Shown here: one piece after another, positions 1 to 64,000 of the stretch | How the letters are laid out: each line of letters starts with the position of its first letter | Numbering within the stretch: the first letter of the stretch is position 1 | NCBI GenBank assembly: GCA_032718865.1 | Contig: JALUTQ010000032.1 | Coordinates: 1,116,001-1,180,000 of the forward strand | Length of the DNA stretch: 64,000 nucleotides | Reading direction: 5' to 3' | Source of the DNA: Tilletia caries | Lineage: Eukaryota > Basidiomycota > Exobasidiomycetes > Tilletiales > Tilletiaceae | Made by a program: the position numbers and the translations under genes | Notes under the pieces: model-generated | The model's database searches: none | Seen by the model: only the letters and a program-made list of their open reading frames with translations | What the model was told of the DNA's origin: nothing

Positions 1-1222
1 TTGCACAGCTAGGCAAGCAAAGAAAAGATTTGGCGACATGGACGCCGTCCAACGCTGATGCGGTTCGCGAGCTCGTAGACGCTGTTCGTAATGCAGCGTT
101 AACGGAACCATCGATATATGCTGCCGAGCTACTTCAAGACGAGTTCGGGGCGAACGCGCGTCGATTCCTACGCGATGCACTTCTGGCGATAGAGTGGAGC
201 GACGTTTGTCGGACGGGAGACGTTGGGAGGATGCTGATGGCCCAAAGGTTCCTGGCTGTTGCGTTTGCCGGCGTCGGCAAGCACCAGTACTCGCAGACGT
301 GCCTGGACGAGATCTGGGCCCATAAGGTACTACCGGTCAAAACATGGCGAACCCTGGCCGCCGCCCGCCTCATCAATCGCTTTGGGGTCCAGAACGGCTT
401 CATCGGCGCCGATCTGTACCAAGAACACTTGAACAAAGAGCTACAGGTCAGTGGGAGGTTAACGACAGAAGAGACCTTTGAGGATGCGGTCGCTCACCTT
501 TCCTTGTATCTCCGATTTCCATTCAGCGGGTAGATACCAAGCACGGAGCAGCAACGGCGGTTTCGAGACTGCGGGATTGCTTCTCGGCTGTTGCGGAGAT
601 TTCGAGGTCCCTGAACGATGCCCATCCGGAGCTCTTTGACAAGAACGGACGAAGGCTGAAGGATGACGATGGTCATGTCAAGGATGTTGAGCGGGTTAGC
701 AATCTGGCTCAGCAAGACGGACTCTTCGACGTACATTCGAGTAGATTGTCAAACGAGACATTGGCCGCACGCGTCAGTCGTAAGCCAAAACCAAACGCGG
801 CAGGGGTTCCGACTGGGATGGATTTAATCGCCGATCTGCTGCCAACGCAGTGCGGTACCGATGTGCTCGAGAAAGGGTTGAACTACTTGAGAGCGAAGGG
901 ACTTCAACAGTGGAAGAACGCAAGATCAGCATGGTGTCGATACGAGGCCTTGCTGCGAGAAGGGGGGGTCACAGAGAACCTAGAAACAGATCAGGACGAG
1001 GGTCTCGTAGTCGCGACTGAGGAGGACGCGGTTAACGTACCTAGACTTCTGGATTCCGAGCCCGACATTCTCAGCGATGACGCCAGACGAGCCCTAGAAG
1101 AGGAACAGATGCATCGGAACTGGTTGCGCAGGGAGGAAGAAGCTGAAGCTGAATTAGCGCTGGTGGACGAAGACATCACAGGGGATGGTGGTGAAGAAGG
1201 ATCGATGGTGAGACAGGAGTAA
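1..1222 (+). CDS. DUF6589-family protein, copy 1 (C-terminal part; 5' end outside window)
   Basis: This is the 3' part of a DUF6589 protein, a basidiomycete family without assigned biochemical function. Coding is open from about base 3 to 446, then an intron (447-526, GTCAGT donor, TTCAG acceptor), then 527-1222. The same intron position recurs in copy 2 (29381-32397). The conserved block includes DVGR, AFAGVGKHQYSQ and GADLYQEHLNKELQ, which matches the C-terminal half of the family. The tail is acidic. Copy 2 shows that about 600 more N-terminal residues should lie before base 1. No frame break is visible in the part present. The stop lies 65 bp from the stop of the convergent helicase. I infer that this is the transposase of the element; the family name is recognised by pattern, not by a search. 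Confidence 0.82.
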
Positions 1223-3653
1223 TCGTAACTCACCTCTGCGTTTGCGTTGATGTGTAGGTCCGCACAAGGCTGCTGAATGAACGAAGCTCATGCCTTAGAT
1301 ACCCATCCGTTTCGGGTTAGTCGTGCGGCAATGGGAAGGGTGAGACTGAGCGTAGCCCACTCCAACAGGGCAGGCAGCAACGCAATGGTATGTTCCTCTG
1401 ACATGCCGGAAGAATGGCCAAGCAGAGATCGTATGTAAGAGTCGTCGATGCCCTCCTTGAACACGGCACGTGCGAGTAAGCGGGGTGCTCTGTCGATCAA
1501 GCCGCCCATCGTTTCGTCTGGCATCACAGATCGCTCCGTCTGCCACTCACGCACGCCGGAGCGGCTTTTGTATACGTTCCTCCTCCAAACAAACAAAGCT
1601 CTTCCCAAGCTGCGACAAAGCTCGACAGTATCGGAATGGGCAGGTGGAGCAGTCAGACGGCCCACGGCAGTAGAAACGCCGACATCGATTGGCAATCGTT
1701 CGACCGTGTTGCTGTCGTGGCACTGGGAGCAGCAAGTGGGATTAGTGCCCTCCATTGTGCCTAGATCCGTGGTATAGCCAGCGCTCGGAGTTCTCCTCCA
1801 GTAGAAGGACGACAGTGTGTCTTCGATTGGCCCATCACCGATAGATTCGGTGCTGACTGATGGAGGTGTCGGATTGTGCGGCTCGACGGTCTGAATCACA
1901 GGTTTGAAATCCAGCCGAAGAAGATCCGTGATTGCGACCCGCAAACATCCCGGAGTAGAAAGCCATGTCGTGAGTTGGGTGTCGAGGTTGCTCCACTGCT
2001 GCTGCAGATGAGGAGTCAGACTGGATGCCGGTGGCGCAGACTCCGGCGACGCTTCGTGCGCTCGCCGAGCTTTGTAAAAATTCCGACATCGTTCGACCCA
2101 GTCAGGACACAGCAGGAGCGCCGCTGCGCGCGATCCTGGGCCGCGAGCTCCACGTCCGAAGTGCTGGACCAGTCCTCGAAAGTCCTTCGGCAGCTCCCAC
2201 TGGATGATCATATCTACGTCGGGTAATCGATACCCATTCCGAGAGCCTCTGTGGCAAAGACGACTCGTATCGATCCTGAACGTAGGCCGGCCATCGTTTT
2301 TCGCTTCTCGTATGCGGAGTCCATAGCCGTGAACGAAGCAACCTGGTCCCTCAGCGATTCCGGGAGATGTTGTCGAAGTAGCTCCGCAGCCATCGTAGCC
2401 TTACTCCGTGAATTGACGTATATGATCGTCTTTGGTAGCACGTTGGAACCATCCCTCGGTTGGAGTATCGTAAGCAGATCGTGGAACGATGAAGCCGCAT
2501 GCCGAAAAGGCTGAATGTCGTACGTGCACCCGTCTCGTTCTTTACCGACATCCAGCGCAAAGAAGGGCAACCGACCGAACTGTAGTGCTGAGCAAATCGA
2601 AGGCAGGGATGGTCCACTCAGCGTAGCTGACATGGCGAGTAGAGGAACGTTGGCGTTGAGCTTGGCCCGCAATAAACCGAGCTTGCCGAATTCCGGCCTG
2701 AAGGCCGCCCTTCCGGAGCCTGAGGCGATTCCCCAGTCGTACACGAGGTGTGCTTCATCCACGACAACGGCACGCAAGTCTCTGGCCCATATGCTCTCGC
2801 TGACGGCTTTGCCAACCCTGGTATTGTGGAACAGAACTTCGGGCGACAGAAAGACAACTTGCGCGGTGTTGTTCTCGATCTCTTGTATGGGATTGAATGC
2901 GCGCTCCTTTGACCCTCGGCCATGTATAAGCCTGCGCCGGGGACACTGCAAATGGTAAAAGATCACATCGGTCAACACGTCTGGCCTTAGCCCTACGCCC
3001 CAACGCGCTGATTTATCCCGTTCAATGGACTGACCTCTGCACCGAGAGTGTCGGCGTTGAGCGCGACTGCCGATATACCCAGCTCATGCAAAATGTTGGT
3101 CTGGTGAATCATAAGTGTGAAGGTCTTCAGAACATATGTATGCAAGACAGAATGAATCGCGTTTATGTATCCTACCTGCTCCAACTGGATCTCTTTGAGT
3201 CCAGTGATAACCAAAAAATTGGCCTTGGGAAGACGAAGAAGAAGGGAGGCGAAGACCCAGATCATACTCTTGCCTGATCCCGTCCCCGCAGCAACGACTC
3301 CATCCATGCCGCCGAGCAAACGATAGACCGCCTCAACCTGCCATGGCTTCGGCTCGAATGGAAAATCACGCGTGCCCATGGCAGCGCGCACCCTCTCAAT
3401 CAATATGTGTCTGGGAGGTAGCACATCTCGCTCCTTCCCAGACAGGCGAGGTCGCACTCGAGTTGTATTGGGTCCTGTGTTGTGGAAGGGAAAAGAAAGG
3501 TAACCAGAAAAAATCTGTAAATGAGTAGCCGGCAACAGTCCACATAATCACACATCGAAAGCAACTCACTTCTGCGTTTGCTGGCGCGTGTCTCAATGCC
3601 ATGTGAGGCAGACGCGGCGGAAACTGGTTCATTGTGACGGCTGGTGAATGCGG

Positions 3654-4009
3654 TGTTATGAACATTCTACCACTATACTAAAAGGTGAGACCAGTCTCAA
3701 CCCAAGTGTCATGGATGATGCATATATCCAACACTCCCTCTCATCATCATGACCCTTTGGTCTGAGACGCGAGACCCCATAGGACTAGGGGTGAGACTCT
3801 TTCGGCCCGGAGTACCCGGAGCACGTGCTGTGAAAAAACCCGACAAGCACCCGACAAGAAAATGGTCGGAAAAGAAGTCTGGAGATACCGGGAATCGAAC
3901 TCACGACAGAGTCGATCAGACTCTTAATCTGTTATGAACATTCTACCACTATACTAAAAGGTGAGACCAGTCTCGACCCAAGTGTCATGGATGATGCATA
4001 TATCCAACA
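3654..4009 (-). mobile_element. Miniature LTR element (TRIM-like) with internal Pol III boxes
   Basis: Two 80-bp direct repeats (3654-3733 and 3930-4009) differ at one base, begin TGTT and end AACA, and flank 196 bp. The pair is bounded by the 5-bp duplication tgcgg (3649-3653 and 4010-4014). This is LTR-retrotransposon architecture at TRIM size, with no coding capacity. On the minus strand the 3' repeat is preceded by a purine tract (complement of 3734-3742). The 5' repeat is followed at 3929-3917 by a sequence complementary to a tRNA-Lys(CUU) anticodon arm, a candidate half-tRNA primer site. The same strand has an A-box match TAGTATAGTGG (3956-3946, inside the repeat), a B-box match AGTTCGATTCC (3901-3891, internal), and an oligo-T run at 3873-3870. 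Mobilisation would need proteins from another element. Confidence 0.8.
3946..3956 (-). promoter_or_regulatory. Pol III A box-like motif in the mini-LTR
   Basis: TAGTATAGTGG on the minus strand fits the tRNA-gene A-box pattern. A B-box-like AGTTCGATTCC lies downstream at 3901-3891, about 55 nt away, which is a usual spacing. The A box is in the terminal repeat and the B box in the internal region. Confidence 0.55.
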
Positions 4010-5132
4010 TGCGGTTGGCGTGGGGGTGTTCAAGGAGAGGATGCGGCCGTTTGGTCGGTCGGCGACGGCTGCGCATTGCGCGAACCAAAAGAACCGTGCC
4101 AGAGCGCGCACAAAGCCTCTGCGCCAATCCTTTCTTCATTCGAGATGTGAAGATCACTGTATAAGTGTGATCAAAGTAGCAAGCATATGTAAATTGTCAG
4201 CATTTATGCCCTGAAGTCTGCTCAACTCGAGTCTCAGTCATAAGATGCATCATGCTCACATTTCCATGTCCTCTACTTGATCTGATCCCTGCCGAGCATT
4301 GATTGGCCCAACACCGGGCTCCGGCGAAGAAATCCGACGTCTCTGGGCGATGAGAATAAGGTAAAAGATCACAGTCAGATATTAGCCGCGTGCGATTCAA
4401 GCTCTGGCCTCTGACGCTATTCACGGTGCGCACCTTTGAACCACAAGGAGATGATTCATATCCGATGTCGACGCAGGCAGGCGCGACGATTTCGGCAGTG
4501 GGAGATGGGCGCTGAGGATTGGCTGATGCTGGATGAGGTCCGTTGTCCAAGACCGCGAACGGAACGCGACTCGGTCTTGAGCATGGTACAGCATGGCCTG
4601 GCATGTCTGAGGGAGAAGTAAAGTGGCGCATCATGCACGTATCAGTTCCGTATGTAGGCCAATGCAATAGCGCGGGGACGGGAAGCTCACTGGTACTCCA
4701 GGGGATGGTGAAAGAATATTGAATCGTACCGGGTAGTCGAGTGGTCGTGCTGGCGTGCATTAGGCGTGCGGGCTAGAGGATGAAGAGATGATAGGGAATG
4801 GGGAGGCATGAGCACACGACCGCAGCACAATCAGCTTGATATACCGTACAGCAGAAGACGGATGATGGAGGAACTCACAGCTGCGCACAAGGTCGTGATC
4901 CAGTGAACAGCAAGCCGTAAGCTGTGGAAGCGCGTTTGCAGCGGGCGCGCCGCGCGAATGAGCTGCTTGCATGACGTGCAGGGGATCCGTGCGTCTTGTG
5001 GTGTATGGGAATCGAAATGAGACGTTGGAGGGGACAAGTTGGGCCCCCCATTAGTGGGAGATCCAGCCAAAACTGCCTCGAGTGTCCCCAGACCGTCTCC
5101 ACGGGATCTGTCCCTCATCACGTGCGAGCGAC

Positions 5133-5152
5133 GGTCTGGTGTGACCAGACTA
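5133..5152 (-). repeat. Terminal repeat of RecQ/DUF6589 transposon copy 1
   Basis: Read on the minus strand this is TAGTCTGGTCACACCAGACC, identical to the left terminus of copy 2. It is a hairpin in itself (GTCTGGT and ACCAGAC around CAC). A second inverted pair, CCAGACCGTC with GACGGTCTGG, follows inside, as in copy 2. Confidence 0.88.
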
Positions 5153-6556
5153 AGAAAATCCCGTTGACAGCAGCGTTGACAGCACAGCAGGACCGATCCG
5201 ACAGTAGTAAAACACGAACAGCGCAACACAAACCCCAGTACACGCGCCTAGAAGCCCGGATACTGGCTCAGGGTATTATTCTCGAGCCACCTGCACCTCC
5301 GTTTGCAGCCAGCATCATAGAGAATGAGAGAGTTGATGCTCGTGCGAAGGGGAACTTGGGCCAGGCGCGGGTCAGACGCGGCTGCCAGAAAAAGTGAGAT
5401 TTGCAGAAGAGCCTCTTTGTTCACAACCCTCGTACACACACTCGAGCACGGCGGGGATGGGATGGGCAGTGAGGGGGAAAATAGCTGATCACACCTCTGG
5501 CCGTTTGATGTGCAGTCATTCTGTTGTTGCGTCTGCCAGCTGCCAGCGAGGGGTGCGAGGTGTGAGGTGGACATGTGCGAATTTCCACCAACGTTTTTCT
5601 CCTTCCTTTCGTCCAGCATCATTCTGACATCTGCTCCAACACACAGAGCGCCAGGGGACAAACGCGCCTGTCTGCCATCCTCCCGACTCCCCGGGTCTTT
5701 TGCAGGCATTTCCGCTCTGTCCGTGGTGCCACTTATTTGTGCGAGCTGCGTACACAGGGGGCGTTCGGCGCAGCAAGGACGGTGTGCGACAGTTGCGACA
5801 GGTGCGACAGGACGGAAACGGCATGCACGACGATCAGCAGCTGATCATCCCCTCCTGCTTTCCATTCTCCCTAGCTGCCTGACTGTCTTCTTTTTCTTTC
5901 TGCCTCATGATCACAGCGCCCATTTCTCCCCAGTACACACTGAGCCTTGCGCGCTCCTTTCTGGTTGCATCCATTCCGCACTGCCGGGTGCCGAGTGCAC
6001 ATCTCGCGTCTGAATACACGGGTGCTGACTGCTTATCGCTTCCTCCTTCTTGTTGACTCTTCTTCCTTTTCCAGTAACAACTCCTGGAACTTCGATAGCC
6101 AGCAAAACAATCGCGCCATTCGCTCGTTTCTAAGGGTCTGTCATCACCCCTGCCTCTGGTCCTCTTGCCTCGCGCCTGCCGGTAACACGGGGCCCTCACA
6201 GGAACGCGTGGGCTAAGGGCACGGTGCCAAGGCGCCGCACTGGCTCGGACGCCCGTCCTGTCCTGGGAACTCGTCTTCTGCCTCCCCTCGTCCCGCCAGG
6301 CGCCAGCGCACCGTCCAGCCGGTATCAATGTCCGATCACCAGCAGCAGGCCAGTGTTCCTCAGGTGGTCTCCTGGTGTTCTGCTTCAGACTGTGCTCCGG
6401 AGGATCGAAGAGTGGGTGAGTGGGATTTCTGGCAGGACGAAGCTATATAACAAGGCTGATTTCTCTCAGGTCCCATCCCTTCTTTCCCCATCCTCTCAGA
6501 TCCAAGGAACTCCTCTCTCCTTGCTCTTCTACCACCATCTCATCTCTCATCAGCCA

Positions 6557-6590
<34 letters not shown>

Positions 6591-7830
6591 CACACTTCGT
6601 CGTCACCAACACCCACACCCACACCCACACCCACACTCACATCCAATCACTCACTGGTTCATCAGCATGGCACCTTCCTCACCACCGGTCGCCATCGCTC
6701 AAGGATCAAGACATAGGGCTGAGGGCTCGCCATACAGCAAGACATCTCCCAGATCCCTCTTCGGCGACCCTCAAGAGGCACGATGCACCGGAGTACTTGG
6801 ACAAGTTGCTTCGACCACTACGAACGAAGACCCAACCCGTCGTCGGCTACTCCCGGACGTCTCAAAGCATGAACCGGGCGGACCGTATTAGTCAATCATA
6901 CCGTACGCATCCCTTCATTGGTGGCCGTGCAACATTGTTCTAGCGCTCGTTCGGTTCATGCTTCGGGGCGGCTCGGGACGATACCTTCGATTGGGCACCG
7001 GCATGACTTCGACACCACGTCCGATGGAGCGATTGCGTCGTCTCAACTGAAGACCGCTGCTTGCATGTTGAAGGGGACCCATACATGTTCGTGACGTCGG
7101 ACCTGGTGCAAGCTTGTTTTTGGGCTTCGTCGGAACATCAAGCAACTTGTTCTTGCACTCCTCCTTCGACTCGGTACCTCCTTCCTCTTACAAGGTGAGT
7201 TTCCAGTCTGCTCTTGCCCTCTCCCTCTCGCCTCTTTCTGCCTATCGAGACTGACCTTGATCATGCTCCTCCTACCCTCTTTCACACTTACAGATCGGTG
7301 GTTCCGTATTCTTCGCCCGCTCGCTCTCCACGACGGGACCAAGACTCTTCTCGATCGTACACACCACTCGTGGCATCTACATCCGCACTCGGGCATCCTC
7401 ACTCGCCCACACTCACCCGCCCATACTCATCCGCCCACACTCACCAGCCACACTCACCGGCCACACTCACCGGCCCACGCACACACTACGCACACATACA
7501 CACACACGCAAACACACACACACACACATCACCCAGGGAACCCATCAAGGCCAGAGGAGTCGGCAAGCCACCGAGGTCGAACCCAGTCTACGAACGGGAA
7601 GGAAGTCTCGCCGCTGCCCAGGTCCCAGGCCTCCTCGACAACACTCAGGATGCCAATCTCCTCGACGTGGTCCGCGGAGAGGAGGCCTTGGTGCGACCGG
7701 TGCCAGCGAGTGAGTTGCCCTGAACCTGTCCTTCGCACGGCTTGACCTTCTTTTTTGGACCTCTGGGTTCGGTTCTCCTATTTCTCAGAGCGCAGTGGCT
7801 GGGGGGGCTTCTCCTGCGCTCTACTCGCCA
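5153..7830. other. Unassigned region; no supported protein gene
   Basis: Several open frames exist here, but none has a recognisable domain or convincing splice-linked structure. A TATA-like ctatataac near 6443 precedes a pyrimidine-rich stretch and an ATG at 6667 (74 codons). GTGAGT donors occur at about 6415, 7195 and 7710, so a spliced non-coding or very divergent transcript is possible. Long Thr/His runs in the frames are simple-sequence artefacts. Confidence 0.35.
6566..6640. repeat. CA and CCCACA microsatellites
   Basis: A CA run at about 6566-6594 is followed by tandem CCCACA units at about 6610-6640. A second CA-rich low-complexity block covers about 7394-7530. Confidence 0.9.
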
Positions 7831-7925
7831 CCCCTTCTCCTCCTAAGCCCACTGCAGCTGGTCGGGTTCGTTATGGGTCTGTCATACGAACCCGGCCAAG
7901 CCCCCAAGTGGGTTAGGAGAGGGGG
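7831..7925. repeat. Nested imperfect hairpin
   Basis: The outer arms (7831-7853 and 7906-7925) share CCCACT/AGTGGG and TCTCC/GGAGA blocks. The inner arms GGGTTCG (7864-7870) and CGAACCC (7887-7893) are perfect. It could be a small fold-back repeat or a structured transcript end. Confidence 0.5.
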
Positions 7926-7944
7926 TACCGTCTTCCATGTAACA

Positions 7945-8250
7945 TTAGTGTAGCTTGACAGTCGACTTTGCAAATGTCATCCCTTTCATCTCCCTCCTAT
8001 CTTCGTGGCTCCCAGTATCATCTATCAGCCGAACAGACAGCATCTTCAGGCATTCGGGCCAGGATGTGAAAGGAGGTTCGAGTTCAGGTTGGCAAGGCAT
8101 GGAGTCTTCGAGCAGGCGGATAGAAGGGAGGCTCTGCAATGATACATCCCCTACCGAGTCGCGCTCATGGCCACATCTCGCAAAGGAACGTGTGCATGAC
8201 CTCGCAGTTGTATCCCGCTTGTATGATGGTTGCTATTCAAGTTGAATGGG
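7945..8250 (-). repeat. Dispersed repeat downstream of NSP1 (also downstream of CBF1)
   Basis: On the minus strand this stretch matches 63690-64000 on the plus strand, with shared blocks such as gcattcg near 8050 and 63880, catgagcgcg, and cagagc followed by ccct. Both copies lie just after a gene's 3' end and in the same orientation relative to that gene. Part of it can be read as a short conserved peptide (FTSW-ECLK), so it may be a remnant of coding sequence. Confidence 0.5.
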
Positions 8251-8330
8251 AAAGCTGGAGGGGAGAATTCGAGGTTCGTCCCTCGTTCGATTTGCCTGAT
8301 TCGACGGCGAAAGTGGAGAGACGAACCACT

Positions 8331-10761
8331 CTAGTACAGCCGATGTCCCATACTTCCCTCCCTGCGGAAACCTCCTCCTCCATACCCAGCCCCGGGCGTC
8401 CCACCCCTGAGGCCCACACTAGCTCTAGGCCCACCTCTCAGCCCGTTCCCATTCCCATTCGAAGCCACAGCCACAGCCGATCCATCCGCACCAGCCCCAC
8501 CAGCGCCAACCTTGAGCGCATTCACCTGCTCCGTAAGCTCCCGCACGTTCTCATCGACCCAGCGCAGACTGCCCAGATGGGCATTCAGGATGGAGACGAT
8601 CTGCTGGACTGCGTCTTCCGTTGCGGGCGCGGGCGCGAGGAGGGTGCCTGGGCTTGGTTCGCTCGTGCCGGAGGATGCGATGGATTTGTGGGCGGCAGAG
8701 GGGTTCGAGAGCGAGTTCACGTCTTCGATCATGTTCTTCAGGGCGGAGGACATGTCGTCCAGCTGGGAGTTGAGGGACTCGGCGAGGGAGTATCTGTGGG
8801 AAGTAGTAAAAATCGTCAGCACACAGCATTTATAGAGAAAAGGGGGATCGAAAAGATACGTACGCCTTCTCCCGCTCGAGGTCGACGGCACTACTCTCGA
8901 GCCCGGCCATACCAGCCCCGCGGAAAGCGCCCAGACCAGCCCCACCAGGGCCCGTACTACCCCTCAACCCGGCCCCAGGCGCACTACCCAAGCCAACCTC
9001 CCTCTCCCACCCCCCAACAACAGCCTCAAACTGCCCCAGCACACCCTCCAACTCATCCTGCTGCCCCTCCACATACCCAAGCATCCCCTCCACCTCCCCC
9101 TGCCCTTCCTCCGCCCGTTCCAACGCACCCAGCACCTCCCTGAGCTCGTCGCCCACGCGGAGCAGGTGGCCGTCCCAGGCGGCGATCTCGGACGCTTGGG
9201 AGGTGAAGGCTTGGGTGGAGGTGGAGAGGTCGGTGGAGAGGCGGTTGAGGATGTCTTGGAGGGATTTGCCGCGGAGGAGGGAGGGGGCGGGTGCGGTGAC
9301 GGGTGCGGGGGCGATGGGGGTTACACCTGCTGCTGTAGCTGCTGCGGCTGTTCCCGCTGCTGGTGCTGTTGTTGTTGTTGTTGTTGTTGTTGTCGTTGTG
9401 GCGGGCTTGCCGAAGGTGAGCGTCGGAGCTGGCGCTGCTGCGGTCGCTGGAGTGGTGCTTGCGGCAGTCGTGGCCGGTGTGCTGGTAGGCTTGTTGAGTG
9501 AGAACCCAGTAAAGGGAGTGGCAGCTGGTGCAGCAGATGTGCCAGCTGTGGATGTGGCGGTGGTGGAAGCAGGAGCTGCGGCGGCAGGTGCCGATGCTGC
9601 AGGAGCAGGTGCCTTGTTGAAAAGACTGAATCCGGTCGGAGCAGCTGGTGTCGTTCCTGCCGCTGCAGGAGCGGGAGCAGCGGGTGTGGGTGTTGCGGGT
9701 TTCTGGGGCAGGAAGGAGGGAAGAGAAGATGCTGCTGGTGCTGGTGAAGCTGCAGCGGCAGCAGGAGCAGAAGCAGCGGGTTTGCCGAACGAGAAGGTAG
9801 CCTTGGCTGGTGCTGCCGCTGCTGCCGCCGCCGGAGCGGAAGCGGACGCAGCCGGAGCGCCAAAGTTGAGGGGAGCAGCCAGCTTGGCAGGCTGAAGGAA
9901 GGACGGGGTGGAAGTGGGTGCTGGTGGAGGTGCAGCGGGGGTGGAAGTGGCCGCCCTGCCAAAGGAAAAGGAACCGGCTGGTTTGACGGGTGTGGTTGTA
10001 CCTGAAGCAGCGGGGGTAGCAGCTGATGCGAATGAGAAAGAGGGTGCGGCGCCGCTTGCTGCGGGAGCTGCCGCGGGTGTGGACGCTCCGGATGAAGCAG
10101 CAGGAGCTGCGCCGAAGGAGAAGGAGGCTGGCTTGTTGGCTACTGGAGCTGCTGCTGCTGCTGCTGGTGCGAATGTAGGTGTGCCAGCTCCGGGTGTTGG
10201 TGCGGGCGAAGCAGCGGCAGAAGTGGCTGGTTGGCCGAAGGAGAAGGTGGTCTTGGGTGCGGATGTGGATGCGGCGTTTGAGCCGAATGCTCCTGCTCCT
10301 GCTGCTGCTCCTCCACCGAAGAGCGAGGTGGGGCCAGTGGAAGCGGATGTGGGTGCTGCGCTTGATCCGAATGCGCCTGATCCTCCTCCGCCTCCGCCAA
10401 AGAGCGAGCCGGTTCCAGAGGACGAGGCTGCTGCTGGCTGACCGAACGAGAAGGTGGAGGGTGGCTTGGAGGGTGTCGATGTTCCTCCTGGAGCAGCACC
10501 GGGGGTGGGAGTAGAAGCGCCGGATGGATTGCCGAAGGAAAAGGTGGGCTTGGGAGCTTGTGCCTGTCCTTGCTGCTGCTGTCCTTGCTGCTGCTGTCCT
10601 TGCTGCTGTTGTCCTTGCTGCTGTTGTCCTTGCTGCTGTCCGCTGTTGGCGGGTGGTGCACCAAATGTGAACGCTGTAATGATACAAGGGCAGGGTCAGC
10701 ACACACAGGGAGTCAATGAACAGCGCGCGTGTCTCTCCGCCTGCCTGTGTTACTCACCCAT
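8331..10761 (-). CDS. NSP1: Nucleoporin NSP1 (Nup62 homologue)
   Basis: Central-channel FG nucleoporin, a member of the Nsp1 subcomplexes of the nuclear pore. Three exons: 10761-10758 (ATG plus one base), 10673-8864 and 8793-8331, giving 758 residues. The 4-nt first exon is needed to open the frame: it joins to give M-A-F-T-F-G-A. The N-terminal two thirds are an Ala/Pro/Thr-rich FG region with repeated TFSFG, FSFGQP and SLFGG units, plus QQQGQ and Thr runs. The C-terminal third is the Nsp1_C coiled-coil domain, starting around SLQDILNRLSTDL with heptad-rich ELREVLGALERAEE, which binds partner nucleoporins. Exon 2 joins exon 3 as EKA-YSLAES. The gene is divergent from NST1. Long plus-strand frames over it are shadows of its GC-rich repeats. 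Confidence 0.93.
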
Positions 10762-11445
10762 TGTGGCAGTGTGTGCTGGATGCGGGTCGCGTCGGTGTTG
10801 ATGTTGATCCTCACTGCCGCTGAGTGCTGAGCTCGAGAAGGTCGCCTCTTTGGCTGAGCGAGTGAGTGAGTGAGTGTGCGCAGGTCGCGTCGGTCTCTCG
10901 TGCGATAGAGCAGCGTCACGTGTGTGTGGGCCTGATCACGTGAGATGCGCACCGTCCAGCTTGGTGAGACTCCTGCCAGACTCTGCGCGGCCGGAAGTCA
11001 CAGTGCGAAAAAACTTTTCTTTCCCTTCTGGCTGGGAGCGAGACTTGGAGTCTGCGGTGTCTCACGGCCACCTCGCAGTGGCAGCTGATGAGGCGACGAG
11101 GTTGACCTGAACACCTCACTCACTTCGCTCACTCACTCACTCACAGCGCTCAGGACTTGGCCTGCGTTCGACGTTCTCCGTGCCAGGCGCAGAAGCAGAA
11201 GCAGAAGCAGGCGCCGATCCCAGCAGAGAAAGATCCAGGTTCGTGCGGTGCCGTGCGGTGCGCTGGCGGTCCTCCTGCTGCGATGCTCTGTGTGTGTATG
11301 CTGACTGTTGTTGATGCTCTCTCCCAGCAGGATCCGCATACATACGAACATCGCTCGGTAGCAGTCAGCAGTCAGCAGTCAGCAGTCAGTCGGGGGCGCG
11401 CCTCTCTCCCGCACTCTCTCTCGCCAACACGCGCGCTCGCTCTTC
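10762..11445. promoter_or_regulatory. Divergent NSP1/NST1 promoter region
   Basis: This is a 684-bp gap between the two start codons. It contains TCAC/GTGA-rich tandem stretches (about 10855-10880 and 11118-11145) and CAGTCAG repeats near 11363-11390. No coding frame is supported. Confidence 0.6.
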
Positions 11446-14400
11446 ATGCCAAAAACAAAGCCAGCGCGCTCCCATGCACGGCCAGCTCAACCTGTCCCAC
11501 TGCAGCAACTACAGCAGCAGCAGCAACAACAGCAGCAGCAACAACAGCGACAGAACACCCCTGCTTCCACTCAGCAACCCACCGGACCACTCGTCACTTC
11601 ACCATCACCAGCAGCAGCAGCAGCTGCCAAGAAGAAGAACAAGAAGAAGGCAAAGCGTAGAGACGATTACGACGATCACGACGACCACGACGAAGACGAC
11701 AACATCGACCATCATCACCACCAGCACGACCGAAGTCACCACCAGCACTCCGCCTCCTCGTCCTCATCTTCCTCCCCAGCGGCTATCTCCGTACCCGCAA
11801 ACATCCCAGGATTCCCTGAGGGCGCAGTCATCGGTCCAGACGGAACCATCTCAGCAACCCTCAGCATCCCTTTCTCCACCGCACCACACCACCCGTCCCA
11901 GCACAGGCAAAACGGAGCAAACGACCACCACCATCACCACCTTTCACCATCCGGCTACCCCATGTCACCCCTCTCCATCAACCAGGCCGATCTCTACGCG
12001 ACGGCGAGCGATCTCTACCGCAGAATCGAACAGGACCCACAGGGCATCCAGGACGATGACGCATACTGGACTTCCCTCCCCGCACATCTACGCACCCTCA
12101 TACGCAACGCCTTACCCCTCGGACAGTTCCCACCACCCGGTGCGGAAGATGCCAGCAGTGGTGGTCCAGGCGGCGGCGGCGGTCAGAACAATCCTGATCA
12201 GCAGGCAAATGCTGCCGCAGCACGTCATGCCTCCACACAGGCCATGATTGCCGTCGCTCAACAGCTCGCACAGGCAGCCCATGCATCACAGCGTCATCTT
12301 CAACAGCACGGCGCAGGAGGCGGCGGCGGCGGAGGAGGAGGAGGCGGACCCAATGGTGCAGCAGGCGGGCCTCCCCCAGGAAGTGTCCGCATAGCCGGAA
12401 ACGCAAATGCTGGATTGTATGCCACCCCGCGCTTCGACGCTTCCATCTTTGCCGATCTTGCTCTCCACCCAGATCAGGCTCTGCCCCTCCACCCGCATCC
12501 CAACGCGACCATCAACGGACAAGCGCCCGGCCAGCAGTTCTCCGCTCAGATCCATTACTCGACCGGAGTCCCACAGCAGCCACCGTCCGATCGACTGCCG
12601 CATTCCGTCGGTGGGGATCCACACGGATATGCGCATGATGACGGCGCCGAGTATGACGACGAATACTACTCGGATGAGGAGTACGAGCACGAGCACTCCC
12701 GCGATCTCTCAGCACATGATCACGGCCAGCACGGGATGAGCATCGATGGCAATGGCGCTCACATGATCGGCAGCAATCCTTCCTTGCTGCCGGACGGCGA
12801 CGCTGCCCCGCTATCCTCGGGCAAAAACAAGAAGAAAAAGAAAAAGAAGAAGACGGGTCCGGCGTCCGAACACCAGCCGCATATGGTCACTTCGCCCCCT
12901 CCGCCTCCTCCGCCAACAACGGCGCCGCCCACAGCCCAGACGCGACCTGCACCGGGCACAACACCCACAGCACCGGCCCCTCCCGCTGCAGCCACTGGTG
13001 CGCGACGAACAGGCACCGGCACCGCGCCACCCAGCTCGCGAGCCGCTGGCAAACAGCCCATGTCATACAATTCAACAGCGTCAGGAAACGGGAAGGCCCC
13101 TGCTACGGGTGCAGGCACGACCAGGTCCTCCACCGCGGCTGGAAAACGACCGGCCGCTCCAGCGGCTGCGGCGGCGAACGGTACAAATGCAAACAGCACG
13201 GCTCCTGCTGCTGCGCCTGCAGCAGGCGGGGGGACAGCGCCAGCAGCGACAGCAGGCTCATCAGCGCCCGGGCCCGCCAGTACGCGTCTGTGGTCGACCT
13301 CCAGTGCCGAAGAGCGCGAACGAATCAAAGAGTTCTGGCTCGGCCTCTCCGAAAAGGAACGCTGGTCGCTCGTCCAAGTCGAGAAGGACGCCGTCCTACG
13401 CAAGATGAAGGAGCAGCAAAAGCACACCTGCTCGTGCGCCGTCTGCGGTCGTAAACGGTCCGCGATTGAGGACGAGCTCGAACAGCTTTATGAGGCGTAC
13501 TTCCATGAGTTGCAGCAGTATGCGAATTATCAGCAGCAGTATGCGAATAGTGGGGGGACGATCCCGCCGCCGCCTGGGCCCGGGCCGTTCCCGGGCAGTG
13601 TGGCGATTGATGCGAGTGGGGCTGTGATTGGGGGGGAGACCTTGACGAAGGCGCCACCGCCGCCTCCACCGCCGTCTTCGCTTCCCCCGGCGAATGCGCC
13701 TCCTTCTGCGCACCAACAGCAGCAGGGCGCGAGGAAGCCTCCCTCGAATCAACAGCATCCACATCACCATCATCACCACCACCACCACCATCATCACCCG
13801 CACGCCCACTCGCATCCGACGTCGAACAACAACCCGTCAACTAACCGGACTGCCGCTGCCATTGCTGCGGTAGGACCGGGCGTGGAGACGAAGGAGATGG
13901 CCGAAGCTGCGGACGCGGCGGAGGACTATGATGATGAGCTCGAGGAGGAAGAAGAGGAGGAGGAGTATGAGGATGAGGACGAGCTTGAGGAGGAGTATGA
14001 GGATGATGAGGAGGAGGAGGAAGAAGAGGATGGAGAGGAAGGGGATGAGATTGATGAGGAGGTGGAGGACGGGAGGTTGATGCACCAGCAGCAGGTGCGC
14101 CAGTACCAGCAGCAGCAGCAACAACAACAGCAACAGCAGCAGCACCCGTACGCTCTGCAGCCTGGTGGACCGAAGGCGGGTGTGCCGGTTCATAAAGGTG
14201 TGAGAGGGCAGAATCTGCCGCCGCCGCCGCCTCCTCCGCCTGCGACGGCGCCTCCGAATGCCCAGCAGCAGCAACAGCAGCAAGCGCGGAAGGGGGCTGC
14301 GCCTGTGCCTGCGACGAACAAGGTGACCGCCGCCGCTCCGAATGGGACCACGAAGGGCGGGGCAAATCCGACTGGTGGCGCGCCAGGTGCCGGAGGCACC

Positions 14401-16201
14401 TTCTCGAACTGGACCCTCGGCTCCTCCCTCACCGTCAAGGGCGAGATCCTGACAGTGGCCGACGACCTGCTGAAGAACGACGGGCAGAAGTTCTTGGAGA
14501 TGATGGAGGAGCTTGCTGATCGGCGGATGCAGAGGGAGGTGCAGGCTGCCTTGGATTTGGACGGGTATGGTCGGAGTAAGGGAGGTCATCATCAGCACGG
14601 TGCCCAACCTGCAGCTGCCCAGCAGCAGCGGGATGCGAGGATTGTTGGGCCGCCTTTTCATACTCGCGATGGCGGTGGGGGGGAGAGTGAGGATGAGGAG
14701 TATGAGGATGAAGATGAGGATGGGGAGGATGGGCTTGAGGATGAGGATGGGGAGGAGGGGGATGAGGGCGAGGATGATGAGGAGGATGAGGATGATGAGG
14801 AGCTTGAGGATGATGTTGATGAGGTATGTCACTTTTTCCTTTCCTTCCCTCCATTTTTCTAGAGTCTGGAAAGCTGACCTTTGTTCCCCCTCCCCCTACT
14901 TGTCTGGCCGTACAGGAGCCCATCTCGGAAGAACAGCGCATGGAAGAAGGCCGGCGGATGTTCCAGATCTTCGCGGCGCGGATGTTCGAGCAGCGTGTCA
15001 AACAGGCGTACCGGGAGAAGGTAGCGCAGGAGCGTCAGCGTGAGCTGTTGCGCGAGTTGGAGGAAGAGGAGCAGAATGAGAAAGAGAAGGAGGCGAAGAG
15101 GCAGAAAGAGAATCAGAAGAAGAAGGATAAGAAGAAGTGCGTATACAATTTCTCGTTTTTCTGCTTTCTTGAGCGTGTTGGTTGAACTGACTTTTGGATT
15201 GTAACATCAAACAGGCAGCAGAAGCAGCAGAAGGAGGAAGAGCGTCTCCGCAAGGAGCGCGAGAAGGCTGCTGAGGAAGCTGCGGAGAAGGCTCGGGTCG
15301 ACAAGCAGCGCGAGGCCGATCTCAAGCGACAAGAAGAGATCCGCCAGAAGCGCGAGGCGGAGAAGCGAGCGAAAGACGAAGAGAAGGCCCGCAAAGAGGA
15401 GGACAAACGTCGTCGACTGGCCGAGCAGCGCGAGAAGCAGGCCGAGGAGGAACGCAAACGTAAAGAGCGGGAGGAGAAGGCGCGCCTGGAGCGCGAGGCT
15501 AAAGATCGGGAGCGGAAGGCCAAAGAGGAGGAGGTGAGGAAGGCGAGGGAGGCACGGGAGCGGGAGGAGCGGGAGAAGAGGGCGAAGGTGGAGGCGGAAC
15601 GGAGGGCGAAGGAGGAGGCTGTGCGGAAGGAGCGGGAGGCTAAAGAGGCTGCTGCTCAGCAAGCGCAGGCTCAGGCTCAAGCCGCTGCTGCTGCTGCTGC
15701 AGCTGTAGCTTCGGCCCAGGCTACCGCCCGTTCTCGTGCGCCCAGTGCTGCGCCTGGTATGACGTCCCCCATCGCCGGCGTCCGTACGGCCTCGGGCCTT
15801 CCGCCCGTACCCTCCAAGGCCCCCGTCACGTTTGGCCAGCAAGGTCCCAGCAGTCGGTCGCGGAACAACTCGGTGCCTGCTCCTGCTGCGAGCGGCGGTG
15901 GGCCTGGTCTGCCGAGTGCTGCACCTGGAGTTGCTGGGCCTGGATTGGGCATGGGTGTCTTGGGCGGCGGCGGACGAGCTGTTGGTGTCGTGCCGTCTCT
16001 GTCGTCCTCGCATCGGGGAGGGCCGATCGTCGCTCCTGGTTCGGCTGGGTCGAGTCTGCCTGCGCCGCCGCAGGGTCTGCCGGCGAGGCCTACGTCGGCG
16101 GTGGTCAATGCTATGCATACGGGCATGGCGCCGCCGAGCTCGTTGCCTCGTCCTCCGAATGTCGTTGGGCAGGTGCCCCAGCAACAGCAGCAGCAGCAAC
16201 T

Positions 16202-16242
<41 letters not shown>

Positions 16243-18152
16243 GGCAGATGCCGCCTCTTGGGTTGGCAACGGGTAACAAGTTTGGTCCCGGTGTGGGCGG
16301 CCCGCAGCAGGGCGTTCCGCCGCAGAATGTCCAGCTTTCGGCGTCTTCGATGAACAGTCCTCAGGTTGGCGGTTCGCAGATGCAGCAGCAGCAGGGAGCG
16401 TCGTCCGCGCTGGGTAAAGGCTACCCTTCTTCGCTCGGTTCCTTTGGCCAGTTCGGCACGGGTCAGGGAGTCCAGAGTCCCGGTGGCGGCGGTACGGTTC
16501 CGAACGGGCTGCTGCACCACCACGGCCAGCACCCCGGTCTACTCGTCAGCGGACACCATCATGCTCATGGCCAGTCTCCCTCGGGCAGCGGTGTCCTCGG
16601 CGGCAAGTCTGGGCTAGAGATCACGTCGCCGCTTTCGATCCATGCGACTGCGAACTCGCTTGCGTCGCTCAACTTGGGTGGGCCGGGGTCCCAGCAGACG
16701 GGCAGTAGCGCGGGCTCGACGGGCGCGCCTGGCACGCCTGGTGCGTTCTCGCCTGTGACGGGGATGGCGCATGCGCACCCGCACCTCGGCGGCGGGGGCG
16801 GTCACTCGCAGCATCCTCATCATGGAGGTCTGCCTCATGGGATGCACCCGCAGCAGGCTGCTCAGTTCCAGCAGTTCCACCATCATCAGCACCCGAATAG
16901 CAATCCGGGTATGGGTCAGCAGCATCATGCGCAACAGCAGCAGCAACAACAGCAACAGCAGCAGGCGATGTCGCATCAACAGCAACAGCAGCAGCATCAT
17001 CAACATGCTCGCGGGGCGTCGTACAGCGAGGATGTGCCCAATTACCGCTCGGCATCTGCCCTTTCGAACCGGGCCATTCAGCGGCCTGGTCCTGGACCCA
17101 TTGGCGGGCCTGCTGTGGGCAGTAGTGGCAATGTCAATGCTGGAGGTGCACCCGGCTCGGCGATGGCTCCCATCGGTCGGCCGAGGCCTGCGAGCGAGGC
17201 GTTCCACCACTCCTCCGGTGGGCTGGACATTGGTGCCATTGGAGTCGGGAGCGGCGCGGCTCCTGGCTCTGGTATGGGTCTACCTATGGCTCACTCTGCC
17301 TCTGGTGGGAACGTCGGCGCACTGGGTGGATCGTCGACTTCGAACCCTTCGTCCGCTGCTAACTCTGGGTTCTTGCAGGGCTCGTCGGCCAGCTCGATGC
17401 AGAACAGCTCGATCTCGGTCGCACCTGGTAGCGGAGGCAGCTCGAACCCGGGCTCGGCGCCTGCTTCGAAGATTTTGCGAGGCGGTGGATCGAGCCCGAA
17501 GATCTTGGGCAGCGCTGCGCTTGGTGGGGACGATGAGGTGATCAAGCCTCCGCCGCGACGCGTCAGTGCGGCCGTTCCGATCGGCTCGGCCGGCGGGAAC
17601 GGTGTCGGTGCTGGACCTGGGGCCGGTAACGGCGGCAATGGTGCCGGTGGCTCGAGTGCGTTCGGAGGTCTGCCCTGGAACACCTCGGGCGCATTTGGCG
17701 GATCGGGCGCGATGGGCGTCGGCCTGGTCGGGCAGCTGCACGGCCATCATCACCCGTCGTCGCACCTGCACAGTCCGACGGGTCTGGGCAGTATGGGTTC
17801 CCTTGGCGGTGTCTCGCTCGGACCGATTGGATCGATGGGCGTCGGGGTGGGTGTCAACCCGGATCCGTGGGCCCGGGGCGGTCTGTCGACGCCGTCGAGT
17901 AGCTCGTCGGCTGCTGCTGCTGCGAGCTGGGATCGGGCCCGGTATGCGTTTGAGGCGCCTGGTGGTGGAGGGGTGCCTGGATCAGTGTCTGCGGGCGGGG
18001 CTGTGGCTCCTGCGACGCCCTTGCTGGGTTCGAACGGGGGACGGGTCGGTGCTCCGATTGGGACGCCGAGGGGCAATAGTATGAGTGTGGGTGCTGGGAT
18101 GGTCTCGCCTACTTCGCCTGCGCGGGCTCCGGACGGTGGACGGATGATGTGA
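11446..18152 (+). CDS. NST1: Stress response protein NST1
   Basis: Homologue of yeast Nst1, a negative regulator of salt tolerance linked to the mRNA processing factor Msl1. Exons: 11446-14823, 14916-15136 and 15215-18152; phases fit and give 2178 residues, longer than most homologues. The family core lies near residues 619-690: [20 protein letters not shown], then [12 protein letters not shown] with a Cys cluster, then [16 protein letters not shown]. Acidic Asp/Glu tracts follow (about residues 827-875 and again before the first intron). Then comes a long charged coiled coil rich in K/E/R across exons 2 and 3. The C-terminal 800 residues are low complexity (Gln, Gly/Ser, His). Several poly-Gln and poly-His runs may vary in length between strains. 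The promoter is shared with NSP1. Confidence 0.93.
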
Positions 18153-18814
18153 AATGCGTCACACGGTTCTTCCCACTCCATGTGCATGCATGTCCAACAA
18201 GAACATAGGTTCCCCTTTCCCTTCCTCTTTCTTTCTTCCCATTCTGAAGATCTCGATTACTCTCTGTCTGCGTTCCCCATTCCCCCCTCACCCTTTCCTA
18301 CTTCCCTCCTCCCTTCCCCACACCCCCCCAAACCCCAAGTCTCGATATCTCTTTTGTTTCCTTTTCTCTCACTTCCCCCTTCCCAGAACCCACTTCTTCG
18401 AATCCAAAAATGAAATCTCAGTTGTGCGTAACCGCCTCGTTGTTCCTCTTTGTTTGCAGCGTGGGAATTGGGAACTGGGAACGGGTTCGTGGTGGAGGAG
18501 GAAGAGGTGCGAATTGAGAAACGAAATGTGAAATCGGAAGGAGCCGGGTGGCGCTGTCGGAGCGACGGATACACTTCTCTGGCAAAGGGCGGAGAAAGAA
18601 ACGACGCTTCGACTGCAAGTCCCTTGCCTCCGACACCGATCTATGCGGGAGGACGATACAAAGCGCGGACAAGGCCTGCCACGGCAACGAGCATCGCGCG
18701 ACGGATTCTGGTAGTCTCATAACCGCAGCGATGTTTAGAGTATGGTACTGGAACGGCGATTCGACTTGTCTGCGATGAACTCGCGATACCGATACATCGA
18801 GATGCTCAGGACGG
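18153..18814. other. NST1 downstream region
   Basis: A pyrimidine-rich stretch (18200-18410) typical of a fungal transcript end, then unique-looking sequence. No gene is supported. Confidence 0.4.
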
Positions 18815-19740
18815 TTACGAGAAGGCTGCGAGCGACGATCTGCAAGGACTTCCGTGGACGACTACCTGTTCGATCCTGATGGTGAGACAAGCTTGCTGGA
18901 ATCTGGATCCTCCGTCACGATCGAACCAGCGAGAATCGAGCGGGGAGGCTGCCCATCGTGAGGCGTTGGTCAAGATCCGGCGAGATACAAGCGAGGGCAA
19001 CTTGGAGTTCCGCACGAGTCTTCCTCGCACTTCAGGCTGTATCGCTGCACTGCCTGTTCTGAAGATCACCCTGGCTCCTTGCCGCTTGCCGTCATTGAAG
19101 CCTTTTCTTTTCTTTCTCCCTTCTTCCTTCTCCAATTCATTCCAGCACCAAAGCACGCCTCGACCTTCGAGTCGCTACCTCAAGAAAAGCAACACATCAG
19201 CGAGCCGTTCTTCACAGAGACGTTTCTCCATCATGGCCATTCCAGTACATCCCAGTACATCCGGTATGTCCTGGGCGATACATGTGAGTCGTGAGCATGA
19301 ATGAACGTGCATCTGATGTCATTTTCCGAGGCTTCAAGCCCTGTCGTTCAAATTTCATCAGGCTAGCCTACTCAAGTACGCGCCAGGTCAGCTGATCAGG
19401 ATACCTTCTTACAGAACGTTTCGAGCAGGTTCGGCGGAATCAGAAGGCTGCGAGATCAGGTCTGAATGGCCTCGCGTGCTGACAGTCCCTTCCAGCCATA
19501 CACGCCCCGTCGACAGTGTTCCAAATTGGACCTAGAAAGATCTCCGTGCTGTGCTCGCCACCAATTCAGAAAAAAAAGTTTTCCGAGCCATCGCCATTTC
19601 ACGACTCATAGCAAAGCTACACTGACCAAATCCTGATGGAGCAGGGTCTGGACGCGGACCGACGTGGCAGCCACAATTACCCGGCTTTTCTTCTTTCCAC
19701 GATGAGCGTATTGACCGCTTTACGCAGCTTGAGCTTTGCA
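18815..19740 (-). repeat. Diverged inverted duplicate of 24500-25640
   Basis: On the minus strand this region matches the plus strand of about 24500-25640. One block reads VRNSKLPSLVSRRILTNAS against VRNSRMPSSESRRSLISAS, followed by LDSRWFD against LESRCFD. Another block (19532-19620) matches 24671-24735. The alignment covers the upstream flanks of secreted-protein genes A and C, so one locus is an inverted copy of the other. The reading frames look like decayed coding sequence of unknown origin. Confidence 0.55.
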
Positions 19741-19924
19741 CTCATCGTGAGCGCGTGAGCGACCAAATAGGGTATATGTACGCATATCTTATGCACGTTG
19801 ATCTGAGACTTCCCCCAACATCTCGATCAAATCTACACAATCCATACTACAGCTCGCAGTGCTGCGCATTACCTGCTGTCGCTCACTCCCGCACACCATC
19901 AAGATCATCATCAGACGATAGACA

Positions 19925-20444
19925 ATGACCTGCCCTCGCCTCGTCATCCTGTTTCTTCCCTTTCTGCTCATCAAACTTGTGGTTTCGGCGCCTCTGCCCG
20001 ATCCTACCTTGGCTCGATTTCCGTCGACCGTGAGTGCACCGGCAGATCTGCTCGACTTTTGGGCTAATTCAATTCCTCACTCACATCTTATTGTGTCACT
20101 CCATTATGTGCAGCTTCAAGTTCGTGCAGGACCACCCGCCGTACCGGGATCGGATCTCCTGATCAACCTATACAGTGAGTCTCACAACTTCAGAACCTAA
20201 CTTCCCTCACAGGAACATCTGAACTGACTCTGTGCTCGTCTGCTTTCTGCGCGGAGCAGACGTTCATAGAGTCAACTATGACCGTGCCATGGGCGAGGCC
20301 GCGCGGGCGGGACTCTATTATCCTGGACGCCTCACGGCTGCCCAGCGAGAACGCATCGCACAAATGCTTGCCCTGAAACACCAGGCTGAGGAAGGGATGC
20401 AACGAGTGTTAGAAGAAGCGGGCCGACAAGGACGGCTGAAGTAA
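19925..20444 (+). CDS. Small secreted protein, family copy A
   Basis: Member A of a six-gene family, 116 residues. Exons: 19925-20029, 20114-20174 (61 nt) and 20260-20444, all GT-AG. The N-terminus is a signal peptide (a charged start, then VILFLPFLLIKLVVSA), so the protein should enter the secretory pathway. Exon 2 codes for LQVRAGPPAVPGSDLLINLY, whose Gly-Pro-Pro core is kept in all copies. Exon 3 codes for a probably helical segment with MGEAARAGLY, RLTAAQRERIAQ and EEGMQRVLEEA. No known domain is recognised. The context (transposon nest, tandem and inverted paralogues) fits a candidate effector or other lineage-specific secreted protein. That role is inferred. Confidence 0.8.
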
Positions 20445-21480
20445 CCGGTCAGGCTCGAATGTCTGCGCATAACGGGCGTGGTTGGTTCTTGATGTTTGAA
20501 TGTGCACAATCCTCTTTCATATCTGTTTACATGGTTGCACACTTCAACACTTGATGCTTCGCCAGCGTGCTGTGATTTCTTGCGCTGCTGATGGGAGAAG
20601 GTGCGAAGAAGACTATATCCTATGACAGTAGAGCATTACAGCAACGCCTTGCTCGCTCAGTGATGTGGCCACGTGTAACGTTTCTGATTGTAACTGGTTC
20701 TGGTCTGGATACATGCGCCTATGCACAGCGTGTGCAGTGAGGGTTGGGTAAGAGCGTTCCCGCTCGCACGTCGATGCAGTCTGACCCGGAGCGTTGGGGC
20801 GACGCAGACGCAAATGGGGAGGACCCGGGGAGGTGGGTGGGTCCTTGAACAGAGCGTAGCGAGCAAGTCGAGCGAAGTGATGGTCATGTACCGGTTACGG
20901 AAGAATGGAGTTCCGTCGGCTGCGCCCAAGTCGGACGTCAGTCGGGCGAAGGCAGTGCGATCACGGAGGTAGCTCGAGGCGACACCCGCCTCAGCTACGC
21001 TCCGTTTCATCTCATTGAAAATTCTCTGCACTTCCCTCTCTTCTCCCAGCAGACAGGGACATGCAGAACCATCACCTCCTTCCTCTCCTCCCGCCTCTCG
21101 GCTCCCTGATCCTTCGTGAGCGTGCGCGAACGTTCTTCGTTGCGTTGTCTCTGTCTCGTTTCATCTCTTTTCTCCCACCCTCCATACCCTCTTCACGCAT
21201 CGACACTCGTGACCCGTCTCGCTCCCAACGTTTTCTTTCACTTTCCGCAGTCGCTCGACTTGCATTCTCGACGCGTTTACGTTTCTTTTCTCTTGGCGCC
21301 GGCCTGTTGTCCCGTGTACATACATGCTTCCATATACCTTGCCTCGTGTAGTGGCCCACCCACCCAGGGCGGCCCAAAATCATAGGCCCGCGTCCACCCA
21401 CCTGCGGTGGGTCGCTCCCAACAATCACTTGTTCACGACAACGGACTGAGGCAACGAGGAAGACTGCGGGTGCGCAGCTT
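20445..21480. other. Intergenic region between copies A and B; nothing assigned
   Basis: One minus-strand frame (20657-21031) starts with MQRIFNEMKRSVAEAG but shows no recognisable domain. The stretch 21350-21420 is rich in CCCACC/GGTGGG. I see no supported gene. Confidence 0.35.
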
Positions 21481-21818
21481 CTCTCTCAGCTAGTTCGACG
21501 AGCTTCTCTCATCTCTACCATTCTTTCTCGAGCTGGTTTGGATCAGATTTGCAGACCCGCACAGCACATTCTTCGGAACTGAAGACTGCGTAATGTCTCG
21601 TACTTCGCTCCCTCGCTGTGGCATCAGTAAACACATGCATGTAGCTACACGAAGCGCACCGCCATGCTTACTTTCACCAAAGACCAGATGACACACTATT
21701 CGCACCCCTACTCCATTCAGAAGGCTTGCAGGACCTGTACGCAGATACAGCAGCGAAGAACCTGTTCAACTGGCAACAGCCCAGGCCGTGATGACCATCT
21801 TGCTGAAGCCAGAGCCAA

Positions 21819-22377
21819 TTACTGCCCTGCCATTCGATTGTTCTCGTTCACGACTTGCTGCATCCCCTCTCTAGCCCGACGTGCTGCGGCAAGCAAGCGC
21901 GCGATGCGTCTTCCTTCCGCAACTGTCAGGCGTCGACCATCATAAAGACCTGACTGCGCTACCGCATCCATGAGTTCGATCCCGCGGTTGCGGTGGGTCC
22001 CTCTTGCGCACCATTGGCATACAAGGCAGCTCGATGTTGCGTTAGATGTATCCGACTCAGAAAGGCGTTCCAGGACAGTTTGAGACTCACAGTAGACGTC
22101 TGCCAGAAGGTCGGCAAACGGCTCGGCCGGTGGCCCTGCGCGGGCCTCAACCTGCACGTAACAAAACGACACGGGAGTGAGCATGGAGGACAGTCCAAGA
22201 ACTGGAAAGAACAGGCGGTGCACTCACGCGGGACGGAAGTATGGCGCATGGAGACAGGCTGCACGTGGATATACCGGGCGGAGATGGAGCCCGGACAGAT
22301 CTGGGCAGAGGCGTCGAGATCGTAAGCTTGAAGAGAAGGAGGGGTAGGAGAAGAAGAACGGGGCGATGGTGGACCAT
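21819..22377 (-). CDS. Small secreted protein, family copy B
   Basis: Member B, 130 residues. Exons: 22377-22228, 22151-22091 (61 nt) and 22000-21819. The signal peptide is MVHHRPVLLLLPLLLFKLTI. Exon 1 is 45 nt longer than in copies A, E and F, which adds a Pro/Ser/Cys-rich stretch. Exon 2 encodes VEARAGPPAEPFADLLADVY. Exon 3 has the family helix with RRLTVAEGRRIARLLAAARR and EGMQQVV. The promoter, exon 1 and exon 2 are essentially identical to copy D at 46066, whereas exon 3 differs at many residues. A TATA-like TATATAAAA lies on this strand at 22515-22507. Confidence 0.82.
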
Positions 22378-22506
22378 TATCCCGTGCAATGATTTTGATG
22401 ATGGGTGTTCAGTACGACAGCTGGAAATGTACAGCACTGCAAGCTGGGGAAGAGATGATGAGTTCTGATGGGTTCAGAAGAAGGCTGGAATCAGTACAGC
22501 AGCCGG

Positions 22507-22515
22507 TTTTATATA
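22507..22515 (-). promoter_or_regulatory. TATA box of copy B
   Basis: TATATAAAA about 130 bp before the start codon. The same element sits at 45928-45936 ahead of copy D. Confidence 0.6.
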
Positions 22516-23840
22516 ACCTCGAGCGGTCAACTTGGCTGCAAGATTCGAGCTTCCAACGGAGGGCGAGTATAGCCAAAATGGACAAACGATTAGCCGACCC
22601 ATTCAGACCGACGCTGAGTTCTGTGGCGTCAGCCTCCTGCTTTGAGTTTTGAGTTGAAGTTGGCTGAGAAACGGCGGCGTGTTATATCGTCTGAAGAACT
22701 CGGAGAAGTAGAGCGTGCTTCCAGCTTCCAGAACGACCGGAAAAGGCGAAAGTTCATGGGATAAAAGAGAAGTGAAAGTTGACGGGAAGAAGGTAGGAGC
22801 TGTAGAAGGGAGAATGGAAAAAAGTTGCGATCACCGCAAAGCGCAAAGGCGAAAGGTTATAAGAGCTAAGAATTAAGGAAGGGGTTCAAACGTTCGAAGT
22901 CTTTGCAGCTGGCCATGAGCTTGAACCCATAGACGAGGCGTCTCGAAATGGGAGGCATCATCGCAAGAAACGTAACACCTAGCGTAACCCCATGCACGTC
23001 TTCTGTCTGTGTACTTCATTTCAAATCTACATTTGCCATGTAGCACCAGCATCATTCTTCGCCTTCACTTTTCAATATCTCACCTTTCGCGAATGGCCTT
23101 CGAAGACGCATGGAACGGCCCTACCGAGTTGTCGGATATTGGTCCAAAACGTGATCCAGTCGGTTCGACGGCTCTCTAGAACGTGGTCCGTCCCGTGAAA
23201 ACGCAGGTGTCCGCGAGGTAGAGATACACCGAACGGCGTTGTTCGTGAACAAGATGATGCAGTTATACGCGTTCGAGGCATAGAAAGGCAAGGTAGAAAG
23301 AAGAGAAGCTCATCGGAAGTCGTTGAGAGAGAACAAATTGAAAGAAGGGAAGGCGACTTATGTTCTTCAATTCATGGGGACACGCACCTTACCCGCGACA
23401 ATTTGAGTAATAATCGTCCGAGCTGAATTAGTAGACTACCCACGAGCATTCTGTGATCGTTGCGAACTAATCGAAGAGCTGTACTTGTCCGGCTGACGCT
23501 ATGAGTCGTACGGCAGCGAAATGTGCCCCGGCTTCGTAGAGATAATCGATAAGCCAACGAATCATCGCTATGATAATCCTTCTCTGAGGTATTGAATATT
23601 GAAGCTCGTGGAAAGCTTACGAAGTTGTATGGTAATCTAATCCGCTTTGAGATGCCAAAAGTTTGCAAAGAGGAAATCAGGAAGAGAACGCAGCGATAGT
23701 GGAATCGAGAGAAGCTCATCGAGAGGCATTCATCGTGGGGGAAAAGAAAGATGCGATACAGTCATTGCGGCCATAGTACTTCATCCAAAAGCTGCACCAA
23801 CACGCCGGACAGGCTTTCAAAATGTGTACAGCACACCTAG

Positions 23841-24364
23841 TCATGCAGCCTGACGAGCTGCTTCGAGCATTTCCTCTCGAATCTCCTCTTGTAGAACTCG
23901 CTGCATCCGCTCGTTCGCCCGCCGTGCCGCGGCAAGCAGTCGTAGAACGCGTTCGTGCTGGGCAGCCGTGAGACGTCGAGCATCATTAAGTCCTGCTCTC
24001 ACTGCCTCTTCCATAATACGATGGAAGTTGTCGGAGTGGTGCACTGTTCCTCGCAAGCTGTATAATGTGAGATGAGTCCAGTATTGTGTGAGATCAAATG
24101 AGACTCACAGAAGATTTCGTCCAGGATATCACCGGTTGGCTCGATTGGCGGTCCTGAGCGAGCTTCAAGCTACGTGACGAAGGAATGAGTCAACGTGCGA
24201 TCCAGTGCACTCAAGCTTCGACGAGATCGGATCGATACACTCACAGCGGACAATCGAGACATCGTCGGGCAGGTAGGGCACATCGCATTCGGTTGTGGTG
24301 CAGAGTCCGCAGCTGTGGCGAGAAGTACGAGGAGAGGAAGGAGGAGGATGCAAGGGTGAATCAT
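23841..24364 (-). CDS. Small secreted protein, family copy C
   Basis: Member C, 127 residues and the most diverged copy. Exons: 24364-24245, 24179-24119 (61 nt) and 24043-23841. The exon 3 acceptor is set by phase: the AG after GGAAC gives LHHSDNFHRIMEEAVRAGL, which aligns with copy A. The signal peptide is MIHPCILLLPLLVLLATAA. The mature N-terminus has two Cys (MCPTCP). Exon 2 codes for LEARSGPPIEPTGDILDEIF. Exon 3 shows RRLTAAQHERVLRLLAAARR and a longer amphipathic tail (QEEIREEMLEAARQAA). Its function is unknown. It lies in inverted orientation to copy A, with related upstream flanks. Confidence 0.8.
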
Positions 24365-24499
24365 TTTTGTTGAGATCAATTCGATGGTTTGTAAGTGTGG
24401 TAGCGGGAGATGTGCAGCACTGCGAGTTGTAGACGAGACTGTGAGGTCCAATTGAGATGAAGGGGAGAGGCATGTGTCAGCATGAGCAGCATATGCGAA

Positions 24500-25643
24500 C
24501 TTATACACATGAGTGGCCCGTTTGCTTGCAGATTTCAAGCACCGTGAAGCAGTCCGATTATCTCCACAACAGCTTGAAGAGCAGCCGCGTCAGTACGAAC
24601 AATTTGACATCGGTCCGCGTTTTAGGCAATCCTGCTTCACTGGAAGAATCGATCAGCCTCACATGGCGGAGGGGCGATGGCGATGGCGCGTCTTTTTTGT
24701 GATTGCCATGAGCACAGCACGCAGATTCTTTCCGTGTCCGGTTAAAACATTGTTAACGTTGCGTGTATGGCTGTTAGTGAGAGTCAGGATGCGAGCCTTT
24801 TGAGAATCGTTCTCGTAGCATTGCGGTTCTGCTTCGCAACGTTCCACTAACGCTCTGAATGCATTCGCAGGAAATCAGTTAGTTATCAGACCAGCACGTT
24901 GACAGACGCCCGGCCTTAAGGTGTGCTGCTCACTTTTGTGGGATGTTCTCTCTTTGTTTTGCTGAGCTGTCACCAAGACAGATGCGTATTGACCAATGTT
25001 GGAGTGCTATCAATAGGCTTGACGTTCCGAACCGATGACCTGCGTCCATTCCGTTTTGGGGAGGTATGAAACGTGAAACGGCGTTTGATGGAGGATATGT
25101 CCGCGAGAATAGCAGAGAGAATCGTTCTGGTTACAATCGGAAAGAGACGATTTTCAGAAGTCGAGCGTGATTGTCAGACGGGAGGAAGGGTTTAAGAAAG
25201 AAGCCTCGATGATAGCCAAGGCCAAAAGATTCAGCGTAGTGGAATCAGCGGCGGCGATCGTTCAATTATAGGCAGTGATGGTACCTGATATTCAAGGAGA
25301 AGTTGTGCGGAACTCCAGGATGCCCTCGTCTGAATCTCGCCGGAGCTTGATCAGCGCCTCAGTGGCGACAGAGTTGTCATTGATGGATAGCCTGGGTCTT
25401 CAAGATTTTCCGCTCGAATCTCGCTGCTTCGATTGGAATGAGCCCCCTCAGGGAAGTCACTTCGCTGTCAGGATCAGACGTACCGTCGTATCCATGGACA
25501 TAACTTCCCTCTTTGAACTATCCTGGCCGACCATCCCGATCGCTCCCACGGTCGAAGGTGCATGTTGGCACATCGTTTTCGACCATTCAACGCTTCGATC
25601 TGTCGCCAGTTCAATAGGTTCTTCGCTTCTGAAGGGGATAGCG
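24500..25643 (+). repeat. Diverged duplicate of the copy A upstream flank; copia target region
   Basis: This is the partner of 18815-19740 (see there). A frame from 25275 (VRNSRMPSSESRR and onward) is open up to the copia insertion at 25649 and runs a few codons into its LTR. That frame end is therefore artificial. I treat it as a gene remnant without assigned function. Confidence 0.5.
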
Positions 25644-25691
25644 CTCTGTGTGAAGTGGAGGTCCGGGCCGGACTACCGTGGGTGCTGCGTG

Positions 25692-25758
25692 TAGTCTGGT
25701 CACACCAGACCGTCGCACGCACGTGATGACAGGACAGGATCCCGTGGAGACGGTCTGG
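25692..25758. repeat. Left terminal and subterminal inverted repeats of copy 2
   Basis: The terminal 20 bp contain the hairpin GTCTGGT-CAC-ACCAGAC. CCAGACCGTC at 25705-25714 pairs with GACGGTCTGG at 25749-25758. The right end (32703-32722) has the same terminal hairpin, with CCAGACC again about 50 bp inside. Confidence 0.85.
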
Positions 25759-26275
25759 ACGCACTCGACCCAGTTTTGGCTGGAAGTCCCAATTACAACC
25801 GACCCAACTTGTCACCACATACGATTTTTTTCTCTTTGTAAGGCCCGATCATGATAACCAGATCCGGACACTACAAGTCTCCAACCAGTGGTCGCAGTAC
25901 GCTCCTCGCCACCACTCACCAGGCTCAGCAGCCTGCTGGATGCCATCCGTCGTCACTCTCGGCTCTCTCGGACTCTCGCCCAGCTGTGACTTGTGAGTAG
26001 GCCGTAGGGGACGTGCTGCGCTTGTCATTATGCCCAGCTGATCCTTTGCCTCATGCTTTGACTCCCATCGTACAGAACAGCGGCCTCCGACGCAACTGTC
26101 GCGAGACTGGACGCCTTCCTCGGCACAGCAACTGTCGCGCTCTCCCGCCTACGTCTCTGCCCTCTGGACGGCCAGTGAGTTCTTTGTCGCTTTATGCTTG
26201 CATCATTGAATGCCAAAGCACACCGTACTGAGCCACGCATGATCTACAGCTCTCATCACACAGCTATGCCCGGGA

Positions 26276-29200
26276 CACCTCAATCATCAAGCGGAACGTC
26301 TCGGACACCTTTGGCCGCCATAGTCAGCGTTCCACAGCAAGCAGCATCCATACCTCAAGCCGCCACTGCCGCTGTGGTTGCCCTTGCGCTCGCACTCGAC
26401 GTCGATGAAGAAGATGGTTCGTCTCGGGGCTCAAAGGTCAGTATCTCGATGTCATGCTGGGTCATCCCACGCCTCAAACCACATGCAGCTGACCGACATC
26501 ATTTCATTCTCTTTGTGTGCCAGAGACCTCGTTTAGACTCGTACGATCTTCCCCACGGACCAAGCTGTGCGCTACGCGGTTCGGATCAGGTGGAGAATGT
26601 GTGAGTAGATGGGACTGGTGCAACGCGGACGCGCTCCTATCTACGTTGCGTACACAGACGCCCCGCGCATGTTGAATGTTGATCACTGACAAGTGACACT
26701 CCTACACATTGTTCTACAGTTCCCCTTCCTTGAACAATGATCAGATTGGCGCAGATGCTTTGTGTGCGCTCGCGCAGAGCCTCTCTGCCCATGAACCACG
26801 CCCCTCTGCCGCACCTCGCCCGCCATCTGCAGTGACCGAGCTCCCTCACGCTCGGCACGGACCCGACTCAGCACCAGAAGCAGCAGCAGCGCCGACGACG
26901 GCGACGGTGATGGGTGCAGAGTCAGTTCAAGCGTCCGGAAGTTCGGCGGCGCTGCCGGAAGAAAGCACCAATAGCATGAAACGCAAACGTGAGCTATCCC
27001 TTCACCCCTCCCTAGTCGTCGTGTGATTTTTGTGAATGAACCTCCTTCAATCTTTACACTTTCTGATACACACAGGATCGGAGCGTAGCATACATGTATC
27101 TCGATCATCCGCAAGCCAGTTGCCTCCGCTACACGTCCTCACCGCGGCAGTGCGCGCTGCCATGCACAACATGAATTTTTATACCGAAGCCATGGCAGGT
27201 CGAGACCGTGTACCGCATCATCGCTGGGATGGACGGCGTTGTTGCCGCCGGGACGGGCTCAGGCAAGAGCATGATCTGGTACTACATACCACTCATACTG
27301 CCAAAGGCCAAAATTCTCGTCATGACCGCACTAAAAGAGATCGAGAAACAGCAGGTAGGCATGGTCGATGGTAGTGAATCGTCTGCTCTCAGCCTGTCAC
27401 CATGCCAGGCTCTGATTTTTCTGGACATCAACAGGTCGAGTTGCTGCGCGCAGCTGGTATATCGGCAGTCGCACTTAACGCCGACACTTTGAACACAGAG
27501 GTCAGTGTGCTGAATGAGTGTCTATGAACTGAATTTCTTGGGCTAGGATGATCTGGGCACTGACAAATATGGATGTATGCACTTTACATTTTTACAGTCT
27601 TGTCGTCGGGCGCACAAGCAAGACAAAAAAAAGGGAAAGGGAAAAAGCATCCAGTCCTTTACACCTGGTCGAGAACGGAACCGCCCAAGTCGTCTTTGCC
27701 TCTCCGGAGATGCTGTTCAACAACAGCAGAGTCAGTACAGCTGTGACCGGGAGCAGATGGGCCAAAGACCTCTGCGCCATCGTGGTTGACGAGGCGCATG
27801 TCGTGTATGATTGGGGCATAGTCAGGTCCAATTCCAACAAGGCTCCATTTCGGCCAGAGTTCGGCAAGCTGGCTGTGCTCCGGGCCAAGTTCAACTCGAA
27901 TGTTCCGCTCCTCGCGATGTCGGCAACTCTGAATGGCCCATCCCTACCCGCTATCTGTACAGCCCTACAGTTCGGCCGACTGCCATTCTTCGCACTGGAT
28001 GTTGGGAAGGAACGAGACGGGTGCGCGTACGATATCCAGGCGTTCCAGCATCCGATCTCGTCGTTCCTCGACCTCGTCGAAGTTATCCAACCAAGGCAAG
28101 GGACGGGCCAGTTGCCGAAAACGATCATATACGTCAATTCCAGGGATAAGGCGGTGTCGATTCTGGAGGTTCTTCAGCAACATCTCCCTCCCGAACTTCG
28201 AAACAGCATCGCGACGTTCACGGCCGCCGATACGACAAGCCAGAAGCGATGGACGATGAATGGTCTGTTAGCCGGCACGATACGGGTCGTCATTGCGACG
28301 GAGGCTCTTGGCATGGGAATCGATCTACCGGACGTGGACATGGTCATTCAGTGGGAGCTTCCCAAAGACTTCAGAGCCTTGGTTCAACACTTTGGACGGG
28401 GTGCTCGAGGTCCGCAATCGCGTGCGGCGGCTCTCTTGCTATGTCCAACCTGGGTGATTCAATGCAGGGACGCATTCAAGGCTGGCCAAGGTCGAGAAGC
28501 ATCACAGGCTCCAGCGCCAGCGCCTACTTCAAGTCTTTCTACGCGGTTGCAGCAGCAGTGGTCGAACCTCGATGAGCATCTGAAAGCATGGCTTTTGACG
28601 CCCGGTTGCTTGCGTTCCGCCGTCGGTCGCCTCACTCGATTGGACTTTGCGCCGGTCATGCAGACTGTCGAGCCGTTCAGGACGGCACATCCTGCAATCT
28701 CCTCACTTGCAATTGGCACGGGACCGGTCTCGGATACCCAGTCCTGCTTCTACTGACGCAACACTTTGGCACAAGAGACACACGCCGAGGCCGACAGAGC
28801 CAATCCTACTTGTTGCTCTCAGTGCACGGAGGGCAACTCTGTACAACGAGCTCCAGTGGAGCCCAGCGGCATCAGGGCGGCAGCGCGTCTCACTGTTCCT
28901 CCCGCTCATGTCGATACCGTCGAGCTCTGTCGCGATCTGGGTCGTGAGGTATGGAAGTGGAGACAACAGATCTTCAAAAGCCGATCAGGTGTGGAAGATT
29001 GGCAAACGGCCCGGTCTGTGATGCCAGACGAAACGCTGGGTGGTCTCATCGACAGAGCACCTCGCCTACTCGCGCGCGCTGTCCACAACGACGTTATTGA
29101 CGAACACTATACTCGCAGTCTTCTGGGTGATTCTTCCGGCATGTCAGCGAACCACATCTCCGAATTGCAGCCCATTCTTGAAGTATGGGCCCATGCCAGT

Positions 29201-29311
29201 CTCACGCTGCCCATTGCTACTCGACTGACTCGGAATGGCTGGGTATCCAAAGGCCAGTCCTCTGACGTCCACAATGATGACGATGCTCTCACGGCAGCGA
29301 TACTAATTTGA
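26276..29311 (+). pseudogene. RecQ-like DEAH-box helicase of the transposon, copy 2
   Basis: SF2 helicase homologous to copy 1. The start at 26276 opens with MPG and the first exon ends at 26436 (GSK), both matching copy 1. Later exons include the Walker A exon ending at 27354, a 66-nt exon 27435-27500, and the main exon from about 27600. Motifs: AGTGSGKSMIW, VVDEAHVVYDWG, AMSATL, IIYVNSR, ATEALGMGIDLPDVDMVIQW and QHFGRGARG. A C-terminal region with PTCCSQC runs to 29311. Breaks relative to copy 1: one extra base in T5 (27175-27179) before the WQVE motif, one shift at A8 (27625-27632), and TGA at 28754-28756 where copy 1 has TGG. Homopolymer positions leave sequencing error possible for the first two. 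Its role in transposition is inferred. Confidence 0.85.
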
Positions 29312-29380
29312 AACTCAGTGGTGACTGGTGAGTAGTACATTGATCATTCTTCTTCTTGTGTACGCGCCAATAATTTATCC

Positions 29381-32300
29381 TCATTCCTCATCTGCCATTA
29401 GTTCCTCTTCAGCCAGGGCCCACTCCAGCTCATCCTCTTCCTCCCTTCGCAGCCACGCTTGATGCCTGTGATCTCGCTCCGACGATTGTATGTCACCGTC
29501 GCTGAAAACATCCGGATCATCTTCCATATCGTCTAGTGAGTCCATCTCGACGTCTTTGCTGGGGTCGAACGATGTCTCGTTCTGATGATCGTTGTCGTCG
29601 TCCGAACTCGGCAAGCCATCGAGCCTGTCCCACGCTTTCCGCACCTTGGTCCACCGACGTAAGCCCCTCGCCCGCAAATACAACAAACCCCGTTCGAGAG
29701 CATCGTCGCCGCACTTCGCCGAAACCAAGTCTGCGAGCAGATCTATTCCACTCAGCACTCCGGCAGCGTTTTCCTTTGGCCGTTGGGCTGCTCGCTGAGC
29801 CAGTGTCGCATCTGAAAGTCTACCCTGCCGTGCGTCAAACAGTCGATCTTGTTGTGCCAAATTCGAAATCCGCTCGATGTCTTTGACAAATTTGCTCTCT
29901 CTCTCCAGATTTCGGCCGTTCTCGTCGAACAGGTACGCATGTGCGCCGTGTAGCGACCTGGAGATCTCGCATACTGCGGAGAACGAGTCTCGCAACCGCG
30001 CAACAACTGTTGCTGCTCCGTGCGTAGTATCGGTGCGCTGAGAGATTGGGATCCGTGAGTCAGCCCAGATACTGAGAAGCAGAGTGTATACACAGCGTGT
30101 AGCTTTGCCACTGACCTGTAGTTCCTTGTTCAGATGTTCTTGATAAAGATCTGCCCCAATGAAGCTTTCACGTGCTCCGAAGCGGTTGATGAGCCGAGCC
30201 GCAGCCAGCGTCCGCCATGTATCAGCAGGAAGCACCTTATGGGCCCAAATGTCGTCAAGGCATGCCTGTGAGTACTGATGCTTCCCGACGCCGGCGAACG
30301 CGATGGCCAGAAACTTCTGCGCGGCTAACATTCTTCCAACGTCCCCTTTGCGACAGGCGTCGTCCCACTCCAGCGCCAAGAGGGTATCCCGAAGAAATCG
30401 ACGTGCGTTCAGGCCGACCTCATCCTGACAGGCTTCGAGAGCTTGTACCGAGGAATCGCCGAACACCGTCTCCAACACACCGTCAACCAGTTCGCGGATC
30501 GCTTCAACGCTCGTGGGGGTCCATTTCGCCAGATCCTTTGTTTGTTTGGCCAGTTGTGTCCTACCGGCAAACCGCAATCCCAAGACAACAATGGCAAAGA
30601 GTAAGTCCTCACACTTCAGGATTTCAGAGGCCTGGTCCTTGGCGATGATCCAGGCGACTCACCGGAAAAGGTAACGAATCCACCCGCTGAATGTGTGCTT
30701 GATCAAATTCCAGGCTTCATTGTAAAGTGGCTCTTCCTCTCGCAACGCAGATTTTCCGCGGCGTAGCGCATCACGAAGACGCTCGAGGCTGGCGGCATAT
30801 CCTACTTTATTTGTTGCGAAGTGGATCTTGAAGATCGCCCAAACCCAATTTAAGTGCAAATGCCAGGGAGCTGAGGAAGAACGGTCAAAGTTGTATTTGT
30901 CTTCCGCTTTGACATGCTGCCGACGTGCCTTCAACCCTGCTTCAACATTCCTGTGAGTTTTCAGGTCTCCGACAACGAGCAAGACGTTTCCCTCTGGCAA
31001 TACGCTGGTCCGGAGCAGCTCCCACTTTGTTGCTTCAGGCGCAGATTGATCGGCCTGGGAAGAGGGTACGTTGGTCGGGACTTCTACCTCGTCGTATATG
31101 CGCAAAGTGATTGAGCTGTCCTCGAGCACGGCCAGATTACCGTCTATGCTCCCTTCGTTTGCCTCGATCAAAGGAAGAGGAGCAAGCTGCCATTGAGCTG
31201 CCTCGATTTTGTCCAGACGATGCGCGTTTTGACAGGCTTCCTTATATTCCCGCAGAAGTTGAATTGTACGCTGTGTATGCTTGTTTTGAACGTCGATAGA
31301 TGCCTTCTTGACATCCAAAAGCTCTCGTGCCAGGAAGTACTGCCCAGCGCTTCGAAGAAAGGCACTTTTGCCCATGAATTCGTCCTCGTCCAAACTGCGC
31401 GGGGCGTCAAGGGCGGAAAGGATGGTAGTGGAAAGTGCCGCAGAAGAAAAAGACTTTGGAAGCTGGACATACGTGCGACTTGTTAAATTGACCATTCGAG
31501 TTTTCGAAGTGACTTGGTTTGATCGCTCTTGCACGTATATGTCTACATTGTCGTAGAGAAGAACGTGAACGGCGTCGACATCCTTCATCAGGGACTGAGC
31601 TTTCGCAAGTGCCAGTTTATTGAAGTGCACCAAATGACGCGAGCTGGTGTCCCGACTGGTAGCGACTCCAAGGCGATTGAGCATTGTTTGTATGCTTTTT
31701 CGGCGCATGCTTGAGCCTGAGGATGAGACCGAACACAGTCTGGAATCGATTCATACGCTCGCTCCTCAGGTTCAACGCGATCGAAAGGCAAACAACGACG
31801 GCCTGTACGTTGAAGAACAAAGGTTTATGAGCTATGTGACATAGCTGCATACACCACTCAGTCACTCACATTATCTGATTTCAGTGACCATGTAGCACCC
31901 TCCTCCGTACTGATTTCGCTCCGCTGTGGACCATACGCGGATGCATCGCCAACGCCGCAAAGACGTTCCATGATGCGGACTGTGACAGGTAGATGTTGTT
32001 CCATTAGGGTGCGCAGATAAAGGAGTTGATCTGTTTCTGGAGCACTGGCATCTCCTAAGAAGTCGGAAGCTCGGAATCCTGGCTCGTGGGACGCCTGATC
32101 TTTTTCAACAGTGATCCTTTCGAGCAATATATCGGCCAAACCCTTGCCGTATGTGATCGCCGCCTCGTCCTCAGTGCTGAATACCGCTCTGCTCAATAGA
32201 CGAGCGCATCGTAGAGGACCGTATTGCCGGCCGGGTCTGTAGAGAAGCCAGTTGGAGCGCTGGCGCTGGAGACTGACGTCCGAACTTGTGAAAAACTCGT

Positions 32301-32397
32301 CCAGAAAGTCGGAAAGCGAGAGTCCCACATCTGCCATGGTATCATGGACGGCCAGAACCCTCTGAAGGCGCGACATGCGGGCCCTTCTGTTGACCAA
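29381..32397 (-). pseudogene. DUF6589-family protein (putative transposase), copy 2
   Basis: Full-length DUF6589 gene with probable exons about 32390-31870, 31802-30663, about 30607-30117 and about 30040-29381. Visible family features in order: LSDFLDEFF near the N-terminus, NLRSERMNRFQTVFGL, LLYDNVDIYVQERS (near 31570), LLVVGDLKTHRN (near 30965), DVGRMLAAQKFLAIAFAGVG, GADLYQEHLNKELQ (near 30140) and an acidic C-terminus. The Asp-Asp-Glu spacing of YDN, GDLKT and LYQEH would suit an RNase H-like DDE nuclease, but I have not tested this. A +1 shift at the A5 run (complement of 31696-31700) breaks the frame before QTMLNRLGV. The 30663 junction is also uncertain in phase. It is convergent with the helicase, as in copy 1. 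Confidence 0.82.
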
Positions 32398-32778
32398 ATG
32401 TAAAGGTGATGTTAGTCGATTGGATCATGGACCAAACTGCACTTGCAACCCTCCTCCGTGTGACCAATACTGCTGGCGGCAGACGGGCAAGACAAACTTG
32501 GCTGTAAAGGATGTGCGCCATACTCACGGGGGATGATCTTCTTGCGTCATCATGTCTGTGTGGAGAGCTCAATGGTTGGAAGGGAAGAGTAGAGAATGGA
32601 GGGTTTGGACAGGTTTTGCTCGACCACTTCCACTCAGAATCGGGTCGAGTGCGCCCAGACCGCGTACGCGGTATAGTGCTTTAGCTCATTTGAGAGTTAC
32701 AAGGTCTGGTGTTACCAGACTAGTGCTGCGTGTCCCTTTTTTCCCTTCATGTAAAACCTCTTCCTGTCAATGAGAACC

Positions 32779-35401
32779 TGTGCTGGACGAGGTCCATGTG
32801 GCTCTTATCTTATCTTATCTGTTCTCTTCCTCTTCCTCTTCGTTTCCTTTCCTTTTCTCACACTCGCACTCCTCCGCATAGCAACACCAGTACCTCCACA
32901 TTTCCCACGCTATTTTCTCTCCTCCTCATCTTTTTCCCTTCCCGAGCTCATCCTTGTACTTAGTTCTTTCTCCTTGTCAATTACTCACTCTTCACTTGTT
33001 GCATATTGCTTCGCACTGCTAGTCTATCTAGTACATGGTGATGAGAGTAGATCTGCTCCGCTGAGCGAAGTACGCAGGCCGAGCGACCCACAAGACACCA
33101 CCCTTCTCCCTTACCCTCCCACCTTCTCACCGCTGTCATCGTCCCTTTCTTGACCTCCTTCGACCTTCACCTTATTTTCTTCTCAGGTTACACGAACACC
33201 TCGCCCTTCTGCTCGCGCTTTCGCTGCTGTTCCGCTGCGCGTGCGTCGAGGTCGAACCTTCCCTCCGCCCCAAGATCTCCACAGCTCTCCTCCAGTGCTC
33301 TCGTGTCCGGCTCTCCCCAACTACAAGCCATCCCGCCCGCAACATGCACGCCGAGCTTCGTCTCTCGTCTACCGGCTCTGGCGAGTCGTTTGCCCCCAAG
33401 ACCTTCATTTTTGACCGTCCTTCCACCCTCGAACTCGATGGCCACGTCCCCGGCTTGAACTTTCTCCCCGCTCCCGCTGCGGACAACGCCATTCTTCCCT
33501 CTTTTTGCCTTGGTGATCGACCAGGCTTTCATTCGTTACGATGGTTCCTCCTTTACGCTCAAGTCCGTCCCCTGGCATTCTGACTCGGTGTGCATCGACG
33601 GACGGCTGCTCGGCGACCGTGTACATGCGCTCTCGGACGGCGACAAGCTGCGCTTTGGCAAATACTTCAAGGACGGTCGTCGCTTCGAAACGGAGTGCGC
33701 TGTTCGCGTTCGCATCTCTTTTCCTCCTCCAGCACCCACGACCACAAATTTGCCCGGTGTACGCAAGCTCCTCAAAGACCTTCGGGAAGACAAGGCGCAG
33801 GATCGACCCAGCCGACAGTCAGCGAGCCGTGACAAAGCCGGGACGCTTTCGGCGAGTCGGGTACCAACCTCGGTACCGACTTCGGTACTGCAGTCTCCAG
33901 CTTCTCCCACTACTCCAGTACCGGTCTCCGACTCGCTTCTCCCATCTCATACGAGCATCCCCGGCATCAGCACCTCCTCGTCGTCCGCAATAGACCATAC
34001 CACCAGCTCTGCGACCGAGTGTCGTCCCGTCGTGTCTCGTTCTTACGCGGAACTGATCGCACAACATTCCCATGCGTACGATCCACCACCTGCTTGCCTC
34101 GCTTCCGCTACCGCCGCAACGCCCAAATTCTCTTCTCCACCATGCATCATCTCAACAACACACTCGTCGACGGTCCTTGGTTTACCGCCTCCGGACTGCG
34201 CTTCTTCTGGCGAAGTCATCGATCCATTGCGTCCGCGCACCAAAGCAGACCATGAGGGCATTCTTCAGGACGCGACCCAACTTGCTTCTGCCGAAACGGT
34301 GTCCGGCTCTTTGGTCTCCTCCACCTCGGTATCGACTTCGGTACTCGCGCCCTCGTCACCGCATTCAACCGCACCGAGTCCCTCAGCCGCGCCTGGCAAT
34401 CATGGCAGTGAGAACGCGAAACCTTCGTCATCGCAAGTGACGTCTGCACCGACCCTATCATCTCCTGCCCCCACATCAGAAGCTCCGACGCGTACCTGTC
34501 ACAGCGAGGCGAGGCTTGGATCCGTCGACTGTGCGCTGGCTCGCATCCGATCAGCGTGGCTGCTATTGCGACAGGAGGTTATGGATGCAGCGTCGGCTGC
34601 TCTTACCGCCACACAAGTTCCTTCTCATCCGCCCGTGCATGTGGCTGCCCCAACAGCGATCAGCTCTCCATATCGGCCCTCTTCTCCGAATCATGCTCTT
34701 GCTCGCGTCGCAGAGGCTTGGAGAATTGCGCGACAATGGATACATGAAGACTCAGCTCCGCCGACTACCGCCTCCGTATCATCCGTGCGCACTCCTGGCT
34801 CCCTTGCTTTGGATGTCGATCGTACGGTCTCAGCTCTTCCATACAATCACTATGGCGACTGTAGCGCTGCTCCGTCGGTCTTCGCTCCTCCCCCGCCACT
34901 TAGCTCTTCACCTCATCACCTTCCGACTTTGTTTTTCCTTCAGGCCTTGTGTGTCATGGCTATGGACGTCGAATCCGTGCCTCGCCCATCCTCAGCTCTA
35001 TCGCCCATTCACACACCACGCGCAGATACTTCGAAGCCTCTTCAGCCAGCCCTCGTTTGCGCCTCTTTTCTTCCCTATCCATTGAGCCGCATCCGGTGCA
35101 TTCCTCAACCACGACTCGGGACAGTCGTCTTTTGTTGGTGGGGATGTGCTAGACGAGGTCCATGTGGCTCTTATCTTATCTTATCTGTTCTCTTCCTCTT
35201 CCTCTTCGTTTCCTTTCCTTTTTCTCACACTCGCACTCCTCCGCATAGCAACACCAGTACCTCCACATTTCCCACGCTATTTTCTCTCCTCCTCATCTTT
35301 TCCCTTCCCGAGCTCATCCTTGTACTTAGTTCTTTCTCCTTGTCAATTACTCACTCTTCACTTGTTGCATATTGCTTCGCACTGCTAGTCTATCTAGTAC
35401 A
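32779..35401 (+). mobile_element. Non-autonomous LTR element carrying an FHA-domain gene
   Basis: Two 257-bp LTRs (32779-33035 and 35145-35401), starting TGTGCT and ending GTACA, differ by one substitution and two one-base indels. The 5-bp duplication gaacc (32774-32778 and 35402-35406) shows insertion into the copia 5' LTR. A purine tract (ggtgggga) precedes the 3' LTR, and TGGTGATGAG follows the 5' LTR as a possible primer site. The 2.1-kb interior has no gag, protease, reverse transcriptase or integrase; it carries an FHA-domain reading frame instead. The near-identity of the LTRs indicates recent insertion. Movement would need enzymes supplied in trans. Confidence 0.9.
33344..35144 (+). 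CDS. FHA-domain gene captured inside the LTR element
   Basis: A long frame is open from 33510 through the interior. It runs on into the 3' LTR to 35450, so its true end is uncertain. Near the start it has the C-terminal half of a forkhead-associated domain: FIRYDGSSFTLKSV, then VCIDGRLLGDRVHALSDGDK and LRFGK. FHA domains bind phosphothreonine peptides. A short upstream frame (33344, MHAELRLSSTGSG) looks like the domain's first strands in another frame, so a frameshift or a lost intron near 33505 is likely. The remainder is Ser/Thr/Pro-rich, with two related segments (LARIRSAWLLLRQEVMDAAS and LARVAEAWRIARQWIHEDSA). It was probably acquired from a host gene; the donor is not in this window. Confidence 0.65.
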
Positions 35402-35422
35402 GAACCACCATCAGTTTCCACA

Positions 35423-35437
35423 GGTTATGAGTCCACT
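35423..35437 (+). other. Copia primer-binding site
   Basis: GGTTATGAGTCC directly after the 5' LTR complements the anticodon loop (CTCATAACC) of initiator tRNA-Met, suggesting priming by a tRNA half. Confidence 0.6.
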
Positions 35438-38400
35438 GCTTAACCCTTAGCTACTCACAAGATGACAAGTACCTCGGACAAGTTGCGTGAAGGCATCGCG
35501 CCCCTGCTCGGTCCCAACTACCGACTGTGGGCGGAGCGCGTCAAGACGGTCCTTCGATCCCACGGCTACTGGTCCGCCGTTGCGCCCGGGACACCACCCG
35601 GTGAGGGGGCAGCGGCGCAGGAGCTCAAGGATTGGACGACGGCCAACGCGAAGGCATACGGATGCATCTTCTTGACGACAAGCGACGAGATCCAGACGGA
35701 CCTGGCCCGACTCGGCACGGAGGACGGGAAGGTCCTTTGGGACTACCTCCGCGACGAGTATCGAAGCACTTCGGTGGAGGCAAGACTCCAGCTCAAGAGC
35801 GAGCTCCTCGACGCGCTGACGGCCCCCAAGGAATCAATGCGCGACCACATTGGACAGCTTGCTGGTCTCTACGAGCAGCTGCTCCAGATCGGCAAGCCGG
35901 TAGACGAGGAGGAGCGATGCATCGAGCTGCTCTGGAGCCTTCCGTCCGCCTACCGAGGCTTCAAGTGGAGCGCCAGCGCGACGACGTCGTGGACGGAGCT
36001 CAGGTCCAAGATCTTAGAGGCGGAACGGTTTCTCAATCGTGAGGATGAGAAGGACGCCAAGACCCGACAGGACGCTGCCTTCGCGTTCTACCACGCGCCC
36101 AGCCCTGCAAAGAGCAGCGGCAAAGGAGGCACTCCGTCGAGCAGGTACGGAGGCGCTTCAAAGGATGGAGATCCTTTCGGCGGAGCATGCTGGCTCTGCA
36201 AGCAGAAGGGCCATCGGTTCACCGACTGCCCTCACATCAACTCGGCGCAAGATTTCGTCAGCACGAAGGTTGACGCCAAGAAGCACCAAGACACCGCGGC
36301 TATGGCACGAGAAGCCAAGCCGAAGGCTACGGACAACCCCGCCGACGTTGACTTTGCGTGTGTGGTGGGTGCCCCCAGCACGACGGCTGGCCACTTCATC
36401 CTCGACAGTCGACGCCGGCAGCTCCAGGCACATCGTCGCCAACTCATCCGGCCTCACCAACTATCGGGCCGCCAAGCCGGACGCGGGCATCGAGTGCGCA
36501 AACGGAGGTCTTATGCCAGTCGCAGGATACGGGGAGCTCCTCGTCACGACGCAGGCTGGCCTCAAGATCGAGCTGAAGGACGTCGCTCATTGTCCCTCCG
36601 CCATCGGGAACCTCATCGGCGGTAAGCGCCTCACCAAGAGCGGCTGCACCATCGCGTTCGACAACACGTCCGCGGTCGTGACCATCAGCGCATCCGGCCA
36701 GGTCCTCATGAAGGCATCAGTCGTCGGCCAGAACTGGGTCGTTCCGCTGGAGCCAGTTACGACAGACTCGGTGATGATGGTGTCGGACACGAGCGTTGAT
36801 CCGAACACTATGCATTGGCACCGATGCGCTGGCCACATTGGCGAATCTACCTTGCAGGCCCTGGCAGCAAAAGGGACCATCACCGGCATGCCCAAGACGC
36901 TCGGTCCGCTCGGGTTCTGCTCCGACTGCGCCGAAGGCAAGATCGCAAGGAGCAAGCACCCGCGCATAGCAAATATTAGCAATCGGTGAGCGGGAACACC
37001 GTCCGCTTAGCAAGATCCACATTGACCCTTTTGGCCCTGTGAATCTGAAGGATGGGCAGGCACTGGGCGGCGCGAAGTACGGGCTCATCATCACCGATGA
37101 GGCGAGTCATCACGTCTGGGTCTCAACTATGCAGTACAAGTCAGAGGCTGCAGGGATCCTCAAGGCTTTCCATGCCCAGGCGCTGACTCGCTACCCGGAG
37201 AAGCCCATCAGCCGGATTCGCACGGACAACGCGTCGGAGCTCAACTCGGCAGAGCTGTTGGAATATTGGGCTCGGCACGGGGTCAAGGTGGAACCATCGC
37301 CACGCTATGCGCCGCAGAGCAACGGGGTGGCGGAGAGGGCAGTGCGGACAATCACCGAGATGTGTAGAACGATGTTGATTGCAGCAAATCTACCAGCATC
37401 ATTTTGGCCCGCAGCCGTACGAACAGCAGCATACGTGAAGAACAGAGTGCCGGCGACAGGATTGAAGAAGGGGGAGACGCCTTATGAGGCATTGCATGGA
37501 CGTCCGCCCAAGCCGGAGCGTCTCAGAATGTTCGGATGCATTGCATGGGCCAAGATTCCTGAGGTACACAGGACGGGCAAGTTCAGCACGAAGGCCATGC
37601 CCTGCATCTACCTCGGTCCGGCCTTCACCAATGCGTCCAGACTGTGGGACCCCATCTCGAAGAAGGAGATGATCGAGCACTCGGTGGTGTTCGACGAAGA
37701 AGGAAAGGCAGGCACGCTGCTCGAGAAGGAGCAGGGTCGCCAACACGAGCAGCAAGTTGAGCTGCTCAGAGCCCTCAATCTCACCGGCGACGACGAGCAA
37801 GCAGGGCGCGTCGACAGGGAGCCAGTGCGGATGGGAGGTCGGGTGGAGGGTGCAGAAGGCGTCCGATCAGCGATGCAGGCTGTCTTGGACCACGACGCTG
37901 CGCCAGACGGAGCTCGCGAGGCGATGGAGCGAGCAGCTCGCGGAGAACCGGTTGCCCTTGACGAGATGGGCCGGATCGCAAGGCTGCTGGCCGATCTCCA
38001 TCACCAGCTCGCGACAGAGGGAGCAGACAGAGCCGGCGAGCGTGGTCAGGGGACCGTGCAAGAGGGGACTGTCGGACGAAGGAGTGCGAGGATTGCGGGG
38101 CAGCCGGCATTGGAGGTGTCTCTGCCGCCCGCCAGTCGCAAGCGCAAGGAACCCGAAGGCGCGTACGCGATTGGTACGTGCTTCGTCGTCATGGAGCCAA
38201 GCGAGGTCCCATACGACGATCCCTGGTCGGTCGCGGAGGCTACGCGACGAGCGGACAGCAAGCTCTGGCTCGAGTCCATGCAGAAGGAGCTCAGGTCGCA
38301 CGACGCGCGCGGGACGTGGGAGATCGTCACGGCGCCTCTCGGAGCCAACCTGATCAGCGCGAAGTGGGTCTTCCGGGTCAAGAGGAACGGTGACAACACG

Positions 38401-39639
38401 ATCCAGAAGTACAAGTCAAGACTGGTCGCACGGGGTTTCACTCAGGTACAAGGCGTTGATTTCGAGGAGACGTTCGCTCCGACTTCTCGCCTGCAGATCC
38501 TCCGCCTGTTCTGTGCACTCGTTGCTGTGCTGGACATGGATCTGCATCAGATCGACTTCGAGACGGCCTACCTTAATGCCAACCTAACTCACGACATCTA
38601 CATGCTGCCCCCCGACGGGGTCGAGCTCGAGCCTCACCAGGTCCTTAAGCTCCGCCGAGCTCTGTACGGCCTGAAGCAGTCGGCGCATGACTGGTACGCC
38701 GTTCTGCGAGACTCCTTGAAGACGATCGGGTTCGAGCAGTGCGCGCTTGACCCGACCATCTACGTTCGGAACGGGGACAACGCAGCGATGCTGCTTGTGT
38801 ATGTTGATGACATCCTGGTGGCGGCACCGAAGGGAGGTAGTGTCGAGGCTACAAAGGCCGAGCTTCTGTCGCTGTTCAAGGGAACAGACCTCGGGCCCGC
38901 CCACTACTGCCTGGCATCCGGATCGAGCGGAACCGCGAGCAGAAGACCATATCGCTGGATCAAGAGAGGTACGCCGAAGAAGTCCTCGCTCGATTCGGAA
39001 TGTCGGATTGCAAGCCCGCCAAGACGCCAATGATGGCGAAGCAGACTTTGCGGAAGGCGGTCGACGGCGAGCCGCGGGCAGACAAGGCGCAGTACCAGGC
39101 TCTCGTTGGCTCAATGGCGTACTTCGGACAAGGAACGCGAGCAGACTTTGCATACCTCGTCAGTGTGCTCGGCAAGTTCTGCGCAGACCCGTCGGAGGCA
39201 AATTGGACTGCGGCGAAGCACGGCCTGCGGTACCTGCGTGGAACGTCTGGAGCAAGGCTCGTGTTCGGAGGCGCTGAGGATTTGAAGTTGCGGGGATACG
39301 TTGACGCAGACTGGGCTGCGGACAAGGACGACAGGAAGTCGATGTCAGGCTACGTATTTACGGTTGGAGGTGGCGCGGTGGCTTGGGGCTCTCGCAAGCA
39401 GGGTGCTGTGGCTCTGTCTACAGCAGAGGCTGAGTACATTGCAACAGGCGTTGCGGGTCGGGAAGCAATCATGCTCAAGGGAGCGTTGACGGCATGCGGA
39501 CAGCTCATTGGGACAATCACGGTGCATTGCGACAACCAGGCGGCGATCCAGTTGGTCAAGAACCCTGGATCTCATCACGACCGCAGCAAGCATATCGATA
39601 TCGTTCACCATTGGATTCGAGACCAGACGCAACTGGGAG

Positions 39640-41438
39640 CAGTGGTCGGCATGGATGAGAAATCGGATGAGAGGGGGTCCTCATCCACATCCACATCCAC
39701 ATCCGATCAGAAATTTTGCCCTCATCCACATCCACATCCACATCCACCAGATCCGATGTCACTCGGATGTCATCCGCTTATGTAATCAATGTTTCGGTGC
39801 GTGGCTGCCACTCACGTGGCAGCCCTCCGCACCCGACTTTCATCGGACCTCATCGGATGTGAACGGGTGATGATCAGATGGCATCCGATGTTACTGCAGC
39901 TGACATCCGTTTACCATCGGATACTCTTTCGGCACTTCATTTGTGCCATCCTGCTCCTTACTTCCGCTTCTTCTCATTACCAACGTACGGTTCCATACAC
40001 CCTGTCAGCATCATGAGGGTCGCTCGTCGTTGATTGGCGTTCTGCGTCTCGAGGGCGGAGCGACGGACCTGCTTCGTCCACTTCGACATGAAGGACCGCT
40101 GCGACATTGCATCTGGATCACGTCCCTCGATCCCTTCTTACGCTTCTTCCTCACGGGGAAGGCCGGAAGAGCGTCTTCATCTTTTCTTGTTCCTGTTGCG
40201 TCGGGCGAAACTTCTTCTTTGGAGCAGTTTCTGCGCTGGATCGATCCGTTCCCTTCTTACGCTTCTTTCTCACGGGGGAGGCCGGAAGAGCGTCTTCATC
40301 TTCGTCGTCGCTGTCGTCAAGGATGGTCTTGCGGTGTTTACGACCGACGACCGTGATATCGCCATCGTCATCGGCAGGATCTGATCGGTCCGACGGAGAA
40401 GCGGCCTTCCCTTGGCGTCCGCGAGACCCTTCGTCACCCGAGAGTTCAAAGTTGCCGCTGTATCTGCGGTTCTGCGTACGCACTCGTGTGCTTGCGCGTA
40501 CGGGGGAGACCGATCCTTTTTCGAGTTGGGACATGGAGCTTTGAACCGACCCCGAGCGACGATGACGTTCCGGCGGTAGAGGTGGGCTGCCGAGAGGAAG
40601 GCTGAACTTTTTTCTTGATGTCCATGAGTATCTTGTCAAAGTTCCCCGGGGTGGAATCGCTCTCAAACTGCTTAAACGCTGCCTCCACGATGGAGTTGTC
40701 GATGCAAGGCTGAAGGTAGGAACAAGAAGAGACAGCGGCTGTCAGCATCGAGACCCTATCCGTCGCAGCGCATGAGTCGTCTAGCTACTCACTCGTTTAG
40801 AGAAGTCGTATTCCTCGGGCTCCTTCTTGTCGATGAACTCGCCGTTGTATTCCAGGAAGGCCTTCCAGCTTGCGGTGGCCTGAGGGAACAGAGAGAGCGA
40901 AGAAAGCGCCTGGCCCATGTCCTCGGTGTCAAGGCCATGGCAAAACCATTGCCCGGTGATATCCAAGAGTTTGAGTTCCTGCGCGTATGATGGCATGGTC
41001 GGGAAACTTGCTGAAGGCAATGAATGTGGTGGTGGTGGTGATGGATCATGGAGCTGACCGGTGACAAAAGTCTTTTCAGCGTGCTGCGCATGGATGAGAT
41101 CAGGTGATGGACCGATGATCATTCTAACCAAGAGCAGACAATCATCCAATCTGACCGGGATCTAAGCCGATGACATCTAAATATGCAATTTCAAAAATCA
41201 AGAATCGGTTTAATGGCAGAAAAATTGGCTTTCACGTACCTCAGCCGGATGTCATCCATGCATCAGCTGATGACGGTCGGATGAGGGTCGCATTCGGAAG
41301 ACATCCGGATGTATCTCATCCGCCTCATCCACATCCGAGCTGAAACCAAAATCGGCCGCCTCATCCACATCCACATCCGATTGGTCGGATGATATGACAT
41401 CCACATCCACCGGTCATCCACACCCATGCCGACCACTG
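39640..41438. mobile_element. hAT-like non-autonomous element 1 (1799 bp)
   Basis: Perfect 15-bp terminal repeats CAGTGGTCGGCATGG (39640-39654 and complement at 41424-41438) and an 8-bp duplication actgggag (39632-39639 and 41439-41446). CAGTG ends with an 8-bp duplication fit the hAT superfamily. Many CATCCACATCC and CATCCGATG repeats lie near both ends, a usual hAT subterminal feature. It has no transposase. The centre carries an intron-containing gene fragment on the minus strand. It is inserted in the copia RNase H region. Confidence 0.88.
40151..40996 (-). pseudogene. Gene fragment carried by hAT-like element 1
   Basis: The start at 40996 (MPSYAQELKLLDITGQWFCH) leads into exon 1 ending at 40793, then a GTGAGT intron and exon 2 from 40709 (PCIDNSIVEAAFKQFESDST). 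Further on there is a basic/acidic region with VRKKRKKGTDRSS and DDSDDEDEDALPA, typical of a nuclear protein tail. A frame change near 40550 and a local tandem duplication (40132-40200 repeated at 40252-40320) mark decay. I do not recognise the protein. The retained intron argues for DNA-level capture of a host gene piece rather than retroposition. Confidence 0.5.
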
Positions 41439-41561
41439 ACTGGGAGCGTTTGCCTTCGAGTACATCCCGACAGACCGCAACCCCGCCGATGCCTTCACCA
41501 AGTCACTCGGCGCCGTCAAGCACTACCAGCATGCGGAACGTATCGGATTGGAATTGCGCAG

Positions 41562-42930
41562 TAAGGAAAGGCGTCACCTCCGCGCTCTCGGCGGAGTTCC
41601 GCGTCCTCCGCGCCTCCGTACCGCAAAACTCCGCCGATTTTCCTCCGCCGGAGGACGTCCTCCGTACCGCAGAGGCTGACAGCGGAGGAGCGGACGGAGA
41701 AGTACCGCCAACGACTTGAACGCGGACGGAGGGCGGAGAAGTTTGAGGTTCCCGCAGTGTTTCGAAGTATACTTGAAGGACCAGAATTTTTTTCAAAACA
41801 TACTACAGTATACAGTATGTTTTTGGTCCGGAAGGTCTGAGTACTGCGACAGTATAGAAAAAGTAGTACTGTTTCCTTCAAGTATACTGGCGACATACTG
41901 GCAAATTTTCGTGTACTTACATTATACTCCAGTAGTACTGCAGTAGTACTTGTCAAAGAAAACATTATTCAAGTATACGAAGCGTAGTACTGCAGTATGT
42001 CCACATCATAATTTACAGGACGATGTGTCCGAAAACATACTGCAGGACAGTTCCAGTATACTGCAGCACCGTTCTCGCAGTACTACTGCAGTATGTCCAC
42101 ATCACATTTTACAGGAAAATATGTCACGAAAGATACTGCAGGATAGTTCCAGTATACTGCAGTAGCTCGAGCCAGTATTCTTCAAGTATGCTGCAGCATA
42201 CAAAAAGGAGGTTTACGGCATCGCGCTCCTTTTACATACTGCAGTATACTGCAGGACCGCGCCGGAGGATCCAAACAGGATACATTACCTTTTTTGAAAC
42301 CGCCCAGATTTTCCGACAGGATACAGTATGTTTTTGCAAAAAGTAGTACTGCAACAGTATACTGCGACAGGATACAGTATGTAGTATGTCGAAACACTGG
42401 GTTCCCGGACTTGAGCGCGGACGGAGGTGTCGATGGAACTCCGCGCCTCCGCGCTTACTCCGCTCTGAGACTGAAAACCCAGGGGTTACACAGGGTCTCT
42501 CCTATTGAAGGGGTCTCAGAAGACGGAGTCTCGGGTTTCATATCACGTGATCGCTAGTCACGCCGGAGTCTCAAGACTTGAGACCCCTTTTCAAATGATT
42601 TTTTTCGCCGATTAAAGCATGTAACTGCAAAGTCTGAGACCATGACTTGGGTCGGCAAGTTGGGATCACGGAGGCGCGGAACTCCGCCGGAACTCCGCCG
42701 GAGGAAGGCGGACGGAGGTCCTCTCCTTGAAAAACTCCGGCTACCCACCGCGGACGGAGGAGGCGGCCTCGGTGAGGACCACTCTGCTACGGCGGACGGA
42801 ATGCTACCGGCCTTGCTGACACCACTGTCTTGGGCGGACGGAATCTTCCGCCCAAAAATGAGCGCGGAGTTTTGGCGGAGGTAGGCGGGCGGAGGCGCGG
42901 AGGCGCAGAGTTCCTCCGCGCCTTTCCTTA
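41562..42930. mobile_element. hAT-like non-autonomous element 2 (1369 bp, hosts element 3)
   Basis: Terminal repeats TAAGGAAAGGCG (41562-41573 and complement at 42919-42930) are flanked by the 8-bp duplication ttgcgcag (41554-41561 and 42931-42938). The interior has dense CTCCGCC and GGCGGAG repeats near both ends. There is no coding region. It is inserted in the last codons of copia pol. Confidence 0.85.
41755..42399. mobile_element. hAT-like MITE 3 (645 bp) inside element 2
   Basis: Terminal repeats CAGTGTTTCGA (41755-41765 and complement at 42389-42399) are flanked by the 8-bp duplication ggttcccg (41747-41754 and 42400-42407). The interior is AT-rich and packed with AGTATACTGCAGTA-type palindromic units. 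It has no coding capacity. Confidence 0.87.
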
Positions 42931-42997
42931 TTGCGCAGGGAGTGAAGGATTGGAGGACAGGAATAGACGGGAGGCAGGAGACTACGCAGAGAGAGAG

Positions 42998-43100
42998 TGT
43001 GAAGTGGAGGTCCGGGCCGGACTACCGTGGGTGCTGCGTGTCCCTTTTCCCTTCATGTAAAACCTCTTCCTGTCAATGAGAACCACCATTAGTTTCCACA
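42998..43100 (+). repeat. Copia 3' LTR (intact, 103 bp)
   Basis: TGTGAAGTGG to TTTCCACA, followed by the duplication ctctg (43101-43105). It preserves both unoccupied target sites that are filled in the 5' LTR: gtgctgcgtg (RecQ/DUF6589 element) and gaacc (FHA-carrying LTR element). Confidence 0.92.
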
Positions 43101-43105
43101 CTCTG

Positions 43106-44659
43106 CCTACAAGTTCTGCAACTCGTCTGGGTGGAGTAGGGGTGCGGATAGTGTGTCACTGGGTCTTTGGGGAAAGTGAGCATGGCGGTGCGCTCCGTGT
43201 AGCTACATGTATGTGTTCACTGATGCCACCGCGAGGAAGCGAAGCCCGAGATGTGAGGCGGCTGCAGAGCTGAAGCATTGCACACTGAGGAAGTATGGGT
43301 CTGCACATATGATCCAACTCCAGTTGAGGAAGAATGGTAGAGAGGAGATATGTATCCCACCGGCCTGGCTTTTGAGCCAGAGTGTTCCCCAGACTTTTTG
43401 AGGCCATGAGTTATAGAAATTAGAACATGAACGGGAGATGAAAAGTAGCAAGAGACTGCATGCCTTGTGGACTGATGTTGCTTAATGCTTGGTCTGAATA
43501 TCTTAGACTCGAATTCTCAAAAGACGTGCTCAATGCTGTGACCTGTCAGATGTGGATGGCATACCCAAACAATGGTCCAGAAGCACTTGGCACAGTCAAT
43601 CATCCAAATGACATAGACGCCCTACGCGCCTCGCTCTCAGGGTAGCTTCGCTACCCTTCGAGCTCTCCGCCGTGAGTTGTCACACATGACGTATATGATG
43701 AGCGGATGGGCCCATGCGCAGATAAGCTGATGAGCAGATCAGTATCTCATTCATCTGATAGAATGGCGCTCAGTGTGTGAGTGCATTCGTTCTTGCAAGA
43801 GGGTTCTGAGAAGTCAGAACATAAGCACTGCTGCCCGCGATGATGCATGCAGCATGCAGCATGAATGCATATGACAATGGGTCAATATTGTAAGGCCAAG
43901 TCCGTTAGAACGTAGGAGATTAAAATAGAAGCGATGAAGCTGATCAGGACCCCGGACTACCATCTACCAGCAGCAAGAATAAAATCGGAATAAAAAAGAA
44001 CGTAGGAATATCAGCACTCAGACAGTCAGACCTCAATAATCCTAGTCAGTAGTCAGTAGTCAGTAGCCAGTACCAGTAGTCAGTACTCAGTAGTCAGTAG
44101 CATTTTGATTTTTTTGGGGCACCATCACCATTCACCTGGTAGATGTTTGCGTGTATCTCAAGCAACTTACCACTGGCACGACTTGTAAGTTGTAGGCAGG
44201 TCAGGGTTGAAGGTTAGTGAACGCTGGAGTAAGTTGTGCAGTTGGTACTTGGTAGCTGCGTAGTGCGTAATGCGTTCGTCAAAAAGTTGAAGACCTTTCA
44301 ACATTCTCGGAGGGTTTTGAGTTTTGACTATGGCTATGAACTTCCTCGGAGGGTTTTGACTTTTGACTACGGCTATCGAAGGCGTGGGAAAAGTGGAGGT
44401 GGAAGAGAGACAGAAACGGGCAACGAACGGCGGAAGGACGGCATGTGAACAGCAAATTGCTATCTTCATAAATAAAACTGAGAGAAATCGAGAGCGTCGA
44501 TGGATGCTTAGAACACGGACACCCAGGCGAAGTTTGCGAAGATTTCAAGAAGTTTTGAAAGATTTTATTCGAGCGATGTTGCAACATTCGTCTCGGCCGT
44601 AAGATCTAAGGGGCAGATATAACCCCATACTATGTAAAGTCTGGGGAAAGCTCGTCGAA
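43106..44659. other. Intergenic flank between copia and fold-back element
   Basis: The stretch 43106-43300 is an inverted relative of about 21590-21720, so copia landed in duplicated flank sequence. A perfect hairpin GGGTAGC-TTC-GCTACCC sits at 43640-43656. No gene is supported. Confidence 0.45.
44041..44101. repeat. AGTCAGT-type tandem repeat
   Basis: Imperfect 7-bp units (agtcagt, agccagt, agtactc) repeat about eight times. Confidence 0.85.
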
Positions 44660-45256
44660 GGAGGTTTATCACAGGATGGTACGGTATTTTGCTTTTTATC
44701 CCAGGATGGTACGGAAAGCAAAAATATCACAGGATGGTACACTGGCAAAATTGATTCTCCCAATCTTCTCACTCCCGTCCACGTCCTCACTCCTCAACGT
44801 CAAGGATGATACTTAGTCTCTCAAGATTGTGTAGCATTGGCATCTCCGCAGGCTTATGCCGGGCTGGGTGCCCACCGACGAGAGTTATACCTCGTCTAGG
44901 GCCGTCAGAGACGTTATAGGCCTTTATTTACGGAATTACACGTCTTACAGTCAGAGTGTTCAATGTCAATATGTACGGCACTCTCCAGTTTGCAATAGCA
45001 AGTCCTCAGGCCGAATCTACGTCTCTCAGAGGGCGCACGCCGCGCTCTATGAGAGCTGAACTGTCTCTAGAAGATTCCATTCTGAGCGGGGAGAGGGGAG
45101 GGAGTCAGTAATTTTGCATACCTTGAGAGATTCTTTCGGCAGGCAGTGAGGATAGGCAAGAATAATTTTCACAGCGTACCATCGTGTGATAATTTTGGAG
45201 GGCGTACCATCCTGGGATAAAAATCAAAATACCGTACCATCCTGTGATAAACCTCC
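44660..45256. mobile_element. 597-bp fold-back element with repeated binding-site-like units
   Basis: The terminal inverted repeats are about 54 bp with few mismatches, starting GGAGGTTTATCACAGGATGG. They are flanked by the 8-bp duplication tcgtcgaa (44652-44659 and 45257-45264). A 15-bp unit ATC(A/C)CAGGATGGTAC occurs three times at the left end and three times, once altered, at the right. It has no coding capacity. A GGAG end with an 8-bp duplication would fit Merlin-like or another class II family; the assignment is open. Confidence 0.85.
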
Positions 45257-45927
45257 TCGTCGAATTCGTCAAGAGAGAACGTTCGGAAAGGGGAGAAACC
45301 GAGCTACTGTACTTTCTACAGTCAAAGGACATGATTTTCTTTCGCACCCTTCTCCTGTCAGCAGCGCGAAAGATCAGATCACGTAGAACGAAGATACGTC
45401 CGTTGTATATGACAATATGTTTGATCCTAACAGCTTAGTGCGCTCACTGATGGGTTTCATTCTAATCGAAGTAGCGAGAGTCGAGCATGAGGCGAGCAGA
45501 CACAGGCTTCCAGTCGAGAAGGCCAGATCGCAGATCTCAAGGAGCTATCACTGCATCACTGTGAAGGCTACACCTAACGTATTCGAAACGATCGCGGCGC
45601 ATCCTTTCGCTTTTGCCGTGATCGCAACTTATTCTCCCTTCTTCCTGTCAGCTCGTCAGCTTTCACTTTTCTATTACTTATCCCCCGAACTCTCGCCTTT
45701 TCCGAGTCGTTCTGGAAGCTGGAAGCACGCTCTACTTCTCCGAGTTCTTCAGACGATATAACACGCCGCCGTTTCTCAGCCAACTTCAACTCAAAACTCA
45801 AAGCAGGAGGCTGACGCCACAGAACTCAGCGTCGGTCTGAATGGGTCGGCTAATCGTTTGTCCATTTTGGCTATACTCGCCCTCCGTTGGAAGCTCGAAT
45901 CTTGCAGCCAAGTTGACCGCTCGAGGT

Positions 45928-45936
45928 TATATAAAA
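45928..45936 (+). promoter_or_regulatory. TATA box of copy D
   Basis: TATATAAAA 138 bp before the start codon at 46066, mirrored ahead of copy B. Confidence 0.6.
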
Positions 45937-46065
45937 CCGGCTGCTGTACTGATTCCAGCCTTCTTCTGAACCCATCAGAACTCATCATCTCTTCCCCAGC
46001 TTGCAGTGCTGTACATTTCCAGCTGTCGTACTGAACACCCATCATCAAAATCATTGCACGGGATA

Positions 46066-46624
46066 ATGGTCCACCATCGCCCCGTTCTTCTTCTCCTACC
46101 CCTCCTTCTCTTCAAGCTTACGATCTCGACGCCTCTGCCCAGATCTGTCCGGGCTCCATCTCCGCCCGGTATATCCACGTGCAGCCTGTCTCCATGCGCC
46201 ATACTTCCGTCCCGCGTGAGTGCACCGCCTGTTCTTTCCAGTTCTTGGACTGTCCTCCATGCTCACTCCCGTGTCGTTTTGTTACGTGCAGGTTGAGGCC
46301 CGCGCAGGGCCACCGGCCGAGCCGTTTGCCGACCTTCTGGCAGACGTCTACTGTGAGTCTCAAACTGTCCTGGAACGCCTTTCTGAGTCGGATACATCTG
46401 ACGCAACACCGAGCTGCCTTGTATGCCAATGGTGCGCAACAGGGAACCAACGCAACCGCGAGATCGAACTCATGGCTGAGGTAGCACGGTCAGGGATCTA
46501 CGAGGGTCGACGCCTGACAGTTGCGGAAGGAGAACGCATCGCGCGCTTGCTTGCCGCAGCAAGTCGGGCTAGAGAGAGGATGCAGCAAGTCGTGGACGAG
46601 GACATTCGAATGGCAGGGCAGTAA
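46066..46624 (+). CDS. Small secreted protein, family copy D
   Basis: Member D, 130 residues. Exons: 46066-46215, 46292-46352 (61 nt) and 46443-46624. Signal peptide, exon 1 and exon 2 are identical to copy B. Exon 3 differs: ELMAEVARSGIYEGRRLTVA, then GERIARLLAAASRARERMQQ, then VVDEDIRMAGQ. The frame is intact. The sharp change from identity to divergence within one short gene points to recent duplication or gene conversion with selection or relaxed constraint on the C-terminal segment. Its function is unknown; it is presumably secreted. Confidence 0.82.
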
Positions 46625-46760
46625 TTGGCTCTGGCTTCATCGGGATGGTCATGAAGGACTGGGCTGTCAGTCTTCAACAGTCAACTGCGCTCAGAATGTC
46701 ACCGAAATGGCACAGGAGGAGGACGAGGAGGGAATAAAGCCTGAGCGTCTGTCGAGATAA

Positions 46761-47512
46761 CTTTTGCAAGCAACATGAACAGCTTTGCGACCTGAGACCT
46801 GAGATTGCATTGACTCGTGGACCACAAGGCACACTGAAGGTGTTTCAAGTAGCTTCATCCTTCCGTATAACCGGTGTAGATCTGAAATGAGATGTATACA
46901 TATACGTCGCAGAGGGTCGGAGTATCCGCTTGGCGTTACGCTTCTTGCGGCGGATCGAGACGCCCCGCGGTTCTCAGTCCGAAGCTATCACCAGCGTCCC
47001 CCGTCGACCTCTTCCTGACTGATGTCTTTTCTTCATCTACCAATCATTCACCCCTGCCTTTCTCATTCTGCCATGCAGCCCAAAGTTTTGCCATGCATAT
47101 CCTTTCAACGGATCATCCGACTTCCACCCGAAGCAATGGCTTTGACCTGTCTTTTCTCCGCCCTTGAGCTGGTCTTCACTTCAGATCGGAGCAAACATCG
47201 TACATCTGATTTCTGCAACCTTCATCCCTACATACAAGGAGGACCATGAGGATGCTGCAGTCGCTCATGCTTAATCTCGGTGAAGCAGCAGAGCAGGCCG
47301 CTGCCGGGGGGAGACCGATATCGGAAGAAGTATGGTCCGGTTATTCCTCTGGCTACGACTTCTTCGACGAGCTTTTCTGTCTGCTATCGCGTAGGCCGTT
47401 CCAAAGGGTACATATACGCGTGTTGGTATACTAACCCGGACCCTTTTCCTCACCCCATTCAGAACCTACTGTCACTCGCTCACACACACCATCAAACCAA
47501 CCGCACACGACG
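46761..47512. other. Upstream region of copy E
   Basis: The stretch 46870-47000 is related to 22900-23050 (minus) and 48840-48960. The stretch 47330-47420 (including ccaaagggtacatatacgcgtg) is repeated before copy F at 49240-49330 and probably forms a shared core promoter. Confidence 0.45.
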
Positions 47513-48025
47513 ATGATACGCCCTCGCATCGCCCTCCTTTTCCTGCCACTGCTGCTCGTCAAGCTTGCTGTTCCGAAACCTCTGTTCAAATCAGTCTGGG
47601 CTATGTCTCCTTCCCGCGTGAGTACTCCGGCTGATCGTCCGATTTCTGAGCTGCATTCTATTGTCACTGACATGTTGCTTCGTGGCGTGAAGTTTGAAAC
47701 GCGCGCGGCACCACCAGCCGAAGTAGTTGCCGATATCCTGGATGACCTGCACTGTGAGTACATTTATCCAGAAGGCGCTGCTGTGATGATATGTATGTCT
47801 AACGTTCCCGTGTGCGGGACAGTCATTCACCTCGAAAACTTTTACCGTGTCGAGAGCGAGGCGGAGGCAGGCATTCTACGCTTTGCACCTCTGTCGGTTG
47901 CTCAGCAAAATCGCGTCCTACAACTTCTGAAAGAGAGACGACGGGCGATGCGAGCGTTGCGGCTAGTCCAGGCAGAGCGAAACCGACTTCCGACAATTGA
48001 AGAGCGGGCACATGCACATGCATAG
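47513..48025 (+). CDS. Small secreted protein, family copy E
   Basis: Member E, 122 residues. Exons: 47513-47617, 47693-47753 (61 nt) and 47823-48025. The signal peptide is MIRPRIALLFLPLLLVKLAV. Exon 2 encodes FETRAAPPAEVVADILDDLH, where the usual Gly of the GPP core is Ala. Exon 3 (FIHLENFYRVESEAEAGI, LSVAQQNRVLQLLKERRRAM) keeps the helix pattern but is strongly basic and ends with HAHA. It is in tandem with copies D and F. No known domain is recognised. Confidence 0.78.
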   Translation: MIRPRIALLFLPLLLVKLAVPKPLFKSVWAMSPSRVSTPADRPISELHSIVTDMLLRGVKFETRAAPPAEVVADILDDLHCEYIYPEGAAVMICMSNVPVCGTVIHLENFYRVESEAEAGILRFAPLSVAQQNRVLQLLKERRRAMRALRLVQAERNRLPTIEERAHAHA

Positions 48026-49445
48026 GCACATGGATAGCCGACCGGACTCAAAAACATATCGCAGGTAGGCGTGGTCGTCCTGAGATGTATACGCAGTTGC
48101 GTCGACTTCCAACGTTCAGGGGAAGCTTCTCACTTCGATATAGTACTCGCAAAAGCTTGATACTTCGCCAATAAAGATCTGATCGTTTCGCTGGTTTCAG
48201 GAGAAGGTGCGAGACAAATACGGTGTCCCGATGACTTGAAGAACATAAGTCGCCTTCCCTCGTTCCGATCGTTCTCTCTCAGCTAATTCCAATGAGCTTC
48301 ACTTCTTTCTACCCTTCGTCCTCGATCTGCTGAGTTGAATCACATCTGCAGATCCACACTTCCTCAACACGCGCTGCTCCTTCTCTTAAGCTCGCCTCAA
48401 GTCTCGGCCTTCGTGCATTACGCGGTGGCATCAAGACGCAACAAGGGAGAAACATGGAAAGCATTTTATGTCGTCTTGCTGAATCAGGCTCTTTCCAAGG
48501 GTTATTAGCGGCTCCTCTGATTGAGAGCCTCAGTTGCATCACGGTCAGTCCACTTCGCCCTGTGATACGTACGCCTGAGCGTGCCAGCAGCTGCTGGCAA
48601 ACCTGGGAACACTCTTCCGCTGGCTACCGGGCTTTGATCGCTTGCCTTTGCATTCCCCAAACGTTGCTAGCTGCTTCACCCTGCTCGGATCACGTTTTGG
48701 ACCAACATTAGACAACTCGTCCGAGGCATTCCAGGCGTCGTGGAAGGATGCTTGCGGAAGTTGAACTTCAACAAGTCAGCAAAGGCGAAGAACGATGCTG
48801 AAAGGTTTGAAATGTCTACGTGGCGAATGTAGATCTGAAATGAAACATGCAGACAAGAGACGTGCAGATGATCAGCTAGGCGTTACGTTTCTTGCGTTGG
48901 TACCTCTCATTTCGAGACGCCCCGGCTATCGGTTTCAAAATCATCACCAGCTGCAAAGAGCTCACTGCTGAACCTCTTTCCTGGCTGATATCTTTTTCTC
49001 CTCTGCCGATCTTTCGCCTCTACCTTTCTCCCCACCTGAAGCAAGAGTTTTTCTTTGCTTTTTCTCGGCCCTAGTGCTGGTCCGCCAATTCAAACGCGGA
49101 GCAAATCGCCATACAGCTGTCGAAGCTTTACACCACAGATAACGAGCACCATGGCGACGCTGCGGTCGCTCATGCTTACTGGTGATGGGCCTGCGTGCGC
49201 AGGGTGCTGTCATGTAAAGACTGATACCGGAAGAATTATAGTCCGGTTATTTCTCTGGCTACGACTGCTTTGACGAGCTTCGCTGTCTGCTATCACGTAG
49301 GCCATTCCAAAGGGTACATATACGCGTGTGCTATCCATACTGAATCAAGCCTTCTCCCTACTCACAATTCATTCTACAGCTCACGGTGCTGGCATCTCCT
49401 ACTGTCACTCACTCCCACATACCATCAAACCATTTGTACCAGACG
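48026..49445. other. Spacer between copies E and F
   Basis: The stretch 48300-48430 is related to 21490-21630, and 48840-49090 to 22900-23050 (minus) and 46870-46990. These are pieces of a duplicated unit that spans gene plus flank. I see no further intact gene. Confidence 0.45.
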
Positions 49446-49968
49446 ATGATCTGCCCTCGCCTCATCCTCCTTCTCCTACCCATCCTGCTGTTCAAGATCA
49501 CGGCCTCGACACCTCTGCCCAAACCAGCCTGGGCTCTGTCTCCGTCCGGCGTGAGTGCATCATTCAACCTGCTCAATGCTTGGGCTACCTCCTATCCCTT
49601 ACTCACATGTCATGTCACCATGTCACTTCGTGACGTACAGCTTCAAGACCGCTCAGGACCGCCAATCGCACCGGAACCGGATCTTCTGAGAGACATGTTC
49701 TGTGAGTGTCACATGTCCAGAAGCGATCCTTCAGTGGAGCTGAATATCTGACATAATCTTGGTTTGTTGCATGCCCGGAGCAGTCTCTCATGTGGGCGAT
49801 CTTGACCGTGCCATGGACGAGGCCGCGCGGGCGGGACTCTATTTCAGCAGACACTTGACCGCTGAACAGCAGGAACGCATCGCACGAGCGCTTGCGATGG
49901 CACGGCAGGCTAGAGAGGGGATGCGGCGAGTCGCAGAAGTGGCGGAGTCCTTTGAAAGGCTGCAGTAA
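49446..49968 (+). CDS. Small secreted protein, family copy F
   Basis: Member F, 116 residues. Exons: 49446-49550, 49641-49701 (61 nt) and 49784-49968. The signal peptide is MICPRLILLLLPILLFKITA. Exon 2 codes for LQDRSGPPIAPEPDLLRDMF. Exon 3 has LDRAMDEAARAGLYFSRHLT, then AEQQERIARALAMARQAREG, closest to copy A (which shares DRAM-EAARAGLY). The upstream stretch resembles that of copy E. Its function is unknown. Confidence 0.8.
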
Positions 49969-52129
49969 TCATCCAGCCATTCGTTGCGTCTGCGTGTGAA
50001 CTTCAGCGTGGGCCGGCAGCTATGTAAAAGTGTGAAATCGGGAAGAGACGGGGTCGCCTTGAAGTGTCACACGGGTGAACTCGGAAGGGACTTGGTGCGG
50101 AGATACGGTCTGGCTTGCCCGCCGCCCGCTCGAGGAGACGACGACGCTGCTTGACACCGATGGGCATTGTGTCATGGACCCCGGGGATGCTTGGTGAGGC
50201 CATCCCTTGTGCCGGGGTCAACCTTGCGACCTTACCTGCCCGCTTGATGGACTGATCGAGACGAGAGTCGAGGCACTCACTCTCACTCGTGCACTCACCC
50301 GCTTGTCTCTCACCTTCGTCATACAGAACAAGATCTCCTGCTTGACTTTCCTCTCCCACCTTTCTCGCTTCCCCCTTCTCCATGGCCTGGAGGCTTGCCC
50401 TGCTGCTTGTCAACTCACCATCGTCCCTGACTTTCATCTGCCAAGCACAGCTTCTGCTTCCTTTCCTCTCGCATTCAAGTTTCGATCCGATCACAGCCCC
50501 GGTCGAGGTTCGCTCGGTACGCACGCAAACCCATCGCACGGACGCATCGCTATCCTTGCCCCCAGCATAACTTCATAGCCAAGGACCAGGCATCGAAAGA
50601 TACTATATAACGACATCCTGCCCTCTTCCCGTGACCCGCCCTTGTCCTCCAGCTGTCCCACAGGCTACAGCGACCACATATCCTCGTCATTCGTCAAGAA
50701 AGGAACAGAGGTGAGTGCTATTGGGTCCAGCCTCATGCCCTTTCATGGTTGACTGAGGCATGTCCCTCACTTCAGCACCGACTCGCGCTCGCACCGTTTC
50801 CACGTGCAGCATACTCGTGGTGAGTTTTATGTACCACGCTTCAAACCTCCATGATGAAGGATGGGGCACGTCCCTCGCAGATCGACGCTGGTATAGATGA
50901 ACGACCGCTCCCTTTATCACCATCGGTGAAGGTGCTATTCCTGGCCCGAGCCAATTCCGGGGGTTCTGTATGCCATGCTGCGGACATTGCTTGCAACTGA
51001 CAAGGAACCTTTCTCTCTGCCTTCCCCATTCGCCTCATCCATTCGAATCAATCGATGGCTCGCCTCTGCGTTTGGTGTCATTCGTGCTTCGAACCTCGCA
51101 TCTCCTTGTTTCCTTCGTCAAACGACAGTCCACGACCTGCGTCGGATCGAACAGCCTGTCTCCAGGTTGCTTGACTGCCCGAGCGTTCACTTACGCCTTG
51201 GACTCATCGAACCTACATAAGCTAAAAAGGTGAGTACCCGACTTCAATCGTGCTTCCGGGCGAGGTTGTTACCATCAGTTGATGTCCCTCCGTCTCATCT
51301 CACTTTCAGGTTACCTGCATCGTTGTCCCGTCTCATCTTGCTCGAACAAGAGACCAGCGACCGTGCACGACGCTACGGCGGTCCAGACCTTCGTCTCAAC
51401 TACTCAGCTCCGTGCACCCGTACGAACCGTCTTTTGACGGACGGGGGAGCTTCTATAACACACCGTTCAAACAGATACATACCGGGGGTCATCCAACTCA
51501 AGCTCTCTCACTGGAAAAAAAAAAGCCTTGAGTTGTCGTACCTTTTCCACGAAAGGTGAGTCGTAAAAGATGACGCGGCTGTCGTCAAGCTCTGCCCTCC
51601 TCCCAAAAAATCTCATCTCATTTCACAACAAAGCGGCGGCTGAGGCGGTCCCGACGTTGACGTGCTCGGTGCCTGCGCACAGTTGCGCCTCAAAAAGAAG
51701 GGCAACAACACGCCGTCGTCCCCCCCCCTTTCCCTCTCTTCGTTCATTTTCATTCTCCGGTCGTCCTCTCTATCTTTTTCCCTTCCTCTTCCTTGAAAAC
51801 GTTCATCCTGGATATCCCCTCAACCTCCTCTCTTCTACATCTCCTACCATCAACGGCTTGTTCATTCTTCTTACACTTATCGGGATTCTCTGTCCTTCTC
51901 GCTTCGTCACAGGGGAAAACAGCATCGGAAAGCGCAGCCTCCAAAGAGAACGATCCAACCTCGCTCAACCAAGCGCGAGCTTCACCTCACTTCTGGACCA
52001 CAAAAGAGACGACTAGGTTTTCTCCCGCCACTCGAGCTGCTCGACCTACTTCTTCAGTCCATCCGAGCGCAGTCGTTCCTCGCTGGTCGTTTCGCGAATC
52101 TGCTACCCGTCGACAAAGTTACGTCGCGA
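49969..52129. other. Leader region of the zinc-finger gene
   Basis: A TATA-like actatataac near 50600 is followed by several GTGAGT donors (about 50710, 50819, 51230 and 51556) with pyrimidine-rich stretches between them. This suggests a long multi-exon 5' leader for the gene at 52130 or a separate non-coding transcript. No protein gene is supported. Confidence 0.4.
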
Positions 52130-55100
52130 ATGACCCATTCAGCATCTGAACAATTCACCAGCGTCAACAGCGGGGAAACCACGTCATCTCTATCGAATTC
52201 TCCAGGGTCTTTCCATTCCGCACGGTCGATCGACTCTGCACAAGAACCAGGAGCGCAGCGGAGTCGAGAATCGTCTGGGTCCTTTCAGTCCGTCTCTAAC
52301 GTCTTGTCCTCCTCGACGACGTCCTCTACATTGTCACCACCAGCATCGTCATTTCGCTTTGCAACAGGCAATCGCGTGAGCTCGGTGCCCGTTCCTCGCA
52401 TCACAGTTCGTGTACAGCGCAAGACGAGCGGTCCACCTTCGCTGCCTCCAGCTTCAGCAGAAGTAAAGCAACACTCAAAGTCAAAGACGGAACAAAGCTT
52501 CAAGGAAATTAACATGCCTGCCATGGACAACCATAACACAAGCTCCTCTGAATCACCCAAGGTAAGCGTTGAAGAACTTTCTCGACGTCCTGCCAAAATT
52601 GCGTTGATGTTGACGCATGTTTCGCTTTCAATTTCAGTCGCCACAGACCAGCAACGACGTCTCCACAGTCGATGGTGCCACTGAGGCTAAGAAGCGAGAG
52701 CTGAGCAAGTCGCCTTCAGCATCTTCGCGCAGCCCGCAACGCTCCTACGACAGTCCTATCGAGCATCAGCGTACATCCGCTGCCTCGAACGCCGTCAAAG
52801 CAGCTGCGAAGGCGGCAGCTGCTTCGGTGCAAAGCTTTGATGCTGGTAGTGGTGGCTCTGCCAGCTCCGGCGACCGAAAGGAAGGAATCGTGATCGGAAG
52901 GAAAGATGCGGTGGAGTTGCTCCAATCGAATGTCTTCACTCAGTCGCCGCCGCCCTCAGCTACGCTTTCGTCGAGCGAGCATAACCAGCCCGGTGCTGGT
53001 GAGAGCATCAATCGCACGATGGACGGAGCCAAGAAGGCTGAAGACGACAAGGGTCCGGGTTCGAACGCTGCGCAGCATCCAGCTGGCGAACAGAAGGAAG
53101 GCACCGCCTCAGGATACGCCCTCCTCGGCCGTAGTCTGGACACAGGAGCGACCATGGTGCCACCTCACCTACTCTGGCGTCAAGGAGCCGAAGGCGAATT
53201 CTCGTCGAACGCTCCCACGAGGGAAGGCGTGACCAAGAGTCATGGTTCGGCTTGGTCATCAATGGCTGCTGCTTCGGGTATCGGCGAGCACGATGCGGTT
53301 CGCTCGCGTGAGCAGAGTGGACGTTCTGTGGCTTCTGTGCTGAGTGCTGCGAGCCTTGGTTCGCCTCCTAGTCAAGGTCATGGCCTTCTTGGAGCTGAGT
53401 TCCGAACAGGAGGTGAGTGGTATTCCTGGTTGCGTTCTATTCATGAGAGGGCGACCGCTCACGACTCGAACGTTTTTTTGCCTTCTGTCTGCCTGCCTTC
53501 CAGATTGGGTTTGCGTGTCCGATACTTGCTGTGAGTGTGCTTCCCGTTTCTATGGATGTAGCCGAGCAACAGACCGCTGATCTTGACTCTCCTCTTCATA
53601 TCTTCAGCGTTCCACAACTTTGCTCAGAACCTGACATGTCTGGGATGTGGCGCGGCCAAGCCTGTCGGTACATGCGGTGACAATCCTCCTCAGCGAAACC
53701 AGCAACAAGGCGCTCGTGACCACAGCAAGAATGATGCAGGATCCCCGCTCTCAAGCTCGTCGATCTCTGCATCTACTGCCACTGCTGGGTCCTCCGGGCT
53801 GGGTCCGGCGAACAGCTCCGGACTGACGACGAAACAAATTCAAGAGCTGATGGCTCAGCACCGAGTCAAGACTGAGACGGGATCGAAACACCAACAGAAC
53901 CTGTCCGCCTCTTCTGCTGCGACTTCTGCAGCTGGCGTTGCAGCAAGCCAATGGGCCCCGGGAGGAACGTTGTCTTCCGCGACGGAAAACAACACGGCGA
54001 CGTCTCAGCAGGGTGGACGTGGAAACGGGTCGTACTTCACGTCTCAAGCCGGCGCAGCTCCAACGGGAGGTAGTGGAATACGGTACGGGGGAACGAATAA
54101 TTACGGTGCTTACGGTTCCTATACCGGTGGGACGTCCACGCCGCCGTCGCAGGCGAACATGGCTGCTTTGGAAGCGTTCCGAGCTTCCGCTGGCACGCCC
54201 GGACTCGGCATGAACCCGTATCAGCAAAACCCCTTGGCTCAGTACCTTCCGATACAGGCTCAGATACAGGCGCAAGCACACGCTCAAGCCCAAGCTCAAG
54301 CGCAGCAAGGTCAGGGTCAGGGCCAAGGTCAACGAGGCGGCTCGGCATATGGAGGTATGGCTCCCAACATGAGCCTCTACCAGCTGCAACTCCAGCATGC
54401 TGCGATGAAGAACCAGAATGGGATGCCCTTGGCGCAGTCGTCTGGTCCTTTGGCTCGGATGCAGGCGTTGACATCGGCGTTCGGTGGCATGCCGTCTGCC
54501 AACCAGAATCAGTCACAGGGTTCGATGCCTGCCTATGGTCAGTCGTACACGAACATGAATGCAGGTTCGAGCGCCGGTGGACCCATACGTTACGGGCAGC
54601 AGTCCCAGCACTCGGCCCACTCGAGCTTGAGCGCAACGACAGCGTCCTTCAACCACAACGGGCTGTCGTCCCACCTACCTATATCGACGTCGTCCACCCC
54701 AAGCTACGGTGCTCAGGTATCTTCCGGTTACCCGATGCAGCACTTCACAGGTTCGAGCCAAGGACAGAATCAGAGTCAAGGACAGGCACAGCTGCCTCCT
54801 CTGGACTGGAGCAACTTTGGCAAATCGAGCGCTAACGTCCCTTACCCGACCGCCGCTCCATATCGCTCGGCCCACATGCAGAACCAGTCCACCTTGAACA
54901 CGTCCCTGCCGTCCTCGACTCCGGCGATGAGCTCGACGACGTCGATGTCGACCTCCGTCTCAACTGCTTACAATGACAGCGCCAGTGCCAGTGTGGGGGT
55001 CGGCCTCAACCTGCCTGGCGGAGTCGAAGGGCTGGCTATCAAGCAGCCTTGGCTGAGCACGGCGCCTTCGAACGCTGCTACGGCTGCGCGACTGGCCAAT

Positions 55101-56509
55101 CTGGGGATCGGGATTGGGCCGGGGGTCAATCCGAATGTGGGTGGGCCTGATCCCGTCAGCGAGAAACGTAAGGCGACTGCTGGAAATAATGAGGATGCTA
55201 GTGCGGATGGTGGATCGAGCAATCCGCCGATTGTGAATACTGGCAACAGTGGACCGATGTGTGTTCAGGTGAGTCCGAAAGATTGCCTTGGTTCGGTTCA
55301 CTCTTCTGCTACAAGTCCGCTGATCATTTCGAAACCATTCCTTTATTTGAACAGCCTGGCGACTGGGTGTGCTCGGGCTGCGGCTTTGTCAATTGGCGTC
55401 GTCGACGTGTCTGCCTTCGATGCTTCCCCTTCGCTGAGGGCAACGAGACAGCCGCATCGCTGGCCAACGGTGCCATTCTGGCTGCTCAGCTCGCTGCTGG
55501 CGTCAGTCCTTCCAAGGTCGACACTGCGTCGCTGCTCAAGAGTCCTTCGCGCGGGCGAGAGACTCGAAGCCGAGAGCAGTCCGCTCCTGGAGCGACTGGA
55601 TACGAGTATCAGAGCGGACAGATGGCGACTACCCCCATCGTTGGTCTCGGACTGAATCTCGGTCCGAGTAATCAGCAAGGCTTTGGCAGCCCGATGCCTA
55701 GGTACCCAGGCACTGCGGGAACGCCGGCCTTTGGAGCTAATGCACTGGCACCTTTGCCAACGTCGTCTTCACAGCCGACCCTGTTGCTGAACCCGTTTGA
55801 CTCAGCGCCGCCGACTCGACGCACATCGCCGAAGGAGTCGCCTGCTCTCGCGAATCCTGTCCCGAACTGGGCTTCCGCCAGCCATGCTGACCGAATGGGC
55901 ATGGACTCCCGCATCAGTCCTCCAGCCGGCTTTGCGCAGGATTGGCAGCGTCGAGCGGCTGGTGGTGGTCCTGGTGCCGGAAGAACGGTGAGCGGCCCCG
56001 TCCTGCCCACGACTCGCGCACCTGGTGGACCGACGACGGCAAGCATGCACAGCATCACCTCGCACATGCGTCAGACGTCGTTCAACTCGGCGCCTTCGGT
56101 TCCCGAAAGCGAGATTCTTGGGTCGGGTTCGACGTCGAGCTCGGCGTGGTATGCTTCGCCTGTTGGCTCGGGTGCTGCGATCTTCACCCCTTCGACGACG
56201 CGGACGAACTCGGGAAGCAGCACGACGATGAGCGCTGGTGCTGGTCAAGGCTCGACGGCAGGAGCGGGAGCAGCTGCGAGTGCGGGTATGTCGGCGAGCA
56301 CGCGCAATATCTGGGGCACGTCGCCCCCTCGAAAGATCGGGGCAAACAAGCTGGTGGATGAGGACAATAGGGAGGTCGGCAACGGGGCTGTTCGGGGCTC
56401 GATCGGCGCCGTCAGTCGACCAGTCGGTTTCCGCAACTCGGGGTCATCCTCTGTGGACAGTTACGATCACGGTAGCCATGGCAACAACAACGCTACCAGT
56501 CCGACTTGA
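52130..56509 (+). CDS. Protein with two RanBP2-type zinc fingers
   Basis: Five exons (52130-52561, 52638-53412, 53504-53530, 53608-55268 and 55355-56509); phases fit and give 1349 residues. Zinc finger 1 is built across two introns, including a 27-nt exon: W404, C406, C411, N415, C422 and C425 (GDWVC, then NFAQNLTCLGC). Zinc finger 2 is at 968-988 (GDWVCSGCGFVNW, then VCLRC). These fingers bind single-stranded RNA or ubiquitin in other proteins; the pair resembles fungal Nrp1-like RNA-binding proteins, but no RRM is visible here. The rest is Ser/Gln/Gly/Ala-rich and probably disordered, with repeated QAQAQ and GQGQ. The start is the first ATG of the open frame; an upstream start is possible. 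Confidence 0.83.
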
Positions 56510-57907
56510 ACCTGCTTTCTGACGACTTCCTCATCAACAAGGAGAGCAACCCACCCAAAATTTTAGCTACGCCAACAACGAGCATCAACAACAACAGCAA
56601 GGCAACAATTGAATTGCGTGTTATAAAGATCACACGGCGGAAGTGCGGAAACAAAGGTCGGAGGACCGGATGGGTTGGATTGCCTCGGTTGGACGGAAAA
56701 CTTCACAAAATTCTCACCCCTCTTCCCTCTACATGTGAGGTTCTGAACTCGCTTGACTCGGCTTCTCCCTTTTTACTCTCCTTTTCCTTTCTCCTCTCTC
56801 ACTACTTTCTCTTTTCTACTCTCAAAACTTCTCTTCCACCAAACGAAAAGCTTCTCTCCCTCCCCCCTCACCCCTGCCTGCCACCTTCAAGTTATGGAGG
56901 CCCGGCAAGATGCTACGAAGGTTCGCCAATGTACGCGTGGTTTTGGTTTCACTCCACTTCTCTCTCAACACAGACACGATCCACCCCGAACACTGCCTGC
57001 CATCGCGCTTGACGCCTGATGCGCGACGGGAACGCGAACGATCGTGTTCAAAAGAACGACTCAAGTAAAGCAAGTTGAGGACCGTCGGCAAGATTTGTAA
57101 CGTCTTGGGGGGCTGGGGGGAACGTTTGTGTAACGCAACTTTTAAACAAAATAACGTTCCCTCCCGTCATCGCGTTAGCGACAAGGATGTCCCAAACCCA
57201 CTCCTCCCGAAACCGGACTCTTCCTCACCTTGCGCGACCCCACCTCACCACACCATCACTTCCGGTCCCCTTTAAACCCATCAGTTCAACTCTTCTCCAA
57301 AACACCAACACGGCCGGGTTCCCCCCCCCCCCCCCCCCTTCCCAACGAAACAAACTTGCGTTCTGCAATACGCTCTCTTCACTCCTCCAGCTACACGTGC
57401 ATGAGACGCGACTGGTTCGACTCTCTCGCTACGTGCTTGAAGGCACGACGTTCCACTCCGCGCTCTGCTCCTCCCCTGATCGCGTCTCCTCCTCCCCCTC
57501 CGGTTTGTTTTTTTTTTTTTTCGCCCTCTCTCTTTTTCGATCTTCTTCCCCTCCCTCTTCGTCATCGTCTCTGCCACAAACAGAAAGTAAAATAAACGAT
57601 CGTGATCGCCACCCAAGAAGCCCCGTGTGCGTTATACCGAGTAACTGACTCCTGTCTGTTTCTGACGAGTACGGTCGTTGTGTCTGAGCGCCCAGGCAAC
57701 ACGGGGTTCCTCAGTCCTCCTCGATCTCCGGGCTCGAGGTTGCGAGAGGTGATGTTGATTTTGATTTTTGCAACTGCATGGGTTCTACATAAGAGCGTTC
57801 TCGTCTATAGCAAATATTGAATAGCCACGAACCTTGGAGGGAGTGTGTAGACTGGAAGTGCCACGGGGTGGATGTTGGGGGGGGGGGGAAGGTCGAGGGC
57901 ATCACCC
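56510..57907. other. Convergent intergenic region
   Basis: Lies between two gene ends. It contains a pyrimidine-rich stretch (56760-56880), a C run near 57321-57338, a T run near 57507 and a G run near 57878-57888. No gene is supported. Confidence 0.5.
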
Positions 57908-60900
57908 TCACATCAACTGCCTCGGCAACTCAACCGTATAAAAGCACTGCACAACATCCCCCTCCTCAAAGCCCTGGAAACCCTCAAACGACATCCCACA
58001 CTCCGTGCCCTTCCCCCGATCAGGAACCTCGTTCTTCCCATGCTTCAGCGAGTCCAGTTTACCGATCCAGACGACTTTCCGCCCGCCACCGGCGTCCGCG
58101 CCGACGCTTAACCCGGCCGAGTCGTCCCTCTGCCCCCCGTCCTTGTCCTTTTTATGCGGCGACTCGTCATCGTACTCTTCATCATCCTCGTCCTGGCCCT
58201 TGCCCTTGCCCTTGCCCTTGCCCTTGTCCTTCCCTCCCTCGCGCCGCAAAAGCCTAACCTCCGAGCTCCGCGCAATCGTCCCATTCAAAACCCGACATCC
58301 GGCAACCTTGGTGAAAACCCGACTCCGGAGGTTGATCTTGAAGATCTGCGCAACCGTCGCCTCGCCCGTGACGCGGATCTGACGTAACGGGGGCAGGAGC
58401 GAGGCCACCGACTCGGAGACGTACTCCATCAGCCGGTAGATGATCGGGCTGGAGTGGAGCGGGATGGGCGGGGAGTACGAAGAGGCGGCGCGTTCGATTG
58501 CGCGCGGGATCGGGACGTTGAAGGCGATGATCCGAGCTGTGGCAGGAGTTTACCCATCGGTTAGCAACGAATCGGACTACAGGGGGTTCGTGAAGAAAGA
58601 AATTGGGGGGGGGGGGAAAAAAAACATACCTCCAACAGCACGCGCCATCGCCAAATCACCCTCCGTCGGCTCCCCAACCCCACTCGACACAATCCTCACA
58701 CCAGCCTCCTTATTCCCAATCCCCGAGATGGCACCAATCACAGCCTCCGCCGAGCCACTCACGTCCGCCTTGACTATCACAAGGAGCTCCTTCTTCTTCT
58801 TCTTCGTACTCTCCTCCCCCTCCTCCCCCTCCTCCGCCTCCTCCTCTCCAGCCCCTTCCTTGTGCTCACCACGCTCTTCGCGATCCAAGAAAGCATCCAT
58901 CGCCCCACCACCGCGGGAAGAAAGCTTGTTCTCCCGAAGGAGCTGCTCCACACTCTTCCCCGCCGCAAGCGCAGCCTCCGCCAATCTCCGCTGCTGCCGC
59001 TCCACAAAGTCGGCCCTCTTCTTCCGCTCGGCCTCCTCAGCAACGACCCGTCGCGCCTCGTTAATCTGCGCGACGTCCTCGCCCAACTTAGCAGCCTCGA
59101 CCCGTCTTTTCCGATTCTCAATCGCGCGCTTCGCAGCAGATTCGCCACCACCACCCCCCGCGCTCTCGCCGCCCGCGCCCAGCATCTCGTCTCCCGCGCA
59201 GGGCACTTCTTTCCACCCGGTGACCACCCCAGCTTGCCCCGGTCGTAACTCGCGCAACGTTTTCCCCGCCGAGTCGGTCATCGAGCGAACTTTGAGCCAC
59301 GTCGTGCCCGCGACACCGACGTCGCCGACCCTGAGCGCCCCGCGCTTCACAAGCACCGTGGCCACGTTCCCGCGTCCCTTCTCCACCTTGGACTCGATGA
59401 CGTACCCCTCCACCGGGCCGGACTGTTCCGCTCGTAACTCGGCCAGCTCGGCTAGGGTGACGAGGGTGTCTTGGAGGAGCTCGAGGCCGTCGCCTGTCTT
59501 TCCGGACACGGGCACACAGGGCACCTCGCCTCCGAATTCTTCGAGCTCAATCCCTTCGGAGAGGAGCTGGCGTTTTACCTTTTCCGGGTCGGCCGTCGGT
59601 TTGTCTGATTTGGAGAGGGCGACTACGAGCTGGACTGCTCCTGAGCCCAGTCTTCGTCCCCCTCCTGCCCCTCCTCCCTTTTTGTCCTCGGCTGTTGTTG
59701 TTGATGATGATGATGGGGAGGAAGAAGCGGCCGGGTCGAACTGGGCCTCCCGTGCGGACAACTCCTTCCACAACTCAATGACCTCCCTCGTCTGCGGCAT
59801 GACGCCATCATCCGCCGCGACGACGAGCACCACCATATCGGTCACGCTCGCCCCGCGGGACCGCATCGCCGTGAACGCGGCGTGGCCGGGGGTGTCGAGG
59901 AAGGTGACGGATTGGAGTCCTCCTTCGGACGAAGAGGAGCGCACGGGGACGGAGAAGGCGCCGATGTGCTGGGTGATCCCGCCCGCTTCGCCCGCAGCGA
60001 CACTGGTCGACCGGAGCTTATCCAACAACGTCGTCTTCCCATGATCGACGTGTCCCATAATCGTAACCACCGGCGGTCTGAGGGGCAGAATCGTCCCCTC
60101 CTTTCCCTCTTTCTCAACCGTCAGGGCGAGGGTGGAAAGCGGCGGACGCGGGTAGATGTCAAATGCTGCTTCGTCGTTTGCGATTGCGAGCAGATTGAAT
60201 TCGGCTGCGATGAGTTCGGCGTCGGAGAAGGAGAGGGTGAGGTCCGGGCGGATATCGTCGTGGCCCATGTTACGCATCCGGACTTGGAGGTCCCCTGTTC
60301 ATCATGATTGCGACGTTAAAAAGTAGTCAGTGACGGAGAGAGAAGAGAAGAGAAGAGAAGGGAAGGGTAAGATGACGCACAGAGTTTCACGCCGAGCACG
60401 CGTGCCAGGTTGGACACGGTCAGGTACGACGGCAAGAAGACGGACGTCTTCTGCTTCTTAACCGGCGGCGGCGGCGGTGCCCGTTGTTGACCTCTGAATC
60501 TACCCATAGTTCCAATAGCCGCTGCGACCGTCGCCCTGGCCGCACGATTCTTCCCCCCACTCCCACTCCCACCTCCTCCACCAGGAGCAGCGGGAGGATC
60601 CTCCTCGGACCCGAGCAAGCGGGACCGTCGGAATCGTTCCTTGTCCCGGTTCAGACTGGGTTGAGTGCCCGAGGTGGAGGATGGGTTGGTGGGGTCGCTG
60701 CCGGTGCCGGTGGTGGTGCTGGAGGAGAGGGATCGTCGTGCGCGTCGTGGTTGACCTTTACCGCCGGGGCCGCCATCGGAGTCGGGCCCGACGTCGGCCG
60801 GGTCGATGTCTGGGTCGATGATGGTGTCTGCTGCGGCAGGGGACGAAGAAGAGGGAGGTGGTGGTGCGGGGCGGTCGTTGTGTATGAGCGCTGATGCGAC

Positions 60901-61491
60901 GGGTGGGCCTCTGCGCCTGATTACGGGAGGGGGTTGCTGTTCGTGCTGTCTGTGCGGGGGCAGTTGCTGAAATCGCTGCTGCTGTTGCTGTCGCTGTTGT
61001 TGTTGTAGTTGGTCTTGCTGACGGTTTTGGTACTGCGTTCTGTCTTGGTACTGGCCTTGTTGTCGGAATGGTTGTGAGGATTGGCTGCTGCCGTCGTTGG
61101 GGGTTGGTCTTGGTCTGTCGTACCTCTGGCCGTTGTTGTAGTTGTTGTTGTTGTTGTTGCTGTAGTTGTTGCCGTAGCTGTTGGCTCTGTTCTGTGCAGG
61201 CTGGCTCCATCGTGGTGCGGCTGAAGATGGGTGGTGAGTGTTAGGTGATCTTTGGTCTGACCATTGTCTTGGCCCGGGTCGTTGCTGCTGTGCCTGCTGA
61301 CCGTGTTGATGCTGAGACGGGGAGCGTGAGTACGGCTGGCGAGGGGAGTGTGTGGGAGTGTTCTGATTTGGGCTGCCACTGCTGCTGCTGCTGCTGCTGT
61401 TGTTGCGCACGAGGAGGAGCGCAGGCTGGGAGATGCGCGCGCGACTGCAGCCAGACACAACAGCTGAACTCATCATTCGTAAGCTCGACAC
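57908..61491 (-). CDS. IFM1: Mitochondrial translation initiation factor IF-2
   Basis: GTPase that brings initiator tRNA to the mitochondrial small ribosomal subunit. Exons: 61491-60381, 60294-58630 and 58536-57908, giving 1134 residues. The N-terminus (MSSLRMMSSAVVSGCSRARI) suits a mitochondrial presequence and is followed by a long Gln/Asn/Ser-rich linker. The IF2_N region (LARVLGVKLWDLQVRMRNMG) spans the first junction. The G domain has GHVDHGKTT (about 450), DTPGHAAF (about 501) and G4 written SKSD (about 597) where NKxD is usual. Domain II, a charged helical linker and the C-terminal IF-2 barrel follow (ARIIAFNVPI at the second junction; VGEAT-like VTGEATVAQIFKI). A Glu-rich insert sits before LLVIVKADVSGS, and a Lys/Gly repeat lies near the C-terminus. 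It is divergent from CBF1. Confidence 0.93.
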
Positions 61492-61822
61492 CGACAGCGA
61501 CAGCGACGGCGATGAGCTTGAGCAGCACGAAGAAAGTACGAGTGGGTGGTCAAATTTGAGAAGGTGAGTGGTCAGTGGTCAGCCACGTGGCCAGATTACA
61601 TTGATTAGATAACAGCGCGATGATCATGGGAATGCGATCATTTATGCATCCACTCACTCACCCTCTGCTCACCTCGTGACTTCCTTCTTCGCCCTCGCCC
61701 TCGCCATCACGCGACGCACAGCAGACGGAAACGTGACCTCAGGCTCAAGCTCGCCCTCGCCAGCATCGACAGCATCACGCGCGCCACTCTCTCTCTCTCC
61801 CACGCGACGCGTCCCTCCCGCC
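61492..61822. promoter_or_regulatory. Divergent IFM1/CBF1 promoter
   Basis: This is 331 bp between start codons. It contains a CACGTG-like ccacgtgg near 61583, which is the class of E-box bound by Cbf1. Autoregulation or control of IFM1 by Cbf1 is therefore conceivable. Confidence 0.55.
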
Positions 61823-63478
61823 ATGCCACCACCACCACCACCACCACCACCAGCAGATCACCATCAACACCACCACCACCAGCACCCCCTCGACGATGTC
61901 GCCATGCTCGCAGCAGAGGCCGTCAGCGGCGCAATCTCAGGTTCCACTCTCGCAGCAGAGGCAGAGGAGGCTGAGGAGGTAGCACAGGCCGCACACGCGG
62001 CAGCAGCCGCAGCACTCGCAGCAGCAGCACAGCACCATCATCAACAGCACCACCCGCACGAACACCCTGACGGAGACGGTCACGGTGACGCCCCTCCCCC
62101 ACCAGGCATCCATCACCATGACCATCATCACCATGACCACCACCACCAACACGGCACAGACGACCACAGCGCCATCCAGCACGCACTCGCCTCCCACTCA
62201 GCCGATCTCGCCCTCCAACATCATCACCAGCATCATCAGCACGAGCATGAACACGAACCTCTACCCGCCGCACCCGCTCCCGCTCCCGGTCTCCACGACG
62301 CTGGAGGAGAACCAGATCATCTCCATCAGCACCAACATCAGCAACACCAGCAAACCCTGGCCCTGCCCGGACACCCAAATCCAGTGGAAGACCCCATCGG
62401 CTTCGAAGCCATAGTAGCAGCCCAACGCGCAGCCAACGACGCAGCCGAAGCAGAAGCTCAAATAACAGCAGCAGCAGCCGCAGCCGCCGCCGCTGCTGCC
62501 GCCGCCGCTGCCAATGTCGTCGTCTCCTCCTCTTCTGCTGCTGCTGCTTCCGCTTCCGCCCCGGCTGGCATCCATCACGACCCATCCTCGTCCCGCGCCG
62601 GCTCTTCCCAGACGTATCAGCTTCATCAACCCCACCACAATGGCACACACCAAGAACACCACGACGGCCATGGAAGTGATGCAGGCAATGACACCTCCAT
62701 GATGAACGGCTCTGGCAGCATGGGCGGTGGTGGTGGAAGGAACAGCAAACGCAAACGCAAGGATGAAACCCAAGAAGGCGAACGCGCGCGTAAAGACTCT
62801 CATAAGGAAGTCGAACGTCGTCGACGGGCTGCCATCAACGCAGGCCTCGACGCCCTCGCCGAGATCCTGCCCACCTCCGCCACCAACCCAGCCTCCTCCT
62901 CCTCCTCCTCCAACACTGGCAACAACAACAACAACAACAACGGCGCCAGCGGCGTCGACTCCAACAAGAACATCAACAAGAACGCCCTCATCGCCTCCGC
63001 AGTGACCTACATCCACGAACTGAAGGAGAACGAGGCGGCGAGTATCGAGAAGTGGACGTTGGAGAAGCTGTTGATGGACCAGGCGCTGGCGGATATAACG
63101 GTGCAGTTGGAGGAGAAGAGGAGGGAGTGCGAGCGGTTGAAGATGTTGCTTGCTAGGGCGGAGGCGACGGTCGCTGCGGCCGCGGCGGCTGCGGCTGTGA
63201 TTGATGAAGTGCGTGCGGGTAGAGCTGGGGTTGGGGTTGGGGTTGGGGCCTCGGTGGTACAGGAATACAGCGAGGGGCCTGCCACTACGACAGGTACGCC
63301 GCCACCACCACCTGCACCAGCACCGATTGCAGACGCTCACTCGGGACTGGAGGGCGCCGGGCTCGTGGTTGACGAAGAAGCACCACACCACCACCACAAC
63401 GCTGGGAACGCGCATGGGGAGACGGACGTCGATCTCGATCTGGATGCTCGTCTTCGGAGCTTGAATGATGCGGTTTGA
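61823..63478 (+). CDS. CBF1: bHLH transcription factor CBF1
   Basis: Homologue of yeast Cbf1, which binds CACGTG at centromere CDEI elements and at sulfur-metabolism promoters. Single exon of 551 residues; the first ATG with good context is chosen (GTG further upstream is not). The basic region near residue 326 (RKDSHKEVERRRRAAIN) carries the His-Glu-Arg contacts of class B bHLH proteins. Helix 1 is AGLDALAEILP and helix 2 is NALIASAVTYIHELKEN. The segment after it, SIEKWTLEKLLMDQ, is the Cbf1-specific extension and leads into a leucine-zipper-like coiled coil. The loop is lengthened by about 30 residues of Ser/Asn repeats. The N-terminal 300 residues are His/Gln/Ala-rich, and the C-terminus is Pro/His-rich. 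Confidence 0.93.
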   Translation: MPPPPPPPPPADHHQHHHHQHPLDDVAMLAAEAVSGAISGSTLAAEAEEAEEVAQAAHAAAAAALAAAAQHHHQQHHPHEHPDGDGHGDAPPPPGIHHHDHHHHDHHHQHGTDDHSAIQHALASHSADLALQHHHQHHQHEHEHEPLPAAPAPAPGLHDAGGEPDHLHQHQHQQHQQTLALPGHPNPVEDPIGFEAIVAAQRAANDAAEAEAQITAAAAAAAAAAAAAAANVVVSSSSAAAASASAPAGIHHDPSSSRAGSSQTYQLHQPHHNGTHQEHHDGHGSDAGNDTSMMNGSGSMGGGGGRNSKRKRKDETQEGERARKDSHKEVERRRRAAINAGLDALAEILPTSATNPASSSSSSNTGNNNNNNNGASGVDSNKNINKNALIASAVTYIHELKENEAASIEKWTLEKLLMDQALADITVQLEEKRRECERLKMLLARAEATVAAAAAAAAVIDEVRAGRAGVGVGVGASVVQEYSEGPATTTGTPPPPPAPAPIADAHSGLEGAGLVVDEEAPHHHHNAGNAHGETDVDLDLDARLRSLNDAV

Positions 63479-63649
63479 ACGCGTGGGCCGGGGGGGGGGG
63501 GCGAATGCTCTCGCGATGGTTTCCCTTTACTGTACGTTCCTTCTCTTCTTCCTTTTCCCCCACGGCGTCTCATATGCCTCCCGTCTCTTTGCCCTTCTCT
63601 TTCCTGTTCTAACGCTCTCTCCGTCTGTACTGTAGCAATTTACGAACTC

Positions 63650-64000
63650 CCCCGAACTCAGATATCAGACATGCTCTCTCCCGCTCTCCCGAGTCCCAGG
63701 AAGGACATGAACTACCCACGTGGGCACGGGACTGTGGCCTTTGGTCATGAGCGCGAATTGGGAGGGGATGTATTGCAGAGCGTCCCTACTGTCGTCCGCC
63801 TCTCTTTCCCTATACACACTCGACTCGAGCATGACCTTGCCAACCTGACCTCGATCCTCCTTTCACATCCTGGTTCGAATGCCTGAAGACACTACTGTCG
63901 TGTTCGGATGAAAGGGAGCCACGAAGATTAGATTAAGAAGGGAGATGAAAGGGATGACATTGCAGTTTGCAAAGTCAACTGTCAAGCTATGTACATACAT
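63650..64000 (+). repeat. Dispersed repeat downstream of CBF1
   Basis: Partner of 7945-8250 (see there), in the same orientation relative to the upstream gene. It may continue beyond the window. Confidence 0.5.

What the first reader, a model, noticed from the sequence alone, without database searches (positions are those of the whole stretch)
25692..32722. Complete two-gene transposon pairing a RecQ-like helicase with a DUF6589 protein
Seen: exact 20-bp termini, a 10-bp target duplication, and two convergent genes 69 bp apart. A second copy at 1-5152 has the same terminus and the same gene order. Known: DUF6589 is a basidiomycete family without assigned function, and RecQ-like genes are common in fungal subtelomeres. 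Inference: the pair forms a mobile unit, and many scattered fungal RecQ and DUF6589 genes may be remnants of it. The 10-bp duplication does not fit the usual superfamilies.
Basis: partly seen in the sequence, partly recalled or inferred. Interest (0 to 1): 0.93.

Follow-up and report, generated by a model that had tools for sequence, protein, structure and literature searches.

The report
AcademH-type transposon with DUF6589 transposase
This is a jumping gene in a bunt fungus that pairs a DNA-unwinding enzyme with a protein until now filed as 'function unknown', which looks like its transposase; it fits a transposon type described in 2020.

Summary
A 7,031-bp insert (25692-32722) lies between exact 10-bp direct repeats, and a related empty site with one copy of the 10-mer is in the same window. 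The termini match at 19 of 20 bases, not exactly. Elsewhere in this Tilletia-like genome, 31 of 40 facing end pairs examined have an exact 10-bp duplication, 1 has 9 bp and 8 have none. DUF6589 and a RecQ-like helicase are linked genome-wide: 42 of 48 DUF6589 loci have a convergent helicase within 5 kb, against about 0.3 expected. A second family with other termini shows 9-bp duplications in 5 of 5 copies. A good AlphaFold model of a DUF6589 protein (pLDDT 84) resembles the catalytic folds of Hermes, P element and RAG1 and supports an invariant D-D-E triad, so DUF6589 is most likely the DDE transposase. Transposase plus helicase, fungal host and 9- or 10-bp duplications match AcademH (Kojima 2020; not held, described in PMC10045372). 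The element is of a known kind; I found no held paper that names DUF6589. Homology to published Academ transposases could not be tested.

The parts
25692..32722 (+). the whole element, 7,031 bp, subfamily A1
   Evidence: empty site
25682..25691 (+). left copy of the 10-bp target duplication GTGCTGCGTG
25692..25711 (+). left terminus TAGTCTGGTCACACCAGACC with 7-bp palindrome arms
27250..27270 (+). GTGSGKS stretch (helicase motif I, name recalled), in an exon upstream of the listed ORF
   Evidence: translation
27548..28756 (+). RecQ-like helicase, main ORF (402 aa; open frame 407 aa against 580-586 in four sibling copies, 529 in a fifth)
28766..29311 (+). downstream ORF, probably the C-terminal part of the helicase that is continuous in sibling copies (inferred)
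29381..30583 (-). DUF6589, C-terminal ORF; holds the third triad residue E (30137-30139)
30659..31708 (-). DUF6589, N-terminal ORF of the domain; holds triad residues D (31550-31552) and D (30965-30967)
31858..32397 (-). possible upstream exon of the DUF6589 gene; no Pfam match, gene model unresolved
32703..32722 (-). right terminus, inward reading TAGTCTGGTAACACCAGACC
32723..32732 (+). right copy of the 10-bp duplication
42997..43084 (+). related empty site, one copy of GTGCTGCGTG at 43031-43040
1..5152 (-). in-window part of a second full copy (C27:1113934-1121152), subfamily A2, exact 10-bp duplication AGAAAATCCC

Best explanation
A DNA transposon of the AcademH type. The DUF6589 protein is its DDE (RNase H-fold) transposase: it would bind the two palindromic ends, cut there and join them to staggered positions 10 bp apart in the target; gap repair then gives the 10-bp duplication (9 bp in a second family). 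The RecQ-like helicase is a companion enzyme of the element that probably unwinds or remodels the ends or the repair intermediates. Short copies that keep only the ends are moved in trans. Shown here: insertion, duplication lengths, gene pairing, invariant acidic triad. Predicted: transposase fold. Inferred: catalysis, order of steps, helicase role, and cut-and-paste rather than copying.
Confidence: 0.88

Rival explanations
1. KolobokH: a Kolobok DNA transposon that carries a RecQ helicase, reported only from fungi. The transposase cuts at TTAA targets.
For: It carries a RecQ helicase and lives in fungi (PMC9587614 passages).
Against: Kolobok gives 4-bp TTAA duplications, has 5'-RR..YY-3' ends and a C/DxxH motif (PMC9587614 passages). 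Here the duplications are 10 or 9 bp and not TTAA, the ends begin TA, and the residue three before the conserved H is not C or D in any of 17 covering rows.
Confidence: 0.02
2. A separate, undescribed DDE superfamily, not Academ, that acquired a RecQ helicase and 9-10-bp duplications independently.
For: No Academ sequence could be compared; the Kojima 2020 paper is not held. The duplication length, helicase and host are shared traits, not homology.
Against: Three independent traits (duplications of 9 or 10 bp, RecQ-type helicase, Basidiomycota) coincide with AcademH as described.
Confidence: 0.08
3. Not a transposon: DUF6589 and RecQ genes are neighbouring host (subtelomeric) genes that spread by segmental duplication.
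For: RecQ-like genes are frequent in fungal subtelomeres (PMC7473861 and PMC7593156 passages); 12 of 54 helicase loci are not paired with DUF6589.
Against: Empty site and exact short duplications at precise ends in two families with different termini; short copies with the same ends.
Confidence: 0.01

Closest known systems
AcademH (Academ superfamily; Kojima 2020, Mob DNA 11:15; paper not held, known here from passages of PMC10045372 and PMC10799480)
   Same: DNA transposon with a DDE-type transposase and a helicase; 9- or 10-bp duplications; Basidiomycota.
   Different: No difference established. Palindromic ends and the identity of the transposase with DUF6589 could not be compared with the original description.
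KolobokH
   Same: RecQ helicase carried by a fungal DNA transposon.
   Different: TTAA 4-bp duplications, RR..YY ends and C/DxxH motif (PMC9587614 passages); here 9/10 bp, TA ends, no C/D three residues before the conserved H.
AcademX
   Same: Same superfamily as AcademH by the literature.
   Different: Stated to encode a nuclease and to give 3- or 4-bp duplications (PMC10045372 passages).
hAT (Hermes), P element, RAG1/Transib
   Same: Predicted RNase H-like core with a long helical insertion before the third acidic residue.
   Different: Sequence identity only 8-12% in the structural alignments; a RecQ companion is not known to me for these (recalled).

Membership tests
AcademH | 9- or 10-bp target duplications | tested here: met
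   31 of 40 pairs 10 bp, 1 of 40 9 bp, 8 of 40 none; second family 9 bp in 5 of 5
AcademH | encodes a helicase beside the transposase | tested here: met
   RecQ-like helicase, paired in 42 of 48 DUF6589 loci
AcademH | DDD/E transposase | tested here: met
   predicted fold and invariant triad of DUF6589; catalysis not tested
AcademH | transposase homologous to Academ transposases | not testable with these tools
   no Academ sequence or Kojima 2020 held
AcademH | host range includes Basidiomycota | tested here: met
   host matches Tilletia at 97%; range stated in PMC10799480
KolobokH | TTAA 4-bp duplications | tested here: not met
KolobokH | 5'-RR..YY-3' ends | tested here: not met
   ends begin TA in both families
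KolobokH | C/DxxH motif between second D and E | tested here: not met
   at the invariant H284 the residue three before is never C or D in 17 covering rows; other H positions not surveyed
KolobokH | RecQ helicase | tested here: met
hAT / P / Transib-RAG1 | RNase H-like core with helical insertion | tested here: met
   shared fold, not membership
hAT / P | C/DxxH motif | tested here: not met
   signature as stated in PMC9587614

The most novel reading that the evidence does not exclude
The palindromic ends and the RecQ helicase work together: the helicase extrudes or unwinds the terminal hairpins so that the DUF6589 transposase acts on a forked or single-stranded end, a DDE reaction not described (to my knowledge) for other eukaryotic superfamilies; many 'subtelomeric RecQ' genes of fungi would then be stranded halves of such elements.
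Probability: 0.12. Interest if true: 0.7.

Novelty: new member of a known kind. Interest (0 to 1): 0.42.

Why it matters
It gives a testable function (DDE transposase) to DUF6589, a Pfam family without one; the searches 'DUF6589' (0 papers) and 'PF20231' (1 unrelated paper) found no assignment in the held library. Annotators could then flag DUF6589 genes and their RecQ-like partners as transposon genes. It bears on how fungal helicase genes are read, since helicases from Academ, Kolobok or Helitron are reported as the commonest TE-derived domains in fungal gene fusions (PMC10799480, abstract passage).

Tried and rejected
Rejected: KolobokH (duplication length, ends, motif) and host segmental duplication (empty site). 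First AlphaFold job (P0004, 10 rows) was too poor to use. The first two protein searches, whose words come from the first 500 residues, returned 7 and 3 proteins, all with a source name being Tilletia; a search restricted to the domain returned 11, including other Basidiomycota. DUF6589 profile against PDB sequences: only two matches, E 1.1 and 1.2. DUF6589 in viral contigs: 45 pattern matches, none confirmed. BFVD fold search: best a Pandoravirus hAT-dimerization protein, E 0.4. ARAGORN found no tRNA gene in the window. My first choice of the third triad residue (E423) was dropped because that column varies. An intron reading of the in-frame TGA shared by the A1 copies was tried; no simple splice kept the frame, so it stays unresolved, and no full exon model of either gene was reached. 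The 28 duplications show no strong target motif. No other fungal genome could be searched and no paper supplement was available, so pairing outside this genome is untested.

Full report
What is there. The element spans 25692-32722 (7,031 bp). Its ends are TAGTCTGGTCACACCAGACC on the left and, read inward from the right, TAGTCTGGTAACACCAGACC: 19 of 20 identical, not exact. It is flanked by GTGCTGCGTG on both sides. A repeat scan showed that the flanks recur 17 kb away without the element. Joining the flanks with one copy of the 10-mer gives a 90-column match to 42997-43084 at 97.8% identity with one gap, with a single GTGCTGCGTG at 43031-43040. This related empty site fixes the boundaries and the 10-bp duplication.

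Genes. On the plus strand lies a RecQ-like helicase: Pfam Helicase_C 5.9e-14, best solved relatives Bloom helicase and RecQ (E 4e-15 and 1.1e-14), with GTGSGKS, DEAH and SAT stretches in the translation (motif names recalled). On the minus strand lies DUF6589 in two ORFs (E 1.3e-26 and 1.2e-16). The listed ORF ends leave 69 bp between the convergent genes. The window copy is probably not self-sufficient: its helicase frame is 407 codons against 580-586 in four sibling copies and 529 in a fifth, and in the four A1 copies whose frame spans the DUF6589 domain there is one in-frame TGA, whose nature (intron or stop) I could not resolve. Copies without stops in the matched stretches exist in the genome.

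The host. The best protein matches are from Tilletia, 97% identity over 59% of the query for T. controversa, so the genome (38.1 Mb, 40 contigs) is a Tilletia or a very near relative.

Copies and duplications. The terminus pattern with up to 2 mismatches has 118 forward and 111 reverse hits against 3 and 2 for the reversed control (only the first part of these places, about 100, was listed). From the places whose sequence I had, 37 facing pairs less than 10 kb apart were formed: 28 with an exact 10-bp duplication, 1 with 9, 8 with 0-2. Three more full-length copies, found by a DNA search with the left end, all had exact 10-bp duplications. Total: 31 of 40 exact, 1 of 40 with 9 bp, 8 of 40 without. 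Single ends were not counted. Of the nine full-length copies (6.8-7.5 kb) with both ends, seven have 10 bp, one (C6) 9 and one (C4:400304) none; a tenth (C10) is broken at the left end. The 17 short copies compared (123-1281 bp) match the long ones only over stretches of 27-96 bp at or near the ends; six of 518-521 bp form one class, 97.7-99.6% identical in the pairs listed.

Pairing. DUF6589 (PF20231) has 75 matches in this genome, merged into 48 loci; helicase matches merge into 54 (the search scores only the best candidates, so these are lower bounds). For 42 of 48 DUF6589 loci a helicase lies convergent within 5 kb; random placement gives 0.28 of 48 (contig lengths were inferred from hits, 21.3 of 38.1 Mb, which overstates chance). 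The six exceptions are C1:1389758, C3:1466037, C13:496601, C40:1373302, C40:1395899 and C40:1731921. C13:496601 lies in a 5.0-kb duplication-flanked element without a helicase match, C3:1466037 lies 0.7 kb from a family-B type end, and C40:1731921 lies 0.8 kb from a family-A type end. Of 54 helicase loci 12 are unpaired; six of these lie beside matches to the general DEAD family and are probably host helicases.

A second family. Two DUF6589 loci of another lineage showed a sharp end of homology. Its ends begin TAATCAC and differ between the DUF6589 side and the helicase side. Five copies with both ends (C9, C32, C34, C35, C36; 7.2-7.8 kb) all have an exact 9-bp duplication. Four further ends (C4:153067, C5:404393, C3:1465292, C21:656374) had no partner in the listing and were not tested. 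So two families of one genome with the same gene pair give 10 and 9 bp. Among 30 DUF6589 loci compared at DNA level, seven groups have two or more copies at about 92-100% identity in the aligned stretches.

Ends. In both families the end strand can fold on itself: GTCTGGT-3 nt-ACCAGAC in family A, longer GTGACC...GGTCAC hairpins in family B. Against shuffles the fold is strong in B (z -3.5 at both ends), moderate at the window's right end (z -2.4), and not remarkable at its left end or in copy 2 (z -1.1, -1.3).

What it is. PMC10045372 (passages) states that AcademH gives 9- or 10-bp duplications and AcademX 3 or 4, and links the difference to helicase versus nuclease. PMC10799480 (passages) states that AcademH is found as low-copy elements in Basidiomycota, Ascomycota and Mucoromycota. 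PMC8290104 (passages) reports widespread non-autonomous Academ elements in a mushroom. Kojima 2020 itself is not held. The element meets each AcademH criterion that I could test; homology to Academ transposases was not testable. KolobokH, the other RecQ-bearing fungal group named in PMC9587614, fails on duplication length, ends and motif. I file it as a new member of a known kind.

How it likely works. Shown: insertion with a fixed short duplication, paired genes, short copies with the same ends. Predicted: RNase H-like DDE fold. Inferred: end binding at the palindromes, cleavage, strand transfer with a 9- or 10-bp stagger, and a helicase acting on ends or on repair intermediates. Whether the donor copy is excised is unknown.

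Noticed in passing
window 3654-4009 (inside copy 2): Two 80-bp direct repeats, 99% identical and 276 bp apart, around a stretch that looks tRNA-like on the minus strand; ARAGORN calls no tRNA there. Possibly a nested tRNA-derived short element.
   Followed up: partly
window 32779-33035 and 35145-35401; genes 35462-36625 and 37039-39033: A 257-bp repeat at 98.8% beside the element and Copia-type genes downstream (Retrotran_gag_2 9.9e-24, RVT_2 1.4e-50); the transposon sits in repeat-rich DNA.
   Followed up: partly
window 21776-22744 and 45699-46667: 969-nt inverted repeat, 97% complementary; not identified.
   Followed up: no
G000 C21:656374 and C3:1465292: Family-B-like ends with 1 mismatch and no partner in the listing; the C21 one precedes a helicase match without DUF6589.
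   Followed up: partly
G000 C21:395841-395972: Three family-A termini in the same orientation at 56-bp spacing.
   Followed up: no
G000, DUF6589 matches: In one search, 29 of 75 matches contain stops: by my count 34 TGA, 7 TAA and 3 TAG. The TGA excess may reflect short introns with GTGAGT donors or decay of CGA codons.
   Followed up: no
window 41984-42162: Two copies of a 96-bp tandem unit rich in CTGCAG.
   Followed up: no
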